A DNA stretch of 64,000 bases from Pseudobdellovibrionaceae bacterium (lineage in GTDB: Bacteria; Bdellovibrionota; Bdellovibrionia; Bdellovibrionales; UBA1609). Location of the stretch: contig CANEZP010000004.1 of the NCBI GenBank assembly GCA_947444305.1, forward strand, positions 186,001 through 250,000, written 5' to 3'. The position numbers and the translations under genes were made by a program. Positions 1 through 64,000 of the stretch are shown piece after piece (within the stretch, counting starts at the first letter, position 1; every line of letters begins with the position of its first letter). A model generated the notes under the pieces. That model did no database searches and was not told where the DNA came from. It saw only the letters and a list, made by a program, of their open reading frames with translations.

Positions 1-1
1 G

Positions 2-301
2 CTGCTGTCCCTCGGCATCGTGCCGGACGACGTCGTGTCGATCGTTTACGAACATCATGAAAATTCAATCGGCCAAGGTTTTCCGCAACGCTTGCGCGAC
101 GTAAAAATGCATCCGCTCGCCAAGGTCGTGTCCTTAGCCGATAGCTACGCCGACCTGATTTTGCCGAACATCAACATCGCCGTGACCAAGAATCCCCGCG
201 AAGCTTTGATGTACATCGAGCACACGCTCGGCATCCCGTTCAACAAAGAAGCCTTCCGCGCGCTTAAGAAAATCATCGATAACGATAAAAAAGCCGCCTA
301 A
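2..301 (+). CDS. HD-GYP-type phosphohydrolase, C-terminal fragment
   Basis: The reading frame is open from base 2, so the gene begins left of the window. The visible 99 residues contain HHE followed by G-GFP-L (near residue 20) and then VVSLADSYADLI, the pattern of the second half of an HD-GYP domain, which in known members hydrolyses cyclic di-GMP. The first HD motif is off the window. It ends in a Lys-rich tail. No terminator is obvious after the stop. An HD-domain protein of other specificity cannot be excluded. Confidence 0.75.
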   Translation: MLSLGIVPDDVVSIVYEHHENSIGQGFPQRLRDVKMHPLAKVVSLADSYADLILPNINIAVTKNPREALMYIEHTLGIPFNKEAFRALKKIIDNDKKAA

Positions 302-374
302 TTCTAACTGCAAAAGATATAGGCCCCTACTCCGCCTCCGTCCATCTATCCTCTATTTAACAGGGGGATTAAAG

Positions 375-1100
375 ATGAAGAAAACAATGACGATGCTGCT
401 TTTAGTGATGTTCTCGGGGCCGGTGCTGGCACAAAACTACGTAGATAAAAGTAACCGCGAGTGGAAACGGATCACTCCCACTTACGGATTAACGGTCGCG
501 GCGCTCGCGGCGGTTTGTTCACAAGATCCTTGCCGGGGTTCGGCCGGTGGAATCGACTTTACGGGTTGGACTTGGGCCAACCAAACACAAGTGGTTGAGC
601 TGATGCGCGAATTCCAAGCGGGCGCACCGGTCGCCGACGCTTACCAAACGTATCAGCTGAGTGCCCAGGCCTTCCAACGTGCGCTCGGGACGACGCTCAG
701 TTCGACGAATCAATACAGCTCGATGGCTTCGACGACGGCATTAACTTCGTCCGTAGACCCGATCAGCCGCAAAGCTATTCTTGGTGACGTCTACAGCGAG
801 ACGAATAGCTTTTATTCGGTTGGCTTTCGTTTCGCGGTTGCCGAAAATTCGACGCCGTATAGCCGGAGCGCATTCATGTACCGGCGCGCTTCCTCAACCT
901 TACCGCCGGTGCCTGTCGTCGTCGCGCCCAGAAATTGCTCAATCAATGGAAGGGTGATCTTGCACGGCAGCTCGGTCGTCGCTTACCAAAGTTCAAGACC
1001 CGCGCTAGGCCGATCGTGCGTGTCGCAAGTGCGTGTTTGCTCGAACGGCTTGCTCAGTGGATCGTACACAAGTTTGACGTGTACGGCTCCGTCCCGGTAA
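375..1100 (+). CDS. Secreted cysteine-containing protein, unknown function
   Basis: This 241-residue protein starts with a clear signal peptide (MKKTMTMLLLVMFSGPVLA, cleaved before QNY), preceded by an AGGGGG ribosome site. The middle is Ser/Thr-rich. The last 60 residues hold four Cys in a pattern (C-SINGRVILHGSSVVAYQ, SCVSQVRVC, LTC) that I associate with a small repeated module in secreted Bdellovibrio-type proteins. It is probably exported to periplasm or surface. It is a single-gene unit closed by a strong terminator. Function unknown. Confidence 0.8.
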   Translation: MKKTMTMLLLVMFSGPVLAQNYVDKSNREWKRITPTYGLTVAALAAVCSQDPCRGSAGGIDFTGWTWANQTQVVELMREFQAGAPVADAYQTYQLSAQAFQRALGTTLSSTNQYSSMASTTALTSSVDPISRKAILGDVYSETNSFYSVGFRFAVAENSTPYSRSAFMYRRASSTLPPVPVVVAPRNCSINGRVILHGSSVVAYQSSRPALGRSCVSQVRVCSNGLLSGSYTSLTCTAPSR

Positions 1101-1122
1101 CCATCCGACGATAAAATCTCGT

Positions 1123-1151
1123 AGGCCAATCTGTTCGGATTGGCCTTTTTT
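1123..1151 (+). terminator. Rho-independent terminator
   Basis: AGGCCAATC and GATTGGCCT form a perfect 9-bp stem with a short loop, followed by a run of T. It lies 23 bases after the stop of the secreted protein gene. Confidence 0.9.
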
Positions 1152-1242
1152 ATTCGCTCAGAAGTTAGACACCGATCCCGTTCGCGATATCAGAAACGTT
1201 GTTCCCCGCGCCGTGCGAATCTTGAAGCACAGGGGGAATAAA

Positions 1243-2640
1243 ATGAAACACACTTTACTTATCCGCACGGCGCTCACTTCGGCACTGGCGATTTTGATCA
1301 CCGGTTGCAATGCCGCAAACTTCAGCGCTTCTAAAGCTGGGTCCGAAAAAATCAAAGGGTTAGAAGCCGACGGCTCGTCGACGGCGGCGTCGGTCTCCGC
1401 GAACGATCCGGGCATCCCGGCTTCGTGCAATACTCAGCTCAAACAAAAGGGTCTAAAATATTCGGGTGGGATTTGGCGTAAACGCGTGAACGTACCGTGC
1501 GGTTACTCGGGAATCGGTTACGTTGAGGGGGACGTCGAGATCGACGCGGTCGCGGATCAGACCTGCGATCGTTTGGCCGAGCTCGACGGGCGCTTGGCGG
1601 GAGGCGCACCCGAAGCCGGTTACCAACAACCGCTACGCAACGAGCCGCCGACGAACTACGGCACGCACACGGCCGCGACCGCCGCGGGTCCTTTTAAGTG
1701 GATCGAGCGTAGCCGGCATTGCGCGCAGTCGACGCGATGCCAAGCCACGCAAACTCCGAGCAACGTTCTCGGCCGCATGGCTTGGTTGAAAAAATGCGAA
1801 GCCGGCGTGCCTGAATTCAAAGCTTTCTTGGACGGCCTTCGCCGCGTGGAGGACTGCAATTCCGGAAATATTCAGAACGACGGTCAGAAAGATCCCCGTG
1901 CCTTCGCGCAGAGCAAAATCTGCGTTTTTGCTAACGGCGGGGTCGCTTACTTCCCGATCGTCAAGTTGAACGGTTCTCAGGACGACAACGCACCCGCACC
2001 GAGTTTAACGGCCGCCAATCACCTTTCGAAGATTGACGATCTGGCCGCGCTCGCTGCGCAAGTGACCGACGCGTGCCCGGCGCCCACGGCCGTCGCTCCG
2101 ATCGACACCGTCTGCACGGCCGGTTGCTACGCCGGTGATCAACGCTTGCTGACTTCGGCCGAGGGAAAGTACGAAGCCATCTTGACGGCGAAAACCAAGG
2201 GCATCGAAAGCCTCGCGGTCTTGAGCCGCGCCAGCACGATCGAAGCTCCGCGCTTCGTGAACGTGAAAGTGGCCCGCTACACCGCTTCGCTCGAAGACGC
2301 GAAAGAAATTTTGCTGACTTTCGAAACCGCCTCGGGCGCGAAATTAGTTTTGACGACGAATCACCCCCTCCTCGACGGCGAAGGCGTGATGCGTGAAGCT
2401 TCGAGTTTCAAGGCCGGTCAAACATTGGTGAAAGCCGACGGCGCGCGGACCGAAATCGTAAGCATCACCCGCCAAGAATTTTTCGGCAAAGTGTACAACG
2501 TATCGCCCGTATCGATCGCACCGGAAGACAATTTGGTCGTCAGTGAAGGTTTGATCAACGGCTCGCACAACTTCCAGACGGTGTTGCGCTCGGAATTGAA
2601 CCGCCAAGTCTTGCGCGATAACCTCGCGAAAGGAATTTAG
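1243..2640 (+). CDS. Lipoprotein with C-terminal Hint (hedgehog/intein-type) domain
   Basis: The 465-residue protein starts at the ATG after AGGGGGAA; an upstream in-frame GTG is less likely because the signal peptide begins at MKHTLL. The lipobox is LITGC with Cys22. The central region has many Cys. From Cys295 (CYAGDQRLLT) the sequence reads as a Hint domain: N-terminal Cys, TTNH block (His374), and a terminal VYNV...GSHN block (His442-Asn443). Hint domains self-cleave a peptide bond, so the mature lipoprotein may be processed. It is translationally coupled (2-base gap) to the next gene. A full paralog lies at 54471. Substrate and role are unknown. Confidence 0.75.
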   Translation: MKHTLLIRTALTSALAILITGCNAANFSASKAGSEKIKGLEADGSSTAASVSANDPGIPASCNTQLKQKGLKYSGGIWRKRVNVPCGYSGIGYVEGDVEIDAVADQTCDRLAELDGRLAGGAPEAGYQQPLRNEPPTNYGTHTAATAAGPFKWIERSRHCAQSTRCQATQTPSNVLGRMAWLKKCEAGVPEFKAFLDGLRRVEDCNSGNIQNDGQKDPRAFAQSKICVFANGGVAYFPIVKLNGSQDDNAPAPSLTAANHLSKIDDLAALAAQVTDACPAPTAVAPIDTVCTAGCYAGDQRLLTSAEGKYEAILTAKTKGIESLAVLSRASTIEAPRFVNVKVARYTASLEDAKEILLTFETASGAKLVLTTNHPLLDGEGVMREASSFKAGQTLVKADGARTEIVSITRQEFFGKVYNVSPVSIAPEDNLVVSEGLINGSHNFQTVLRSELNRQVLRDNLAKGI

Positions 2641-2642
2641 TC

Positions 2643-3362
2643 ATGAAAGCCGCCGCACGAATCGCTTTGCTCCCGGTCTGTATATTAGTTGCCGCCACGT
2701 TCGTCTTTTCAAAGAAAGATGCACCTGAAACGCAAACGCCGGGAAAGCCTGCTAGCATTGGGTCTAACAAAGAGGTTTCGGCCGCGGCGTTTCGTTTGCC
2801 GGCCACCGCCGGTCATCAGCAAAAAGTTAAGATCGAAGAGGCACGCCGGGATGCCGGCGCTTCTTTGACTCTTTCGCCCGATCCCGCTATCCAAGAATTC
2901 AGTTCCATCAAACGAAAATCATTACGCAGCCAAAGCGACATTGCCGATATGAAACGCTTGCTCCGCCAACGCCAAGTCTTACAAACGGCCTTCGATCAAC
3001 TCTCAAACTTCGATGCCGAATTGCCCGCGCGCCGCGACCTCGTCGCCTTCGTGCAAGACGCATTGCTTGATCAAACCAATCCCGAGCGTGAATTCATCGC
3101 CGCGCGCACGGAGGAACTCATTTTGGCCGACAACCTGCGACCCGAACAAAACCGCCCGCACCGCCGTGAGCTTGCCGCCGACAAGGGTGAACTCGTGCTG
3201 GCGTACCTAGATGCGCGCCCGGGCCGGAGCCAATTTCTGATCGACGCCGCGGCCGGCAGCCCGAACATCACCGTCATCCGCAATGCCTTAGCCGTGGGGG
3301 AACGCCGCCGCGCCGAGAGCATCGCGATCATTCAGGAGTTGGGACCGACCGTCTCGAATTGA
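2643..3362 (+). CDS. Membrane-anchored partner of the Hint lipoprotein
   Basis: This 239-residue protein has one N-terminal hydrophobic segment (about residues 7-23) that may be an uncleaved anchor. A low-complexity linker follows, then a conserved helical domain (from about residue 95) rich in Arg and Glu, with the signatures RPEQNRPHRRELAADKGEL and NALAVGERRRAES. The gene starts 2 bases after the Hint lipoprotein stop. The paralog at 56051 sits in the same place beside the second Hint gene and is almost identical in these blocks, so the two products very likely work together. No known domain recognised. Confidence 0.75.
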   Translation: MKAAARIALLPVCILVAATFVFSKKDAPETQTPGKPASIGSNKEVSAAAFRLPATAGHQQKVKIEEARRDAGASLTLSPDPAIQEFSSIKRKSLRSQSDIADMKRLLRQRQVLQTAFDQLSNFDAELPARRDLVAFVQDALLDQTNPEREFIAARTEELILADNLRPEQNRPHRRELAADKGELVLAYLDARPGRSQFLIDAAAGSPNITVIRNALAVGERRRAESIAIIQELGPTVSN

Positions 3363-3435
3363 ATCGCTACTTTTTTGTCAGTGTCGATTTTCCGGGGGAT
3401 CTTTTAGACTTAAAGGATAGGGTCAGGGGTGACAT

Positions 3436-4182
3436 TTGAAACGCGAAATTTTGCTCGCCGCGGGCTTCTGCTCCGCTCTTTTATTGTCTTTTCAGAACTG
3501 CACGAAAGCCACGTACAGTGCGAAAGAAGATCCGATCAAATACGGCGGCGGCACCGGTAACGGTTACGACGGCAAACTTTACGCGATCATCAGCCTTACG
3601 CCCTGCCCCGACGAAAGTTACGTCGAAGCCGCGATCCTGGTTAAAGAGTCTGCAAATGAAGCTTATTTAGTTCGGGAATCCTGCCAACCGATCCCGGCAT
3701 TGCCGCTCGCGCCGCAAAGTTACAGCGTCGTTTCGGCAACCGAAATTACTTACCAAGGCCGTCCATACGCCGAAGTGAAACAAGAAGCGGTAGGCGTTGC
3801 GCCTTCGCCCGTGCCGCAAAAGTCATCTTTGTTTTGCGATCGTAGCGTGAACGGTGAAGACGGCTACGTGGGCCGCGCGCAGATTCAAATTTCCGCAAAT
3901 CCGCCGATGGCCTTCATCTCGCTTAGCGATGCCTCAGGGTCGTGGAAGCGAGAGAGCGCTCCCTTCTTACTGCAAGAGCGTAATGCCGGAGCGCAGCCGT
4001 CCTATTACTACAGCTACGCCGGGAACGACGGCGGCTATTTCAATTTCCTCGTTGAAAATACAATCGGCCGGGGATCTTACTACATACACAACGTGCGTGA
4101 TGTTTCGGGTTACTCCGGCCGCCCGCCCGTCGAGTCCTGGCAGGGTCAGCAATCTTACTCTTGTAAGGTGCTGCCATGGTAA
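3436..4182 (+). CDS. Predicted lipoprotein, FQNC lipobox
   Basis: The start is a TTG preceded by AGGGGTGA; this start gives a proper lipoprotein signal, LLLSFQNC, with the lipid-bearing Cys at residue 22. The 248-residue product has a Gly-rich linker (YGGGTGNGYDG) and then a beta-rich region without a domain I recognise. The FQNC form of the lipobox is frequent in Bdellovibrio-type genomes. Its end overlaps the next gene by 7 bases, suggesting coupled translation. Confidence 0.75.
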   Translation: MKREILLAAGFCSALLLSFQNCTKATYSAKEDPIKYGGGTGNGYDGKLYAIISLTPCPDESYVEAAILVKESANEAYLVRESCQPIPALPLAPQSYSVVSATEITYQGRPYAEVKQEAVGVAPSPVPQKSSLFCDRSVNGEDGYVGRAQIQISANPPMAFISLSDASGSWKRESAPFLLQERNAGAQPSYYYSYAGNDGGYFNFLVENTIGRGSYYIHNVRDVSGYSGRPPVESWQGQQSYSCKVLPW

Positions 4183-5678
4183 ATTTTAAAGTTCTGATCG
4201 CCGCGTGCGAGGCGCACATCCGCATGGGCAACACCGAAGGGGCCGCGGTTTTACTGCGCGAGATCTCCTCGGCCAAAGTTCCGAACGACGTACGCTTCCC
4301 GTTAGCTAATTTGTGTCGACGCACGGGACTCGTGTCGTTGGGTCTAAAAATCCTGACCCCTCCCCACATGCCCGATCGCGACGAATGGCTGCGCTCCGTG
4401 AGTGCCGCCGAAGTTGCCGAGTACGCTTTGCTCTTGCAACGCATCGGTTCCGTGAACGAAGCGATCCGAATCCTCGACGGCGTGAATACGGAAACTTTTC
4501 CGGATGCGTTGCTCTACCGTGCTTATTGCCATTTCAATCGTTGGGAGTACGCGGAAGCTATCCCGTTGCTAGAGAAATACACGGCCGGCCCGCTTGAGGC
4601 TTACAAGAGTTTGATCGGTCGCGTGAATTTGGCCGCGGCCCACGTGTCGGTCGGATCCGCGGAAGCTTCGGCGATGCTCGACGCTCTGCTTGCGGACTGC
4701 CAAGCCGGGAGCCACGATCGTTTAACGGCGAACTGCTTTGAATTACGTGCGCAACTTGCTTTGAGCGAAATGGACTTACCTGCCGCGCAAGATGCGATCA
4801 ATGCCTCTTTAGAAATTTTAAATTCATCGAAAACTTTAGATCAGTTGTTCGCGAAAAAACTCGAAGCCGTGATGAAGGCCATAGAAACCGGCAAGCCCGA
4901 TGCGCTTCAAGAATTTCGTGCCGAGGCCTTGCGCCGGATGGATTGGGAAAGTGCGCGCGACATCGATTTCTTCAGTTTGAAACTCGGCTTTGCAGAAGAC
5001 CGGTTCGAATATTTGATGTTCGGCACACCCTTCGAGGCGTATCGAGCGCGAGTGAACAAAGCTTTGAAGCGTTCGGTCGAAGTCGATAGTTATATTTTTG
5101 GCGATGCGACCGGCCCCGTTTTCGACATGGCGAAGGCGCAGATCGACGGCTCACCTTGCCTCACCGTGGGCGGTAAGACTCATCAAGTCTTGGGCGTTTT
5201 ACTTGCCGATTTTTACCGGCCGAAAACTTTAGCCGCACTTTTTTCCGAGCTATTCCCGAATGAGCATTTCGATATTTTCTCATCCACCGATCGCGTGCAC
5301 CAAATTTTGAAACGCGCACGCGCTTGGCTCATCGAGATGAACATCCCGGCCGAAATCGTCGAAATCGACCGCTACTACGCGCTTCGCGTAAAGGGCTCTT
5401 TCGGATTCCGCCTGACTTTAAACAACGCGCCGGCCGATTGGAATCAGGTTCAACTGCGGCGGCTCTTGAGCGTCGCGGTCTCGGACCGCATCTACACGCC
5501 TAAGCTGCTGCGCGAAAAACTCGGGCTTGGGCACACGCCATTCCGGCGTTTCACTACCTGGGCGCTCGAGGCCGGAAAGCTTGAGAGGTACGGTGCGGGC
5601 CCCGCAACGACGTATCGCTTGGTGGCCGAACGGCCCGCGCACTCACACGCGGACGAAGAATTCTTCAGGGCCGCTTAG
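4176..5678 (+). CDS. TPR protein with C-terminal winged-helix-like region
   Basis: The 500-residue protein has no signal peptide. Residues 1-230 are alpha-helical with TPR-like pairs (for example GSVNEAIRILDG, RWEYAEAIPLLEKY). From about residue 320 a region with LADFYRPKTLAALFSELFP and a helix-rich stretch resembles a winged helix, and a second possible one lies near the C terminus (PKLLREKLGLGHTPFRRF). It is probably a cytoplasmic regulator. It overlaps the upstream lipoprotein gene. Target unknown. Confidence 0.65.
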   Translation: MVNFKVLIAACEAHIRMGNTEGAAVLLREISSAKVPNDVRFPLANLCRRTGLVSLGLKILTPPHMPDRDEWLRSVSAAEVAEYALLLQRIGSVNEAIRILDGVNTETFPDALLYRAYCHFNRWEYAEAIPLLEKYTAGPLEAYKSLIGRVNLAAAHVSVGSAEASAMLDALLADCQAGSHDRLTANCFELRAQLALSEMDLPAAQDAINASLEILNSSKTLDQLFAKKLEAVMKAIETGKPDALQEFRAEALRRMDWESARDIDFFSLKLGFAEDRFEYLMFGTPFEAYRARVNKALKRSVEVDSYIFGDATGPVFDMAKAQIDGSPCLTVGGKTHQVLGVLLADFYRPKTLAALFSELFPNEHFDIFSSTDRVHQILKRARAWLIEMNIPAEIVEIDRYYALRVKGSFGFRLTLNNAPADWNQVQLRRLLSVAVSDRIYTPKLLREKLGLGHTPFRRFTTWALEAGKLERYGAGPATTYRLVAERPAHSHADEEFFRAA

Positions 5679-5781
5679 CTTTTATCGAATTGCGAATTCG
5701 TATATTTTTAGAGACGGCGTTTAACCGCCTTGACTCCCCGGCTTTGAGCCCTTACTGTGCTCGAACTAGTCATTTACCTGT

Positions 5782-5836
<55 letters not shown>

Positions 5837-5858
<22 letters not shown>

Positions 5859-7903
5859 ATTTTTCTAATGTGCGAACCACGAATCTTCGCCTTATGGGCG
5901 ACCAAGCCTCCGATATCATTGGAAGGCTCGCCTATTTTCGATTCAGATTTCTCGTAAGGCGATTCTGCTGAAGACTCCTCATGATAGTAGATTTCGAGAC
6001 CGTCAATCTTGAGAACAACCTTATGAATGACAGAGCCAATCAACGCTTTCTTCCAGGAATGGCTGGCCTTTGCCCACGCACGTTGCAGTGTCGTAAGGTT
6101 GGTTTGGATAACTTTCCGCATGGCGCTGGCTTCCATTTTCTCATCAAGTGTCGCCGCTATCTCACGCAAAAGATTGGAATCCTCGTTTCTCTGGCGCTTC
6201 AGTTCTTTGAGTTGGTCAACGTAGAGGTCTGCAACGTCCGAATGGCTTTGCCGCATTTGTAATTGAATGAGCTTCGCAATGCCTTTGTCAGCCTTCGAGA
6301 TATTCCTCTCAAGCTCGCGCCGCCGTTCGGCTAGTCCCTTAAGCTGGTTCCCTCGAATCCCCTCTATGTTCTTCTCAATGCCATCCAAATATCCCTGACG
6401 ATTCACCACGTTTAGCAAATGGTTGACCACCTTTTCTTCAAGTTGGTCGGCTGGAATGTTCTTGATTTCACAAGTCGCTGGCTTTCCTTCAATTGCCCGG
6501 TGGACGTAGTACCGAAACTCTTTGTTACGTCCGCGAGGCGTAGATCCCACCAAGGGGCGCCCGCATTGCGCACAAGACAACAATCCGGTGAGAAAGAAAG
6601 TGCGCTCCTTCATATTACTTCGCCGTTCGCGTGCCCTCTTTTGATTCCTATCGAGCATAGTCTGAACTGAGTGAAAAATCCCTTCGTCCACAATTGGAGG
6701 CCAGGCAGCCTTCACAATCTTATGTTGTTCGTGGGGTTTCAGCTCCGATTGATCTTGGCCTTTTTGGCTTTTATTCACCTCGCGCATACCGATGTAGCAT
6801 TGATTGCGAAGAAGATTGCCGAGGGTCTGGGTGTTCCAGTCATAATTCCTGGAGCCATCCGCGCTTGCTGGCTTGGTGGGAATTTTCAATCGCCTGAGTT
6901 CTTGCGCCGCACGGTAAGTGCTACCAAGCTCCAGAAATGTGGCAAAGATCTGTTTCACAAAGCCAACCTCGTCCGGATTGATTTCAAATGTAGACTTGTT
7001 GGATGGATTCACTTTAAAGCCCAAAGGTGCGGAGCCGCCATTTCTTAAGCCACGCAAAGCCCTTGAATGAAAATTTAATGTCACGCGCTCTGAAATTTGG
7101 CGGCGCTCAAACTGGGCCAAGTTAATCATATTAAAAAGCATCATTTCACCGACCGCCGTGGTCGTGTCGAATTGATCTTTGATCGAAAGAAACTTCACTT
7201 TTAGTTCCTTGAAGAAATCAAGGAGTCCACAGAAATCCCGGATGTTACGCGAAAGCCTTGAAAGATCCGCCACCAGTACCATGCTGATCCGACCACGCTT
7301 TAAGTCTCGAAGTAGTCTTTGAAATTCGGGTCGATTGGTATTCTCGGCGCTGTAGCCGTCATCGACGTATGAATCGACCACCAAACCCCAGTCCGGAGTT
7401 TGATGGTTTTTGATTTCGATAAAAGAATTGAGCCGATGCTTTTGGTTTTCAAGCGAACCTTCGGTGCGCTGAGCCTGCTCTTCCGTGCTCACGCGGATAG
7501 GCTTACAGTCGGAGTCAGCTCGCAAGATTCTGTTTTTGCTTAAGGCCATGAGCACAGGGCTTTCAAATCGCTCATTTGAAGAGACTTCGGCACCTGTCTT
7601 CGCGGCGGTTTCGGCTCTGGTAAAAAGATGATTGGGCTTGGCGATCAATTCATTCGGACTGCTTTGCCCCCAGTCTTTCCAGAACTGCACGAAGATGTTT
7701 TTGCTCATGTCGGGTTCAGTTGCGAGCTTCAGAGCTAGATCGAGAGCTTCGTTCGCTTGTTCCTTGGAGCTACTGAACACGTTTCCGCCGCCAGTAGTCT
7801 GAGTGCCGTCGCTTTTATTGGGCTCGCGCGAGCAATGTAAGCTGGATATTACCAGGAGTGAGAGGAAACAGTATTTTAAAGGCTTCAATCCGTGACTGCC
7901 CAT
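5837..7903 (-). CDS. Large serine recombinase fused to a lipoprotein N-terminus
   Basis: The open frame encodes 688 residues. Residues 1-24 form a lipoprotein signal (LLVISSLHC, Cys24), and residues 25-130 resemble a secreted lipoprotein. The serine recombinase begins abruptly at IRVSTEEQ (catalytic Ser139), followed by SLENQ, the VLVADLSRLSRN Arg motif, a Recombinase domain (about 300-400), a zinc ribbon with LSCAQCG, and a coiled coil before the C terminus. The usual first beta strand before the Ser motif is replaced. An internal ATG at 7549 (residue 119) could be the functional start but has no clear ribosome site. The stop codon lies inside the tRNA. It may be an integrase whose 5' end was swapped on integration. 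Confidence 0.8.
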
Positions 7904-8066
7904 GATTAATATATATCAAGAAATAGGCCACCATTGATCTGCGCTTGGGTTTAAGTTGGCAAACCAACAGAGACAATTCGCGTCACCGGAAATGAATCGA
8001 TTACACTTGGGTATGACTCCGCGGACATCAGCTCACCTCCCGCCCTCGGGCAAAGGAGGTTCGCAG

Positions 8067-8219
8067 ATGAACCAAGAAAATCAAAATCCCATCGTTCCCG
8101 CACCCGGAGAAACCGAGGACTCCGAGCTCAAGGATACTGTCGGCTGGATTATTAACGTCGTTCTGAAAGTTGGCGCTGGCTACTTAGCCAAAGTCATCTT
8201 GGACGCTCTCGGATTCTAA
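8067..8219 (+). CDS. Small protein with one C-terminal membrane segment
   Basis: This 50-residue product starts at the ATG after a near-perfect AAAGGAGG ribosome site; a longer frame upstream to 7956 lacks such a site. The first half is acidic (GETEDSELKD); the second half, TVGWIINVVLKVGAGYLAKVILDALGF, is an amphipathic or membrane helix. It is followed at once by a strong terminator, so it is expressed as a single small gene. The size and layout would suit a small membrane-active peptide or toxin, but nothing proves it. Confidence 0.6.
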   Translation: MNQENQNPIVPAPGETEDSELKDTVGWIINVVLKVGAGYLAKVILDALGF

Positions 8220-8226
8220 TTGAAAA

Positions 8227-8257
8227 GGAGCGCGCGCTCTGCGCGCCCCTTTTTTTA
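8227..8257. terminator. Bidirectional Rho-independent terminator
   Basis: A GC-rich stem (GCGCGC paired with GCGCGC, 5-base loop) is flanked by AAAA on the left and a run of seven T on the right. It can stop the + strand small gene and the convergent minus-strand gene whose stop lies in the T run. Confidence 0.8.
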
Positions 8258-8485
8258 GGCCAAGGATTGTTTAACTTTTTGATCGTAGGCCGATTGAGCA
8301 CTCTGTTTCATTTGAAAAATCTGAGTGCTCGAAACCTGTGTGCCATCTTTCCGTGTGTAAGGAACATCAAAGAGATAGCGAACCAAATTCGCATTTAGAA
8401 TTGCGTTTTGACCGTTTGAATTGACGATCAAATATTTACCGTTTTTAGAAAGTCTAGCGGTAGCGCGTGCTAAATTTGTTTTCAT
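8255..8485 (-). CDS. Small hypothetical protein of mobile-element type
   Basis: The 76-residue protein starts at an ATG after GGAGGAAG. It is basic, with no signal peptide or membrane segment; the pattern KYLIVNSNGQNAILNANLVRYLF suggests a small alpha/beta fold. I do not recognise the family. Its upstream region contains a large imperfect palindrome and a motif shared with the gene at 26423, so both may belong to the same element type. Confidence 0.6.
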   Translation of the reverse strand: MKTNLARATARLSKNGKYLIVNSNGQNAILNANLVRYLFDVPYTRKDGTQVSSTQIFQMKQSAQSAYDQKVKQSLA

Positions 8486-8505
8486 TTCTTCCTCCGTTTG
8501 TTTTC

Positions 8506-8555
8506 GTCCCCGCCTATCGGGGCCTTCACCCCGCTGAGGCCCTGTAGGTAGGGAC
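8506..8555. repeat. Long interrupted palindrome upstream of small gene
   Basis: Three nested stems match: GTCCC with GGGAC, CCTA with TAGG, GGGCCT with AGGCCC, around an 11-base loop. About 60 bases further on, at 8613-8631, is GAGCGAAGCGAAGGCGTGA, which recurs nearly unchanged at 27010-27029. The stretch 8486-8719 holds no gene. A transfer origin, a structured leader RNA or a replication site are possible. Confidence 0.55.
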
Positions 8556-8719
8556 CGAGCCAGGAATGACTATGGGCCAACGCCGGAAGCGATAGCGGCG
8601 GAGAGCATGACTGAGCGAAGCGAAGGCGTGATCGAACGCAGGCGTTGAAAAAGCACATAGGCGTTCATGGCGATTTAAGGAAGGGAGAATGAGGGGCAAA
8701 TGTTACGCGTTTCCTGACC

Positions 8720-9364
8720 CTACAAACACAATTTTTCGCAGGGAATCCCGTTCGCATTTCCATCGAGACGAGACTGGTTACATTGTGTGAAATATAGCTT
8801 GGCTTCGGCGCAGGTTTTGAATTGCTCGCAAGTTTTGTGAACTGAGCAATCAAGTTCGCCGGTTTGGGTACCTGGTGGGGCCTCGGCCACTTTCAAAGTG
8901 CTGGCCCACAATCCAGCTCGGTTCGAGCGTGCTTGCCATTCTAATTTTCTAAACTTTTCCAAGTGGCGAAATGGATATTTGGTGTAGGCAAATGCATAGC
9001 CCTTTTCTATTAGAGTCGAATTAACGAAAGTCCCATCAGGAAGATACAGATATCCGAGAGTGCGGTCATATCGATCTTTGCGTTGCTGGTCGTACTCGAT
9101 CCGTACACTTTTGCCGGAGATCAGCTTTACTAAAAACTCCGAAGCTTCCTTGCCAAAATATTGCACCGGCTTTCGGGGATCTTTGGTTTCCGGCGTATCG
9201 ACGCCTATCAGACGAACTTTCCCGATATCCTCAAGTACAACGGTGTCTCCATCCACAACCCGTTGCACTTTATAAAACTTCAAATCGGTGTCCTTACCAT
9301 TCGCTAAAGCGCCGCTCAGAACAAAAATCAGAATTCCGAGGAGCCAAAGTGAGGCTTTTCTCAT
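8720..9364 (-). CDS. Secreted SNase-type thermonuclease with Excalibur tail
   Basis: Starting at the ATG (MRKASLWLLG) gives a signal peptide ending at GALANG. The SNase core follows: VVDGDTVVL, VRLIGVDTPET (metal and catalytic Asp/Glu), and YDRTLGYLYLPDG (catalytic Arg). The C terminus, DCSVHKTCEQFKTCAEA...RLDGNANGIPCEKLC, is an Excalibur calcium-binding module with the D-N-NGIPCE pattern. Known members degrade DNA and RNA outside the cytoplasm. The start lies 2 bases after the stop of the PD-(D/E)XK gene, so it is the last gene of that operon, an unexpected place for an exported nuclease. Confidence 0.85.
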   Translation of the reverse strand: MRKASLWLLGILIFVLSGALANGKDTDLKFYKVQRVVDGDTVVLEDIGKVRLIGVDTPETKDPRKPVQYFGKEASEFLVKLISGKSVRIEYDQQRKDRYDRTLGYLYLPDGTFVNSTLIEKGYAFAYTKYPFRHLEKFRKLEWQARSNRAGLWASTLKVAEAPPGTQTGELDCSVHKTCEQFKTCAEAKLYFTQCNQSRLDGNANGIPCEKLCL

Positions 9365-9365
9365 A

Positions 9366-10121
9366 TCATCGCCCAACAGAAGATGCGGTTTGAAGGTACT
9401 GGCAAAAGTCGCAGTCTTTCCCATGGGCCGGGGCAATTTCTGAATTCAGGCAGCCATGAGCATCTCTAATCGTTTGCTCAACCCAGCTATCGTCAACAAC
9501 GGATGGCAATACTGAAATTTCAAATTCCAACTTGGAATCGAACATGTCCTTGTCCGTCAATCCATTGCAGTAAACGAAGTAGCCAGTGTCTGCCACCAAG
9601 AATCCATTTCGACGAAAGAGCCAGCCGTAGAAGGACATCTGGCGCTTGTAACCAATTTGCCAATCCTCATCGAGAGTGACCTTCGTTTTCTTTGACGTTG
9701 CTTTGTAGTCGACAATTATCAGCCGACCTAAAGAATCAATCCAAACGTCGTCAATTCCCCCTGAGACAATTAAACGAAGATCGTCGAGCGCGACGCTAAT
9801 ACCGCCGTGAAGTGCATCCCGCCATTCGTTAAGCTTCGAGTGTACAAACGGAATCGCATCAATTCCATCGCGCACGCAAACCGGGTGCGCTTCACCCTTT
9901 GCCCGGTAGAGATCGAATTCCTTCTTAAGCAAACTATCAACAGCACTATTTAAACTAAACGGATAACCAGGAGGCTGGCCGATTCCAAGCCTCCTGTCGA
10001 AGTAAAAGCACCGCGGGCAATTCACAAAGAGTTCGATCTTGGATCGACTCAATTTAAACGGTTTTTCGCTACCCGGAACGTATAAGTTCCGGGTTCTTTG
10101 TGGATTATAATATTTCGGCAT
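9366..10121 (-). CDS. PD-(D/E)XK nuclease, Cas4/RecB-like
   Basis: The 251-residue product (ATG at 10121, 4 bases after the upstream stop) has SRSKIELFVNCPRCFYFDR at the N terminus, the nuclease core GGIDDVW...LIIVDYKATS (Asp, then D-Y-K), a helix with QMSFYGWLF, and a C-terminal CDFCQY. The core and flanking Cys residues (CPRC and CDFC) match RecB/Cas4-like nucleases that often bind an iron-sulfur cluster. It belongs to the operon GHKL ATPase - GIY-YIG - this gene - SNase, so it is a candidate DNA-cutting subunit. Confidence 0.8.
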   Translation of the reverse strand: MPKYYNPQRTRNLYVPGSEKPFKLSRSKIELFVNCPRCFYFDRRLGIGQPPGYPFSLNSAVDSLLKKEFDLYRAKGEAHPVCVRDGIDAIPFVHSKLNEWRDALHGGISVALDDLRLIVSGGIDDVWIDSLGRLIIVDYKATSKKTKVTLDEDWQIGYKRQMSFYGWLFRRNGFLVADTGYFVYCNGLTDKDMFDSKLEFEISVLPSVVDDSWVEQTIRDAHGCLNSEIAPAHGKDCDFCQYLQTASSVGR

Positions 10122-10125
10122 CGCG

Positions 10126-10524
10126 TTACCGTTTGGCCTTGGCTTCACGCTCACGTACAAACTGGAAAAAATGTTTCGCAGTCGAACAGAACGGGCACTC
10201 CATGCCTGTCCCTTCAGGGGAACTAGGATGAATGCGATTTAGCATTATCGGCGAGCTCTTAAGTGCATGCCAAAGATAGCACTCTAAAAAGAAAGCCTCA
10301 GTTGCGTCGGGGCATGGCAGATGCACGAAATACTCACAATTTTCAGTATGATTGTGAGATCCGAGGCGCTTCTGCAAACACTTGTCCGACCTGCCGATGT
10401 ACGTGATTTCGAACGTATTTGTTTCAGGAGAACAATTCCCCAGGAGGTAAACCCCTGGGGAATCCTTAACTACAACGCCTCGAACCACTTCGGGCGTCAG
10501 CAAGATCGCGTTGTGGGTTTTCAT
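10126..10524 (-). CDS. GIY-YIG domain protein with zinc finger
   Basis: The 132-residue product shows GVYLLGN and then TYIGRSDKCLQKRLGSH, the two halves of a GIY-YIG nuclease core, with a possible catalytic Glu in ATEAFFLECYLW. A CPFC pair near residue 110 may bind zinc. Its start codon overlaps the GHKL ATPase stop (ATGA), so the two are translationally coupled. The first motif is GVY rather than GIY, which is common. A DNA-binding or nicking role is inferred. Confidence 0.75.
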   Translation of the reverse strand: MKTHNAILLTPEVVRGVVVKDSPGVYLLGNCSPETNTFEITYIGRSDKCLQKRLGSHNHTENCEYFVHLPCPDATEAFFLECYLWHALKSSPIMLNRIHPSSPEGTGMECPFCSTAKHFFQFVREREAKAKR

Positions 10525-12251
10525 TTCTTGGGCTCCAACTCTTCGATCATCCCTTGAAGGAAATTGCCCCAGTTGAGTCTTAGTTGTTCATGACACTTGA
10601 GGCAGGTTTCATCCCATCCCTCTGCCTTAGCGTAGGAAACGATCAGCAAATCCAACGCATTTTTGATCATCTTTAGTTCGTCCTGGGAAAGCTGCGTCGG
10701 TTCGTCCTTTGTGTCACCTAAATAGCCAGCTGCTCTGAGAACTGGTTGATAGACATGGGAAAAGAATGGGTGCGAGTGATTGAGACGGATCACAGCATTG
10801 CCGCGCCCCAAATGATCGATGGCTACGAATTCACGTCCGGGCCATGCAGCTCCGAGAATGGAGAATGGCTTTTGCTTGATTCTTTTCTTAACTTCCTCTT
10901 TGGACTTTAAACCTTCTGTAGAAGTCGCAACGACCTCTTTGGCCACGGCTTCGATGGTCGCTTCTACTTCCTTGTCAGTCATTTCACTCTTAGCATCGCC
11001 CTTGGGAGCCGTCTTTTCAAATTCCTCGGCCGCTTCTTCAGCGTCTCTGTGGACGCCTTCCTTGTCGACAGTCTCAACATCATTTTTTCTATGAAATTCC
11101 GTTACCTGTTTTCTGGCGTAGTCGACGGCCTTTCTGATTGCATTGCTGATGGCGTCCTTCACAGGTCCCTTCGGCTCAGCACCTCGTTTTACGTGCTTTA
11201 CCGCGAAATATTCGTCGAGGACGGCGTCGAAGGCAATTTCGACGCCAACGTACCTGTCGATGGTGCGATCGTATCCGATGCGAAAGCCCTTTGCGCCTTC
11301 GACAAAAATGAGCGGATCAAAGAAAATTTCCCGATTATTTCTTAATATTGATACGCCCATATTCTTATGAATCTTGCGCTTTTCAATTTCGGGATTTCTT
11401 GCGGCAGCTCCGTCACCGCTTTTCATTCTAAATTCTTCAGGTAACAATGTTACACGAACATCGATTTCGGATTCGACGCCAGATTCCGTTTTGAATGTTA
11501 CTGATTCCTCGTGAACCAGGGTGGCAGGCTTGTCCTTCGGAAATCTCTTGTTCGGCATGAGAAAGAGAGGGTCCCAAACACTTACGTCAATTCCATTGAT
11601 GGAAATTTTGAGGTTAGCCTCAATGAATTTACGGTAGGTACGTGCAACGTAAAATAAAACCTGATCTTGCAGGCTTTTCACTGAACGTTCACTCTTGTCG
11701 CCCTCTTTGAGTTCCAACTTGTCCCATATACAAACTGTTCCATGCTTCAAATGGTCGAGCTCTAACTCAGCCGGAAAATTGCTCTCGCTGGCAGGGATAA
11801 CGTCACGCTGGTCAGCCTTTAATTCATCGAGGTCGAGAAACGTGTGGAACACTTCAGAGTTTGCACGCTTGCTGTAATAGTCGATTCTTCGGGCTTGGCT
11901 AATGCCACCAAGTGGAGCACCGAGGCCGAAGCGGCCGATGCCCTTTCGGCTGTTGAAGCGAGTCGTCGATCCAAGCGCGATAACTTTGGGAAGGATCTGC
12001 TGAGTCATCCCTTCACCATCATCGATTACAATCACTCTCTGAATTTCGTTGGACTCCTTGCCGTTTCCAGCTTCAAGGATCACTTGAATGTGTTTTGCAC
12101 CGGCTTCCTGACTGTTGTCGATGATCTCGCCGAGCGCACTCAAAAATGAGTGACCCGAAGAACGAAGCGACTCCATCACGTGCTTCGTATCGAAAAGCGG
12201 AACTGCGTTTTCTGTATTGTGGGACTCTTGGTCCCGAAGACCTTTTTTCAC
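10521..12251 (-). CDS. GHKL (Bergerat-fold) ATPase
   Basis: The 576-residue protein starts at a GTG after GGGAG. Residues 25-120 carry the GHKL motifs: N box EIIDNSQEA (Asn46), G1 DDGEGM, and G2 GIGRFGLGAP. This resembles MORC/Hsp90-like ATPases found in defence loci. The C-terminal half has an acidic coiled region and a final domain with CLKCH. It heads a four-gene operon with two nucleases and an SNase. It is separated from the phosphorothioation operon by 239 bases without a gene (12252-12490), which probably hold its promoter. Such ATPases act as DNA clamps or switches; the role here is inferred. Confidence 0.8.
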   Translation of the reverse strand: MKKGLRDQESHNTENAVPLFDTKHVMESLRSSGHSFLSALGEIIDNSQEAGAKHIQVILEAGNGKESNEIQRVIVIDDGEGMTQQILPKVIALGSTTRFNSRKGIGRFGLGAPLGGISQARRIDYYSKRANSEVFHTFLDLDELKADQRDVIPASESNFPAELELDHLKHGTVCIWDKLELKEGDKSERSVKSLQDQVLFYVARTYRKFIEANLKISINGIDVSVWDPLFLMPNKRFPKDKPATLVHEESVTFKTESGVESEIDVRVTLLPEEFRMKSGDGAAARNPEIEKRKIHKNMGVSILRNNREIFFDPLIFVEGAKGFRIGYDRTIDRYVGVEIAFDAVLDEYFAVKHVKRGAEPKGPVKDAISNAIRKAVDYARKQVTEFHRKNDVETVDKEGVHRDAEEAAEEFEKTAPKGDAKSEMTDKEVEATIEAVAKEVVATSTEGLKSKEEVKKRIKQKPFSILGAAWPGREFVAIDHLGRGNAVIRLNHSHPFFSHVYQPVLRAAGYLGDTKDEPTQLSQDELKMIKNALDLLIVSYAKAEGWDETCLKCHEQLRLNWGNFLQGMIEELEPKK

Positions 12252-12490
12252 TGTTTTCTCCCGTTGTGGTGCCCTGCAAATGTCAAAGCACCGGGTTAAT
12301 AGTTAGTGCCCGAACGGTGAAAACAGATTTTTGATGGCAAAATAGGAATAGGAGAAAGAAACACAGGTGAGACAATTTTTATGCGACCTTCTCTTAACCC
12401 CAGATGCTTACGTCACCTGCGATCATACGATCGAACACATCCAATATAATACGGCGCGTCTACAAATTCAACGCTTTGCGCAACATTTTT

Positions 12491-13795
12491 TTAAATGTGA
12501 GGGTAACTGTCTGGATTAATGGTCTTTTTTGAGACAAATTTATTTGGGTCGAAACTGATTTGTTTTAATATAGCGGCCCAAGATTTCCTAAATCCAATGT
12601 CGGAACGGCTCAGCAGGCCCAAGCCCTCTTCGACCTCTGTAAGCTCCCTGAAGGCTTGATACTTAGGGTGGTCAGGCAGAACAAAACACTCTTTCCGGTG
12701 CAGAATCGGAGGGTTTTTCGAATTGGAATATGAACGGGTGCGAAGTGTTCGCTGTTCAAGGTCAACAAGCAGGGAAACCATTAGCTCGGGGTGCGGAACA
12801 TTCTCGAAATCACGGTAAATTAAGAGAGAAACGCCAGTTCCCGTTTTCGGAATCTTTACAATAAAATCCCCATCAATATTGTCGGCTATGGTGCGCGCGC
12901 ATGAAACCAAAGTTTGAATTTTAATGTCCATGGACCGAAGCGCAGAACAATGAAAGTAAAAGCTATCTGGAAGCATCTTTCCGCAGGGCGCACCTTTCAT
13001 TGATTCCATTCGAGCGGCACGATTAGTTAAACTCGCCAATAATTCATCAGCTGCATTGCACGCATTTTCAAATGAGCCAAAATATTCTTCACAACCTAAT
13101 AGCGAGACTCTGCTACTAGACAAAATATCAGATCGTCTAAATCTCTCGACAGCGAGAGATATTAAAACGTCGTCTCGACTAGAGTCATTCGAGCTCTTCA
13201 AACTTTTCAATTTTCGCACCGAGGGGAATTGCGACTTTCTTGAAAGGCGCGCAAGTGCATATCGCACACGTGCTTCTTCGCTTTTAAAAACGAAGAAAAT
13301 TCCTCGTTCGACCAAGAACGCTCGCGCTCCTGTTGAAGACTCAATTAATGATCGAAGCGCTTCATTTGCAAAATACTTCTGAAAGGTCTTTCTAGTGGTT
13401 AGGATACCGTCGTTATATGGAACACCTTTAGAGGGCTTCGTGGCTTCGGTTTGAGCTGAAACAATTAAGCACTCATTTGCAAGCGAGTAGGCGTATTTCA
13501 AAACCGAAACTCGCTCAGCTGGATCTTCGATTACGTTGATGACATAGCCAAGATTTACCACGTCAGAAGCCAGTCTTATTCCGTCTGCAAAATGATTGGG
13601 GTCCCAACCGACTGAATCGATACCAATGGAATTTAGAAGCGAAACGTCTCCGCCGCGTCCGCATCCATAATCCAGAACTGTCTTTTCCGAAGTTATTATT
13701 CTATCGCGAAGGGCGAGTTTGATTGGGCGAGAGAACGTAGGGCGGCCTATTGCGGTTTTTCCCCGGTATTGAAGCCGCTCTGTCGAAAAGTCCAT
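12491..13795 (-). CDS. DNA phosphorothioation-associated methyltransferase
   Basis: The 434-residue protein carries SAM-binding motif I, VLDYGCGRGGDVSLL (about residues 41-55), then GWDPNH and NVIEDP. The opening (QYRGKTAIGRPTFSRPIKLALRD) and overall length match the family annotated as phosphorothioation-associated putative methyltransferase. It starts 9 bases after sspD, making it the fifth gene of the ssp operon. Its substrate is not established. Confidence 0.8.
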   Translation of the reverse strand: MDFSTERLQYRGKTAIGRPTFSRPIKLALRDRIITSEKTVLDYGCGRGGDVSLLNSIGIDSVGWDPNHFADGIRLASDVVNLGYVINVIEDPAERVSVLKYAYSLANECLIVSAQTEATKPSKGVPYNDGILTTRKTFQKYFANEALRSLIESSTGARAFLVERGIFFVFKSEEARVRYALARLSRKSQFPSVRKLKSLKSSNDSSRDDVLISLAVERFRRSDILSSSRVSLLGCEEYFGSFENACNAADELLASLTNRAARMESMKGAPCGKMLPDSFYFHCSALRSMDIKIQTLVSCARTIADNIDGDFIVKIPKTGTGVSLLIYRDFENVPHPELMVSLLVDLEQRTLRTRSYSNSKNPPILHRKECFVLPDHPKYQAFRELTEVEEGLGLLSRSDIGFRKSWAAILKQISFDPNKFVSKKTINPDSYPHI

Positions 13796-13804
13796 CCATC
13801 TCTC

Positions 13805-14635
13805 TTATAGGTCACAGATAGTGCAGGCCCTCTCTGTTGAATCACTATCCACTGCGTTAGCGAAGGCTTCATGGATATTCTTTGGTTTCTGATTCCCTTC
13901 AAGTTTTTTCATCTTCTCGGCGTGTTTACGTTTGATTTCTTCTTTGTTCTGCCGCACCCAGTCAAGAGTTCTACCCTGAACCCAGGTGAACTTTACTTGG
14001 TCGCCCCGGTAACCCATTCGCTCGAATTCCTCAGCTTTCGCGAAGAGATCGGGATGGTTTTCCAGAAGACCGACCCACTCCACAGTTCTTTGGAAAAAGC
14101 AAAAATAGCAGCCCGATCTTGAACGCCATTCATAGTATTTGGGGAGTCCGAGTCCAGACTCTTCTAGGAGCTTGTAGACACCATTTCGATCTATTCCGTC
14201 CTCTTTAAATGGAAACTTTGCGGTGATGTTGGTCTTCGTTGTGACATAGCCTTGCCTGTTTTCATCGGCGCGAATGCCGACGTAGGAGACCACCTGTGAA
14301 TCACCAATGTAATCCTCATAGGGTTTGATTTTCATCTCGGCTGTACACCACCGAGCCCGCGGTGATGGGAGATAATTGGAATACTTATTCAAAAACTGCT
14401 CGAACGACTTATTGCTGTTTAGACGAACGATCGGTTTTCCAAGGTAAGCCTCAAGCCTATCAAGGTACTCGTAGGTCTCACGAAGTTCTGCGCCTGTATC
14501 GCAGAAAACGTATTCAATCATGGGAATCTTATCTTTTAGGTAAATCGCAAGTGCCGTTGAATCTTTGCCGCCGGACAATGCACAAATATGCCTTACGGAC
14601 GGATCTATATCTTTATATCCCATTGTTAACCCCAA
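13805..14635 (-). CDS. sspD: SspD-like ATP pyrophosphatase (PAPS reductase family)
   Basis: The P-loop-type motif ALSGGKDSTALA lies near residue 20, and FCDTGAELRETYEYLDRL follows, as in PAPS reductase/DndC-like enzymes. Several Cys (GCYFCFF, CTICDL at the C terminus) could bind a cluster or carry sulfur. In the family this enzyme activates the DNA backbone by ATP for sulfur insertion. It overlaps the ssp ATPase gene by 10 bases if the first ATG (14635) is used, or leaves a 2-base gap with the ATG at 14623. Order and neighbours match sspABCD rather than dndACDE. Confidence 0.85.
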   Translation of the reverse strand: MGLTMGYKDIDPSVRHICALSGGKDSTALAIYLKDKIPMIEYVFCDTGAELRETYEYLDRLEAYLGKPIVRLNSNKSFEQFLNKYSNYLPSPRARWCTAEMKIKPYEDYIGDSQVVSYVGIRADENRQGYVTTKTNITAKFPFKEDGIDRNGVYKLLEESGLGLPKYYEWRSRSGCYFCFFQRTVEWVGLLENHPDLFAKAEEFERMGYRGDQVKFTWVQGRTLDWVRQNKEEIKRKHAEKMKKLEGNQKPKNIHEAFANAVDSDSTERACTICDL

Positions 14636-17600
14636 TTCGCGCCAGGAAGTTCGTCGTCTTCACTAATCATTCTGCTTCGTACATTGTTAAGATCCATGAG
14701 CAAGTCGATAAGGACTTTGTTCATTTCAGCTTTCGTTAGATCACTGCTCAATCGCTTGAGTTCATCCGCGACAGCACTCATTGCGGGCGAAACCTCGGCC
14801 GAAGTTACGACCTCAGCAGTTAGTGGAGTGCCATCATCTTTTGATGACGTAAGGAATGTGCATTGCCTTCCGCCGTCTTCGGATAGGAACAAACCAATTT
14901 GAACTATTTCATTCGTGGCCTGATGAAGGTTGAGCTCAAACAAAGTTTTACCCTTTTCATCCCAGGTCCGTGGAGTCGCGCCAGTAATTGCATCCGCCAG
15001 TGTTTCGATTACACGCTGATTATCAGCAGTCGGCTCCAACTGTAGCGCCCTGTGAATGAGCCGGCCGGCAGCAGAATTGAACGCGAAACTCTTAAGATCT
15101 GCCGGAAGTATTGCCGCCAATTCACGCCACAAGCTTGCCAAGGGCGCTCTCGCCTCGGGTATTTCAATATCTGGCTTTCCAAATGCTCGGTAAAGACGAA
15201 GCAAAGCTTTTCGCTGGGATTTGGAAACACTGCGAAGAAGATCAGCGTACATCTTATGCAATTGATCGAGGTCCGCACCCAATTCGGTGTGCAAGCTCTC
15301 GCCCTGGCTATCTGAAAGATTCTTCCACACGTCATTGCAGTAAATTTCTGGAATGGTGGTCAGAAAGAACTGTTCCGGCTGCTTGAATGAATCGAGACTT
15401 GCAACGAGCCGACGCTGCCTCGTTGAGAGCTGTGATGACCGGCGAGAATATTCGGGAATCGCACTGTAAAACTGCGAATAGTATTTTGCTACCGATACAA
15501 ACTCTGCATCTCGCTCTGAAGAAGCTCCACCGAGGTACGCCCTGGGAATTGCAATTAACTTTTTCAAGTAAGTCGCCAGTTTCGGCGTCATTTCCACCAT
15601 CTGGACAGAATACCGCTTGGGCTGCTTCACGATACTTTCAAACAGCTCCACGTCCAAAGTCGCCAAGAATGTGTCTTCGTGATAAAAGCTAAGGGGTGTT
15701 TTGCCAGCCTTTGACAATAAAAATAAGTACAGCGATGCAAGACCAATCCTAATGCCGAAGGGAGGCGCTACCCAACGAGAAAGGACGTCAGCTAGAACAA
15801 CGGGTCCATTCGCGCTCTTCAATTGCTCGTGAAAGCCCTTAAGGAGCGGCGCAAGGGCGCTAGTCGGTGCGATCTCGATACGCTCAACGTTTCCAGATTC
15901 ATTTTTAACAAACCGGATTTTGTTGTCCGCCATTAGACTCTTTAAAATTGAGAGTTCGGGGCCATAGCCTTCGATTCCCCAATTTTTGGTATCACTCTTG
16001 TCAACGGCCGCCATCAAACGCATTCGCCCTTGAATGATCGGGGTTGAAACCTTTCGCTTGTTAATCATTTCATTATTGAAAATGGGATAACTTGAAAAAA
16101 CCTCGTCCATGACAGAAGAAGCAAATTCAGAAATTTCAAATTCACATTGAATCGCTTTGCGATGCTGTTTGCCGCCGCAGAACAAAGTCGCATTCATGTT
16201 ATTATATGATTTCAGGATTTCGCAGGAGCGATAGATCGCCTTGCGAGAAATCTTCTGATATTGATCCAACTCCTTGCGTACATTCAGTCCCGAAGATAAT
16301 AGCTCTTTCTTCGAGTACAGTCTTTCAATTGCGTTCAGCTCCAATAAGTCCGATTCGATATCTAATGGCTTATTGGGCACCACAAAAATCGTGGATAAGG
16401 AGGTTTCCTTTTTCAGAATCTCCTTTGCTCTTTCAATGTCAGCTTTAGAGAATGCGGCGACAAATACGACTTTGCCGTCCTCTTTAGAATAGTCCACTTC
16501 TCCGAACGAGCGAGATTCAAGATCGTCAGCTGAAACTAGCTGCTCGGTCAGAAATCTCGTGATCCGCTTTGAAAAGTTATATTTCTTCGGTACTACAAAC
16601 TTCAACCCCAAATTGGAACGCAGAATTTCTACATAGGCCTGAGGAGTAAGTTTTTTTGCCCGCAACTTCTGTATCTCGGAGCGGATATCTACCGACGCGC
16701 CTTCAAAGAGCGAATATTCGTCATTTGTTCTGTCAAAGACGATCATGCGGCGAGCATTAAGGTCGTCCAGCTTTGACCCAATTTCCGAGGGGCTGTATAA
16801 TCCATCGAGCAGTCCCACGAGCGACTTCTTGGTCGCCTTTATCACTGAGCGATTATTAATAATCGCAATTGATGAAAGTGAACAAACCAGGTCTCGTCCC
16901 AAGCGATCTTCGCGCTCCAGGGAGTTAAGTAATTGCTCCGCGACGATGTTAATTCTCGAAGCACCTCCAACCCCTAGATCATTGGCAAACAACGGTCGGA
17001 AGTATGAGTAAAGCGTCTCGGGCCGAAGCATTTCCATCTCATTCACAGTCGCGAATGAGAGCAAATGCGCGGGCAATGAGTAATCTTCGTTTCGGGTTAG
17101 AAAGGAAAACATTGTGCGCTCATTCTGAGCTACTCGTTCAGCGAGAAGCGGAAGAATAGCAACGACAGACGGATGCAAGGGATAGCAAGCGACCAACGTA
17201 TCGACAAGCTCAGGAGTTGACAGCAGAGTGGGCAAGCACCCGGCGCGTTTAATCCCTTGGACCCAAGCTTCGGCGTTCTTAGCATACGACTTTGCAACTT
17301 TTGGATTTAAATCCGCGATTCCATACTCAAAAACATTTGCGATTAATGTGTAAGTAGAGGCCTGGTGATCGTTAAAACTCAGCTGTGAAAATCGTCCTTC
17401 AATTTTTGCCCATTCCTGTTGCACAGAACTTGGCAAGCTAGCCGCATACCTGGAAATCGGCAAATGGCTCAGCAGCAACAAATGAAGTTGCTTTGAACCA
17501 CTCGCATTACAAGCTTCTGCAAACTCTTGAAGGAAATGTAGATCAAACGTTGAGGGATGCCGAACTCCTCTCTCGAGAAATTTTCCGAATTCGTCATAGA

Positions 17601-18357
17601 CAACTATTAGCCCGGTAAATCCCTTTTTCGATAGTGCCTGCGCTACATACTTGTACTGACCGACGACACCGGTCTTCGACTGCACATGCCCAGCACCGCC
17701 AGTGATTTCAGCGTATGAATCGGCAAAAAGCTTCAATGCGGTACGCTTTCCACGCTTCAATTCGGCGTGAAATTCCTTAAACGGCATTACCTTCCCAACA
17801 AGGGCCGACATTTCTTTCAATCTTTTGGGATATGATTTTTCCCAAGCTTTGATGACTTCAAGACTGGCTTTCGCGTCAACGACACTCATTTCCCGAGCTA
17901 AATCTGCAAGACCAGCACCCTTGAGCGCTTCAACCAAGGCAGCTGCGAATGCATCCTCGATTTGGCCTTCATCTCCGCTTAAAAATACGGGCAGCAGTTT
18001 GGAACCTTCGACCTGAGCGACTGTGTTTTTAAAATCGACCCCGAGCGCTTTGTTTCCATTCACACTCTTTAGAAGCTTCGCGCGGTTTGTCGCAGAAAGA
18101 AATCGCGTAAGAAATAAGGCAAACGTCGATTTTCCTACTCCCGGCGTTCCTGAAATCACATGGACCCGCGATTTAGAATCAGTGTTAGTAACTTCTTTCG
18201 CGAGCTTAACGAAATGCTTTTGAAATTTTTCCGAGATGATTAAGTGATCGAGCGAGTTCTGCTCCTCAAAATCGATTTTTAAATTCGTGGAGCGCGCAAA
18301 GCCGCTTTTAAGGCGAATACCGATCCCATTTGATTTTGTCACCACTCGCTTACGCAT
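14626..18357 (-). CDS. sspC: SspC-like large P-loop ATPase of phosphorothioation
   Basis: The 1243-residue protein has one clear Walker A motif, ISGTPGVGKSTFALFL (about residues 68-83), and a Walker B-like LIVVYDEFGKFLERG. The remainder is long and helical with no other domain I recognise. It lies between the DUF4007 gene and the ATP pyrophosphatase gene, overlapping both, the position of sspC. In the system this ATPase supports single-strand phosphorothioate insertion together with SspB and SspD. Full length, no frameshift. Confidence 0.85.
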   Translation of the reverse strand: MRKRVVTKSNGIGIRLKSGFARSTNLKIDFEEQNSLDHLIISEKFQKHFVKLAKEVTNTDSKSRVHVISGTPGVGKSTFALFLTRFLSATNRAKLLKSVNGNKALGVDFKNTVAQVEGSKLLPVFLSGDEGQIEDAFAAALVEALKGAGLADLAREMSVVDAKASLEVIKAWEKSYPKRLKEMSALVGKVMPFKEFHAELKRGKRTALKLFADSYAEITGGAGHVQSKTGVVGQYKYVAQALSKKGFTGLIVVYDEFGKFLERGVRHPSTFDLHFLQEFAEACNASGSKQLHLLLLSHLPISRYAASLPSSVQQEWAKIEGRFSQLSFNDHQASTYTLIANVFEYGIADLNPKVAKSYAKNAEAWVQGIKRAGCLPTLLSTPELVDTLVACYPLHPSVVAILPLLAERVAQNERTMFSFLTRNEDYSLPAHLLSFATVNEMEMLRPETLYSYFRPLFANDLGVGGASRINIVAEQLLNSLEREDRLGRDLVCSLSSIAIINNRSVIKATKKSLVGLLDGLYSPSEIGSKLDDLNARRMIVFDRTNDEYSLFEGASVDIRSEIQKLRAKKLTPQAYVEILRSNLGLKFVVPKKYNFSKRITRFLTEQLVSADDLESRSFGEVDYSKEDGKVVFVAAFSKADIERAKEILKKETSLSTIFVVPNKPLDIESDLLELNAIERLYSKKELLSSGLNVRKELDQYQKISRKAIYRSCEILKSYNNMNATLFCGGKQHRKAIQCEFEISEFASSVMDEVFSSYPIFNNEMINKRKVSTPIIQGRMRLMAAVDKSDTKNWGIEGYGPELSILKSLMADNKIRFVKNESGNVERIEIAPTSALAPLLKGFHEQLKSANGPVVLADVLSRWVAPPFGIRIGLASLYLFLLSKAGKTPLSFYHEDTFLATLDVELFESIVKQPKRYSVQMVEMTPKLATYLKKLIAIPRAYLGGASSERDAEFVSVAKYYSQFYSAIPEYSRRSSQLSTRQRRLVASLDSFKQPEQFFLTTIPEIYCNDVWKNLSDSQGESLHTELGADLDQLHKMYADLLRSVSKSQRKALLRLYRAFGKPDIEIPEARAPLASLWRELAAILPADLKSFAFNSAAGRLIHRALQLEPTADNQRVIETLADAITGATPRTWDEKGKTLFELNLHQATNEIVQIGLFLSEDGGRQCTFLTSSKDDGTPLTAEVVTSAEVSPAMSAVADELKRLSSDLTKAEMNKVLIDLLMDLNNVRSRMISEDDELPGANWG

Positions 18358-19216
18358 GTGAATCTCCGTAGTAGTCTTTCAGTAGTGCTTGAGTTTCAGC
18401 TGACCGTACTTTCACTGTGAAAAAGCCGCCTGATTTTTTATATGAGAACCACTTCGGGTATTTTTCTACCAATCGATTTAAGATTTCCAAATTGGCTTCT
18501 TGGTCCAAATTCAGGACCTTTCCCGGCGAACAATCTTTTGACTGGAGCTCCTCAAATCGGAATTCAGCCGGCTCACCAATCGTGCGCCAAAATTCAATCA
18601 AAATTACTCCAAATACTGGGATAGGAATCGAATCTACTGCGGGCTTCAGGAGCCTAAAGCCCGAGTCGTGCTTTTCAAGGAGATGTAGAATCGCCAAAGG
18701 AGATGCGTAGGAATTCTCCGGAGTTTCAGACTTATCTTCGTCGGAGAAAAGATATGTACGAATGAAGGTGTTCAAGTCCCGCCCGAGGGTATTTGAATTT
18801 ACCTTTCGACCAGCAGAACTAATATACCGAGTCAAAAGCTGCTGCGCGGACTCTAGCGAAAACTCACTGACGCCAAATTTATTGAAAAACCAGAACCATG
18901 TAGAAGCATATTCTTCGTTCGAGGCAAGCTTGTAGTGAATCAACCATGCTGTGCCCATTCTCTCGAAATACGGATCATACTTCGAGAGCATTAAAGCTAG
19001 ACTTGTGAGCTTAAGTCCCTTCGTCGCATTTGGATCTACAAATCCAACGGCTTCAAGCCAGAATTTGATTGATGAAACCATGTTTGAACCAACACCGAGA
19101 CTTTGCATCGCCTTTTCAGTGTTGGCAAAAATGTCACCCTCATTTTTAAGAAGGTCGATTCCTTTATGTAGCCAGCTGTCCCGTAGATGGAACGTCTGAT
19201 GTCCTCCGAAGCGCAT
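18350..19216 (-). CDS. sspB: SspB-like DUF4007 protein
   Basis: The 288-residue product begins MRFGGHQTFHLRDSWLHKGI, the signature of DUF4007, and continues with SLGVGSNMVSSIKFWLEAVG and GTAWLIHYKLA. In described systems SspB nicks DNA before sulfur is inserted. It starts 18 bases after sspA and overlaps sspC by 8 bases, so the operon is tightly coupled. The assignment rests on the domain plus gene order. Confidence 0.82.
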   Translation of the reverse strand: MRFGGHQTFHLRDSWLHKGIDLLKNEGDIFANTEKAMQSLGVGSNMVSSIKFWLEAVGFVDPNATKGLKLTSLALMLSKYDPYFERMGTAWLIHYKLASNEEYASTWFWFFNKFGVSEFSLESAQQLLTRYISSAGRKVNSNTLGRDLNTFIRTYLFSDEDKSETPENSYASPLAILHLLEKHDSGFRLLKPAVDSIPIPVFGVILIEFWRTIGEPAEFRFEELQSKDCSPGKVLNLDQEANLEILNRLVEKYPKWFSYKKSGGFFTVKVRSAETQALLKDYYGDSHA

Positions 19217-19234
19217 CCATGCCCCCTATTAATC

Positions 19235-20422
19235 CTAAGTAACTTCTAAGCCGCCAACGCGTTCATGATTTTTTGCTGGAACAGTTTGATGATTCGATCC
19301 AGTCAGAAATTCCTGAATTGCCGAGACAACAATTTTGATCTGTTCAATTGTGCTATCAGGACCCAATGAGAATCTCACGCAAGAGCGTGCATATTCTTTG
19401 TCAAAACCCAACGACGTGATTACATGACTAGGCTCAATGGCGCCGGATGTACAAGCCGAGCCATTTGATGCACTAATTCCCTTTCGGGAAAGGAAAAAGA
19501 GCAACTCCTGTGATTCGCGGCCGCCGAAATAAATGTTTGAAGTATTAGCGGCTCGTGGACATCCCAATCCATTAATTCGCATGGCTGGATCAATCCTTGT
19601 CAACTCTGCCTCTAGTTCATCACGAAGGCGGCTGGTGACCTTCAGGCGGGCAAAATCAACATTTTCGACTGCAAGTTCAAGTGAACGGACCCCTGGGAGG
19701 TTTGCTGTACCGGCGCGAAACCCGTTTTCCTGTTTTCCGCCAACTATCAGTGGCGAAGGCGTGTCTTGCGCCACCAGCATTCCGATACCCTTTAGACTGC
19801 CGATTTTGTGACCGGAGAAACTAACGTAGGCTGCGCCGACGTCCGACAAACTGAATTGAACTTTCCCAAGCGCCTGGCTCCCATCTATATGAAATAGTGA
19901 TTGGGCCGAAGCGACCATTCGCTGAATCTCAAAGACATCATTAATGACGCCGGTCTCATTGTTGACGTACATGAGAGAAACTAGGGACCGCTTTCCAGCT
20001 AGTTTAGATTCCAAAGCCGAAAGGTCTAACTGTCCGCGCGAGTTAGCTCCGATCCAAACTACGGGTGTCCCGCATTCTTCAAGACGACCCAAACATGCTA
20101 GCGTTGCGGAATGCTCTTGTTGGGAAGAGATAACCTGCTCAATTCCTAAGGCCTTAATATTCGAAGGGTGAAGTATCGTGTTGATAGACTCAGTGGCACC
20201 ACTGGTAAATGATAGTGCCTTTGGATTGCAGTCGACAAATTCTGCGATCCTAGCCCGAGCGATGCTTAATTTAGATGCAGCTTCGAGACCCAGCTCATGC
20301 GGCGAAGCTGCGTTTGCCCAATCAGTTTGAATTTCCGCGCTCAGATAATTCCGAACCTTCGGAGAAAATGGAGCTGTGGAATTGTAATCTAGGTAAATCA
20401 CACTCTTAGGGTAGGCGAGCAA
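19235..20422 (-). CDS. sspA: Cysteine desulfurase SspA/DndA
   Basis: The 395-residue PLP enzyme shows TSGATES, the PLP-stacking His104 (QQEHSA), DGSQALGK, the PLP-binding Lys206 in SFSGHKIG, RAGTAN and the catalytic Cys324 in NGSACTSG. It supplies sulfur from cysteine to the phosphorothioation machinery. The start may be the TTG at 20422 or the GTG at 20401, which gives the familiar IYLDYNST opening directly; neither has a strong ribosome site. It is the first gene of the ssp operon and is divergent from the dndB-like gene. Confidence 0.88.
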   Translation of the reverse strand: MLAYPKSVIYLDYNSTAPFSPKVRNYLSAEIQTDWANAASPHELGLEAASKLSIARARIAEFVDCNPKALSFTSGATESINTILHPSNIKALGIEQVISSQQEHSATLACLGRLEECGTPVVWIGANSRGQLDLSALESKLAGKRSLVSLMYVNNETGVINDVFEIQRMVASAQSLFHIDGSQALGKVQFSLSDVGAAYVSFSGHKIGSLKGIGMLVAQDTPSPLIVGGKQENGFRAGTANLPGVRSLELAVENVDFARLKVTSRLRDELEAELTRIDPAMRINGLGCPRAANTSNIYFGGRESQELLFFLSRKGISASNGSACTSGAIEPSHVITSLGFDKEYARSCVRFSLGPDSTIEQIKIVVSAIQEFLTGSNHQTVPAKNHERVGGLEVT

Positions 20423-20674
20423 TGAGCCCGGAACAACCCGGCCTAGACCATATTTGACTAAAAAATAGACACGGGACCAGGCCGAAACTGCCCTCCAACT
20501 TTTCCCGGAAAATTTCCTGAAATCAATTAGTTACAGTATATCCAAAAGCCCTCACCAGACAGTCGCATCTCGCGTCTCGGGTCCTGTTTGCGTAAACATT
20601 TTGAGAAGACATGCAAACAGTTTGGATCTGATCGAGTAAACTTTGAAAAGGTTCAGAACACGGAGGCATTGTTC
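20423..20674. promoter_or_regulatory. Divergent control region between sspA and dndB
   Basis: 252 bases separate the two divergent genes and must hold both promoters. DndB-type proteins are known to repress phosphorothioation operons, so operators are expected here. I see no perfect palindrome; a CGGAGG ribosome site at 20661-20666 serves dndB. Confidence 0.5.
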
Positions 20675-21991
20675 ATGACTGTCATCCCCTGCATAAGAGG
20701 CAAGATAGGTAACACTACCTACTATCAAGGGAAGATGCTAGCTACCGAGCTCGCGTCCCAGGTTTCTCCGGCTTACAAAATGGAAGATTGGTCTAACGAC
20801 AGCATTGAAGAGCGCTATCAGCGCGAGCCGAACCAAAAACGAATTCTTGAGGAAATCGCCCCATACCTAGCAAACAATGAAGATCGGTTCTTTGGTTCTC
20901 TAATTGTGCTCGTAAAAGGCAGTCTTGATTTCGAACCGCTGGCAGAATTTAGTGGTAAAACTCCGAAGGCTTATGCAAATGCCGCGAAGGATCTCGGATT
21001 TTTAACCCTGGGGCAATGCCAGCTCGTGGCTCTAGACGGTCAACATAGATTGATTGGGATTCAGCACGTTGTAACAAAGAATGTGACGGGTCCTTTCTCA
21101 TCTGACGTTCATAAGGACGAGGTTGTCGTCATTTTTATAGAACATCAAGACCTTCAAAAAACGCGCAACATTTTTAACAAAGTTAATAGATATGCCCGAT
21201 CGACAAATCGTGGTGAAAATATCATCACGAGCGAAGATGACATCTGCTCAATCATCGCGCGAATGCTAATGAGGGAGGGTGCACCACTCGGTATAAAGCT
21301 TCCTGTCGATGGCGCTCGCACCAAAACTAGCAATTCGGAATCTAACGAAACGGAGAAGAAACAAGCGCTTTTGGCTGCGTGGAAACACAACACGCTCTCT
21401 GCAAGAAGCCCAGAGCTAACGACCATGAGCGTTCTTTATGACTCTTCGATGGCAATTCTTTCTAAGAAATCGCCTGCCGTTTTGGAGAAAAGCTATCTTC
21501 AGCAACGGCCAGTGGAGGAAGAAATTAATAAATCCTATAGAGAGGTTGAAACCGTTTGGAAAGCTGTGCTTTCTGGCGTCACGGCATACAAAGTGGCGAT
21601 CAATGATTTGAAATCAATCCCTAAAATGCGGGCCGACACCGCGCCAAGTTCACTATTGTTCCGTCCCTATACTCAAACAATTCTGTTCCAGGCCCTATCA
21701 TGTGCAACCTTCGTCAAAGGAGTCCCACCGCGGACTGCTATTGATCGAATCAATAAGGTGAAATGGAGCATGAACGATGAGTTTTGGCAGGATATTTTGA
21801 TTATAAATAAGAAGATGAATACGACTAAAGAAGGTCGTGAACTGGCTGCTCGCACTCTAACGTATCTTTTGGCCTCTGATAAAATGGACAAAGCAGAAAT
21901 CAAAAAGGCCAAGGAAGATTATTCTCATTCGCGAGGGAAAAAAGGCAAGCCTCTAAGTCCGCTTCCGGGAGTTCGAGAAACAAACCTGTAA
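20675..21991 (+). CDS. dndB: DndB-like DGQHR-domain protein
   Basis: The ATG at 20675 follows CGGAGG at good spacing and yields a 438-residue protein; an upstream TTG would add 29 residues without a site. Key motif: LVALDGQHRLIGIQHV (Asp121), the DGQHR signature of DndB, followed by FNKVNRYARSTNRGENI. In known systems DndB regulates phosphorothioation genes by binding their promoter. It lies divergent from sspA, as expected for a regulator. A hairpin terminator follows. Confidence 0.85.
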   Translation: MTVIPCIRGKIGNTTYYQGKMLATELASQVSPAYKMEDWSNDSIEERYQREPNQKRILEEIAPYLANNEDRFFGSLIVLVKGSLDFEPLAEFSGKTPKAYANAAKDLGFLTLGQCQLVALDGQHRLIGIQHVVTKNVTGPFSSDVHKDEVVVIFIEHQDLQKTRNIFNKVNRYARSTNRGENIITSEDDICSIIARMLMREGAPLGIKLPVDGARTKTSNSESNETEKKQALLAAWKHNTLSARSPELTTMSVLYDSSMAILSKKSPAVLEKSYLQQRPVEEEINKSYREVETVWKAVLSGVTAYKVAINDLKSIPKMRADTAPSSLLFRPYTQTILFQALSCATFVKGVPPRTAIDRINKVKWSMNDEFWQDILIINKKMNTTKEGRELAARTLTYLLASDKMDKAEIKKAKEDYSHSRGKKGKPLSPLPGVRETNL

Positions 21992-22035
21992 GCTCTAGGC
22001 GTGTCGAACTCTGATACATCTCGACGGCATTCTAC

Positions 22036-22068
22036 GGCCCCAGTTCATCAGAGCGGGGCCTATTGTTT
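22036..22068 (+). terminator. Terminator after dndB-like gene
   Basis: GGCCCC and GGGGCC pair across a 13-base loop and are followed by TATTGTTT, a weak T-rich run, 44 bases after the dndB stop. Confidence 0.6.
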
Positions 22069-22113
22069 CCCGCATGGGTATGGCTCGGTATCGGCATTGC
22101 AAAACCATTAGAT

Positions 22114-22596
22114 ATGGTTGATTTGGGCATCCTTAGCGAAGACGAAATTATCGGTTTTTATAAGGCATATTATTGTGCTTTTCCTGAGCTCACTGCCTAT
22201 ACGAAACCAATTGTAGACTCTTGGACTGAAAACGGATCAAGAGTATCCTTCGATAAGGATATGCAGCCCTTTGTGGGCATTTCACTAGGTTACAATTTGA
22301 ATACTCCCGAGATGAGAAAGTACCTGTCTGAATCAATTCTCCTTGAGAAAGCTAAACTAGCAATTGAGCACCATTTGCTATTATATCCCTCTCCCATTCC
22401 TGGCGGTCGCTATTTTCTGGCGACAGATGGCATCTACAAGAAAGATCAGTTTCAAAGGGCTCACAGGATAGCAAAATGGGAACTTAAAATTTCCAATTTG
22501 GCGAAGGCCGAGATCGATCAGTTCATCTATCTAAAAACCACGCTCGAAAAATATCGACGCGAAAATGAGATTTTGAAACGACAGTCGAATCGGTAA
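22114..22596 (+). CDS. Hypothetical protein, possibly 5'-truncated
   Basis: The first ATG in frame gives 160 residues; the frame stays open upstream through the dndB terminator (TTG at 22063), which suggests loss of an original 5' end. No ribosome site precedes either start. The sequence is soluble, with DEIIGFYKAYYCAFPEL and a C-terminal coiled segment (KTTLEKYRRENEILKRQ). Family not recognised. Confidence 0.5.
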   Translation: MVDLGILSEDEIIGFYKAYYCAFPELTAYTKPIVDSWTENGSRVSFDKDMQPFVGISLGYNLNTPEMRKYLSESILLEKAKLAIEHHLLLYPSPIPGGRYFLATDGIYKKDQFQRAHRIAKWELKISNLAKAEIDQFIYLKTTLEKYRRENEILKRQSNR

Positions 22597-22727
22597 TTGG
22601 CTTGTGATCGATTAAGGCCAACCTAAATCCCTCAATGAGATTCAAGCCTTCCAAAATAATACAAATTCGTACATCTGCGGGAATTAAGGGTAACTATCGA
22701 GTACAATAAAACCTACCGAGGTGCTGT

Positions 22728-22949
22728 ATGTTCAAACGAGTTTTTTCTCGCAAGAAGTCGACTCAGAGTCTATCTAAGTCCATCCGCTGTACAAAACAGA
22801 TGTGGGATGCGATTGAATCGCTCGCTGAGCAAGCTGGTGAATCGCCAAATTCATATGTGGTCTTCGCATTAGATCAGTTTCTTCAGGATCAATTGAAAGC
22901 GGGAAAAATCAAACCACCCGCCGAAGAGGATGAGTCCCAAGCAGCGTGA
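22728..22949 (+). CDS. Small ribbon-helix-helix-like protein
   Basis: The 73-residue protein follows a GAGGT site. A basic N terminus precedes SIRCTKQMWDAIESLAEQAGESPNSYVVFALDQFLQDQ, which has the strand-helix-helix pattern of CopG/Arc-type DNA-binding proteins. The tail is acidic. It may regulate neighbours or be a mobile-element accessory. It is monocistronic and convergent with the XRE gene. Confidence 0.6.
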   Translation: MFKRVFSRKKSTQSLSKSIRCTKQMWDAIESLAEQAGESPNSYVVFALDQFLQDQLKAGKIKPPAEEDESQAA

Positions 22950-22974
22950 GCTAATCAAAATCTGGAGCCTAGCC

Positions 22975-23340
22975 TTACTTTTGAATAAACGAAATATCAC
23001 GTGCAAACTGAATCACCCGCCCCAGAGCCATATATAGATGTGGTGTTAATTTGTCGGCTGATGTGTATTTCCTCCGAAGGCGCCGAAGATCAAATACGTG
23101 AACCTCGTCAGTCGCAAATAATGTAGCGATGTGAGTGTCGAGTGCCGCTGCAAGCTTCTTTAAAGTGTCTACGCTTGGGTCCTTAGTAGACTTCTCAATG
23201 TGAGCAATTGTGGCTTGGGAAACCCCTGCTAACTCCGCAAGCTCCTTTTGAGTCAGCTTTCTGTTTTCTCTAAGGAATTTTAGTCTTTCGCCAAGGTTGT
23301 ATTCAGCCGCGGTGACAGATTTTAAACTTTTCTTAGCCAT
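22975..23340 (-). CDS. XRE-family transcriptional regulator
   Basis: The ATG at 23340 has a GGAG site 7 bases upstream, better than the upstream GTG. Residues 20-75 form a Cro/CI helix-turn-helix (LKFLRENRKLTQKELAELAGVSQATIAHIEKSTKDPSVDTL). The C terminus is basic with no sensor domain I recognise. It is divergent from the tandem AAA+ gene across 131 bases, so it probably controls itself and that operon. Confidence 0.8.
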   Translation of the reverse strand: MAKKSLKSVTAAEYNLGERLKFLRENRKLTQKELAELAGVSQATIAHIEKSTKDPSVDTLKKLAAALDTHIATLFATDEVHVFDLRRLRRKYTSADKLTPHLYMALGRVIQFARDISFIQK

Positions 23341-23407
23341 GATGTAACTCCGGATGTTCACTTCGTATCGTCACATTTTATCAAAAGCATAAGAAATTAC
23401 TTCACAT

Positions 23408-23422
23408 ATTACCTATAGTAAT
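23408..23422. promoter_or_regulatory. Candidate operator palindrome
   Basis: ATTAC-CTATA-GTAAT is a perfect 5-bp inverted repeat with a 5-base spacer in the divergent region between the XRE regulator and the AAA+ gene, the usual position and form for a Cro/CI-type operator. A related ATTAC lies nearby at about 23396. Confidence 0.45.
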
Positions 23423-23471
23423 TGAAACTACATCGCAATGTGTTATTTATGCCTCAGGTGCGGGAGGCCAA

Positions 23472-25742
23472 ATGCAATCAATCGAAGCTGAAATCGACAG
23501 ACTAAATGATGTTCGGAAAGAGGCACTTTCCAAACCAAAAAAGCCTCTCACGACGGAACGACGAATTTCGAGCCTTTTGAAATCAAAGTGTTTGTTTGGC
23601 GGAAAGAAGCTTTTCACGATTCCCGACAGTAAAACATGGACTTCTGAAAGCAAGGCACTTGCCTATACTTCTTTCCTTCTTCGAGCAAAGACCATCAAGA
23701 AAAACTTGGAACAGCTCCTGAGCTTGCATCGTTGTGATGACGACTTTTTTACCCCTTTTAAGATCTCTCATGTGGTTGAAGATTTAACAGGACTTGTGAG
23801 GCGCGCTGACGGAGCCAAAAAAAGTCAGCTTCACGATCGCTTGAAAGCGCAGACGATTAAAGCGGTGTCTGCCCTGATTTCCGAATTGGAATTACTAAAA
23901 AATGAAGCACTGAAAGACGCCGTAGGATTACATGATCTATTTAGAAGTGAATCATTGGAAATTGAGAGAGATATTGTCACATGCCTTCAGGGCATCGGGT
24001 CTGATGAACCTCAATACATGAGATCAGTGTACGAATCGCGAGGAAAGAGCATGAGGCTCAGCGCAATTGTTGACCGCCTTTCCAAGCTTTACCCTGAATC
24101 CAAAGTACTGGACGCTCTTCAGCCCTCCAGTATGTTGTTCTCCGAAAACTTTCTGCTAATTGATTTTGCCGACCTAGGTGATCGACCGTGGCTGGATCAA
24201 GTTGTCCGCTTGAATGAAGCTAGTATTAGATGGAACCGCGAAAATTTCGCAAATAGCATGAATCTGTTCAACCTCGAGAAGATTGAAGTTCCGCGCGCGC
24301 AGCTATCAGAAATTAGCCTATCCAAGAGAGAGAAGGATGAGATCGAAGGCTTAATCCGACTTTACAAGGAAAACAAAGTCAAAAATCTTTCTTTCCTATT
24401 TTACGGAATGTCTGGAACTGGCAAAACGAGCTTGGCTCATGCCATCGCAAAAGAACTGGATCTTCAAATAGTCTCGATTTCTCCGGATGGTATTAAAGAG
24501 CAGGCTCTACCCCACGTAATTTCGTTCATTGTAAGCAAATACAATAAAAAGAGAATCATGATCCTTTTCGATGAGTGCGAAGGCATCTGGTATAACGGGA
24601 TGTCCTTATTTTTTAAGAGTGGTCGTGAAAACTCTGAGCGTGGTTCGATGAAGAAAATCTTAGAGAAGATTCCTGGAGTTTTTGCGTACACAAGTAACGT
24701 TGAGCCGCCGGATGCATTTCGTCGCCGCGTCTCTTATGTTCTGGAGATGAAAACTCCAAGCGAAGGAATAAGAGCAAAGATTCTCGAAAAGGAGATATCG
24801 AATTTTTCGTCTGATACAGGTATCTCAGCGGCAATTTCGGCCTGCGATCTTAATATGCTGTCTGATAAATATGAGTTGCCGGGAGGTTTGTATAGGCAAG
24901 CTCTTATCCTCGGAGCGGCTATATGTGCGGGGGAATTGACCACATCGTCGATAGAGTATGGATTAAAGACCGTTACTGCTTCGAAGTTACCTACGGACGG
25001 CATCAGGCAGGCGACGATCACTCTAGAGAGCCTTATTCTTTCGCAAAATCAATTGTGGGAGCTCGATAGAATAGTCAATTTCTCGAAAAGTCATTTTGAC
25101 AAACCAGACCCCGACCCCCTGATGCCGAAAGGGGTTACGGTCCTACTTGAAGGACCGTCTGGCACAGGAAAGACTGCGCTCGCAGAAGCAATTGCAAAAA
25201 AACTGGGTCTAAGATTTAGACGAGTGACCCCTAGTACCTTTCTTTCTAAATGGGTGGGCGACACAGAAAAACGGATCAAAGCTTTGTTGAGGGAGGCTGC
25301 CGATCAACGCTATCTAATTTTTCTAGATGAAGCAGAAGGCATGCTGATGGAACGTGAGTCAGCAAGAAACAGTTGGGAAAAAACCCAGGTCGATGAGTGG
25401 CTAAACTCTTTGGAGCAATTCAATGGAATCTTTGTTGCTGCAACAAATCATAAGGAAATGATGGATGCGGCATTTGCGCGACGATTCTTGTTTAAAATTG
25501 CATTTGATTATCCAAGTGCTGCTGAAAGATTCCGCTATCTTTGTTCCCATCTTGGTGATCGGTTCTCAGATGACTTTTTGAATTTAGTGGGAAATCGCCA
25601 TCTCTTGTCTTTCGGAGAGTTGAGAAATGTAATCGTGCAGCTGAAGACTCATAAAGAGTGGAGCAACGATGTTCTCGAACAGATTATAGCAAGCCAGGAG
25701 CAAAGCCGTTCGGGACACGCCACCAGACGCTTGGGAATTTGA
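23472..25742 (+). CDS. Tandem AAA+ ATPase
   Basis: The 756-residue protein starts after GGGAGG. Residues 1-290 are helical without a recognised domain. AAA domain 1: Walker A GMSGTGKTS (312-320) and Walker B IMILFDECEG. AAA domain 2: Walker A EGPSGTGKTA (560-569), pore-loop-like STFLSKWVGDTEKR, and Walker B LIFLDEAEG with sensor AATNHKEMMDAAFARRF. The second half is Cdc48/FtsH-like, so it is probably an unfoldase or remodeller. The next gene abuts its stop. Together with the divergent XRE gene it looks like a self-contained defence-type or stress module; no known system assigned. Confidence 0.8.
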   Translation: MQSIEAEIDRLNDVRKEALSKPKKPLTTERRISSLLKSKCLFGGKKLFTIPDSKTWTSESKALAYTSFLLRAKTIKKNLEQLLSLHRCDDDFFTPFKISHVVEDLTGLVRRADGAKKSQLHDRLKAQTIKAVSALISELELLKNEALKDAVGLHDLFRSESLEIERDIVTCLQGIGSDEPQYMRSVYESRGKSMRLSAIVDRLSKLYPESKVLDALQPSSMLFSENFLLIDFADLGDRPWLDQVVRLNEASIRWNRENFANSMNLFNLEKIEVPRAQLSEISLSKREKDEIEGLIRLYKENKVKNLSFLFYGMSGTGKTSLAHAIAKELDLQIVSISPDGIKEQALPHVISFIVSKYNKKRIMILFDECEGIWYNGMSLFFKSGRENSERGSMKKILEKIPGVFAYTSNVEPPDAFRRRVSYVLEMKTPSEGIRAKILEKEISNFSSDTGISAAISACDLNMLSDKYELPGGLYRQALILGAAICAGELTTSSIEYGLKTVTASKLPTDGIRQATITLESLILSQNQLWELDRIVNFSKSHFDKPDPDPLMPKGVTVLLEGPSGTGKTALAEAIAKKLGLRFRRVTPSTFLSKWVGDTEKRIKALLREAADQRYLIFLDEAEGMLMERESARNSWEKTQVDEWLNSLEQFNGIFVAATNHKEMMDAAFARRFLFKIAFDYPSAAERFRYLCSHLGDRFSDDFLNLVGNRHLLSFGELRNVIVQLKTHKEWSNDVLEQIIASQEQSRSGHATRRLGI

Positions 25743-26381
25743 GTGAAAAAAGTCAATCGAACAGCAAAACGTAAGGCGAAACCAATTCGAGCCCAGTTGT
25801 GGCGGCAGCACATTAAATGGATTGAAGCCAAAGGAAAAAGAGCAGAGCACTTAAGGGTTCGGTGTGGTTGTTGCTCTAAAAGTTTTGATATTTATCCCGA
25901 TCTAGTGGATGACTCTCTTGAAATTTGTGGAGTGATGGGCACTAAGAAACAGTGGCAGAAGCTACTGCTCCCGTTGCTCGGAATCGGGCCGGACTCGATT
26001 TTACCAAGCTTATATGTTATCAAAGCAAAACGTGGGAACTTCTCTTGGATTGCGGCCGTAGTTAAGGAGCGTGAGAAGGCCCAAAAGCTTTTGAAGTCGT
26101 GGGCGAAGCAGAAAAGTGTAAAGTTCCATATTGAAAGATTGTTTAATCTGGAATTTCCCCTCGTGATTATAGAGACCGATTTCGGAAAGAAATTTGAATT
26201 TGCCCAGGTTATTCGACCCGAAAAGAAGCTTCGCGCGACACAAGCAGGAGATTCGTTGATCGTATATTGGGTCGAACAGGAGTTCGCGTTTAAAAAGGGC
26301 GAGGATCAGATGGGAATGCTCAATCACGATCATTTGACCAAGAAATATTTCCGCGAGGAGATTGAGCGGTACATTTTTTAA
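25743..26381 (+). CDS. Partner protein of the tandem AAA+ ATPase
   Basis: The GTG start follows the AAA+ stop with no gap, implying translational coupling. The 212-residue product has a basic N terminus (KKVNRTAKRKAKPIRAQLWRQ) and RVRCGCCSKSFDIYPD, a possible zinc site. The rest is a soluble alpha/beta region ending DHLTKKYFREEIERYIF. Family not recognised. It may be the substrate adaptor or effector of the AAA+ motor; this is inference from layout only. Confidence 0.65.
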   Translation: MKKVNRTAKRKAKPIRAQLWRQHIKWIEAKGKRAEHLRVRCGCCSKSFDIYPDLVDDSLEICGVMGTKKQWQKLLLPLLGIGPDSILPSLYVIKAKRGNFSWIAAVVKEREKAQKLLKSWAKQKSVKFHIERLFNLEFPLVIIETDFGKKFEFAQVIRPEKKLRATQAGDSLIVYWVEQEFAFKKGEDQMGMLNHDHLTKKYFREEIERYIF

Positions 26382-26422
26382 TGGTCCGCCAACTCACGCG
26401 GCTTGAAGGGAGAAGTGGGCGC

Positions 26423-26875
26423 CTAATCTACGCCCTCCTCCAAAAGTAGCTTTTCAATATCGCATAAATTGTAGTAGGTCGAACCGCCATCTAGCGAAAT
26501 TATATTTCCGTCGGATTCTTCCTCAGATTCATATTCAGAGAGCGCACACCACCAGCTTACAGGATCTTGTTCTTTCATCAGGCTAACGGTATCGAAGGTC
26601 ATCCATCCGACTTTAGTTTCCTCGGGATAGCAGTGGCGAACAGATTCCTCGAAAGCTTCTTCAAGGTTAGCCGTTTCGACTTCATCCTTTAGAATTTGGC
26701 GAATTACCCAGTCGGTTCCGTATTCGCAGCCCACGCCAGGTAGTAAGCGCATCAAATCATCGGAGCCGCATGAGTTGCATCGGCCGGCTGGAGCTTCCTT
26801 ATAGCAGCCGTAGCAAAACGGGCTTGAACGCTTAAATGCTAGGTTCGTAAGTTTGGTTTGAATTTCAGAATCCAT
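26423..26875 (-). CDS. Zinc-ribbon protein of plasmid/ICE type
   Basis: The ATG at 26875 follows AAAGGAG; the longer frame to 27022 reads through a structured non-coding region. The 150-residue product has CYGCYKEAPAGRCNSCG, a four-Cys zinc ribbon, then an acidic helical domain (NLEEAFEESVRHCYPEETKVGWMTFDTVSLMKEQDP) that I associate with hypothetical proteins of plasmids and integrative elements. Function unknown. Confidence 0.65.
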   Translation of the reverse strand: MDSEIQTKLTNLAFKRSSPFCYGCYKEAPAGRCNSCGSDDLMRLLPGVGCEYGTDWVIRQILKDEVETANLEEAFEESVRHCYPEETKVGWMTFDTVSLMKEQDPVSWWCALSEYESEEESDGNIISLDGGSTYYNLCDIEKLLLEEGVD

Positions 26876-26904
26876 ATCGTCTCCTTTTAGGGTTGCTGGA
26901 TTCC

Positions 26905-27029
26905 CTCTCTTGAGGGCTCCTTCGCCCAAACGCAGGAGCCCCGAGAGAGAATCAGTGCAGAGAGGGAGAGACCGCGGCCCGACCGCGAATGCGGCAGTCC
27001 GAATGCCAGGAGCGAAGCGCATGGCGTGA
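26905..27029. repeat. Structured upstream region with palindromes and shared motif
   Basis: 26905-26949 is a long imperfect inverted repeat (CTCTCT..GGGCTCC against GGAGCCC..GAGAG). 26973-26987 is a CGCGG-CCCGA-CCGCG hairpin. 27010-27029 carries GAGCGAAGCGCATGGCGTGA, nearly the same as 8613-8631. The region upstream of the gene at 26423 up to 27174 contains no convincing gene. It may be a transfer origin or a structured leader. Confidence 0.5.
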
Positions 27030-27174
27030 GACTGCGAAGGGACGATAAAAGGTCTTCGACCGAACGCACGTCACGAAAACTTAAAAGGAAAAGATTGTAG
27101 AATGGAAAAGTGGAACTTAGGCTTTGAGTCATCCCAGTTTAGCGGTCGCATGAGTGCTAAGAAAATTAGGATCG

Positions 27175-28230
27175 TTAAATAATTTCGCGTATCCGCTTTA
27201 ATGCATTCGCCTGGATTCGCCAATTCCGCTCCAATGTCTCAAGAGAGAGATTTGGATACTTGGCTTTAAGAGCTGGGCCAAGATCAATCATTTGTTTTAG
27301 CTTGGCTAAATTACTTCGATAGTTGCGCATTACAGCTCGAATGAAATCATCACGGTCGACATCTTCAACAGCACAAATGCAAACCGTCTCTATTTTTGCC
27401 GCTTGGACAATTAGAAAATTCGTATCGAATGCCGCTAGGTTGCCTCCCAAATCTTCTGCTTCATTACTAGAAGCAAAAGATCTTCCCAACATAGAACCTA
27501 AGAGCGCGCTTCCACCAACCAATACGGCAGTACCACCCACTACTCCAGCGCCCCCAACCGCAAGAGCACCTCCGCCGAGAAGTGCTAGCCCTGCGGAAGT
27601 TGCCGCCGCTCCTGACAGCCCAAGGAGTGTTGATCCGATCAGCCCGCCAATCCACGGTGCTGCAACTCCACCCGTCACCCCAACCACAACCGCTGATCCG
27701 GCAATTATGGTTAGATTCCTCGCAATTGATTTCCAGTCAGTACCGGTGATCTCCTTCACGGCGATCGCATACGTGTTCCTGACAGTTTCACATTGCGCGC
27801 GATCAAGCTTTGCCAAGATGATAAAAGCGTCCAACCGCGCGTTCCATGCTTTTCGAGATTCATTTGTGAAAGCTTCCTTCTTAGGAACACCGCTGCCTCT
27901 TTCAGATACAGGAAAATAGGGAACGAACGAATGCGCCTCCAATAAGAATAGAACAATTGTGCGCACTGGAAATGCGTGCATCTCCGTGATGACTTCGCCT
28001 TCGCTTTTGGTTAGCTCTTGAAGCTTTAAAGCTTCGCATACTGACCGCTCCCATTCAGCGAGCCACTTCTCTTTTAGTTCGCTAATTTGACCAGCATCCC
28101 CCTTTGCCTTGGCTGTGGGGGTATTCGCTATGTCGTTAATTATGAGCAACTTCTGTAAGCAAAGTAGGCTGATATACTGTTCGGGCGTAAGCTCTAGGTA
28201 CTTGTTTAGAATAGCTTTTTCTACATCCAT
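27175..28230 (-). CDS. Glycine-rich hydrophobic protein, possible pore former
   Basis: The ATG at 28230 gives 351 residues. Residues 1-180 are helical and soluble. Residues about 185-265 form a long Gly/Ala/Val-rich stretch (for example GGGALAVGGAGVVGGTAVLVGG), which can insert into membranes as glycine-zipper helices. The C terminus is basic and helical. No signal peptide. Two small glycine-zipper proteins are encoded next door on the other strand, which is unlikely to be chance. It may be an abortive-infection effector or bacteriocin-like protein; function unproven. Confidence 0.6.
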   Translation of the reverse strand: MDVEKAILNKYLELTPEQYISLLCLQKLLIINDIANTPTAKAKGDAGQISELKEKWLAEWERSVCEALKLQELTKSEGEVITEMHAFPVRTIVLFLLEAHSFVPYFPVSERGSGVPKKEAFTNESRKAWNARLDAFIILAKLDRAQCETVRNTYAIAVKEITGTDWKSIARNLTIIAGSAVVVGVTGGVAAPWIGGLIGSTLLGLSGAAATSAGLALLGGGALAVGGAGVVGGTAVLVGGSALLGSMLGRSFASSNEAEDLGGNLAAFDTNFLIVQAAKIETVCICAVEDVDRDDFIRAVMRNYRSNLAKLKQMIDLGPALKAKYPNLSLETLERNWRIQANALKRIREII

Positions 28231-28334
28231 ACTGATAATGATAACCTTAATACGGAACTTGTACTGATTTCCGTACAAGTTTATTGCAATGCGTTAACAG
28301 ATGAGGTACATTGGTCAAATAAAGGAGACTCTCT

Positions 28335-28655
28335 ATGTATAAATCCCCGCTGGGTGCTTTGAATGAAGGAATTGAATCAGCTCACAAGGCTTATAAAGCA
28401 ATCGCTTGCGACATTCTTGGTGTTGATTCAGAGGAGCTAGACCGCATCGTAAGTGCTAGTCTCCAGACGATATCCTTAACCACCACAATTGGTTGGCAGA
28501 TAGGAAGCCTGATTGGCGGCCCGGAAGGTGCCCTAATCGGTGCTGGTATCGGCGCGGCCATCGGAATCGTTATTGTGGTGGGTGCCATTACCTATCTCGT
28601 TTACTTTCGCAGAAACGATGACGGCAGTCTGATGGCGGTTCCCCAGGTTGCATAA
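28335..28655 (+). CDS. Small glycine-zipper membrane protein
   Basis: The 106-residue protein follows AAAGGAG. An N-terminal soluble helix (about 45 residues) is followed by a glycine zipper, GSLIGGPEGALIGAGIGAAIGIVIVVGAITYLVYF, then a short polar tail. This topology suits oligomerising membrane proteins. It is divergent from the large Gly-rich gene. Confidence 0.65.
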   Translation: MYKSPLGALNEGIESAHKAYKAIACDILGVDSEELDRIVSASLQTISLTTTIGWQIGSLIGGPEGALIGAGIGAAIGIVIVVGAITYLVYFRRNDDGSLMAVPQVA

Positions 28656-28716
28656 CTCTCACTGATTATTGAACGGTGTTGAATAGAATCTAAAATTCCG
28701 TTTATTGGAGGATTTC

Positions 28717-28920
28717 ATGAACTCAAAAGATTCACTTACGGGACCCGTCAGAATTGCACTTTCTCTGTTAGTCGCTGGTGCAGGTGGACGTCTCGGAAAG
28801 ATTATTTGTGGGCAAGGATGTTCGGGATTGGCTGGAGAATTAGCTGGCATGATCGGTGGCGCAATCGTGGGGTGGCGGATGGGCAAGAATGCCAATTCAA
28901 ATGAAGAACCGTCTACCTGA
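28717..28920 (+). CDS. Second small glycine-zipper protein
   Basis: The ATG after TTGGAGG gives 67 residues; an earlier in-frame start at 28705 overlaps the ribosome site. The core, AGAGGRLGKIICGQGCSGLAGELAGMIGGAIVGWRMGK, alternates Gly every three or four residues, with two Cys. It lies 61 bases after the first zipper gene on the same strand. Confidence 0.6.
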   Translation: MNSKDSLTGPVRIALSLLVAGAGGRLGKIICGQGCSGLAGELAGMIGGAIVGWRMGKNANSNEEPST

Positions 28921-28961
28921 GTGAAGCACCCAAGTTACTTTGATCGTCGCTTGGAGAAGGC

Positions 28962-29453
28962 TCAAACGAATCCATTTGAGTTGAATTTATTAATCAAATC
29001 GGTAGGCGTAAAAGGCCGAGGGACGTAAGCAGTAGAAGGTTTTATCCAGTAATAGGTGCGCGTGATCATCTCTCCATCCTCGTTAATAGATCCAGTATCC
29101 TCCTCCGCACAGAGCCACTCTTCGTCGTGAAGAGAAAATCGCCACATGACAATTACGCCCAACATAATGTTATGGGTCTTCGGGTGGCATTTTGCCGCGA
29201 CCGAGACAGCTGCATGGATTTCATTCGCCTCAACCGGATACTTAGACCGATAGCCCAATAGAATCGCAGTTGTTGCGTACCGCAGATCAGATTTTTTACT
29301 AACCGGAATCTCATCGATGAAATCGTCAATATATTCGCAAAATTTGTGGAACGATATTTTCGCGATTCGCGCTACAGCCAGCTTGAAATACTTGCTCTTT
29401 TCTAAATCCCCAGGCTGAATCCAACGCTTTCGATAAATATGATAGAGGGACAT
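28962..29453 (-). CDS. Small helical protein, fifth gene of two-ATPase operon
   Basis: The ATG at 29453 lies one base after the stop of the upstream ATPase gene, so the genes are coupled; the longer frame to 29534 overlaps that gene. The 163-residue product is soluble and mostly helical (FHKFCEYIDDFIDEIP, YATTAILLGYRSKYPVEANEIHAAVSVAAKCHP). No motif recognised. Being the last gene in a nuclease-ATPase operon, it may be an adaptor or immunity-like component. Confidence 0.65.
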   Translation of the reverse strand: MSLYHIYRKRWIQPGDLEKSKYFKLAVARIAKISFHKFCEYIDDFIDEIPVSKKSDLRYATTAILLGYRSKYPVEANEIHAAVSVAAKCHPKTHNIMLGVIVMWRFSLHDEEWLCAEEDTGSINEDGEMITRTYYWIKPSTAYVPRPFTPTDLINKFNSNGFV

Positions 29454-29454
29454 G

Positions 29455-30771
29455 TTATTCGCCTTCCAATGCGCCAATGCGGCGACGGCGCGGTGAGGCC
29501 TTAGGGGCGTTACGTTCGCCGTCTGGCTCAACAAATTGTCGCACCTCTTCTTCCCCTATCTTCATCCAGCTCTGCTGGGCGCCCTCTTCTATCAGGTGAT
29601 GCGCAAGTTCGAGCATTGGCCCGGCACGGCCCGCCCTCTCCTCCAAAATAACCCGAATCGCAGCCCGATTGAACGGATGAAGTGAGTCAAATGCGGTCCC
29701 CTTTCGACGAAACTTACCCAGATAAGATTCGAACAATTTCTCGGCGTCCTCGACGTTCTTTATGGCCCTAAGAACAACAGTAATTCGCTCGCTCTGTTTC
29801 ATTAGATGGTCGATTTTAGGCAGTCGCGCTAAGGACCAGTACTCCTCGATCGCTCTAGCCGCCGCCGGATGCATGGTGAGAACGAAGCTGGTCATGTCGC
29901 CAAAGGGCTGCGTTTCAATCGCGATGTCGCGAAAGCGCTCAACTTCAAGAGCGCGCCTTTTCTTTGGGGTATCCGCGCTGGCAAAATCCTCGACTTGATC
30001 GATGAAGAGTAACGCGCGCTTGACTCCGGCAGCACGTGCGATCACCAAAACGCTGCTGAGTAGATTAAATCCGTCTTTCGCTTTGGATTCACGAAGATGA
30101 CCAGTCAGCCCACGCCAGTTTCCAGTTGCAAAATGGTCCAGTAAAATTCGATCTGGTGAACCCAGAGTTTTGCCGGCCAAACTGAGACTTGTATCTTTGA
30201 CCCGGTCCTTGATTACACCAGCTACTGCGGCACCCATGTCGTCTTCATCATCAGCGGGGAGTTCATCACCCGATTGGTCAAGGAAACGCTCACGCACTAG
30301 CATTAATGGGGATACTCCGGATTTTGCATCGGGCTGTGCTAGGTAGCGAACTTGCTCCAGGCAAACAGCGGCCAAAGTTGTTACGTCATTTGTATTAAAT
30401 GTTCCCATGGCCGCGATTACAGGAGTGGCCTTAGCCTCTTTCTCGTCGAACTCGTTCGCTAACAGCGTGGACAAACCAAGATCGCCATTGAGGATGCGCG
30501 CGAGATAGCGCAACAATGATGTTTTACCATAGCCGCGAGCTTCATCACCATCTCCCAAAGACCAAAGGAATTGAAACTTACTTCCAGAGTCGATCGGACC
30601 CACCACGAATTTAGAAATCGCATCGCTATAGCCGTCCGGACCAACCTCCGAGTTATAAAGGGAGCCATTCTCACGCTCGTCGCTGCTTCCCCACTGTATA
30701 ATCGCCGTTGCAGGAAATGCATTTTGTTCCAATCCGTAATTGGTCCGAATAAAAGTTATTGACCGCGCCAC
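29455..30771 (-). CDS. P-loop ATPase B of five-gene operon
   Basis: The 438-residue protein has Walker A LWSLGDGDEARGYGKTSLL (about residues 69-87) and Walker B RALLFIDQVEDFAS. Further on are FVLTMHPAAARAIEEYW (a sensor-like strand) and LHPFNRAAIRVILEERAGRAGPMLELAHHL. The gene at 31981 encodes a paralog sharing all four blocks. It starts 2 bases after the stop of the winged-helix-like gene. It is a STAND/AAA-like ATPase by appearance. Using a pair of related ATPases hints at a heteromeric ring or clamp. Confidence 0.75.
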   Translation of the reverse strand: MARSITFIRTNYGLEQNAFPATAIIQWGSSDERENGSLYNSEVGPDGYSDAISKFVVGPIDSGSKFQFLWSLGDGDEARGYGKTSLLRYLARILNGDLGLSTLLANEFDEKEAKATPVIAAMGTFNTNDVTTLAAVCLEQVRYLAQPDAKSGVSPLMLVRERFLDQSGDELPADDEDDMGAAVAGVIKDRVKDTSLSLAGKTLGSPDRILLDHFATGNWRGLTGHLRESKAKDGFNLLSSVLVIARAAGVKRALLFIDQVEDFASADTPKKRRALEVERFRDIAIETQPFGDMTSFVLTMHPAAARAIEEYWSLARLPKIDHLMKQSERITVVLRAIKNVEDAEKLFESYLGKFRRKGTAFDSLHPFNRAAIRVILEERAGRAGPMLELAHHLIEEGAQQSWMKIGEEEVRQFVEPDGERNAPKASPRRRRIGALEGE

Positions 30772-30773
30772 TT

Positions 30774-31973
30774 TTAGTTCCTTTCCATTAATTTTCTGTT
30801 CAAGAGAGTCATCAAATAAAATGCTCGACCTTTGATCGCGAAGGGTTGTTCCGACGGAGGGACTTCGTTGGAGCTACCTCGATCAAGATTGATTGCATAC
30901 TCGGCGTGGACTAAGCTCCCGTCGTGCATCTTGCGGAGAGTTGAGTCAAAATCCCGACTGTGAATTCCCAGTCTGTGACATACCTTGGCACGTAGGACAT
31001 GGATCAGCACAAATCCACCTTTGCGATCCGACGACGAGAGAAATTCTTCAACTAATAAGTCACAAATCTCCTCCTCCGGTCGCATAAGTCGATTGAACCA
31101 GACTTTGCCCTCCAGAGCCTGAGCAGCTGGCGATTGGTTATTCACAAATTGAGGAATCTCGACCGTAGAGGTCTTCCAAACCGTCCAACCTCGCCGCCCA
31201 GGGACCGTGTGTGTATTCGAAAGGGCCCCGAGATCTGACAACAATGCAACTGCCGACCGAAACGTCACGCAATCGAACTTCAGATTCCGCTCGGTCAGAA
31301 TCGCACGTATGCTTACATCGTTAAATGTTTTCACGATTTTTTTATTAACTACGTTGGGTTTTTCGTCCCAATCGATCTTCTTCCAAGCCGCATTAAGGTA
31401 GGGTCGCAAATTGGACTCAATTCGGTCAGCCGACAATTCTTCCCCGGTGGCTTTCTGAACTTCGTCCGTGAGCCACGAACTGACTTTTCCTAAAGGTTCA
31501 GGCAGGCCACCACGCCAGGCGCCTAGCTCTCCCGGCACATCGGCGCGCTGAATCCGCGGGAAGTAGAGCTCACCACTCGACAGTACGGACACAAGTGATC
31601 GAAAATGCGGGTGGGCCAAAAGCATTGCCTGCGCAAATCGGTCCCGGAATTCCCAAACGTCGGAGGCCAACTTTAAAAATTTGACTCCCTCAGGCGTGAG
31701 TTCGAATTTCCTATTCCTATGAGCTTCGAGATGCTTTTTTAAAGTAGGCAGCGGTGCCTTATTAATTAACCCGAGTTTCATTGATTCGCGAAGAGCGTCA
31801 CGAGTATTTGTCATCAATGAATCAATTTTCTCCGCTTTCTTCCGGCCCTGAGACTCGGGTTGGCTTGCAATGAGTTCTTTTCGTATTTCATCGAAACTTA
31901 GACCATCTTCAACAGCCCCCAAAGTGTCGAACAGATATTCGATCCGATTGAGTTTAGGTATAGTGTCGGTGCT
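30774..31973 (-). CDS. Winged-helix-like linker protein of five-gene operon
   Basis: The ATG at 31973 (MSTDTIPKLNRIEYLF) lies 7 bases after the upstream ATPase stop and just after AAGGA. The 399-residue product has an N-terminal helical region with LSFDEIRKELI, a likely winged helix around residues 70-110 (FELTPEGVKFLKLASDVWEFRDRF), and a second one near the middle (FRSAVALLSDLGALSNTHTVPGRRGW). It is probably a DNA-binding or bridging subunit between the two ATPases. Family not recognised. Confidence 0.65.
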   Translation of the reverse strand, partial: STDTIPKLNRIEYLFDTLGAVEDGLSFDEIRKELIASQPESQGRKKAEKIDSLMTNTRDALRESMKLGLINKAPLPTLKKHLEAHRNRKFELTPEGVKFLKLASDVWEFRDRFAQAMLLAHPHFRSLVSVLSSGELYFPRIQRADVPGELGAWRGGLPEPLGKVSSWLTDEVQKATGEELSADRIESNLRPYLNAAWKKIDWDEKPNVVNKKIVKTFNDVSIRAILTERNLKFDCVTFRSAVALLSDLGALSNTHTVPGRRGWTVWKTSTVEIPQFVNNQSPAAQALEGKVWFNRLMRPEEEICDLLVEEFLSSSDRKGGFVLIHVLRAKVCHRLGIHSRDFDSTLRKMHDGSLVHAEYAINLDRGSSNEVPPSEQPFAIKGRAFYLMTLLNRKLMERN

Positions 31974-31980
31974 CATTTCC

Positions 31981-33156
31981 TTAATCACGATCTTCCCCAA
32001 AAAAGGCTTCAGCAAACGCTACGCCAATCTTTGATTGTCGCTTGATCGCTGCTTCCTCAAATAAATTATAGAGACTTCGAAGACAAAACCCGGGACGCCC
32101 CTTTTCTAGATCAAAAATATAATCGAGCGTTTGTTCATTAAAAGGATGAAGGGAGTCCCTAGCTCCACCAATTCGAGCGCTGTTTAGGTAGAGCTTGACC
32201 ATATCCGAAAAGCGCGGTCGCTTCATCGCCCCCAGAACGACGACCTGGCTACGGTCGCCCGCCTCCCGTATCGGACCAAGATCGCCCTCTGGCCAATATT
32301 CGTGGGCTGATTGTGCCGCTCTCGGATGCATCGTCAAAACAAAGGTAAGGCGATCACGCAAAAGTTTTTCACTTGCGCAAAGAGTGGCCAAACGGGGAAG
32401 GTCTCTTCTGAGCTTATATCGAGGCGTATATGAGTTTGCAAAATCCTCCAACTGATCGACGAGAGCAATTAACCGGTCCACGCCGAGTTGCAGAAGAAAC
32501 GCGACACAAGTTCGAAGCAACCTCGGACCCCATCGAACAGTATGCCAGCTTGAAAATCGCTCCCGGTCGTTCACAAACTCGGCCCACTCGGTTTCGGGAC
32601 GATAGCATAGGAAATCTAGCAATTCTTCCGACCATGGCTCGCCATTCTTGTAGAGCAACTTTGCTGAAGAGGAATAAAGCTCAGACGCCAAAACGCCATC
32701 TTCAAGCTTGGACTTCCGGCGTTCAGCCAATAAGCTCCCGTGGTCACAAACTAAACCTCGCACAAGATCGAAAAGAAAATTGCTAAGCGATAACCCTTCG
32801 GCCGAATTGAAAGCCGCGTACGCTGCAACCATGATCTCAGTTTGTGAACTGCGCCCCGCAAGCTTGCTCGCCCGTTTGCCAAGATCGGTGTTCACCAGAT
32901 TAGTAAACCAAAGCAGGTGCTCCGTCTTTCCGTACCCGCGCGCCTCATCTCCCTCACCAAGCGACCACAAAAAACAGACATTAGGCGGCGTACCCCGGGA
33001 ACCCAAAAAAGCTCGCGCCATAGTGTTGCCTATCCCCGGATGCAAGTTCTCATAGAAAGGCCTCGCCTTCCCTCCCGCTGATGCTATCGCGTGGTGCGGA
33101 AATGGGTTTTCCGAGAACCCCCAAAGTGTTTCAAAAATTTTTTTCGTTCGACTCAT
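31981..33156 (-). CDS. P-loop ATPase A of five-gene operon
   Basis: The 391-residue protein has Walker A LWSLGEGDEARGYGKTEHLL (from about residue 63) and Walker B RLIALVDQLEDFAN. RLTFVLTMHPRAAQSAHEYW and SLHPFNEQTLDYIFDLEKGRPGF follow, matching the same four blocks in ATPase B. Its start codon overlaps the nuclease stop (ATGA). The residue before the P-loop Lys is Gly in GYGKT, and the acidic GDEAR lead-in is unusual. Confidence 0.75.
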   Translation of the reverse strand: MSRTKKIFETLWGFSENPFPHHAIASAGGKARPFYENLHPGIGNTMARAFLGSRGTPPNVCFLWSLGEGDEARGYGKTEHLLWFTNLVNTDLGKRASKLAGRSSQTEIMVAAYAAFNSAEGLSLSNFLFDLVRGLVCDHGSLLAERRKSKLEDGVLASELYSSSAKLLYKNGEPWSEELLDFLCYRPETEWAEFVNDRERFSSWHTVRWGPRLLRTCVAFLLQLGVDRLIALVDQLEDFANSYTPRYKLRRDLPRLATLCASEKLLRDRLTFVLTMHPRAAQSAHEYWPEGDLGPIREAGDRSQVVVLGAMKRPRFSDMVKLYLNSARIGGARDSLHPFNEQTLDYIFDLEKGRPGFCLRSLYNLFEEAAIKRQSKIGVAFAEAFFGEDRD

Positions 33157-33902
33157 ATCGAGCTCATTCCCATTCCCATTCCCTTACGAGGCCTTTGCCT
33201 CCCACATTCATCCAACAACCTCCCAATAGACCAATCAAACTGATTGCTCGCGTTTTGTTGAAAACGAAGCAGCCCTTCTAAGCGCCACCGTGTCCGCTCG
33301 CGACCTATAGGTAACAAGATCCCATCGTCGCCTCTGGGATTCCTCTGATTAAAAGGAAGACTTGCCCATCGTAGATCGCGCTCAATACACGCGGTACCCT
33401 CAAAGAGATGAGTAAGCTTTGAAACTTCGAAATTGAGAACTGGGAGAGGAATTCGGGAGGGCTCGATTAGCGTGATACTCCAGCGGATGCAAGCTGCACG
33501 TAATTGGTCGCTGGCTTCAGATGCAACAACCAGCACCGGGAAGTGATCCTTAATTGCCTCTGGCAAAGTATAGGCACCTCTTCCCATGTGAAGGTCCAAT
33601 GCTCGTCCCCAGAATTCCGTCAAAATTGCTCGAGTTATACCGCCCGCCAGGTCTTTGCATTCAACGTGCAAAAATTGGGGACCATCATATACAAACAGAT
33701 CCGTCTCCGGTTTAAGACCGCTAAAATACACGCCCTGAAAAGGTGCATGATGCACTCTCCGCTCTACGGGGAGCCATCCAGCGTGGGCTATTTTCTCTAA
33801 ATCGACCTCGAGCAACGGTCCCGGCCTCGCTCCGCGATCTCTGCCTTTGTCCTTAAGGAGCATTTGGACATTCAATAAATATGTGGCCAGTGCCGGGCGC
33901 AT
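33153..33902 (-). CDS. PD-(D/E)XK-like nuclease heading five-gene operon
   Basis: The ATG at 33902 has a GGAG site 11 bases upstream; the frame is open to an ATG at 33974, which lacks one. The core GLKPETDLFVYDGPQFLHVECKDL has Asp, then E-C-K twelve residues later, the spacing of a restriction-type PD-(D/E)XK site. After it, FPVLVVASEASDQLRAACIRW could be the next strand and helix. No methyltransferase accompanies it. It overlaps the ATPase A start by 4 bases. Predicted DNA-cutting effector of this operon. Confidence 0.7.
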   Translation of the reverse strand: MRPALATYLLNVQMLLKDKGRDRGARPGPLLEVDLEKIAHAGWLPVERRVHHAPFQGVYFSGLKPETDLFVYDGPQFLHVECKDLAGGITRAILTEFWGRALDLHMGRGAYTLPEAIKDHFPVLVVASEASDQLRAACIRWSITLIEPSRIPLPVLNFEVSKLTHLFEGTACIERDLRWASLPFNQRNPRGDDGILLPIGRERTRWRLEGLLRFQQNASNQFDWSIGRLLDECGRQRPRKGMGMGMSSI

Positions 33903-34003
33903 TAGTCGATCTACTCCGCTTTGGTTTAATAGGCCGTCAGATGAAACGACGATCAATGCCCGGCATATTAGCATCCATATGGGTTAGGTCCACAGATTAG
34001 TTA

Positions 34004-34048
34004 GGCTCCCTTACTTGCAAAAACCATATACAATGGGCTCCCTTACTT
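34004..34048. repeat. Two direct repeats upstream of the five-gene operon
   Basis: GGCTCCCTTACTT occurs perfectly at 34004-34016 and 34036-34048, a centre spacing of 32 bases (about three helical turns). They sit upstream of the nuclease gene on its promoter side, so they could be tandem operator sites. The stretch 33975-34247 holds no gene. Confidence 0.6.
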
Positions 34049-34247
34049 ATGATTCAGAAAATGATGAGCCTTTTAGTCGGAATCTCGGGCGGGGGCGGGG
34101 CGGGGCTGCCAAGCCTTCACCCATTTATCCGGCATAGCTTACAGTCACCCATGTATAGAAACGCGATCTGTGGCTCTAGGAAGAAAATCCCGATCAGACG
34201 CCTGTTAGAGATAGAAAGTGCCAATGGCACTTTTCTAAATTCGACCC

Positions 34248-35111
34248 CTAGTCTCTCAAATTCTGGGCGTTCTTCCGCAAACCGCACTCCTCACGGTAAC
34301 GAAAAAAGCTTCTTCGACTCCGCTGGGTAAGAGTATGGAATCTCAAATATTGATGTTCAATAGAAAGACCTGTCACCGCCAACTCGCGAACAATCTTCAA
34401 GGGATGAAGTTGATTTTCAGCTAGCGTTAATAAAAATAGCCTTTCCCAATGCTTTTCATTGGTCTTGAGGAGAGACGCACCAATGAAAAGAGTTCTGAAG
34501 TTTAGGCTTTCCTCAATGAGCTTATCAGCATTGTTCTTTAAAAACGTATAAACAGCTTTTTCAGATGGAGACTTCACAGCGAGTTCTAACATTTGCAATC
34601 GTTCCTCACGATCCAAGTGAATCTTGAACGTGAGGCAGCGATTTCTAAAGGCGATTCCATCTTCGCCTTCAACTGGTGACCGATTAGAAATAATAATTAA
34701 ACGCCCCTGAAAGTCGAATTCATTGGCAGCCGCCTTACCAGTAGTTGATCCCCACCTTAAGATTCTCCGGCCTTGCCCCCTGCGAGATTCTGACCTGGCT
34801 GCCGAAGGATCGCCACACGGACTGAGAGCCGCCTTGAGAAGCGAAATCCCAGCTGGAGTTTCGAGAACTCCCTTGCAGTCATCTAGCAGAACTATCTTGA
34901 ACCTGTTGTCATGTAGGCAGTTAAAGAAATTGAGTGGTGTCGAGTAGCTTGAAAGGGTTACGAAAGGGATTTTCTTCTCGTGCAAAATCGTCGATACCAG
35001 CGTTGTTTTTCCGATTCCGCTACTCCCTTCACAATAAAGCCCATAGCAGAAATCGGACTCAAGGAGGGATTCGATCATCATCTTGAGGGAAGTTAGGTGG
35101 TCGCTGTACAA
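34248..35111 (-). CDS. P-loop ATPase beside partition remnants
   Basis: The TTG start is preceded by GAGGG. The 287-residue protein has Walker A CEGSSGIGKTTLV (about 28-40) and Walker B FKIVLLDDCKGVLE. An Arg-rich insert (AARSESRRGQGRRILRW) is followed by LIIISNRSPV, a sensor-like strand. It resembles single-domain AAA/IstB-type ATPases. It lies 29 bases after the broken RepB gene and may be part of the same recombinase-partition element. Confidence 0.6.
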   Translation of the reverse strand: MYSDHLTSLKMMIESLLESDFCYGLYCEGSSGIGKTTLVSTILHEKKIPFVTLSSYSTPLNFFNCLHDNRFKIVLLDDCKGVLETPAGISLLKAALSPCGDPSAARSESRRGQGRRILRWGSTTGKAAANEFDFQGRLIIISNRSPVEGEDGIAFRNRCLTFKIHLDREERLQMLELAVKSPSEKAVYTFLKNNADKLIEESLNFRTLFIGASLLKTNEKHWERLFLLTLAENQLHPLKIVRELAVTGLSIEHQYLRFHTLTQRSRRSFFRYREECGLRKNAQNLRD

Positions 35112-35140
35112 AGTGCCCTCGTAGTTTCGCAGAACTTCAA

Positions 35141-35575
35141 TTATTGACGGGACTGGGGAATCTGCCCCACGCCATCAGGCGTAGTAGTTTCGATGATATT
35201 TTCGAACTGCTCGAGTACTTCTGGTTGCCGTTGCTTCAAATATTTGGAAATCGATTTGTTGCCTAGGAGTTTTACTAAGTACCCTCGAGCAAGAACTAGA
35301 TTAAGCATGTCCTGACCGTACGTCTGTTCGACCATCTTATATTGTCCCTGAAGATTTGCCATCTCACGCTCCATTCTCAACATTTGGTCTTGAGTGACTC
35401 CTTGTAATTTTTGAGGCTTCTTTCCGTCGACAAGTAATTCAGCTGGAGTAGCCACAAGGAGGGCTTCAGCATAGGAAACTGTCACATTGTCCGCGGATAC
35501 CATAAGCTCCACACATTCGACCTGACGAGTCGGCTTCATTTTTCGGATTACGCGAGAAATGTCAGCCGAAAACTG
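35141..35575 (-). pseudogene. C-terminal RepB partition protein remnant
   Basis: The open frame starting at the ATG at 35539 continues upstream without stop, reading QFSADISRVIRKMKPTRQVECVELM, the conserved entry to the RepB C-terminal domain. It goes on with NVTVSYAEALLVATPAELLV and YGQDMLNLVLARGYLVKLLGN. The ParB N-terminal and helix-turn-helix parts expected before it are missing. It lies one base out of frame with the ParB-N fragment upstream, so it is a remnant of a second partition gene joined by deletion. Confidence 0.7.
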
Positions 35576-35576
35576 C

Positions 35577-35948
35577 CTAGCCCCTTTCTCGAAGTTGATC
35601 GATTCCAGAAAGAATCTCTAACGGACGTCGCTTCACTCGAGCGATGTTCTCAGCCAAGCTCATTATAAATGCATCATCATCACTGACATCGATAACAAGC
35701 GCAGGAATTTTAGGTTCTCCAAGAGCCTTAAAGGCTTTTAGTCGTCCCTCTCCGCATACCAACAGATAGCGTTCGGTATTGTCTGATCCGTTGCGTGGCG
35801 TAACAGTGATTGGTTTTTTCAATCCTATGGCTTTAATATTGCCTACAACCTCCTCAAAAATTTTATTATTGCGCTCGCGAGGATTTAGGACGTCGATTAG
35901 CTCCACGGCAATCATCCGAATCTCACTATTCTTGCCCCCGTGATTCAT
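35577..35948 (-). pseudogene. ParB N-terminal domain protein, truncated
   Basis: The 123-residue frame carries a ParB/RepB N-terminal domain: IAVELIDVLNPRERN, NIKAIGLKKPITVTPR, LVCGEGRLKAFKALGEPKIPALVIDV, MSLAENIARVKRRPLEILSGIDQLRERG. Full members continue here into a helix-turn-helix (about 150 more residues), but a TAG stops it exactly at that point. It starts overlapping the recombinase stop (ATGA), as in intact recombinase-RepB modules. Confidence 0.75.
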
Positions 35949-37504
35949 GCAATTCTCCGAATACGGGCGCGTTCTGCCATGCCGTAGAGGTACTCCAAAG
36001 TATCGAAGTGATAGCTCTCGAATTCGACTGGATTATGATCAGCAAGGCTAATGCGAGATTGATCGAAGTCTATTCGAGGCAATAAATAATAGTCCAGAGC
36101 TACATCATTGGATGGCGCGAGACGTACAGCTACCGTGATGTCGGGCAGCAAACCGGTATCAAATCTCACTTTCCAGCGATTGGTGCCATTCCCAATGGAA
36201 TGGCAACGCGAAAGTGCAATCGAAACCGTGAACTCTTCATTGACTGTCAAGAGGTCGGTGACCGGATCGCGTGTCACCGTTCCGCCAAGATCAACAATCT
36301 GCTGCTCTGTCTTTTTCACAATTTCTGGGTGCATTCGACGAAGAATTTTATTTATCTCGAGATATTTGTAGTCTCGTTCGGGAGTGAACCCGACCATCTG
36401 ATAAGCACGAATTAGGCTCCCAAAGCGATGTGCGTATACTGAAGGAGACGGCATTCCCTCGGCCTGGTTAATGATGAGTCCAGATAACATTCCATGAGAT
36501 TGGTAGAGACTTCGCAAACGTCCTATGAGCTCATCATCAGAGTACTTGCGCGTGCGCGCAAGAATCATCCCCTGGGCTTTGTAGAACAATTCCGGAGAAA
36601 CAATACCTTCAAATGCTTTCTCTTTTCGAATCCACATATCGGGCAGATTCACTACACGCTTCTTCTTCAATTTAAATGAGATTCGATTGAATATATTATT
36701 GCCGATGTACTTTTCATTCGTCAGTACCTCGTGAACGGTTGCACGTGTCCAATCCCGATTGAGGTCAGTCTTAATTTTCATTTCATTCAGACGAGCTGCG
36801 ATATCCGATTCAACGAGCCCCTCGTCAATGAACCAGCGGTAAATTAGCGCCACATTTTGAATTTCATCGTCTGGGCCGGGCATGAGAATTACACGGTCGG
36901 TTTGAAGACTCTTATGCTCACCCCGCGCAAGTTCGGCCTTAATCGATCCGTGTTGATCGACAAGAGTACGTCTTAGACCATAACCGGCTGGCCCTCCCTG
37001 ACGAAACCCTCGCTCTATCAAGCGGCACTGGCCCGCGAAAACTTTTGTGGATAGTTCTCTGCTGTATTCCCCAGCCATGGCCCGCTTAACGCCTTTGACA
37101 ATAGTTGAAACGGGCGAACCATCATTTTCAAATTGTTCAGCGCAATAGACGACCTGTATGCCCGCTCGTTTGCAGATGTATTCATAGTAGGCGCTCTCAT
37201 CCGCATCCTGAAAACGCCCCCACCGACTGACGTCATAGACTAGAATGATCTGAAAATCCGCAGAGCCACTCTCTACGAGACGTATCAAATCTTGCAAACC
37301 ATGGCGTCCACCAATGTTAAGGCCACTTTTTCCCGAATCGGTAAAGGTCCGAATAATCTCGATGCCACGGTGAGCGGCATATTCTCGAATCTTTGCGGCC
37401 TGATTTTCAGTCGAGTACTGCTGATGCTCCGTGGACATGCGAACATACTCCACGGCGCGAAAGTGGACTTTTTGTTCGCCGGTGTTTGATTCATCGCTTT
37501 GCAT
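35945..37504 (-). CDS. Large serine recombinase of a RepB-linked element
   Basis: The ATG at 37504 is preceded by GGGGATCG; a further ATG at 37525 is weaker. The catalytic motif is VEYVRMSTEHQQYSTENQ (Ser in RMST), with VYDVSRWGRFQDADES (Arg motif), AGEYSRELSTKVFAGQ and a Recombinase domain (RATVHEVLTNEKYIGN). There is no zinc ribbon of the usual Cys type; the C-terminal 150 residues are of another kind. Such recombinases are typically followed by two ParB/RepB genes and preceded by a zinc-finger protein gene, as here. All catalytic residues are present. Confidence 0.85.
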   Translation of the reverse strand: MQSDESNTGEQKVHFRAVEYVRMSTEHQQYSTENQAAKIREYAAHRGIEIIRTFTDSGKSGLNIGGRHGLQDLIRLVESGSADFQIILVYDVSRWGRFQDADESAYYEYICKRAGIQVVYCAEQFENDGSPVSTIVKGVKRAMAGEYSRELSTKVFAGQCRLIERGFRQGGPAGYGLRRTLVDQHGSIKAELARGEHKSLQTDRVILMPGPDDEIQNVALIYRWFIDEGLVESDIAARLNEMKIKTDLNRDWTRATVHEVLTNEKYIGNNIFNRISFKLKKKRVVNLPDMWIRKEKAFEGIVSPELFYKAQGMILARTRKYSDDELIGRLRSLYQSHGMLSGLIINQAEGMPSPSVYAHRFGSLIRAYQMVGFTPERDYKYLEINKILRRMHPEIVKKTEQQIVDLGGTVTRDPVTDLLTVNEEFTVSIALSRCHSIGNGTNRWKVRFDTGLLPDITVAVRLAPSNDVALDYYLLPRIDFDQSRISLADHNPVEFESYHFDTLEYLYGMAERARIRRIA

Positions 37505-37675
37505 TCTTCGATCCCCATAAGTCATTCTGTGCAGTCACTCGAAATCCTGGTTGCGTACTAAATGTCACTTATACTTTCATAAGCAATTTGAATACGAAGT
37601 TCATACATTGAGCTACGCGCGCGAACCCGAGAGAAATTCAGACGGACCCTATCACTTGGAAGAGCATGTGCGCCA

Positions 37676-38140
37676 TTATGTCCTCTCTTTGCAATCATCC
37701 TCGAGATCGGCCTGCGATATGTCGGGGCCTGAAATGACTCGAATTTCCACTGTCCAGAGACCCATCTTTGCAATCCCGTTTGCAAGAGGCACTAGATGGT
37801 AAGTCCCTGAGAGCACATGAAATTTCGGAGAAGACGCGTCCATCTTTACAACTGAAGCTTTTTTGCGCCTGTCATTGCGCTCACGTTGCATTTTCTTGTT
37901 ACGCTCACGGTACTCTGCATGCGATTGGCGGTACTCGGTCCAATAGCTTGGATTGCGCCTACTCCATTCCTTTTGAGCTCGCGACTGATTTTCTTTATAA
38001 TCAGGATCAGTTTTTCTCTTCTGATGTTGCCATCGTTTTCGCCGCTCTCTTTGACAGGCAATCGCAGAACAATAAAGTTGTCGACCCTGTGGACGTTTCG
38101 AAATCTCTTTACCGCAAGCTGTGCAAAATATTATGTCCAT
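37676..38140 (-). CDS. Zinc-finger protein accompanying the recombinase
   Basis: The 154-residue protein begins CTACGKEISKRPQGRQLYCSAIACQRERRKRWQ, a zinc-finger pattern (C-x2-C ... C-x5-C), followed by a highly basic helical stretch (PSYWTEYRQSHAEYRERNKKMQRERNDRRKK). The same kind of protein travels with recombinase-RepB modules. The divergent strand nearby is empty. A DNA-binding accessory to recombination is inferred. Confidence 0.65.
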   Translation of the reverse strand: MDIIFCTACGKEISKRPQGRQLYCSAIACQRERRKRWQHQKRKTDPDYKENQSRAQKEWSRRNPSYWTEYRQSHAEYRERNKKMQRERNDRRKKASVVKMDASSPKFHVLSGTYHLVPLANGIAKMGLWTVEIRVISGPDISQADLEDDCKERT

Positions 38141-38376
38141 GAGCCGATCCTCAAGCCAATAGCAGGCTCGTTGGAAATCGGAAGATCGGAAGCATTTGGC
38201 CAGGACAAGGAAAGGGCAAATGAATAGATGCGCCTTTTAACAGACGCTTGCACGACGGCATGCCTAGCATAATTATTCTCAACGCATCCAAGTCATCCCT
38301 GCCTTTGGAGCACCTTCCTAAAGAATACCTGCCTGCTAGGCATCATGCAAGACCCATAAATTCTTAAAGTCTTCTC

Positions 38377-38613
38377 ATGGACGCTGAAGACTTTAATAAA
38401 AAACGATTTTTGAGTGATTTAGGTAAACGTATAGCAAAAGTGCGGAAGTCGAAGGGCTATTCGCAGGATCGAGTTTGCCTTGAGGCAGGTCTTTCTCGAG
38501 GCGCACTCAGCAAAATAGAAAGCGGCCGCGTGGAGCCAAAAATTTCCACATTGGCTGTGATCGCAATTACCATTGAGGTTCCTCTCGCGAAACTCACAGG
38601 CATTGATATCTGA
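38377..38613 (+). CDS. Small XRE-family regulator
   Basis: The 78-residue protein is one helix-turn-helix domain: LGKRIAKVRKSKGYSQDRVCLEAGLSRGALSKIESGRVEPKISTLAVIAITIEVPL. No ribosome site is strong. It stands alone; the 236 bases upstream (38141-38376) hold nothing I recognise. Confidence 0.75.
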   Translation: MDAEDFNKKRFLSDLGKRIAKVRKSKGYSQDRVCLEAGLSRGALSKIESGRVEPKISTLAVIAITIEVPLAKLTGIDI

Positions 38614-38676
38614 TTTGGGTCCGAAACTGCGAGAATCAGGATACAAGGGCGGCGCACTGGTTGTGCATTGAAGGCG

Positions 38677-38943
38677 TCATCTCTTAGGCACTTTTTTTAA
38701 CAGATCCATGACTGAAATTTGCTCATTTCTCATTTCCGAAAGAGCCGCAGCTAAATCCTCGAGAACGAGTAGAGTGGGATTGGCACCCTTCTTTTTATAG
38801 TAGTAGAGCTGCGTATACGTGACGCCCATCTTGGATGCCAGTTCAACGATAGAGAGCTTTCCCAACAATTCCTTGAACCGCAATTTTGTTTTTGGGACCC
38901 GTTCCGGCTTTTTCCGGCCTGAGGTCTGTTTCTTTTTGTTCAT
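38677..38943 (-). CDS. Small basic helix-turn-helix-like protein
   Basis: The 88-residue product has a Lys-rich N terminus, then FKELLGKLSIVELASKMGVTYTQLYYYKKKGANPTLLVLEDLAAAL, the order of a helix-turn-helix with a Tyr-rich recognition helix. It is divergent from the resolvase-like gene across a palindromic region and so is a good candidate regulator of it. Confidence 0.65.
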   Translation of the reverse strand: MNKKKQTSGRKKPERVPKTKLRFKELLGKLSIVELASKMGVTYTQLYYYKKKGANPTLLVLEDLAAALSEMRNEQISVMDLLKKVPKR

Positions 38944-38982
38944 TCGACTTGCTTACCAGCGTACTCTATATAAGATAAAACA

Positions 38983-39014
38983 TATAGTATTTATCTTATA
39001 TGATAAATACTATA
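38983..39014. promoter_or_regulatory. Perfect 13-bp palindrome in divergent promoter region
   Basis: TATAGTATTTATC at 38983-38995 and its exact complement at 39002-39014 are separated by 6 bases (TTATAT). They lie between the divergent helix-turn-helix gene and resolvase-like gene. Either an operator or a resolvase binding site is possible; a GAGGAG ribosome site follows before the ATG at 39034. Confidence 0.7.
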
Positions 39015-39033
39015 GTAGCCGTCGAGGAGCTTC

Positions 39034-39639
39034 ATGCAAGAACATCATTCGCGAGCGGCGCTTTACATTAGGTATGCGAGCAAAGAGGATCGACAGCGAC
39101 AATTGCTGGACCTCGAACGGCGGGCGCTAGAAGCCGGATACAAAGAGTTCGAGATTTTTGAAGATCGGTCGAGTGATGACTCGCGCCCTGCGCAGAACGA
39201 TCTGCTAAACCCATTTCGCAATGGCAAATTCACCGCCTTGGTTGTTTGGAAAATTGATCGACTTGACCTGCACGCGCGTTCGACCGAAGCCTTCCTGGAG
39301 CTTGTGGCCAAACTGGCCGAAGCGGGCGTGAGACTTATTTCCGTCGGCGACTCCATCGACTCACATGCAAACGCCGGCATGTTCGCGATTGCGGCCCTGC
39401 GAGCAGTGAATGATGCGCGAATAACGATTAAATCGGAGCGCGTGAGCCGTGCCCTAAAGCTGGCGCACGCGACTGGTTCTCCGGTTGGCCGCCCGAAAGA
39501 GTGCGATGACGAAAAGATCGCCGAGCTGAGAAACGAGGGACTATCGCTTCGTGAAATTGCCGCCAAGACAGGGCATTCCCCGTGGGCCGTTCAGCGTTCA
39601 CTCCGCCGTAAGGCCAAAGGTCCAGATCTCGACCTGTAG
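39034..39639 (+). CDS. Resolvase/invertase-like protein with degenerate active site
   Basis: The 201-residue protein follows GAGGAG. The resolvase fold is clear: ALYIRYASKEDRQRQLLDL, then LVVWKIDRLDLHARSTEAF, RAVNDARITIKSERVSRALKLA, and a C-terminal Hin-type helix-turn-helix (LSLREIAAKTGHSPWAVQRSL) after VGRP. Where active members have R-V-S-T or R-Y-S-S, this one has R-Y-A-S, so the nucleophile position appears to be Ala with Ser one residue later; the second conserved Arg of DRLxR is also shifted. It may be inactive or a regulator. Confidence 0.7.
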   Translation: MQEHHSRAALYIRYASKEDRQRQLLDLERRALEAGYKEFEIFEDRSSDDSRPAQNDLLNPFRNGKFTALVVWKIDRLDLHARSTEAFLELVAKLAEAGVRLISVGDSIDSHANAGMFAIAALRAVNDARITIKSERVSRALKLAHATGSPVGRPKECDDEKIAELRNEGLSLREIAAKTGHSPWAVQRSLRRKAKGPDLDL

Positions 39640-39739
39640 CGAAATAACGCATTATGCAATTAGCCGCACCATAGTATCTTTTTAGGTAAATTACCGGACC
39701 AACGGATTGTGGTTCGGGCGGATATCTAGGAGGGAAACC

Positions 39740-40753
39740 ATGAAGAATCCACAGCAACAGGCTAATATCAGCCAGACCCCGAAAAAAAACCCGGCGTTCG
39801 ACCGCGCACTGCTCGACCGTGTGATGGAATTTGAACGCCCGCGCATTCAGGCTCTCTTAAAGGACGCGCAACTCCCGGCAAGCGGTTCAAAGGAAGATTT
39901 GCGCTATTTCCTGGAGCAAGCTTTGAAAACGGGCGCGGTATCAATGTCGACCGTTGAGCGCCAGGTCCTTGAATGGGAACCCTGGACACACCGCCACTAC
40001 TATTTTATCAAAATCCCCAAGGACGTGATGACTCAACTCTCCGAGCGGGACACCTTGCTCTCGACGCTTGCGGAGGCCGACCTGAAGGGGCGCTTAGAGG
40101 CTACCGCGAAGTTCTATATTCCGGGTGCGCTCAAGATCGATTGCGTCTCCCTTGAGCAAGGCAAGCTGACGGTAACGATGATCGCACCCCTGTTCACCTA
40201 TGAGCGGCGTCCGGCCGAGGATAAATTTCCCGAAAATAGCGACATGATCTTCGAAGCCAAGCGTCGCAAGCGCTCGCGGAAAGTCTACGTGCTTGAACTT
40301 AACGTGCGCACCGGTCGCGGGTTCTTGTCGATCCCGTCCGTTCAGCGTGGCAGAACTTACGGCGCTGAGTTTGCGACGGTGGAGAAGCTCATCAAGAACA
40401 CGCTGAAGATCCCGAGCCTTGTGATCATTCCCATCGACGCCGCCGTCGAAAACCTGATGAATGATGATCAAGCAATCAGCAACTCGCTCCAGGTTAAATT
40501 TTCGTCCGGCCACAAGGTGTCGATCAAGAGCCCGAAGAAAGCTTCAGCCTTGTTTGACGATCAAAAAATGAAAAAGATCGAAAAGATTTCGCGCGACGGC
40601 CACTATGCCGAAGGCGCATTTTACTACGTGGACGAGCCTGCCAAACCCGAGTTCCGCTTCAAAATCCACGACGATCAGCGCCTGGGCATTTTCACCGATC
40701 TCAACGAACCGGAGACCCGCGATGTCCTGGAACTCGTGCTCGGAAACCTGTAG
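39740..40753 (+). CDS. Hypothetical protein of two-gene accessory unit
   Basis: The ATG follows AGGAGGG at good spacing; an upstream start is unlikely. The 337-residue product has an N-terminal helix pair (DRVMEFERPRIQALLKDAQL) resembling a small DNA- or protein-binding motif, then a beta-rich region with FTYERRPAEDKFPENSDMIFEAKRRKRSRKVYVLELNVRTGRG. No membrane segment and no family recognised. It overlaps the next gene by 32 bases. GC-richer codons than the neighbouring island genes suggest a separate acquisition. Confidence 0.65.
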   Translation: MKNPQQQANISQTPKKNPAFDRALLDRVMEFERPRIQALLKDAQLPASGSKEDLRYFLEQALKTGAVSMSTVERQVLEWEPWTHRHYYFIKIPKDVMTQLSERDTLLSTLAEADLKGRLEATAKFYIPGALKIDCVSLEQGKLTVTMIAPLFTYERRPAEDKFPENSDMIFEAKRRKRSRKVYVLELNVRTGRGFLSIPSVQRGRTYGAEFATVEKLIKNTLKIPSLVIIPIDAAVENLMNDDQAISNSLQVKFSSGHKVSIKSPKKASALFDDQKMKKIEKISRDGHYAEGAFYYVDEPAKPEFRFKIHDDQRLGIFTDLNEPETRDVLELVLGNL

Positions 40754-41645
40754 CGGCGATCCCGGCCTCCAGAGCGTGCTCTATAAGGTCCAAGACTATT
40801 TGAGTACGCGGGCGCCGGGTGACCGATTTGCAGAATCAGACTTTCGGGGCATCCGCGCCCCGCACGAATCCGTCCGCGACGTACTTCAGGTTTTGGTTGA
40901 ACATGGCGTGCTTGGCCTCGTCGAATCGTCCCTGTGCCCCAACAGTAGCTGTGGTGGCGAACTCGAGGACAGAGCCGGAACATTTGTGTGTCAGGACTGT
41001 AACGAGGACGTCGGCGCCGATGAAGGAACCATCGTTTCGCTCTACGTGCTGACGCTGAAACCCGAGCGTTGCGGCGGCAACGGCGCAGCCCCCGGCGTGT
41101 TCAAGCGGCCTTTCGTATTTGTCGATTCAAACGCGGTCGCCTACGGCGAGCGCGATGAAGACCACATCTATTTGTCGCAGGAGTATCCCGGTTTGATGCC
41201 GAACTTGCTGGTAAGAGACGGCGCAAGCGTATTCAGACTAGTCAGTTACACGTTCGAACCTGAGTACGGGAACCAGCCCCGCCGGTTCGCGTACAAATAC
41301 ATTATTCATTCCCAAGGAGATTTTATGCAGCAAAACGTAATGATCACCGGCGACGGCAACACGGTCGGCGATGTGATCCAACAAAAGAGTGAATGGAATT
41401 ATACGCCGGAGCGCATGGAGCAGGTCGGTGCCCTACTGATGGCGATGAAATCCGTTGCCGATGCCAACGGCGCAGATCAGCGGCTGGTTGGTTTTCTTGA
41501 AAAAGCAATCGCGCAAAAGCAGGACAAGAAGACGGTTCTTTCCACGTTGAACCAGCTGGTGTCGTGGGCCGCGGATTACGGGGCCGTGATCAGTCCGTTC
41601 ATACCGGCGATCACCGCTTTACTTACCGGCACGCCCGCATCCTAA
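40722..41645 (+). CDS. Zinc-ribbon and helical-tail protein of the two-gene unit
   Basis: The ATG at 40722 lies inside the end of the previous gene. The 307-residue product has an N-terminal winged-helix-like part (ESDFRGIRAPHESVRDVLQVLVEHGVLGLV), a four-Cys zinc ribbon (CPNSSCGGELEDRAGTFVCQDC), a beta region, then NVMITGDGNTVGDVIQQ and a helical C terminus ending in ISPFIPAITALLTG, hydrophobic. The GDGNTV element recalls short motifs seen in effector-associated proteins of conflict systems. With its partner it forms a coupled pair, possibly defence; unproven. Confidence 0.65.
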   Translation: MSWNSCSETCSGDPGLQSVLYKVQDYLSTRAPGDRFAESDFRGIRAPHESVRDVLQVLVEHGVLGLVESSLCPNSSCGGELEDRAGTFVCQDCNEDVGADEGTIVSLYVLTLKPERCGGNGAAPGVFKRPFVFVDSNAVAYGERDEDHIYLSQEYPGLMPNLLVRDGASVFRLVSYTFEPEYGNQPRRFAYKYIIHSQGDFMQQNVMITGDGNTVGDVIQQKSEWNYTPERMEQVGALLMAMKSVADANGADQRLVGFLEKAIAQKQDKKTVLSTLNQLVSWAADYGAVISPFIPAITALLTGTPAS

Positions 41646-41671
41646 GGACTCGGGACAGGACACCCTGAGCC

Positions 41672-42136
41672 TCAGGACAACTTGGCCTTTTTTGATTCCC
41701 GCTTGATGATGAATCCAACGGTCGGCTGACTCCACTGGGCTGCCTTCCGAGGCGGCATCTTAAGGCTATTTAGGTGGCGGGCGATGGCTCCGTGGCTCAT
41801 GCCCTGCTTCCACCATTTGAGGATGTCCATGACAGTCGCCATTTCACGAGGATCTTCATGCAGCCGGCCGCGGACCAAACAGTACCCGTAAGGTGCATTC
41901 CTAGAGGCCGGTTTCGCGCCCTTGGATTCCTTGCCTTGGACAATTGAATGGAGCCTTAGTGCCACGCCTTGATCTAAAAGCGCCTTTCTAACCCGGTTCT
42001 TGGAGACATTTAGGCTTGCGCTGATTGCACTAAGTGAATAGCCTTCGCTGTACAAACCGGAGGCCCTCTCTGTAATTAGGGGCTTCACTGCGGAGTAATA
42101 TTGAATGAAATCATGTGGTTGCGGCGGTTCGCACAT
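41672..42136 (-). CDS. Stand-alone recombinase-domain/helix-turn-helix protein
   Basis: The ATG at 42136 gives 154 residues. Residues 30-60 are a helix-turn-helix (YSEGYSLSAISASLNVSKNRVRKAL). Residues 85-145 (PYGYCLVRGRLHEDPREMATVMDILKWWKQGMSHGAIARHLN) match the Recombinase domain of large serine recombinases, but the catalytic Ser domain is missing entirely. It could be a truncated recombinase or a DNA-binding regulator derived from one. It sits at the right edge of the island. Confidence 0.65.
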   Translation of the reverse strand: MCEPPQPHDFIQYYSAVKPLITERASGLYSEGYSLSAISASLNVSKNRVRKALLDQGVALRLHSIVQGKESKGAKPASRNAPYGYCLVRGRLHEDPREMATVMDILKWWKQGMSHGAIARHLNSLKMPPRKAAQWSQPTVGFIIKRESKKAKLS

Positions 42137-42163
42137 TGCCAAAGAATCGCAACCAACTTTAAA

Positions 42164-42186
42164 GCCGGCCTCTGGTCGGCTTTTTT
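42164..42186 (+). terminator. Rho-independent terminator at island edge
   Basis: GCCGGCC and GGTCGGC pair around TCT (one G-U pair) and are followed by six T. The T run fits + strand transcription, yet the adjacent gene reads the other way, so it probably closed a unit that has been lost or cut by island insertion. Confidence 0.7.
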
Positions 42187-42218
42187 GCGCTCCCCATGTT
42201 TAAAGTTGCTGTTTTTTG

Positions 42219-42288
42219 GTCCGCCCCCGGCGGACTGTTCGCCCTGAGGCTCACCCGCTTCGCGGTGGTTCGTGGCGGTTGCCCCGCC
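42219..42288. repeat. Three tandem hairpins at right island edge
   Basis: GTCCGCC-CCC-GGCGGAC (42219-42235) is perfect. CACCCGC...GCGGTG (42252-42267) and GGCGG-TTGCC-CCGCC (42274-42288) follow. Apart from the terminator and these hairpins, the 380 bases from 42143 to 42523 hold nothing I recognise. They may be an attachment site, a REP-like element or a remnant. Confidence 0.55.
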
Positions 42289-42523
42289 GAACCGGATTCA
42301 ATTTTGAATATACTAATAAAATCCAGCCGACAGCCATCAAGCTTTTGCCAATGTAAAAGTACGCGCTATTCATATCTGCGATTTTTGAAGAGCTAGCTTT
42401 GCTAAAATATAACTACGAAACTTTTAATCCTGCTTCGCGGGATACGATTGTTTAGTTGTTTTGCGGATGAAGCCTAATCAACGTTTTCTTTGAATCGGCT
42501 TTTCAATGGGTTAGGCTTTTTGC

Positions 42524-42844
42524 ATGGGGTTTGTTTTTCGGGCCATGCTGGTTTTGAACTTGGTTTATTGCTTGGTTGGTTTTTTGACCAATACTCTGCC
42601 CGTGTGGCGGATGTTTGAGTCTTTGACTCCGATGAACGTGAGTCTTCTTGATAAGGACGGAGCTTCCATAGATATCCGTGCCTATTTGCCTAGTGACGCT
42701 TACATTCTTAATTCACGGCAGGTTTCCGAGGTGGTCACGTTTATTTGTGAGAATCATCGGGATCGCGGCCCGTTTGTCTTAACGGAAAAAATAAGTAAAA
42801 AAACTGTTGAGGTCGATCCGAGTGATTGCCAAACCAAATTATAG
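42524..42844 (+). CDS. Small membrane-anchored protein coupled to HTTM gene
   Basis: The 106-residue product has one N-terminal membrane helix (AMLVLNLVYCLVGFLTNTLPVW), then a soluble part of about 80 residues with two Cys. It overlaps the next gene by 20 bases, so both are probably translated together. The ribosome site is weak. It is likely the small partner of the HTTM-type membrane protein. Confidence 0.65.
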   Translation: MGFVFRAMLVLNLVYCLVGFLTNTLPVWRMFESLTPMNVSLLDKDGASIDIRAYLPSDAYILNSRQVSEVVTFICENHRDRGPFVLTEKISKKTVEVDPSDCQTKL

Positions 42845-43604
42845 CGCGGCCTCGGTAGAGCGCTTTTTTTACTTTCTCGTTTCGCTCGCGCTGCTTTGTT
42901 TTGTGTTGAGCCAAATGATCAACGGTACTTGGCAAATCCATACCGGCGAACTATTTCCCTGGCGGCACTTCCGCCGACTTCCGCTGCTTCCGGCCTATAC
43001 CGTAGCCGTTAGATGGGCGCTCTTAGTGTTCAGTACGTTTCTGATCTTGATTCCGTCCTCGCGTCGACTGGGGCTGTGGTTGGCGTCCGCTTGCATGTTA
43101 TTGGGTCTAACTCAGCAATTCTCCAACCACGCTTCATTGATTTTTTTGGTGCTGTTTTATCTCTCGATCACGTCTGCGAAACAAAAGCATTATTCTTACC
43201 AAATGATTCGCTACCAACTGATGATCGTTTACTTTTTTAGTGCTCTCAATAAATTCGACCATGGGTTTTATCGCGGCGAAACCCTGGCCTCCTTAGGAAA
43301 GAGTATGCCGTCGAGCCTGCTTCCTTTAGCGTGGCAGCAGTTTTTTTTGAGTGAACCATTAGTCGTTCCGATTTCCTGGCTGGTCATCGCGTTAGAACTC
43401 GCACTACCCGTTTTACTTTTAAAATACCCAAAGCCCGCGGTCGTGATGGTGCTGTTTTTTCACGTGGGTATGAGTTTGGTCATGCCGGGAATCTGGTCTT
43501 TCACCCTCATCATGTTTGCCATGTCCGTCCTTTTTTTACTTCCGGACTCAGGACTGAAGAGCTTTTTCAGGCTAGAACAGCCCGCTCGCTCGCCGGGCGC
43601 GTAG
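42825..43604 (+). CDS. HTTM-like integral membrane protein
   Basis: A GTG at 42825 starts a 259-residue protein with about six or seven membrane helices. The pattern NGTWQIHTGELFPWRHFRRLP, then YFFSALNKFDHGFYRGETL with FSNHASLIFLVLFYLS, recalls the HTTM (vitamin K-dependent carboxylase-like) family. It is shorter than gamma-carboxylases and lacks a C-terminal enzymatic domain. Known HTTM proteins lie in the inner membrane; the substrate here is unknown. Confidence 0.7.
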   Translation: MAKPNYSAASVERFFYFLVSLALLCFVLSQMINGTWQIHTGELFPWRHFRRLPLLPAYTVAVRWALLVFSTFLILIPSSRRLGLWLASACMLLGLTQQFSNHASLIFLVLFYLSITSAKQKHYSYQMIRYQLMIVYFFSALNKFDHGFYRGETLASLGKSMPSSLLPLAWQQFFLSEPLVVPISWLVIALELALPVLLLKYPKPAVVMVLFFHVGMSLVMPGIWSFTLIMFAMSVLFLLPDSGLKSFFRLEQPARSPGA

Positions 43605-43778
43605 TCCGAAGGTGGTCCGGGGTGTCTAGGGTTATGACGGGTGGTGACCGAAAAATGTCATTGGGGCTCGTCTGCGGCAATGGCGGGGGTTTGCGCAAGG
43701 TGCTCGGCTTGCAGATAGAATGTTATGGTTTTCTCTGCGCGCGATCGGCTTCCGGCTGCTGTATTAATGGTTCGGTCC

Positions 43779-43877
43779 ATGACCGCTCTCGCACTTTGCG
43801 TTCTGGCGACGATTCCTGCACTTGCCGCCGCTTCGAGCTGTTTGCAGGACTTGGAACTGGCTCCGTTACCCGTCTAA
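43779..43877 (+). pseudogene. Orphan signal peptide in another frame
   Basis: A 32-codon frame reads MTALALCVLATIPALAA followed by ASSCLQDLELAPLPV and a stop. This is a good secretion signal placed just upstream of, but one frame away from, the large frame that follows. It suggests a frameshift separating the signal peptide from its protein, or a sequence error. Confidence 0.5.
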
Positions 43878-43909
43878 ACCCGCAAGCGGTCCGTCTACAA
43901 CAACCTGTA

Positions 43910-45268
43910 ATGAAAAGTCCGATCCAGCGTGCGGTCCGGAAGATCTTCGCGAATGACGAGTCGTCGATCGGGCTTCTTGATCGTTTAGACGAAGTTTCTA
44001 ATAACGAAGCGAGCGTGATCATTTTCTTCGTTATGGACGAACTTCGAATTGATCACAAGCTTGTTCAGGCCATGATCACTGATTCGGTTCGTGATGGACT
44101 TTCAGATACTCAGGCTTTTCAGAAGCTACTTTCGTTCCGGCTAGAAGCTCAGGCTATTTACATTGCGGCCCTACCCGATCCGCTTTCCGTTAAAGATACA
44201 TTGCAGGCAACGAAAAATATAAGTCCCGGTAGCTTAGAAAGCATGAAGCAGCTACTGCGCGTAGGTGGCTCAATATTAAGCCGTGATGTCGGTCTAATGA
44301 TAAAACATGGTCGTTTTGAAGAGGCCATGGCTTTGGCAATGCAATTTGCCGTTGAAGGTCGCGATGGCTTAACCGCAATTAGAGGCAAAGCAGAAAAATT
44401 CACCTCTATTATTTCGGCAGAAATATTAAGGGCCGCAAATCCTTCGACCGTGGTAGATGCGCAGTCCATCACCGCTGTTCGATTGAGCGAAGCGGCGCAA
44501 CTCCAAAATCTAATTACGTTTCGCCGTCCCGTAGCCGATGTTTTGGCCGTGCGCCGAAACTATCCGCTATTAAACCAAAAACTTAACGAAGCGTTCCTGC
44601 ACCTCAGCGGAACTAAACTTCTAGATCCGGTCAACGGTGCGGAACGAATTCCCCTTGTCGATTCAAAGCTTAAAGAGCGCTTGAACGGATTAGATCCGAT
44701 TCTAAAAACTACGATGGTGAACGTTTGGAATCGGATGAACGATCCCGAAATCTTCGCAAAATATTGTTTAATTCTCGCGGAAGACGCCGCCGTTGAAATG
44801 ATGAGCGGTGGTTCAAAGAGTGAAATCAACTCCCTCACCCGGGGTGAACTCACGCGGAACGCGGTTTTGAAAGTCTTGGTCAACCGGCACCGGGCGCAAG
44901 GTAATGATCGTTTTTCTATCATCACCGGAATCTCTAAACACCAACCAAAACCTTCCTCAGCGACGCGCAAATTGGATACGTACCAAGACTTTCGTGATGC
45001 GATCAAACAAGGTCCATTCTTCGATAAACCATTCGGGGCCGCTCGCCACGGAATCGATACGCACTTTCTACAGATAGATTATGTGGCGGATGTCATTTGG
45101 CAATCGACGAATGGAAATCCGCGCGTGCTGTGGGATTTCCTCGGCTCTAAAAAAGGAGTTCACGCGTGGGTCGCACTCTTCGACACCTCGGGCAGTACAT
45201 TAGGGTCACCGGAATATCTTGTGCATCTCGTAACACACCTTCTTAAGATCGTAGACGGCGGAGTTTAA
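43910..45268 (+). CDS. Hypothetical helical protein, possibly frameshifted at 5' end
   Basis: The ATG at 43910 begins 452 residues of soluble, mostly helical sequence (IGLLDRLDEVSNNEASVIIFFVMDELRI). The frame stays open upstream to 43622, but that stretch translates into Cys/Arg-rich text with no signal, while a convincing signal peptide sits in another frame at 43779. The protein was therefore probably secreted. No domain recognised. The gene ends with a polar C terminus. Confidence 0.55.
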   Translation: MKSPIQRAVRKIFANDESSIGLLDRLDEVSNNEASVIIFFVMDELRIDHKLVQAMITDSVRDGLSDTQAFQKLLSFRLEAQAIYIAALPDPLSVKDTLQATKNISPGSLESMKQLLRVGGSILSRDVGLMIKHGRFEEAMALAMQFAVEGRDGLTAIRGKAEKFTSIISAEILRAANPSTVVDAQSITAVRLSEAAQLQNLITFRRPVADVLAVRRNYPLLNQKLNEAFLHLSGTKLLDPVNGAERIPLVDSKLKERLNGLDPILKTTMVNVWNRMNDPEIFAKYCLILAEDAAVEMMSGGSKSEINSLTRGELTRNAVLKVLVNRHRAQGNDRFSIITGISKHQPKPSSATRKLDTYQDFRDAIKQGPFFDKPFGAARHGIDTHFLQIDYVADVIWQSTNGNPRVLWDFLGSKKGVHAWVALFDTSGSTLGSPEYLVHLVTHLLKIVDGGV

Positions 45269-45368
45269 GCCTTGTTCAGCCGGTATACGGTCGGGAACGG
45301 TTTACCCAGCGTGGCTAGCCCTCTTAACGAATACGCTTACTGGCGCGGCATCAGACTTGCTAAAAGGC

Positions 45369-46280
45369 ATGGCCAAAAAAACTATTTCTAAGAGCACTGC
45401 CGCTACTAAACGAAAAAAAGCGCGCGAGGACGTCACCCTCTCCCGTCGGGGCATCTGGAAGGGTTCAATTTCATTCGGTCTAGTCAACGTACCGGTCCAG
45501 CTGTTCTCGGCAAAAGACGGCGAACAACTGAGCTTTAATATGCTCGATAAACGAGACAATGCCCGTATCGGGTACAAGCAGATCAACAAGTCGACCGGTA
45601 GAGAAATTGAACGAAGCCATATCGTGAAGGGCTACGAGTTTCAAAAAGGCGAGTACGTCGTCATCACCGAAAATGATTTCGAACGCGCAAACGTCAAAGC
45701 TACCCAGATGATTGAAATTGAAGACTTCGTACTGATTGAAGAAGTAGACGTCATCTACTTTGAAAAACCCTATTACATCGTTCCCCAAAAAGGTGGCGAG
45801 AAAGGGTACGCTCTTCTTCGCGAGGTCCTCGAACGTACGGGTAAAGCCGGTATCGGAAAAGTCGTCCTCCACCGAAAACAGCATCTCGCTGCCCTTCTCG
45901 TCCGAGGTAAATACATCGTTTTGGAAATCTTAAGATTCGCGGAGGATGTACTCGCGCTTGAGGAGGGTGAATCCCTTGGTCCGGATCTACAAGATGCCGT
46001 CGTCACACCTAAGGAACTCCAGATCGCCGAGCAGTTGGTGGCAAGCCTCACGACTAAGTGGGAACCGGAGAAGTACAAAGATACTTACCGCGAAGATCTT
46101 ATGGCGATGATTCAAGCCAAAATTAAATCCGGCCATACGGAGGTAGGCGCTGAATTTAATGAGAGCGAAGTTCGGTCCAGTCGCTCATCGGGAGACCTTT
46201 TAGATCTCACGGCCCTATTGCGAAAAAGTTTGGAGGCCAGTTCGAAAAAGAAAGGCACTCCAAAAAAGAGGAATGCCTAA
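45369..46280 (+). CDS. ku: Ku DNA end-binding protein
   Basis: The 303-residue protein starts at the ATG giving MAKKTISKST. The Ku core is clear: RRGIWKGSISFGLVNVPVQLFSA, then YKQINKSTGREIERSHIVKGYEF, EKPYYIVPQKGGEKGYALLREVL, KVVLHRKQHLAALLVRGKYIVLEILRFAEDV and LVASLTTKWEPEKYKDTYREDLMAMI. Bacterial Ku binds double-strand ends and recruits the LigD ligase in end joining. No ligD lies in this window. Basic tail as usual. Confidence 0.92.
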   Translation: MAKKTISKSTAATKRKKAREDVTLSRRGIWKGSISFGLVNVPVQLFSAKDGEQLSFNMLDKRDNARIGYKQINKSTGREIERSHIVKGYEFQKGEYVVITENDFERANVKATQMIEIEDFVLIEEVDVIYFEKPYYIVPQKGGEKGYALLREVLERTGKAGIGKVVLHRKQHLAALLVRGKYIVLEILRFAEDVLALEEGESLGPDLQDAVVTPKELQIAEQLVASLTTKWEPEKYKDTYREDLMAMIQAKIKSGHTEVGAEFNESEVRSSRSSGDLLDLTALLRKSLEASSKKKGTPKKRNA

Positions 46281-46312
46281 ATACGGTAGCGCCTCAAAAA
46301 CCTCTAATTCGC

Positions 46313-47074
46313 TTACCGCTCCGGTTGGGGTGGTAGGCCCGAGCTGCCGTTCGGGTAGACGCCGGTATCGAAGTGGCGGTAGTAGCGTTTGCCGTTGGGG
46401 TACTTGATCTCTTTGCCTAGCAAGCGCTTGCCGGTCTCACCGTCAAAACGTGCGCTGACTTTGCGTAACGTAAACCAGGTTGATGTGCCGTCGGCCACGC
46501 TGTAGTCCGCGTCGCCGTGAATTGAAAATTCGAGTTCAACGTACTGTCCCGATATGGATTTGAGTTCGATGCTCGTGATCTGCTCACCTCTTTCGAGCGT
46601 GAACGGGTACGGAAGCAGCGATGTTTCCTGATTGGCTAACGAATAGAATTGAACGCCCTCATTGCCGAAGACCGAGATGACGGTCTTTTCGTCTTCGGAC
46701 AAAAAACGGCGGATCACGTGATTGCCACCCTGACGACCGTAATAAGACTTGTAGCCTTTGAGGCCGACCATGCGCGGAATAAATTTGTCTAAGACAATCT
46801 TGCGAACGGTCGAGGACAAGACCTGACCTTCTTTATCGACGATCTCAAAACCTTGCTCGCTTATGGCTGAACCGTAATCGCCGGGATGATATTTGCGGGA
46901 ATACCCGATTAGCGATTGGCCGTTGCTAAATTCTAAGCGTTGAACCGGATCGTATTTGCCCACCGAAGGTACGTTAACCAGGTCGTCAATGCATTTGGCT
47001 TGCGCGTTGGCTCGAACGTTGGCTTGCGCGTTGGCTTGCACGAAAATCGCTACGATAAGCATCAGCAGTCGCAT
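46313..47074 (-). CDS. Secreted protein with short ANAQA repeats
   Basis: The ATG at 47074 follows GGAG and gives a signal peptide (MRLLMLIVAIFVQANA). The DNA repeats a small unit, so the mature start reads QANVRANAQA. The 253-residue product then has a beta-rich fold with VISVFGNEGVQFYSLANQE and a C terminus PPQPER. No family recognised. The repeat could vary in copy number. Confidence 0.65.
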   Translation of the reverse strand: MRLLMLIVAIFVQANAQANVRANAQAKCIDDLVNVPSVGKYDPVQRLEFSNGQSLIGYSRKYHPGDYGSAISEQGFEIVDKEGQVLSSTVRKIVLDKFIPRMVGLKGYKSYYGRQGGNHVIRRFLSEDEKTVISVFGNEGVQFYSLANQETSLLPYPFTLERGEQITSIELKSISGQYVELEFSIHGDADYSVADGTSTWFTLRKVSARFDGETGKRLLGKEIKYPNGKRYYRHFDTGVYPNGSSGLPPQPER

Positions 47075-47203
47075 ATTTAACTCCACGGGGAAGGGATGAG
47101 CTAATCCCTGCAAGCCGGTCGCCTAGGTAGGACGCACGATATCGCGTTTCACGGCGCAATAATAAGCGTCCTGGGCCGCTCTACGGCATCGGGCTGGGAA
47201 ACC

Positions 47204-47824
47204 TCAGAAGTACCAGTAGATGACGGCCAGGTGATCGGTGATCGAATGGCGCGTGCGTGGGGCGTGTTGGTTGAGGTAGCCGACTTCGACTCGGGCGGAG
47301 ACCGGCAGCTCGACGCCGGCGAAGAACCGGTTGCGTTCGATAAAATTCTGACCAACGGAAGATTCGTTCGATAAATTCATGAACAGTTCATTCCACACCA
47401 GCGCTTTTACGGAACCGAGCACGCGACTGGCTCGCAGCATGTACCGGAAACGAACGGCGTCGTTGTCGTTCTTCGCGAAGTCACGCCACTCCACCCGCAT
47501 ACGATGTAAGATATCCCACTCCGGTGTTTTGAAATACGGCATCACGTGCTGAACGGCGTAGCGGCGCTCTAATTTACCTGGGTTTTGTATTACGCCCAAC
47601 AACACCGCAAGCTCGTGCCGGCCGACGGTGTGATGCAGCCCGGTCCGGAAGAGCATTTGATCAACCGTTCCGTTATCCAAACGGTTGCGCACCTGTATCT
47701 CGGTCGAACCGATGAGTTGCGAACTGACCTTCGTCCTCGCGAACGTTCCGAACCACCAGCCCGGGCGATCTTCGTTCGCGAAAGCATTCACCGAATACAA
47801 CAAGACCAAAAAAAGTATTTTCAT
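47204..47824 (-). CDS. DUF2490-like outer-membrane beta-barrel protein
   Basis: The ATG at 47824 gives a signal peptide (MKILFLVLLYSVNAFA). The 206-residue product has alternating beta segments with TEIQVRNRLDNG, MLFRTGLHH, MPYFKTPEWDILHRMRVEWRDFAK, LMNLSNE-like strands and a C-terminal aromatic residue (YWYF), which matches an outer-membrane barrel and the DUF2490 family pattern. Function unknown. Confidence 0.65.
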   Translation of the reverse strand: MKILFLVLLYSVNAFANEDRPGWWFGTFARTKVSSQLIGSTEIQVRNRLDNGTVDQMLFRTGLHHTVGRHELAVLLGVIQNPGKLERRYAVQHVMPYFKTPEWDILHRMRVEWRDFAKNDNDAVRFRYMLRASRVLGSVKALVWNELFMNLSNESSVGQNFIERNRFFAGVELPVSARVEVGYLNQHAPRTRHSITDHLAVIYWYF

Positions 47825-47865
47825 GTGGGATCTCATACCACATAATTCGCGAAAAAAATCTGCGC

Positions 47866-49542
47866 TTAAAAACCGGGAGCGTAGCCCAACGAATTATTCT
47901 GCGCCAAGCCGCGGGTCTTTAAGGCGTTCAGTTCGGCCGCGTCGGTCGTGTAGACGTGGCGGCCGTTGCCGGCGTCGTACAAGTGGTAGATCTCCTTCAG
48001 CCCTGGTGCGGGCGTGCGGGAGATAAATCCTTCGGTGCGCTCCGCGACCCAACCCGCGCGGACCAAGCTGTCCTGCTCCGCTAAGTTGGTCGTGTAGTAA
48101 TGGACCGAGGCGTTCGCATTGTACAATCTCAGCACGGGAACTTCGCCGGGGCTTTGGAAACGGTGGATTTGGAAACCGCCCGCGTTTTGATTTGCGTAGC
48201 CCAGATTCAGCAGCGCTTGGAATTCTTGTTCGTTCGAAGTGAGCACATCGTCGGCTTCGTTCGCCGCGCGGGCGCGGAAGATGGGAGCGTAATCTAAATT
48301 CTCGTGCAAGCCATCGATGTTCCACTGCGCCCAGCACGAAGGCTTGGCGCACTTCAAACCGTTTTCGTGGACCGAGGCGCCGAAAGCGATAAGCGAAATC
48401 GCGGGATCCAACCAGCCTTCACGGTTTCCCGCGGCGCCGATGTTGTGGATGTAGTTCATCTCGGGGCGGTTAGCGTAGAGAAGCTGCGGCGCGCTCCAGG
48501 TCACCCCGTCGGCGGATGTTCGGCGCACGATTTGTGAACCGTCGGCGTGATTGCCGTCGGTCCAGACGCCCGCGGAGTATTTACCGATCGCGTGCATCAC
48601 GTAAACATTTTTTAGAGAGTCAAACTTCACGTCGGTGCTGTTGAAATAGCGTGAGTTCGTTTTTTCCGGCACCGACCAGCTTACGCCGTCGACGCTTTCC
48701 GCGTGGAAAGTGTAGCCGCCCGAAGGACCGACCTCGCCCGAATCATCGTAGTACCACATGTGCAATCGGTTATTACGAACGACGACGGAGGGTTGACCCG
48801 ATCCGTAAGCGTGCGGCGAAGCGATATCGAGGCCCACGTTTTTGCGCACGATCAACGCTTTGGGCGAAGCCGCGCGAAGCGTAGAAGGAGCGTCGGTGTT
48901 CGACCCGGCGGCCCAGTCTTGCCAGACGCCGTTGCCCATAAATTTTTGGTAAGGCCCGTCGATTCTCAGACTGCGTGAAACGAAAATAACCGATTGCCCG
49001 CAGCTCTCTTTCGAAGGTGCGTTGTAGCCGACGGCTCCCGGCGTTGTACAGTACGCTTCCGGGGCATTGCCCGTGTAGTAGAGATAGTAATACGGCTGAG
49101 CGTCGCCTGGCGCTTTGTAATAGACGACGCTGGGATCACAAGCGGAGCGATCGGTCGAAGCCGTTCCGTTCGCCGCGGCCATGACGACTTTTTCGCCGGT
49201 CCAATTGCGGCCGTCGGTTGACGAGCGATAGCGGATGATGTCCCACGAGCCGTTCGGCACGCCGGTTCCGCAGAAGAACATATGAAAGCGTCCGTTATCG
49301 CGAACGATCACCGGCGCGTAGAAGAAGCCGGTCGGTAAGGCGCCGGGATTTGTTTCGGCTAGGACCGCGGGGATTTTGCCGGCGAACAACGGAGCGCCGC
49401 CGCCCGATTGGATGTTCGCACCGCTCAGGCCCCCCGATTTTTCTAGACTGTTATTGGACGTATCGAACGAACCGCAGTTTTGAAATCCCGCCAAAAGAAA
49501 CGTGACTAAAAAAACGGTCGTCGCTAACCGGACGGAATTCAT
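47866..49542 (-). CDS. Lipoprotein with beta-propeller and DUF5648-like repeats
   Basis: The 558-residue protein has lipobox LAGFQNC (Cys23). Residues about 60-400 resemble a glycoside-hydrolase-type five-bladed propeller: repeated PSVV and WxYDDSG, with DGNHADGSQIVRRTSADGVTWSAP. The last 120 residues hold two repeats (LRLYNANASVHYYTTN, YHLYDAGNGRHVYTTD), as in DUF5648. It may bind or cut surface glycans of prey or environment; catalytic residues not assigned. Confidence 0.7.
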   Translation of the reverse strand: MNSVRLATTVFLVTFLLAGFQNCGSFDTSNNSLEKSGGLSGANIQSGGGAPLFAGKIPAVLAETNPGALPTGFFYAPVIVRDNGRFHMFFCGTGVPNGSWDIIRYRSSTDGRNWTGEKVVMAAANGTASTDRSACDPSVVYYKAPGDAQPYYYLYYTGNAPEAYCTTPGAVGYNAPSKESCGQSVIFVSRSLRIDGPYQKFMGNGVWQDWAAGSNTDAPSTLRAASPKALIVRKNVGLDIASPHAYGSGQPSVVVRNNRLHMWYYDDSGEVGPSGGYTFHAESVDGVSWSVPEKTNSRYFNSTDVKFDSLKNVYVMHAIGKYSAGVWTDGNHADGSQIVRRTSADGVTWSAPQLLYANRPEMNYIHNIGAAGNREGWLDPAISLIAFGASVHENGLKCAKPSCWAQWNIDGLHENLDYAPIFRARAANEADDVLTSNEQEFQALLNLGYANQNAGGFQIHRFQSPGEVPVLRLYNANASVHYYTTNLAEQDSLVRAGWVAERTEGFISRTPAPGLKEIYHLYDAGNGRHVYTTDAAELNALKTRGLAQNNSLGYAPGF

Positions 49543-49656
49543 ATTTTCTCCCAGGATACGTGCTCGTATGAATGCTTATCTAGGATAGCGCAGTCTAAGA
49601 GGACACCCCTAGCGAGAACTCAATCATGCGACTTTCGTCTCAACCTGAAACGGCGT

Positions 49657-50547
49657 CTACTCCCCTATGCCCAAGAAACGCGAGCAGAAATTATGAAAAG
49701 CGGACCGTGGCGGTTTCCGCCATTTCACCTCGAGCCAATTGCGGATCTGCCGCAAAAGAACTTCGCGCTCGGGACCGTAGTACGGGATGAACGGAGTCAC
49801 GTTGGCCAAGGTCGTCAACGGCAGTCTCCATTTGATGAACGCCTCTAATTGCTCGAAGAATTTTTTCTTTTCGTCCGGCGGCAAGCGACCGGCGACGCTC
49901 AGAAGTAAGCCCGCAAGAGGCCCCCGGTCTTCGTTCAATAAGCCGTCGGAACGCGACTTTGTTAAAACGTCGGTAAAGATTTGAAAAAGCAGATCGCCGG
50001 GCATGACGTCGCGATCCGAACCTAATCGGTTAACGGAAACGACGAGGTCTTCCGCTAATTGCCGGTTAAAAAATGAAAGATCATCACTCCGATCGAAAAC
50101 CGGGCTACGCGTCGCCACCGCGAGTTCGGGTAAATTCAATGCAGCTAGATAAGCGGCCGCGTTCGTACGCCGCTCAACAAGAACTTGGTACAAATAAAAC
50201 TGCCGGTGTTCATCATCTAAAAGACGACGGTAGATATGGAGGATATCCGAATCGGAGCGATAGGCCGCTTTCGTAAAACCTTCGAAAGGTAGAATTCGGG
50301 TATTCCCTATAAACACCCAGCCCCTGATCAGCCACACTCTCTGTTTCGCGTAATCCAGAATTTTTAAAGCGAGAGGGTCATCCGCGTGCACCTGTACCAA
50401 ATTTTGGTAACTTTGTTCCGCTTGCTCCTCAGGACAGTCGAAAGGAAGATTGAGGATCGCGAACACGCTGCCCGACATTTCGTAGGGTTGCGCGAAAGCC
50501 GGCGCGGAGATTAGCCAAATGAAACAGGATAGAATTCGTAAAAACAT
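49657..50547 (-). CDS. Secreted helical protein, unknown function
   Basis: The 296-residue product has a signal peptide (MFLRILSCFIWLISAPAFA). The mature part is helical (EEQAEQSYQNLVQVHADDPLALKILDYAKQRVWLIRGW) without a known motif. It stands alone between the propeller gene and the divergent ABC transporter. Confidence 0.65.
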   Translation of the reverse strand: MFLRILSCFIWLISAPAFAQPYEMSGSVFAILNLPFDCPEEQAEQSYQNLVQVHADDPLALKILDYAKQRVWLIRGWVFIGNTRILPFEGFTKAAYRSDSDILHIYRRLLDDEHRQFYLYQVLVERRTNAAAYLAALNLPELAVATRSPVFDRSDDLSFFNRQLAEDLVVSVNRLGSDRDVMPGDLLFQIFTDVLTKSRSDGLLNEDRGPLAGLLLSVAGRLPPDEKKKFFEQLEAFIKWRLPLTTLANVTPFIPYYGPEREVLLRQIRNWLEVKWRKPPRSAFHNFCSRFLGIGE

Positions 50548-50695
50548 AAGCCTGACTAAAGTATCCGGACAATTCCGTCAACCGTGGCCCACGATTCTGC
50601 CGCGTAATCTGGGACAGAATCACTTTCAAGTTGTACGAGGGCTTTGACGTTGCTTTACCCAGACAGCCTGCCCCGAAATACTTGCGCAACGAGCG

Positions 50696-52174
50696 ATGAT
50701 CGCTTATCTCCGATTCGAGGTGAATCTTTTATTTCCAATCTCATTTCAAATTTCTGCTCGTTTGTCTGCTCGTCTTCGTTTGGTGGTCTCGACCGCGATT
50801 CTTCTACTTGGTTTGGTCACTAGCTTTACGACGGCCGCGGCTCAACCCGAAGCTCCGCTACAACTTGGTTTGACCGGAAAATTTCCGCCGCTGAATTATT
50901 TCGACGAAAAAGGGCAGCTCACCGGCTTTGACGTCGAAGTGGCGAAAGAGCTTTGCCGGATCATGAATAAACAATGTGAGTTTGTGACGCTCGAGTGGGA
51001 CGGCATCATCGCCGCGCTCCTCGCGGGCAAACTCGATCTGGTCGTCGGCAGCATGGCGATCACGCCGGAGCGGCAGAAAAAGGTTTTGTTCTCTGAACCG
51101 TACTACGAATCGGGGCCGCAGGTGTTCGCGGCGGATGCGAACTTGGATCCGGCGAAACCCGGCGCACGCATCGGGGTTACTCTCGGTACGACCTACGAGA
51201 CCGAATTGCGCAAACGCTATACCCGTGCCGACGTACGCACGTTTAAAGATGAGTTCTCGGTTCTGCAGGACATCGTGGCCGGGCGTATGGATGCTTTGAT
51301 CACGGACGCCGCCGTCGGCAATTACATGGCCCGGCAGTTTGGTGTCGCCCTTCACCGCATCGGTGCGCCGCTGGTGGAAGACCGGATCGCGATACCGGCG
51401 CGGCCCGGGCGCGAGGCTTTGATTCAAAATCTCAACGCGGCGATAAAAGAACTACGCTCTTCTTCAAAATACGGCGAACTTCGGGCCCGCTACTTAGACC
51501 AAAAAGAGGGTGCGAGCGACGGCGGTTTCCGCTGGGTCGTCGCGATTGAACTTTTAGGCCGCGGTCTCGTATCGACCTTAAGGTTAGCCGGCTTAGGACT
51601 TTTCTTCGGGGTAGCGCTCGCGTTGGTTTTTGCGATCGGGCATCTTAGCAATATTCGGCCGCTCGTCTTCATAGCGAAGCTCATTACGGATTTCGTTCGC
51701 TGCACTCCTTTTTTGATTCAGCTCTTCGCCGTCTACTTCGGCCTCCCCGCCTTGGGCATCTCGATCCCGGCGCTTGTCGCGGCGGTGATCACGATCGCGG
51801 TTCATAGCTCGGCTTTCTTGGCGGAAACGCTCGTCGCCGGCTACCGGAGCGTTCCCAAAGCCCAGCGGCAGGCGGGCGCGTTGCTCGGGCTTTCAAAATT
51901 CCAGGTGATCCGTCACGTCGTGTTCCCGCAGATGGTGCCGATCGTCGCGGCGCCGATCCTTAATACGGTCGTCGCCATGATTAAGGATTCGGCGGTGGTT
52001 TCGGTCATCAGTGTTTACGAGCTCACCATGCAGGCGCAGCAGCTGATCAGCACCACGTACCGCCCTTTTGAATTTTACTTCCTAGCCGCCTTGCTTTACG
52101 CGCTGGTCACGTACCCGCTCATCCTTTGGGGCCGCCGCTGGGCTCGCCGGCCCGGTGAAATGGGGGCCGCGTGA
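50696..52174 (+). CDS. Fused substrate-binding protein and permease, amino-acid ABC transporter
   Basis: The 492-residue protein has a signal/anchor (about 25-45), then a periplasmic binding domain of SBP_bac_3 type (LTGKFPPLNYFDEKGQLTGFDVEVAKELCR, LDLVVGSMAITPERQKKVLFSEPYYESG, ALITDAAVGNYM; residues 55-275). A permease of the HisM type follows from about 290 with several membrane helices and the EAA-like loop SVPKAQRQAGALLGLSKFQVIRHVVFPQMVP. Fusion of the two subunits is known in some polar amino-acid transporters. The ATPase gene overlaps its end by 4 bases. Confidence 0.88.
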   Translation: MIAYLRFEVNLLFPISFQISARLSARLRLVVSTAILLLGLVTSFTTAAAQPEAPLQLGLTGKFPPLNYFDEKGQLTGFDVEVAKELCRIMNKQCEFVTLEWDGIIAALLAGKLDLVVGSMAITPERQKKVLFSEPYYESGPQVFAADANLDPAKPGARIGVTLGTTYETELRKRYTRADVRTFKDEFSVLQDIVAGRMDALITDAAVGNYMARQFGVALHRIGAPLVEDRIAIPARPGREALIQNLNAAIKELRSSSKYGELRARYLDQKEGASDGGFRWVVAIELLGRGLVSTLRLAGLGLFFGVALALVFAIGHLSNIRPLVFIAKLITDFVRCTPFLIQLFAVYFGLPALGISIPALVAAVITIAVHSSAFLAETLVAGYRSVPKAQRQAGALLGLSKFQVIRHVVFPQMVPIVAAPILNTVVAMIKDSAVVSVISVYELTMQAQQLISTTYRPFEFYFLAALLYALVTYPLILWGRRWARRPGEMGAA

Positions 52175-52839
52175 GCTTGCTTTGTTCCACCCAAAATTTG
52201 CGCGTCAAGCGCGGTGGCCGCGATGTGCTTCGCGATGTGAATTTTAAACTCGAACGCAACGGACCCTACGCCATTGTCGGCACGAGCGGCTCCGGCAAAA
52301 CAACTTTACTCTACGCGCTGACCGGACTCATAAAACCGGCCGACGGAGTGATCCGCTACGGCGACCGCGATTTGGTCGAACTGTCGCGACCGGAACGCGC
52401 TTCGCGCTACGGTCTCGTCTTCCAGGACTATCAGCTTTTTCCCCATCTTACGGTGATCGAGAATTTACTGCTCGCCCCGCAACTTCGGGAAATTTCGGTT
52501 AGCCGTGAACATGCGTGTGACTTGCTCGGGAGACTCGGCGTGAAGAATTTGGCCGATCGCTACCCGGGTGAGCTAAGCGGTGGGCAGAAGCAGCGCGTGG
52601 CCATCGCGCGAAGTCTTATCTTAGAACCCCAAATCCTTTTCCTAGATGAGCCCAGCGCCGCGCTGGATGAGAAAACCTCGATTGAACTTGCCGAGCTGCT
52701 CGCGGGCCTGAACGAGAAAAGCCAGATCGTCGCCGTGAGCCACGACCGTCCCTTTCTTGCGGCCTTTTGCACGCGCGGCGTGCGGATGAATCAGGGCCGC
52801 ATCGATCGCGAAGGCACGGTCGAAGAGATCTTGGCGTAA
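52171..52839 (+). CDS. ABC transporter ATPase subunit
   Basis: A GTG start overlaps the permease stop. The 222-residue protein has Walker A GTSGSGKTTLL, Q loop FQDYQLF, signature ELSGGQKQRVAIA, Walker B ILFLDEPSAALD and the switch His in VSHDRP. It energises the fused binding-permease protein, probably for amino acids. Short but complete. Confidence 0.9.
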   Translation: MSLLCSTQNLRVKRGGRDVLRDVNFKLERNGPYAIVGTSGSGKTTLLYALTGLIKPADGVIRYGDRDLVELSRPERASRYGLVFQDYQLFPHLTVIENLLLAPQLREISVSREHACDLLGRLGVKNLADRYPGELSGGQKQRVAIARSLILEPQILFLDEPSAALDEKTSIELAELLAGLNEKSQIVAVSHDRPFLAAFCTRGVRMNQGRIDREGTVEEILA

Positions 52840-52934
52840 AACTAAAAATGTTTGGCAGATAGATTCTCTTTACATCATTCGATGTCGGGAATAGGTTCAT
52901 GACCGCTTCTGACCTAAAACCCCGAAAGGCTTTT

Positions 52935-53126
52935 ATGAAAATAACCCTGCTGACTCTTTTACTGATGGCTAATCTCCCAGGCGCGAACGCAATCGCCCAG
53001 GCAAGCGTAGATCACGACAGCTTGCGCATTCAAAAATACGGCGAAATCTCTCAACAAGATGACGACGACGACGATGATGATGACGAGGATGACGACGACG
53101 AAGAAGAGGAATACAGCCTCACCTAA
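52935..53126 (+). CDS. Small secreted Asp-rich protein
   Basis: The ATG after AAAGG gives a signal peptide (MKITLLTLLLMANLPGANA) and a mature peptide of about 40 residues with a long run of Asp and Glu (about 25) before YSLT. Acidic tails of this kind can bind calcium or metal. It is followed by a strong terminator, so it is probably expressed alone. Confidence 0.6.
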   Translation: MKITLLTLLLMANLPGANAIAQASVDHDSLRIQKYGEISQQDDDDDDDDDEDDDDEEEEYSLT

Positions 53127-53143
53127 GACTACGCTCCCCAGAT

Positions 53144-53184
53144 CGGGCGGGCGGCTTGCCCTTTTACTTACCCGCCCGTTTTTT
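53144..53184 (+). terminator. Rho-independent terminator
   Basis: CGGGCGGG (53144-53151) pairs with CCCGCCCG (53171-53178) across 19 bases and six T follow. It ends the Asp-rich gene. Confidence 0.8.
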
Positions 53185-53321
53185 CGTCTCGATGGCGACG
53201 TTTCACGCCCGATCTTGGCCCGTAAGCGTCCCCCACTAGGCAAACTGAGCGACGTAATGTTCTATCCAACGGCACCGAACGTGCTATATGAGAGCTCTTT
53301 GCTCAAATTGGAAGGTTTTTC

Positions 53322-54230
53322 GTGCGTTCGCTACTATCTGTTTTCTTGGTTACGACATGCTTTTATTCGATCGCTTGGGCGCAGCGACCTGGGTTGCAAA
53401 GCTTAGATAAAAATACGGCCTTCCAGGATCTGGCGCCCAGGGCTGCGACGGCTTTGGAAGATTTTTTCGGGGCCGTTTCGTTTTTTAGCGAAGGTCTTTA
53501 CTTAAGCCAACCTGATCTTGGCTTCGCACCTTTTCATTTCACCCGTATTGTTCAAGCTCAAAAGACGGAACGCTGCCCGGCCATTCTCTGCGCAGACAGT
53601 GAACTCTTTGAGCGAATCGCGAAAGAAGTGAAGGACAAACGATTGGTCCTTTTCACGCACGCGTTCAACCCGTTCAACGGCGTGGCGCTGTACGATACCC
53701 CCGCGGTCGTGCAACTTAAGACGGCCTTCCCGGACGCTGACGCAAACAAAAACGGCATCATCGCTTCGCCTAATCTGAATTTATATAGCTTCGAGCATGA
53801 ACTGTTTCATACTCGCGATTTCGAAGCGGGCACCCTTGCGCCGTTTAGCAACGAAATCGGCGAACTCCTTAAATCGCAGAAGATTTCGCGAAAACTCGCG
53901 CAGGCCGCGAGGAGCCTCGTAAGGGAAGTCCGCGCTTACGACCTGGAGAGACGCCTGCTGCTTTCTCCCCGCGCGACCGAGTTTCAAATCAACGCAACCA
54001 AAGCCCGCGCGACGATGGAGATCGAAGTTCAGGAAGTCAGTGGTAGCACCTTCGCCGCAAATCAACTCACGGCGATCGATCAACAGGTCAAAAGTGTTCT
54101 AGCTTTTCAGTTTGCGAAAGAGCTCGTCGGCGTTGATGAGGATGTTCGCGCCCTTTTGCTGAATCGGATGCGAGATCTGCTGCCTTCGGACGGACCTTAC
54201 TCCCTAAAAAATCTAGGTCTCGAATACTAA
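53322..54230 (+). CDS. Secreted protein with HExxH motif, possible metallopeptidase
   Basis: The GTG start gives a signal peptide (MRSLLSVFLVTTCFYSIAWA). The 302-residue product contains FEHELFHTRDFEAG (about residue 155), whose HELFH fits the HExxH zinc motif. Two Cys are in CPAILCADSE. The second half is helical. No further zinc ligand was assigned, so activity is uncertain. It lies alone upstream of the second Hint cassette. Confidence 0.6.
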   Translation: MRSLLSVFLVTTCFYSIAWAQRPGLQSLDKNTAFQDLAPRAATALEDFFGAVSFFSEGLYLSQPDLGFAPFHFTRIVQAQKTERCPAILCADSELFERIAKEVKDKRLVLFTHAFNPFNGVALYDTPAVVQLKTAFPDADANKNGIIASPNLNLYSFEHELFHTRDFEAGTLAPFSNEIGELLKSQKISRKLAQAARSLVREVRAYDLERRLLLSPRATEFQINATKARATMEIEVQEVSGSTFAANQLTAIDQQVKSVLAFQFAKELVGVDEDVRALLLNRMRDLLPSDGPYSLKNLGLEY

Positions 54231-54470
54231 CATATCGGTCCCCGCGGCGTACTGATCTGAGACATCATCTTTTGTACGGCTGTTTACGCAGCATTCTCTT
54301 CGTACTTCCGTTTTCTTCGCGGAATTCCGCCCGCGTGCTCACGTTCCAACTGAGAAATTTTTTGTTTATGGCGTGAGCAGGTGCGCACTTTTTCTACAAT
54401 CACCGTATTCGAGGGTTCTTGAACAATGTTTTTTATTCTGTGCGAACCTATTTTCACAGAGGGAAATATT

Positions 54471-56048
54471 ATGAAACAAAATATGCTCTTCGCCCCCGCA
54501 CTCGTACTCTTACTTACCGGCTGCAGTGAAGCGGGCTTTAGTTCGGCCGCCTTTAACTCTGAAAAAGTAGGCCGCAGTGAAGGACTAGCCACCTCTCGAT
54601 TGCCGTCGGATTCCAACTCGAGCATGCCCCCTCGCGCCGGTTCCTCCGAAGGCCGCGGCGCGAGCGACGGTAACGGCTCCGGCGGCGGAGCGGGTTCAAC
54701 GGGACGCCCCGGTTCGAACGGCGGTTCCGGCTCAAACGGCGGTTCCGGTGTGGGCATGACTCCAGTCCCGGTCCCCGTCGTGGAGGATCGAACGATTCCC
54801 GCGAACTGTAACGTCGAACTTAAAAAACGTGGCTTCCAATATTCAGGCGGCGTGTGGCGCAAGCCCGTTACCGGAACTTGCGGGCTCATGGGCATCGGCT
54901 ACGTTGAAGGCGACGTTGAGATCGAGGCCGCGGCCGATCGTACGTGTGAGCAACTTGCCAATCTAGATCACCGAATCCTCAAAGCAACCGACCCCGTCTC
55001 GGCCTTCGCTTACGGTGACGGCATCAATCAGAATCAATTGGCGATCCTCGCCGGCAATCAATTGGGCAACGATCAATTTCAGTATACGGCACCTTTGTCG
55101 TCATCCACCGGCAAATCAGGAACCGAGACTTTTAGATATAGCGAAAAATCACGCCACTGCTCGCAGATCGCCCGCTGCGGAACGCATATTAAAAGTCAAA
55201 ATCATGCGCTCGGGCGATACGCCTGGCTTAAGAAGTGTGAAGCAACGGTGCCCGAGTTTAAAAAATTCTTAGATGTTGTACGCCGTATAGAAAAGTGCGA
55301 CGAGCAAGGTACTTCGAGTCTAAGTACCTGCCTCTTCACGAACGAAGGTGCATTTTTCTTTCCCCAAGTTAAGCTGCGCGGCTCGGCCTCGGACAATAGC
55401 CCAACGCCCGCGGTCTGGTCCTCAACGCCGATCAAGACGGTTGATCAACTGAACAGCCTAGCTTCGCAGATTTCCGACCCCTGCCCCACACCTTCTCAAG
55501 TCGCGCCGATCGATACGATTTGTTCACTCGGTTGTTACACCGGTGACCAACGTATTTTGACTTCGGCCAAGGGCAAATACGAGGCGATTCTCGACGCGAA
55601 AAACGCAGAAACCCCAATCGTTGCGGTCTTGAGCCGCACGAGCACGATCGAAGCCCCGCGCTTCGTCAACGCGAAGGTCGCCCACTACACGGCCTCACAA
55701 GAAGACGGCAAAGAATCTTTGATTAAGTTCGAAACGGAGTCGGGCGCGCAACTCGTGTTAACGACGAATCACCCATTGCTCGACGGCTCCGGCGTGATGC
55801 GCGAAGCTTCAACGTTTAAGATCGGTGAATCTTTAGTGAAGGCCGACGGCGCCCGCGATACCATCGTGAGCCTGACGCGCCAGGAATTTTTCGGCAAGGT
55901 CTACAACGTCGCGCCGGCTTCCATCGTGCCCGAAGACAACTTGGTCGTGAGCGAAGGTTTGATTAACGGTTCGCATAACTTCCAAACGATTTTTCGTTCG
56001 GAGATGAATCGCCAAATCTTACGCAGCAATCTCGCGGAAGGTATTTAA
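54471..56048 (+). CDS. Second lipoprotein with C-terminal Hint domain
   Basis: The ATG after GAGGGA gives 525 residues with lipobox LLTGCS. An extra Gly/Ser-rich linker (GSGGGAGSTGRPGSNGGSG) separates the lipid anchor from the Cys-rich domain. The domain then follows the first copy closely: RGFQYSGGVWRK, GIGYVEGDVEIEAAADRTC, RYAWLKKCEATVPEFKKFL. The Hint domain starts at CYTGDQRILTS, with TTNHPLLDG and ends with GLINGSHNFQ. Paralog of the gene at 1243. The partner gene follows after 2 bases. Confidence 0.75.
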   Translation: MKQNMLFAPALVLLLTGCSEAGFSSAAFNSEKVGRSEGLATSRLPSDSNSSMPPRAGSSEGRGASDGNGSGGGAGSTGRPGSNGGSGSNGGSGVGMTPVPVPVVEDRTIPANCNVELKKRGFQYSGGVWRKPVTGTCGLMGIGYVEGDVEIEAAADRTCEQLANLDHRILKATDPVSAFAYGDGINQNQLAILAGNQLGNDQFQYTAPLSSSTGKSGTETFRYSEKSRHCSQIARCGTHIKSQNHALGRYAWLKKCEATVPEFKKFLDVVRRIEKCDEQGTSSLSTCLFTNEGAFFFPQVKLRGSASDNSPTPAVWSSTPIKTVDQLNSLASQISDPCPTPSQVAPIDTICSLGCYTGDQRILTSAKGKYEAILDAKNAETPIVAVLSRTSTIEAPRFVNAKVAHYTASQEDGKESLIKFETESGAQLVLTTNHPLLDGSGVMREASTFKIGESLVKADGARDTIVSLTRQEFFGKVYNVAPASIVPEDNLVVSEGLINGSHNFQTIFRSEMNRQILRSNLAEGI

Positions 56049-56050
56049 AA

Positions 56051-56776
56051 ATGAAACGCGCGGTACGATTCGCGATCATTCCCGCGACCCTGCTCGTCGT
56101 GGGCACGTTCATCGCGTGGAAAAGCAAAACGCCCGCGATCCGCGCTTCGAAAACCTCATCGTCGGCAAAGGCCGCATGGCTTAAGGCCTTCACGCCGCCG
56201 GCCATCGTACCGGCCGCCTCGGTCGGGCAAGTCGCCGCGAAGGTGGATACGGCATCCGCGGGTCAACCCTCGTCGCTAAAAGTGTTACCGGTCGATCCCT
56301 CCATCCAGAAATTCAGCGAGATTCAACGAAAGTCTTTGCGTAGTCGTGCCGAGATGGCCGAGATGAAGACCTTGTTGCGCCACCGGCAGGTTCTGCAAAC
56401 GGCTTTCGATCAGCTTTCGGATTTTGACTCCGAAATTCCGGCCCGTACGCAACTGGTGAGCTATATCCAAGAAGCTTTGCTCGACAAAGAAAATCCCGAG
56501 CGCGAATTGATCGAGACCCGCGCGGAACAATTGATTCTGGCCGACAACCTGCGCCCCGAACAGAACCGCCCGCACCGTCGTGAACTCGCGGCCGACAAGG
56601 GCGAGCTGACATTAGCGTTTTTAGACGCCCAGCCGGGCCGTAGGCAGCATCTTATCGAGGCCTCGGCCGGCAGCCCGAATCTTACCGTCATTCGCAATGC
56701 CCTGGCCGTAGGCGAACGCCGCCGCGCCGAGAGCTTACGCATCTTAGAAGAGCTGCCCTCGTCGTCCGGAAACTAA
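56051..56776 (+). CDS. Membrane-anchored partner of the second Hint lipoprotein
   Basis: The 241-residue protein parallels the one at 2643: N-terminal hydrophobic segment (about 7-22), variable linker, then conserved blocks KSLRSRAEMAEMKTLLRHRQVLQTAFDQLSDFD, NLRPEQNRPHRRELAADKGEL and NLTVIRNALAVGERRRAES. Spacing to the upstream gene is 2 bases. Conservation is concentrated in the C-terminal part. Confidence 0.75.
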   Translation: MKRAVRFAIIPATLLVVGTFIAWKSKTPAIRASKTSSSAKAAWLKAFTPPAIVPAASVGQVAAKVDTASAGQPSSLKVLPVDPSIQKFSEIQRKSLRSRAEMAEMKTLLRHRQVLQTAFDQLSDFDSEIPARTQLVSYIQEALLDKENPERELIETRAEQLILADNLRPEQNRPHRRELAADKGELTLAFLDAQPGRRQHLIEASAGSPNLTVIRNALAVGERRRAESLRILEELPSSSGN

Positions 56777-56823
56777 TCGATCACTTTCTCAATTTGAAAC
56801 AGTCCGCAATTGCGTCGCCGAGC

Positions 56824-56897
56824 CCCTCAGCAAAACGTGCGGATATATCGGCACAATAAAATGACCGTGCGGATATAGCCGCACGGAAGGCTGAGGG
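56824..56897. other. Nested hairpin structure in intergenic DNA
   Basis: An outer stem CCCTCAGC/GCTGAGGG (56824-56831, 56890-56897) encloses two related units, each with GTGCGGATATA: 56836-56854 is a near palindrome, and 56865-56886 is a perfect hairpin (CCGTGCGG-ATATAG-CCGCACGG). No gene lies from 56777 to 57074. It could be a small RNA or a leader element. Confidence 0.55.
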
Positions 56898-57074
56898 AGT
56901 TAGAAATGCCCTAGGGCCTGACCGAACGGTGAGGAGCCAACCTCCCGTGCAGGACATCACGGATTTGGCCATGAGCTGACCGTTTCAACCCGACCTTCGT
57001 TGAGACAAAATCCAATAACTGAACGTTAATGCATACTCAGTCGACACCGTCCCAATTAGCGCCCAATATTAGGT

Positions 57075-58985
57075 ATGCCATTAAAGTTTCGTTTTCTGGT
57101 GGGCGCGTTCCTTCCGGGCCTTTGTCTCATTTCGAACATCGCTATCGCGCAAACGAGATTCGTTGAGACCGGCGGGCCGCAAACTAAGTTTGTCGCGATT
57201 CAAGCGCCGGCGTCGATCACGACAAGTTATAGTTTAAATTTTCCGTCAAGCGACGGCGCCCCCAACCAGTGTTTGGCGACCGATGGTGCGGGAACTTTGC
57301 AATGGCGAACCGCGGGCGGCACGGGCTATTCCCTCAATGCGGTAGATGGCTCACCGGTGAACGCGGTTTACGTCGATGCCGCAGGTAATGTCGGGATCGG
57401 CACCACTTCGCCTTTGTTAACTTTGGATGTACAAGGCCCGGTTAATCTAGGCGCCGGTGGATACACGGACGGCATGACGAACATGTCGTCCGCCTCCACC
57501 AACGACAAGCCGGCCGTTTTCGTGAGTGGCGGCGGCGATGGCGCCGGCGAGCACGCTTTGTACGTACTTGGTCGCGGTGAAACTAGCTTTGCCGCGGATG
57601 TGCTGAGGGTGACCGCGAATCGCAGCGCGAGCACCGCCTTCAATCTCATCCAAACCGTCATCGACGAGAACGGAACGCCCTCGATGCCCTTCACCGTCCG
57701 CGGCGACGGTAATGTGGGCATCGGCACGACATCCCCGACCCGTTTGTTTCAGGTAGGCGGTGCGATGAAGCTTACCCCGGTCACCGTGCCTGCGACGCCG
57801 ACTCCGGGTGATATGTACGTAGACTCGGGCGCGGCGAATACCTTGAAATATCACAACGGCTCGGCTTGGGTCCCGCTGCTTGCGGGCGGCGGCGATTTCA
57901 TGGCCAATGGAACCGTGCCCATGACCGCGGGCATTCGCGCTTTCGCCGGTACGGCCACCGCACCCGGCTTTGCTTTTAACGGCGATACCAACAACGGAAT
58001 TTTTGCGCCCGCCGCGGACAACATCGCCATTGCGACCTCGGGCTCCGAGAAAATGCGAATCTTAGCGAACGGAAACGTCGGCTTCGGCGTATCCCCGACG
58101 AATACCTTTGAAATCTTCCGGAACGTGGATGCGACCAGCTACCTGCGATTCGAAAATGGAAGTACGGGCAGTAACTCGAGCGCCGCCGTATACGTCGTCT
58201 CTAACGGGACCGGCTTTGCGCTTCAGATGATGGGCAGCACGAGCAACGGTGGCGGGATTTACCAGCCTGGGCGCGCCGTCCTTGCGGCCGACTCCGGAGT
58301 TACCGCGTTGGCGATTTCCAACGACGGCGCTAAGCCGATCCTATTCGGCACGAGCAGCGTCGAACGTATGCGCGTGGACTCAGGCGGCAACGTCGGTATC
58401 GGAACGGCAGCACCGTCGACCCTCCTCGATGTTCGGAAAGATGTAGCGTCAACAATAGGACCAACCCTCTCGCTGACGAATAACGGTGGCGGTACAAACT
58501 CCGGTTCATCGATTGACTTTAACTATCCTAGTGCAACCCAGGTCGTGACGGCGCGGATACAATCCCGAGATGATGGAAACTGGTCATCACATCTGGCTTT
58601 CTCCACTAAAATTCCGGGGTTATCTGGAAACGCTTTAGCTGAACGACTACGTATCGACTCCGCCGGAAACGTCGGAATTGGGCAGAGTTCACCCGGCGCT
58701 AAGTTGGACGTAGCGGGCACGGTAAGATTCGGGGCGAGCGGCGGGATCATTACGAACATGGGCACCTGCACGTTCAACCAAGCGGTGACGACGGCTGATG
58801 CGAGCGTAACCTGCACGGGAGTCCCGGCAAGCACTTCGGTTGTCGTGCATTGCTCCCCCACCGCCGCGCTATCCGCGGCTACGGGAGTCGTGTTTCGCGC
58901 AACCGGTACGGTGAATCAAATCGCACTTCGTGGAACGGCGGCCGCCGCGGCGGCCAACTGGGTTTGTAATTGGGTACAGCCCTAA
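57075..58985 (+). CDS. Secreted repeat protein with GNVGIGT motifs (tail-fibre-like)
   Basis: The 636-residue protein has a signal-like N terminus (FLVGAFLPGLCLISNIAIA). It contains repeated VGIGTTSP..LLDV units (for example YVDAAGNVGIGTTSPLLTLDV, NGNVGFGVSPTNTFEIF, SGGNVGIGTAAPSTLLDV) separated by Gly/Ser/Thr-rich beta segments, as in trimeric phage fibres and Bdellovibrio surface proteins. The C terminus has two Cys pairs (CTFNQ, CTGVP). It may be a surface adhesin. Confidence 0.75.
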   Translation: MPLKFRFLVGAFLPGLCLISNIAIAQTRFVETGGPQTKFVAIQAPASITTSYSLNFPSSDGAPNQCLATDGAGTLQWRTAGGTGYSLNAVDGSPVNAVYVDAAGNVGIGTTSPLLTLDVQGPVNLGAGGYTDGMTNMSSASTNDKPAVFVSGGGDGAGEHALYVLGRGETSFAADVLRVTANRSASTAFNLIQTVIDENGTPSMPFTVRGDGNVGIGTTSPTRLFQVGGAMKLTPVTVPATPTPGDMYVDSGAANTLKYHNGSAWVPLLAGGGDFMANGTVPMTAGIRAFAGTATAPGFAFNGDTNNGIFAPAADNIAIATSGSEKMRILANGNVGFGVSPTNTFEIFRNVDATSYLRFENGSTGSNSSAAVYVVSNGTGFALQMMGSTSNGGGIYQPGRAVLAADSGVTALAISNDGAKPILFGTSSVERMRVDSGGNVGIGTAAPSTLLDVRKDVASTIGPTLSLTNNGGGTNSGSSIDFNYPSATQVVTARIQSRDDGNWSSHLAFSTKIPGLSGNALAERLRIDSAGNVGIGQSSPGAKLDVAGTVRFGASGGIITNMGTCTFNQAVTTADASVTCTGVPASTSVVVHCSPTAALSAATGVVFRATGTVNQIALRGTAAAAAANWVCNWVQP

Positions 58986-59060
58986 TTATTAATTAATGTA
59001 ATCGTCCAAACGGCGGACTAATCCGGAAAAATATTTGTAGGGCGCAGGCGCATCGATCAC

Positions 59061-59300
59061 CTATTCCATACTGTATAACTGACGACCGTCGCGTTTACTC
59101 TGCCCGGTTTGGATCATCTGAGCGCCGACATCATTGTTGCCGGGAGGTGATACCGCCAAGCCGGTGCTTGAATTCGTTAAATAAAAGAAGTTTCTGAGAC
59201 CGGAAAAAGTCATATTGAATCGCTGAGCGTAAGTGTAATTACACGGGTACTGCTGTAAACCTACACCCGAATTTTTTGAATTGCCGGGTACGAGGTCATC
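59061..59300 (-). pseudogene. Ricin-type beta-trefoil fragment
   Basis: An open frame without any start codon reads YTYAQRFNMTFSGLRNFFYL, then NSSTGLAVSPPGNNDVGAQMIQ, the N-S-S-x-G-L-A-V...G-A-x-x-I-Q pattern of a carbohydrate-binding ricin repeat. It is stopped at both ends. It is a remnant of a lectin gene. The 514 bases 58986-59499 hold only this and the weak ORF below. Confidence 0.5.
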
Positions 59301-59306
59301 TTAAAC

Positions 59307-59510
59307 ATGTTATTCCTCCGTGGGACGTTAGATACAGGCAATGAATTGCAAGACCAGTTCCTATCGGCGGAGAAGGCAAGTGCCACTAGACGTGTTTTCA
59401 CCGGTGATGTTATCTACAGCGCCTACAAGATCACCATGTCTGAATTTGCGACGTATCAAAAACGGCGTGCGAAGTTATTGACTCAAAAATTAATATCTTT
59501 ATTTCGCTGA
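59307..59510 (+). CDS. Weak small ORF
   Basis: A 67-codon frame with GAGGT ten bases before the ATG. The product is basic with no recognised motif, and its end overlaps the convergent gene by 12 bases. It may be a remnant. Confidence 0.25.
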   Translation: MLFLRGTLDTGNELQDQFLSAEKASATRRVFTGDVIYSAYKITMSEFATYQKRRAKLLTQKLISLFR

Positions 59511-61514
59511 AGAGATTTTTTCGATGTACGCCTTGAGCTCACACTGCGAGATCGCGGTGCACTTCCTATTTTGCTTTTTGAAAACGGGATTTAAAGCTTT
59601 CACGCTGAATTTAGAATACGCGATGTATTCGATTCCGGGCGTACCACGGATTTCGCCATCGGAGGTGACGTGGTAGTCGTACTGCGCGCTTTGCGCGTCC
59701 ATATTAAACGCCCGTTTGAAACCCAGGCCCTTGATCAACTCCGTCGCTGAATAGGAATCCATGGAATAGAACTTAAAGAACGCGGCCCGGCCGCCGTCAT
59801 CTTGAGCAAGAATATTTTGGCTCAAGCCGCCCGACGACTTCATTGATGGCGACACTAAATTCTGACCGTCGAAGAGGTAAAGCTGGCCAAGGCTGTAAAA
59901 CTGAATTTGCTTTTCAAGCAGGTCTCGCTGCAGCTGCCGGCGCTTGGCCACGTTTTGAATGAACTCTTGGGAACGCAAGATTTGCAGTGGATTCTCTTTA
60001 TCGCCTAAAACAAGAATTCCGTCGCGCTTTGGGCTCCAGTACTCACTTAAAATCTGACCCGTTGAACCGGTTGCCCAAGAGGGGCCCGTATTCGAATTGT
60101 TCGCCATGATCCCCATGGCCGAAAAAATTGTTTGCTCATCTTCGTTTTCAAAAAATCCTTTTTGCCCTTGTTGCTTTAATTCAACCTCGTAGCGCAGGGT
60201 CTGTTTGATGTTCCAGACATACATAATGCCCAATGCGCGACCATCCTGGCCGGCGATTTGATCGGAAAGCTTGTAAAGCTCGATGCCTTCACTCAGGGTG
60301 GCAAACTTAGTCTGCCGGACCGAAACAGGCGCCGGTGTTTTTTCTTTACCGACAAATTTCCTGCCCGCGAGCGTAAAAAGTTTCGACCATGTTTCGGTAT
60401 TTAAAACTCCTTCGTCGCGCAGGAGATTCAAGCCATCCGAGACATCATCGATGAAGCCTTTTTCTGCCTTCCGCTCGAATAACGGTTCTATCTCGATCGC
60501 GCGGAGCCAGTCTCCGACTCGCTCAACGTCGTGCGCTTCCTTCAGACGTCGGAGCTGAGCGGGATCGTTTAAAATCTCGTAGGCTCGGTCTTTGATTAAA
60601 AAGAGCAAATCATCGAACAGATTCGTCGCGAGATTCGTTTGATCGCGGGCGGCCAAGAGATGAAAGGTCAAATCCTGGCATTCTTCGAAATTTTCACGGC
60701 AAGAATTGTTTTTCATTTTAAAGATCGACGCAAACTTTGCCAGCCGCTCCAGCGTTTGACGAGTTTTGAACGCCGACGCAAAAATTGGGTTTGGCTTTTG
60801 GTGAATGTGCTTATCGAAAATTGAAGCGTAAGCGAGACTCAGGTTTATGAGTTGAACGAACGAAGCGCCCCGAATCCTTCGTTGTTCCGCCGCGAAAAAT
60901 CCTTCGGCAAGTTGCCGGCAATCGGCTGACTTCCTAATTTCGCAAAGTTTTAGTGCGACAAAAAAATTATCCGGTCGGCCTCCACGATAGGACTCGGACT
61001 TAAGTTCCAAAGATTCAAACGGAGCTTCATACTTGGCGATCGAAGTCGGATCAAGATTGAAGGTTAAGAAATACCAGTAGTAGACGAGCTGTAGTTGTTC
61101 TAACCGGCTGGCTTCGGACTCGATCGGTCGCTTCGCCACCTGGAGAACATTACCCGCGATCGACTGATTAAGAAAGTCGGCAAGTTGGCGATTTTCATCC
61201 GGTGAGGCTTTAAACAGAGAACGGACCAGCCGGTTCATCGGGGACATGAGTTGGTGATGCGGGAAATTATCGTCTATTCTCTGCGGGTGCGGGTACAGGC
61301 CGCGAATTCGGGCGAGAATCTCCGGGAGATCGAAGCCCTCCGCCGGACAATCCAGGGAACAGCCAAAGATCTGCACAAAGGCTTGTGCCGAAGGCGTCTC
61401 AGGCACGGTTGTAGCGCCCCATGCCTCTCCAGTAAGAAACGCGGAGCACGCGATGATAAGTCGTAAAAGATAGACGTTCCTCATCCCTTTATTAAATGCA
61501 CGGATTACGCCCAT
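59499..61514 (-). CDS. Large secreted protein, unknown function
   Basis: The 671-residue protein begins with a signal peptide after either ATG at 61514 or the inner ATG at 61484 (LLRLIIACSAFLTGEAWG); neither ribosome site is strong. The mature part is helical to about residue 400 with pairs of Cys, then a mixed C-terminal domain (for example LYLFDGQNLVSPSM, GLGFKRAFNMDAQSAQYDYHV). No family recognised. It stands alone, divergent from the next gene. Confidence 0.65.
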   Translation of the reverse strand: MGVIRAFNKGMRNVYLLRLIIACSAFLTGEAWGATTVPETPSAQAFVQIFGCSLDCPAEGFDLPEILARIRGLYPHPQRIDDNFPHHQLMSPMNRLVRSLFKASPDENRQLADFLNQSIAGNVLQVAKRPIESEASRLEQLQLVYYWYFLTFNLDPTSIAKYEAPFESLELKSESYRGGRPDNFFVALKLCEIRKSADCRQLAEGFFAAEQRRIRGASFVQLINLSLAYASIFDKHIHQKPNPIFASAFKTRQTLERLAKFASIFKMKNNSCRENFEECQDLTFHLLAARDQTNLATNLFDDLLFLIKDRAYEILNDPAQLRRLKEAHDVERVGDWLRAIEIEPLFERKAEKGFIDDVSDGLNLLRDEGVLNTETWSKLFTLAGRKFVGKEKTPAPVSVRQTKFATLSEGIELYKLSDQIAGQDGRALGIMYVWNIKQTLRYEVELKQQGQKGFFENEDEQTIFSAMGIMANNSNTGPSWATGSTGQILSEYWSPKRDGILVLGDKENPLQILRSQEFIQNVAKRRQLQRDLLEKQIQFYSLGQLYLFDGQNLVSPSMKSSGGLSQNILAQDDGGRAAFFKFYSMDSYSATELIKGLGFKRAFNMDAQSAQYDYHVTSDGEIRGTPGIEYIAYSKFSVKALNPVFKKQNRKCTAISQCELKAYIEKISSAK

Positions 61515-61699
61515 AAAATCGCTTTAAAATCAGCTTTACGGGCTATGGGGTGCTGATCGTTTAGACAGGCGCAGAATTGTCACCGGTCCGTAGAGAGATG
61601 CACCGACCTTCTTTTGGACGAATCAATAATTATTATAAACTCGCTCGCTTTAGTTCGGCTTCTGATGGTAAGGCTCCCCTACCCTAGGAGCGTCTAAAT

Positions 61700-62833
61700 A
61701 TGATCGCGATCGCCTTATTAGTTCTTCTACTTCCCCTCACTTCTTACGCCGCGCCCACCGAGACCTGGAGTCCCGCGACCGATTGCCGTGCGAACATCCG
61801 CAAAGCGACCTGCCGGGTCGCTTCGCAGCCCGATGCACAACGTGGCGACCCCCGCTTTAACCGGGCCTGCCTCGGTGGCGAAGCGACTTACGCCGCAGAA
61901 TTGCTCAAGGTGCACGATGAGCTTCCACCCAAACTGCAAAAGATGTTCTGTCATTTAAGGAAGATCTACATTGAAGAAGATATGCCGGTGGCCATGCGCT
62001 CCGGTCGGTATCCGCAAATATTTGTAGATAAAAAGGGCCAGGAGATGGTCGGCATGAACGGCAACAGTCTCAGCCTCAGCCGAAAAATGATCTTTGAATC
62101 TCAGGGCACGCTGACGCAGTGGTTGAGCCGCCGTGATCAGTCGGTTTTCGCGGCTACCGCGGGCGCACCCATTTCGCCCGGCCTGCCCCAGATGGATATC
62201 AAATTTACGGGCAGCAAAGCGAATCCCGTCGTTCTTTACTCCGTCCTGCACGAATTCGGTAAATTGTTTGAAACTTCCCACCGCCTTAACCCCTTCCGTT
62301 GCGCCGAAGACGCGGAAGGCTGCAAACGCATTTTCAAAAGTTTGTGGAATTCGGTAAGCTGGACAACCGACGGCAAGATCCTCCCGGAACAAAGTTACGC
62401 CGGCGGTTTCATCCCCTGTTACGAGGACTGTTCCGCCGATAAGCTTGGCCGTATCGAAGACGCCGCGTCGGTTTACAAAACATTTTTAGAGAAGAATAGC
62501 TTCGTTTCTTTATTGGCTTCTTCGAATTCCTCCGAAGACTTTGCCGAGACCTTCTTTTTCTATATGGCAGGTAAATACCTTTCGTCTTCCGAGGATCCCG
62601 ATCAAAAGTATTTTTCGGCGTCTCTTGAAATCAACGACGATATGGTCAGCATGCGTAAACGTGTGCGCCTGGGCGCACTCGCCATGAAGATGGAATACAT
62701 GGCGATGTTCGACAATATGACATGGGCTTATGAGCCAAGTAACTCGGCGATCACGCCACTCAACGAATACATCGAGCTTCTCGCTACCTTCAGAGCTAAA
62801 CACGCGCCAACGAACGCGCCCGCGAAAAAATAA
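61700..62833 (+). CDS. Secreted zincin-like protein with altered metal motif
   Basis: The 377-residue protein has a signal peptide (MIAIALLVLLLPLTSYA), several Cys pairs and LYSVLHEFGKLFETSH (about residue 185), resembling HEFGH of lethal-factor-type metallopeptidases but with Lys at the second His. Further on, SSEDFAETFFFYMAGKYL resembles the family's second Glu motif. It is probably a binding or inactive relative of a peptidase. Confidence 0.6.
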   Translation: MIAIALLVLLLPLTSYAAPTETWSPATDCRANIRKATCRVASQPDAQRGDPRFNRACLGGEATYAAELLKVHDELPPKLQKMFCHLRKIYIEEDMPVAMRSGRYPQIFVDKKGQEMVGMNGNSLSLSRKMIFESQGTLTQWLSRRDQSVFAATAGAPISPGLPQMDIKFTGSKANPVVLYSVLHEFGKLFETSHRLNPFRCAEDAEGCKRIFKSLWNSVSWTTDGKILPEQSYAGGFIPCYEDCSADKLGRIEDAASVYKTFLEKNSFVSLLASSNSSEDFAETFFFYMAGKYLSSSEDPDQKYFSASLEINDDMVSMRKRVRLGALAMKMEYMAMFDNMTWAYEPSNSAITPLNEYIELLATFRAKHAPTNAPAKK

Positions 62834-62843
62834 TCTCAATTTT

Positions 62844-63065
62844 TTGGCAGGCTATGTACCCATAGCTTGCCCGCTCCTGGCTTCGGCAAGAATCTCGCTA
62901 CCCCAACTCTCGTCGGATCCTAAAGATTACGAGATCCTCACGTTCAACGTGATCGGCGAAGGCTACGAAGCGTGCAAAGATCCTAACTTCGTCTTGGGTG
63001 GAACTTGTGCCCAGTGGACCCAGCTCGGATTTTGGGTACGCAACATGAGCCTGAAGTGGCTTTAG
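62844..63065 (+). CDS. Possible small protein or gene fragment
   Basis: A frame starting at TTG reads through PKDYEILTFNVIGEGYEACKDPNFVLGGTCAQW to NMSLKWL (73 residues). Two Cys and ordinary composition make it protein-like, but no ribosome site precedes it. It starts just 10 bases after the previous gene. It could be a fragment of an exported protein. Confidence 0.35.
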   Translation: MAGYVPIACPLLASARISLPQLSSDPKDYEILTFNVIGEGYEACKDPNFVLGGTCAQWTQLGFWVRNMSLKWL

Positions 63066-63135
63066 CTTTTTTTTAAAAAATTCGGTTGCATCATCAAGAA
63101 ATCGCGATAGCATTTTTTCTATATAGGGATGAACC

Positions 63136-63633
63136 GTGCATTCTATTAAGATTTTGATCGTTGAAGATTGCGACGAGGATTATGAGTTCTTCGCCGCTAG
63201 CCTCCCCAGATCCTGGTCGCTCGTAAGGGCCTCGACCGGTCGCGAAGCGCTGGATGAATTTGCGGCGCGAACGTTTGACCTGATCATGTTTGACCTCCAC
63301 CTGCCCGACATGAACGGGCTCGAGGTGAGCAAGCTTTACGAAGAAGCTTTCGATATCCCTTCGCCCTACGTTTTCGTCAGCGGCAGTGCCTGCCCAAAAG
63401 AACTCGCCGCCGTTCTGCCCTCGTGGAAGTTTATTAGTAAAGACGACTTCCTGACGCCCAGGTTTCTCGCAAAAGTTTTACGGGCGCTCGATAGCCAGAA
63501 AAAATTAATGATCGATTTGCCCGAATTACCGCCCTCCAATGGGCAGAAGTTCCGGCTCTTGGCCGAGGAAAGCGCGAAGAACCTTGATCGCATAAAAGAG
63601 AAGGCCGGCGGGGCTTTTGAGTTCGAAGTCTAA
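63136..63633 (+). CDS. Response regulator receiver-domain protein
   Basis: A GTG start after TAGGGATG gives 165 residues. The receiver domain has the acidic pair VEDCDED, phospho-acceptor Asp in LIMFDLHLPDMNGLE, Ser in VFVSGSA and Lys in FISKDDF. A short C-terminal helical extension follows, without a DNA-binding domain. It may act with the CheB-like product downstream. Confidence 0.8.
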   Translation: MHSIKILIVEDCDEDYEFFAASLPRSWSLVRASTGREALDEFAARTFDLIMFDLHLPDMNGLEVSKLYEEAFDIPSPYVFVSGSACPKELAAVLPSWKFISKDDFLTPRFLAKVLRALDSQKKLMIDLPELPPSNGQKFRLLAEESAKNLDRIKEKAGGAFEFEV

Positions 63634-63672
63634 CTTGCAAATGGGCCTGGTTTGCCTATAGAAGTTGTCCCC

Positions 63673-63855
63673 ATGGAATCAACGGGCAAAACGAATATTT
63701 TCAAGCAGATATTGGCGCGCAATGCCGCCTCCGCCAAAACTCGCCGCGCCTCGGGGATCATCGGCGACAGCGACCTTGCACGCCAATTTAGTGCGGGTGA
63801 AAAGGCCCAGCCTATCATTCGAAGAGGCGGACGCAACGGCAGTGGTAAACCTTAA
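63673..63855 (+). pseudogene. Possible small gene with frameshift
   Basis: A 60-codon frame (MESTGKTNIFKQILARNAASAKTRR) ends abruptly, while another frame continues with a protein-like stretch to 63919 (EEADATAVVNLNTFEAF...). Together they could be one small broken gene. Family unknown. The 306 bases between the response regulator and the CheB-like gene contain nothing else. Confidence 0.3.
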
Positions 63856-63939
63856 TACCTTTGAAGCCTTTGACCATAAGCACAAATTAATGGATGATGC
63901 CCTCTCGTCAAATCAATAAAATGAGGGGCATCTTCGCTC

Positions 63940-64000
63940 ATGAGTTCATTGACTGTAGTAGGTATTGGAATGTCGGCCGGTGGTCTACGTGCCTTAAAGG
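63940..64000 (+). CDS. CheB-type methylesterase, N-terminal fragment
   Basis: The ATG begins a frame running off the window: MSSLTVVGIGMSAGGLRALK. The VVGIG-SAGG motif is the start of a CheB methylesterase catalytic domain (usual form G-A-S-A-G-G; here Met replaces Ala), often fused to CheR or signalling domains. Only 20 residues are visible. Confidence 0.65.
   Translation, partial: MSSLTVVGIGMSAGGLRALK

What the first reader, a model, noticed from the sequence alone, without database searches (positions are those of the whole stretch)
8720..12251. GHKL ATPase, GIY-YIG and PD-(D/E)XK nucleases next to the ssp operon: candidate alternative restriction arm
Known partners of SspABCD are SspE or SspFGH. 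No SspE-like DUF262/HNH protein is visible. Instead a coupled operon encodes a GHKL ATPase and two different nuclease folds. Position and direction suggest it reads the sulfur mark. It could be a new effector type, or I may be failing to recognise SspFGH.
Basis: inference. Interest (0 to 1): 0.72.

Follow-up and report, generated by a model that had tools for sequence, protein, structure and literature searches.

The report
MORC-like ATPase partner of sulfur-marking genes
Next to genes that mark DNA with sulfur (Ssp), this bacterium carries a tight operon of a MORC-like ATPase and three nucleases; relatives of the ATPase with other nucleases sit beside sulfur-marking genes in many phyla, so this looks like an undescribed cutting arm of sulfur-based phage defence.

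Summary
Catalytic motifs are intact. It is not SspFGH or SspE: PADLOC holds models for all four and none matches; SspE and genuine SspH are absent from the genome. The ATPase has a MORC/MutL-like core and an unmatched C-terminal domain. A genome scan chosen on the ATPase alone gave 27 good loci; 19 carry PT genes in cis, and the other eight genomes have them in trans. Controls: in one actinobacterial order, 8 of 8 genomes with the window-type ATPase have DndC (base rate 18/250); in one cyanobacterial order, 11 of 11 with the sister type have SspB nearby (39/149). The trans DndC link in cyanobacteria is uninformative (DndC in 121/149). Conserved cassettes are HTH-GIY-GHKL (dnd, sometimes ssp) and SF2 helicase-GHKL-PLD (ssp, sometimes dnd). 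PD-(D/E)XK and SNase look like local additions. No held paper describes it. That it reads the sulfur mark, or restricts phage, is inferred, not shown.

The parts
10521..12251 (-). GHKL (MORC/MutL-type) ATPase, 576 aa, GTG start; core of the module; C-terminal domain (about residues 440-576) without a confident known fold
   Evidence: Pfam HATPase_c_3; intact N/G1/G2/G3 motifs in 27-row alignment; AF2 model pLDDT 81, best structural neighbours SMCHD1, MORC2/3/4, MutL
10126..10524 (-). GIY-YIG nuclease, 132 aa, with conserved C-terminal HP..P...CPFC tail
   Evidence: family alignment with 9 relatives, all adjacent to GHKL; UvrC GIY-YIG match
9366..10121 (-). PD-(D/E)XK Cas4/RecB-like nuclease, 251 aa, start at ATG 10121; CPRC and CDFC pairs, GGIDDVW...IVDYK motif
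   Evidence: PDDEXK_1; Cas4 profiles; start supported by 56% identical full-length relative
8720..9364 (-). staphylococcal-nuclease homologue with N-terminal hydrophobic signal and Excalibur domain; last gene of the operon
   Evidence: SNase 9.7e-30, Excalibur 5.9e-7; catalytic D, R, E, R retained in alignment to solved staphylococcal nuclease chains
12443..12471 (-). promoter-like site between the methyltransferase and the GHKL gene (9 of 12 matches; such sites also arise by chance)
12491..13795 (-). DNA phosphorothioation-associated putative methyltransferase (TIGR04096)
   Evidence: 349 bits, cut-off 150
13805..14635 (-). SspD (PAPS-reductase-like)
   Evidence: PADLOC SspD 4.2e-108
14626..18357 (-). 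SspC (ATPase)
   Evidence: PADLOC SspC 1.8e-145
18350..19216 (-). SspB (DUF4007)
   Evidence: DUF4007 5.8e-71, SspB 3.2e-64
19235..20422 (-). SspA/DndA-type cysteine desulfurase
   Evidence: PADLOC SspA 1.1e-93
20588..21991 (+). DndB/DGQHR-domain protein, divergent from sspA
   Evidence: Pfam DndB 1.4e-27, DGQHR 112 bits

Best explanation
The operon is a phosphorothioation-coupled effector (restriction) arm built around a GHKL ATPase. Proposed mechanism: the GHKL protein dimerises in an ATP-gated way on DNA, as MORC and MutL do, forming a clamp whose conformation depends on whether the DNA or the Ssp complex on it carries the sulfur mark. On improperly marked (phage) DNA the clamp recruits or activates the small GIY-YIG nuclease to nick. 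In this strain the Cas4-like PD-(D/E)XK enzyme and a probably exported thermonuclease are further nuclease outputs added to the operon. Shown by sequence: the genes, their coupling, intact ATPase and nuclease motifs, absence of SspE and SspFGH, and statistical and physical linkage of this ATPase family to PT modification genes. Inferred: that it is anti-phage, that the ATPase is a DNA clamp, that the PT state is the switch, and the division of labour among nucleases.
For: Operon and motifs. MORC/MutL core: VIA Z 23-19 over residues 1-388; MORC2 sequence-profile match 3e-10. Linkage: of 27 good loci from a scan that did not look at neighbours (L046 set aside), 19 carry PT genes in cis; of the other 8, 7 genomes have DndC and one has SspB. 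Controls with base rates: actinobacterial order, 8/8 window-type GHKL genomes have DndC against 18/250, P=1.3e-10, six in cis; Nostoc-group order, 11/11 sister-type GHKL genomes have SspB on the same contig 6-18 kb away against 39/149, P=1e-7. Plasmids: ten fetched sister-type loci all lie beside ssp genes. Window's own phylum: G118 has PLD-helicase-GHKL-sspBCD-methyltransferase (L089). GIY-YIG is next to GHKL at 15 other loci.
Against: No experiment exists. No known PT-reading domain was identified. In cyanobacteria the window-type ATPase lies away from PT genes, and DndC is so common there (121/149) that co-occurrence says nothing. Two of 14 actinobacterial GHKL genomes, both divergent members, have no PT gene, and relatives L013 and L014 have none nearby. 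The PD-(D/E)XK and SNase genes are not conserved with GHKL, so parts of this operon may be unrelated cargo. Hypergeometric tests ignore shared descent.
Confidence: 0.6

Rival explanations
1. Backup or suicide effector: the GHKL-nuclease operon senses failure or inhibition of the Ssp machinery, or phage takeover, and destroys host and phage DNA indiscriminately, rather than discriminating marked from unmarked DNA.
For: Rakesh et al. 2024 (PMC10853773) propose this role for standalone URI/GIY-YIG nucleases at the edges of dnd loci. The window operon lies at the edge of the ssp cluster with its own 239-nt upstream gap and a promoter-like site. The operon carries several nuclease folds, one apparently exported.
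Against: In actinobacteria the HTH-GIY-GHKL cassette usually follows dndE in the same direction (L078-L080), and in ssp plasmids helicase-GHKL-PLD directly follows sspD (L047, L048), as expected of a main effector. A dedicated ATPase clamp is more than a suicide nuclease would need.
Confidence: 0.2
2. PT housekeeping: the module repairs, removes or regulates PT marks (for example by processing nicks left by SspB) and is not an effector.
For: MutL-like ATPases and UvrC-like GIY-YIG enzymes act in DNA repair; fold and profile matches to MutL and UvrC. Linkage to both ssp and dnd fits a general PT function.
Against: The partner nuclease fold differs between lineages (GIY-YIG against PLD plus SF2 helicase), as expected of defence effectors rather than of a repair step. 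Most PT systems lack the module (10 of 18 DndC genomes in one order lack it).
Confidence: 0.1
3. Independent defence system that merely shares islands with PT genes.
For: The window is a mobile island with serine recombinases and other defence-like genes. PD-(D/E)XK's closest relative belongs to a Gabija-type locus, so at least that gene moves among systems. Some divergent GHKL genes have no PT genes nearby (L013, L014, L081, L086).
Against: Association with specific PT partners is far above base rate and at short, conserved distances in unrelated phyla.
Confidence: 0.1

Closest known systems
SspABCD-SspFGH (PMC8092258)
   Same: Three-gene cassette adjacent to sspBCD in genomes without SspE; an ATPase is involved; proposed restriction arm.
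   Different: SspF is a Walker-A protein and SspH has an FtsK/SpoIIIE-like C-terminus. None of the window proteins matches SspF, SspG or SspH by PADLOC profile or phmmer.
SspABCD-SspE
   Same: Uses SspABCD modification; an NTPase is coupled to a nuclease.
   Different: SspE is a single DUF262-type protein; no SspE profile match anywhere in this genome.
DndCDEA-PbeABCD (PMC6459918)
   Same: PT-linked effector with SF2 helicase and PLD nuclease; the helicases of the GHKL sister cassettes are homologous to PbeA's helicase (hhalign E=8e-31).
   Different: Pbe uses a PLD-helicase fusion plus SMC-like PbeC; no GHKL. Both modules coexist at L020, L024, L032, L035 and L040, so they are distinct.
Prokaryotic MORC and paraMORC ATPases in restriction-modification operons (Iyer et al. 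2008, PMC2292703)
   Same: GHKL plus S5 ATPases encoded with SF2 helicases and diverse nucleases beside DNA-modification genes; proposed to loop DNA between mark and cleavage site.
   Different: Those operons use methyltransferases; association with PT genes is not reported in the parts read. The MORC-specific S5 motif is nearly but not fully matched.
MZA system, MzaB
   Same: Closest named profile for the ATPase: same GHKL type.
   Different: 78.7 bits against an equivalog cut-off of 850; no MZA partner genes in the operon.
URI/GIY-YIG and HKD nucleases of dnd neighbourhoods (Rakesh et al. 2024, PMC10853773)
   Same: Reports GIY-YIG (URI) and HKD/PLD-helicase nucleases in dnd neighbourhoods.
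   Different: Text does not mention MutL, gyrase, Hsp90 or HATPase and treats the GIY-YIG as a standalone backup effector; the constant ATPase partner is not described.

Membership tests
SspABCD modification system | SspA, SspB (DUF4007), SspC and SspD in one cluster | tested here: met
SspFGH | Homologues of SspF, SspG, SspH | tested here: not met
   No PADLOC hit for the operon proteins; the library does hold SspF/G/H models; phmmer of the operon and other island proteins against SspF/G/H of L095 and SspG/H of L096 gives nothing at E<10. The only SspH hit in the genome is to the FtsK part, in an 828-aa ORF, with a profile that also rings in E. coli and other controls
SspE | SspE profile (DUF262-type) match | tested here: not met
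   0 matches in the whole genome; no hit for the operon
DndFGH/DptFGH | DndF, DndG, DndH homologues | tested here: inconclusive
   No hit in PADLOC or NCBIfam, but presence of those models in the libraries was not checked
PbeABCD | PbeA PLD-helicase fusion and PbeC SMC-like ATPase | tested here: not met
   No Pbe hit among the ten genes 8720-21991; the library does contain PbeA and PbeC
MORC family | GhXhhpXXRhl motif in the S5 domain (Iyer 2008) | tested here: not met
   Window has GVSILRNNREI: 10 of 11 positions fit, but the second-last is Glu, invariant in the 27-row alignment
MORC family | GHKL plus S5 fold closest to MORC ATPases | tested here: met
   SMCHD1, MORC3, MORC4, MORC2 lead (Z 23-21, about 300-320 residues, rmsd 4-4.7), with MutL, topo VI and Hsp90 close behind (Z 19-20)
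paraMORC1-5 | Membership in one of the five named GHKL families | not testable with these tools
   Alignments of those families are in figures that are not held
MzaB (MZA system) | NCBIfam equivalog score of 850 bits | tested here: not met
   78.7 bits
GIY-YIG nuclease | GVY...YIG with catalytic Arg, Glu, Asn | tested here: met
   Y26, Y42, G44, R53, E81, N96 invariant in 10 sequences
Cas4 | NCBIfam Cas4 equivalog cut-off of 65 bits | tested here: not met
   33.4 bits; it is PD-(D/E)XK_1 superfamily

The most novel reading that the evidence does not exclude
MORC-like GHKL ATPases are a general, previously unrecognised class of PT-coupled effector used by both Ssp and Dnd systems in many phyla. 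They work with exchangeable nucleases (GIY-YIG, or SF2 helicase plus PLD; perhaps also the dual-GHKL proteins of Acinetobacter and Ensifer ssp loci) and account for a good part of the ssp and dnd clusters that have lacked a restriction partner.
Probability: 0.55. Interest if true: 0.83.

Novelty: new variant of a known kind. Interest (0 to 1): 0.74.

Why it matters
Wang et al. 2021 (PMC8092258) found no SspE or SspFGH beside most of 2,678 sspBCD clusters and asked whether other restriction partners exist; a 2025 Acinetobacter study (PMC12421847) met the same gap. Here one ATPase family, with two main cassette types, is linked to 28% of SspB genomes in one cyanobacterial order (11/39), 36% in one actinobacterial order (4/11) and 44% of DndC genomes in the latter (8/18). 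This gives a concrete, clonable answer to test. It would also extend the MORC/MutL way of controlling nucleases from methylation-based restriction to marks in the DNA backbone.

Tried and rejected
SspFGH, SspE, Pbe and MZA membership (see membership table). Trans co-occurrence of window-type GHKL with DndC in cyanobacteria was first taken as support and then rejected: DndC is in 121 of 149 genomes of that order (6/6 gives P=0.28). PD-(D/E)XK as part of the conserved core: rejected, since it was not found at other GHKL loci and its closest relative follows GajA/GajB. [quoted passage not shown] Foldseek found nothing at E<0.001, and VIA gave at most Z 3.7, led by Hsp90 C-terminal domains: a weak lead only. 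The PDB sequence search found nothing for the PD-(D/E)XK. Direct repeats for island ends: none informative. Closest same-order relatives gave only weak GHKL hits. L046 was dropped as a 65-residue match. L040's ATPase looks frameshifted and was left out of the family profile used for the later gene maps.
Full report
What is there. The span 8720-12251 on the minus strand holds four genes, not three. In order of transcription: a 576-aa GHKL ATPase (HATPase_c_3, E=7.4e-18), a 132-aa GIY-YIG protein, a 251-aa PD-(D/E)XK protein (PDDEXK_1, E=1.6e-14) and a 214-aa staphylococcal-nuclease homologue with a hydrophobic N-terminal signal and an Excalibur domain. Spacing is -4, +4 and +1 nt, so they are read as one operon. 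It follows, on the same strand and after 239 nt, a TIGR04096 phosphorothioation-associated methyltransferase and sspD, sspC, sspB and sspA, with a divergent DndB/DGQHR gene beyond. A promoter-like site lies in the 239-nt gap, but such sites also arise by chance.

The enzymes look active. In the 27-row ATPase alignment the N-box (GE.IDN), G1 (DDG.GM or DNG.G), G2 (GIGRFG.G) and SGT motifs are kept in all rows but L040, which looks frameshifted. The GIY-YIG residues are invariant in ten sequences. The SNase keeps its Asp, Arg, Glu and Arg positions against solved chains. The PD-(D/E)XK keeps GGIDD...VDYK and two Cys pairs.

Not a known partner. PADLOC has models for SspE, SspF, SspG and SspH, and none matches the operon proteins. 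phmmer of the operon and other island proteins against SspE, SspF, SspG and SspH taken from annotated plasmids gives nothing at E<10. SspE is absent from the genome; the SspH model rings only through its FtsK part in an 828-aa ORF, as it does in E. coli and other control genomes. The nearest named profile is MzaB, far below its cut-off (78.7 of 850 bits).

Fold. The AF2 model (pLDDT 81) matches SMCHD1, MORC3, MORC4, MORC2, topo VI-B and MutL over residues 1-388 (VIA Z 23-19; Foldseek best MORC2; profile search best MORC2, 3e-10). The S5-domain signature of true MORCs is met at 10 of 11 positions, with an invariant Glu at the odd one. So it is MORC-like, not a MORC by that definition. The C-terminal domain has no confident match. 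It is shared with a small PC4-domain protein that follows the ATPase in a sister cassette (hhalign E=1.6e-14; PC4).

Co-occurrence. A scan of genome contigs with a three-sequence ATPase alignment, blind to neighbours, gave 28 loci; one (L046) is a weak 65-residue match and is set aside. Of the 27, 19 have PT genes in the flanking 10 kb; one of these, L038, shows only a cysteine desulfurase before its contig ends. Of the 8 without, 7 genomes carry DndC and one carries SspB.

Base rates. In an actinobacterial order (250 genomes), DndC is in 18 and DUF4007/SspB in 11. All 8 genomes with a window-type ATPase (over 600 bits) have DndC (hypergeometric P=1.3e-10), six of them within about 8 kb. Of 6 genomes with a divergent ATPase, 4 have SspB within about 12 kb (P=3e-5) and 2 have no PT gene. 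In the order of Nostoc (149 genomes), 11 genomes have the sister-type ATPase and all 11 have SspB on the same contig 6-18 kb away, against 39 of 149 overall (P=1e-7). For the window-type ATPase in that order the test fails: 6 of 6 have DndC, but so do 121 of 149 genomes (P=0.28). These tests ignore shared descent.

Cassettes. The tree and gene maps show three groups. (a) Window type: small HTH protein, GIY-YIG, GHKL, mostly with dnd in actinobacteria (L020, L032, L043, L076-L080) and sometimes with ssp (L023 in cis, L027 in trans). (b) GHKL, PC4/C-terminal-domain protein, SF2 helicase and PLD nuclease, with ssp (L010, L022, L024, L037, L041) or dnd (L028, L036); L031 and L034 carry helicase and PLD with ssp. 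(c) SF2 helicase, GHKL, PLD nuclease with ssp, on plasmids and chromosomes of Alphaproteobacteria, Bacteroidota, Spirochaetota, cyanobacteria and actinobacteria (L047-L050, L053-L057, L082-L085; in L052 no PLD was detected), and in the window's own phylum (L089). The window's ATPase branches at the base of (a) (support 94/90), in keeping with its GIY-YIG partner. The window is unusual in gene order (GHKL before GIY-YIG), in lacking the HTH gene, and in the added PD-(D/E)XK and SNase. The PD-(D/E)XK's closest relative (56% identity) follows GajA- and GajB-like genes in a viral-collection contig, so it appears to be an accessory that moves among defence operons.

Literature. PMC8092258 reports 2,678 sspBCD clusters, most without SspE or SspFGH, and raises the possibility of further restriction partners. 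PMC10853773 lists GIY-YIG (URI) and HKD-helicase nucleases near dnd but has no MutL, gyrase, Hsp90 or HATPase mention, and was not returned by the search for phosphorothioation with GHKL. PMC12839542 has no GHKL or MORC mention. PMC2292703 describes MORC and paraMORC ATPases in methylation-based restriction operons and proposes a DNA-looping mechanism; it is the nearest concept. Searches for phosphorothioation with GHKL, MORC, MutL or GIY-YIG found no description of this module in the held library. Subscription papers and preprints are not held, so prior description elsewhere cannot be excluded.

Mechanism. Shown: genes, coupling, intact motifs, absence of known partners, linkage of the ATPase family to PT systems. 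Inferred: an ATP-gated clamp controls a GIY-YIG nickase according to the PT state, as MutL controls MutH or its own nuclease according to methylation and mismatch (general knowledge). Whether PT activates (as reported for SspE) or protects cannot be told from sequence. Because the same ATPase family serves both ssp and dnd, a reader of the sulfur itself, or of the PT-making complex, seems more likely than a reader of one sequence motif; this is inference.

Verdict. New variant of a known kind (PT-based defence), with an effector class not described in the literature available here.

Noticed in passing
L092:17049-21303, L093:17245-21620, L094:17052-21430: ssp loci of Acinetobacter baumannii, Ensifer and Polaromonas plasmids carry another GHKL protein of about 780 aa (N-terminal HATPase_c_3 and C-terminal HATPase_c by Pfam in the two tested) plus a 637-680 aa partner; no Ssp, Dnd or Pbe PADLOC match. 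PMC12421847 called it a two-component histidine kinase and noted the missing nuclease; it may be a second GHKL-type ssp effector.
   Followed up: partly
L011:13414 (545 aa), L012:14603-16267: The two window-type GHKL genes with no cis ssp/dnd (Vibrio, Photobacterium plasmids) each have a divergent DndC-like PAPS-reductase protein about 1-1.5 kb downstream (TIGR03183 86 bits in L012, below cut-off): perhaps an unknown sulfur-based system.
   Followed up: partly
L091:803-5762: In an IMG/VR contig, GajA-like and GajB-like genes (Gabija) are followed directly by a 56%-identical relative of the window's PD-(D/E)XK: a nuclease add-on shared by unrelated defence operons.
   Followed up: partly
window:28962-33974 (minus strand): Compact operon with two related P-loop proteins sharing a GDGDEARGYGKT-type Walker A (29455-30771 and 31981-33156), further genes between and after them, and a 273-aa protein; no PADLOC and no meaningful Pfam or NCBIfam match. 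Possible unknown defence system.
   Followed up: no
window:23472-26381 (plus strand): Double-AAA ATPase with similarity to anti-phage IetA/IteA and a 212-aa partner; a homologue lies near the ssp/GHKL locus of Nitrincola (L024:1541-3613).
   Followed up: no
window:5782-7903: Serine recombinase whose 3' end overlaps a tRNA-Met gene: probable integration site of the island; further recombinases at 35945-37525 and 39034-39639. No matching right-end repeat was found.
   Followed up: partly
order of Nostoc: DndC is present in 121 of 149 genomes of this cyanobacterial order, far above the 18 of 250 in an actinobacterial order: PT, or a DndC paralogue with another role, looks nearly universal there.
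   Followed up: no
L010:13677-14309, L022:11687-12310, L041:9080-9682: Small PC4-domain protein whose C-terminal half is homologous to the GHKL protein's C-terminal domain: duplicated domain shared between ATPase and partner.
   Followed up: partly
window:1213-2640: Protein that reads like a Hint/intein-type autoprocessing domain (CYAGDQRLLTS ... LTTNHPL); not tested.
   Followed up: no
window:45357-46280: ORF that reads like a bacterial Ku (NHEJ) protein; not tested.
   Followed up: no
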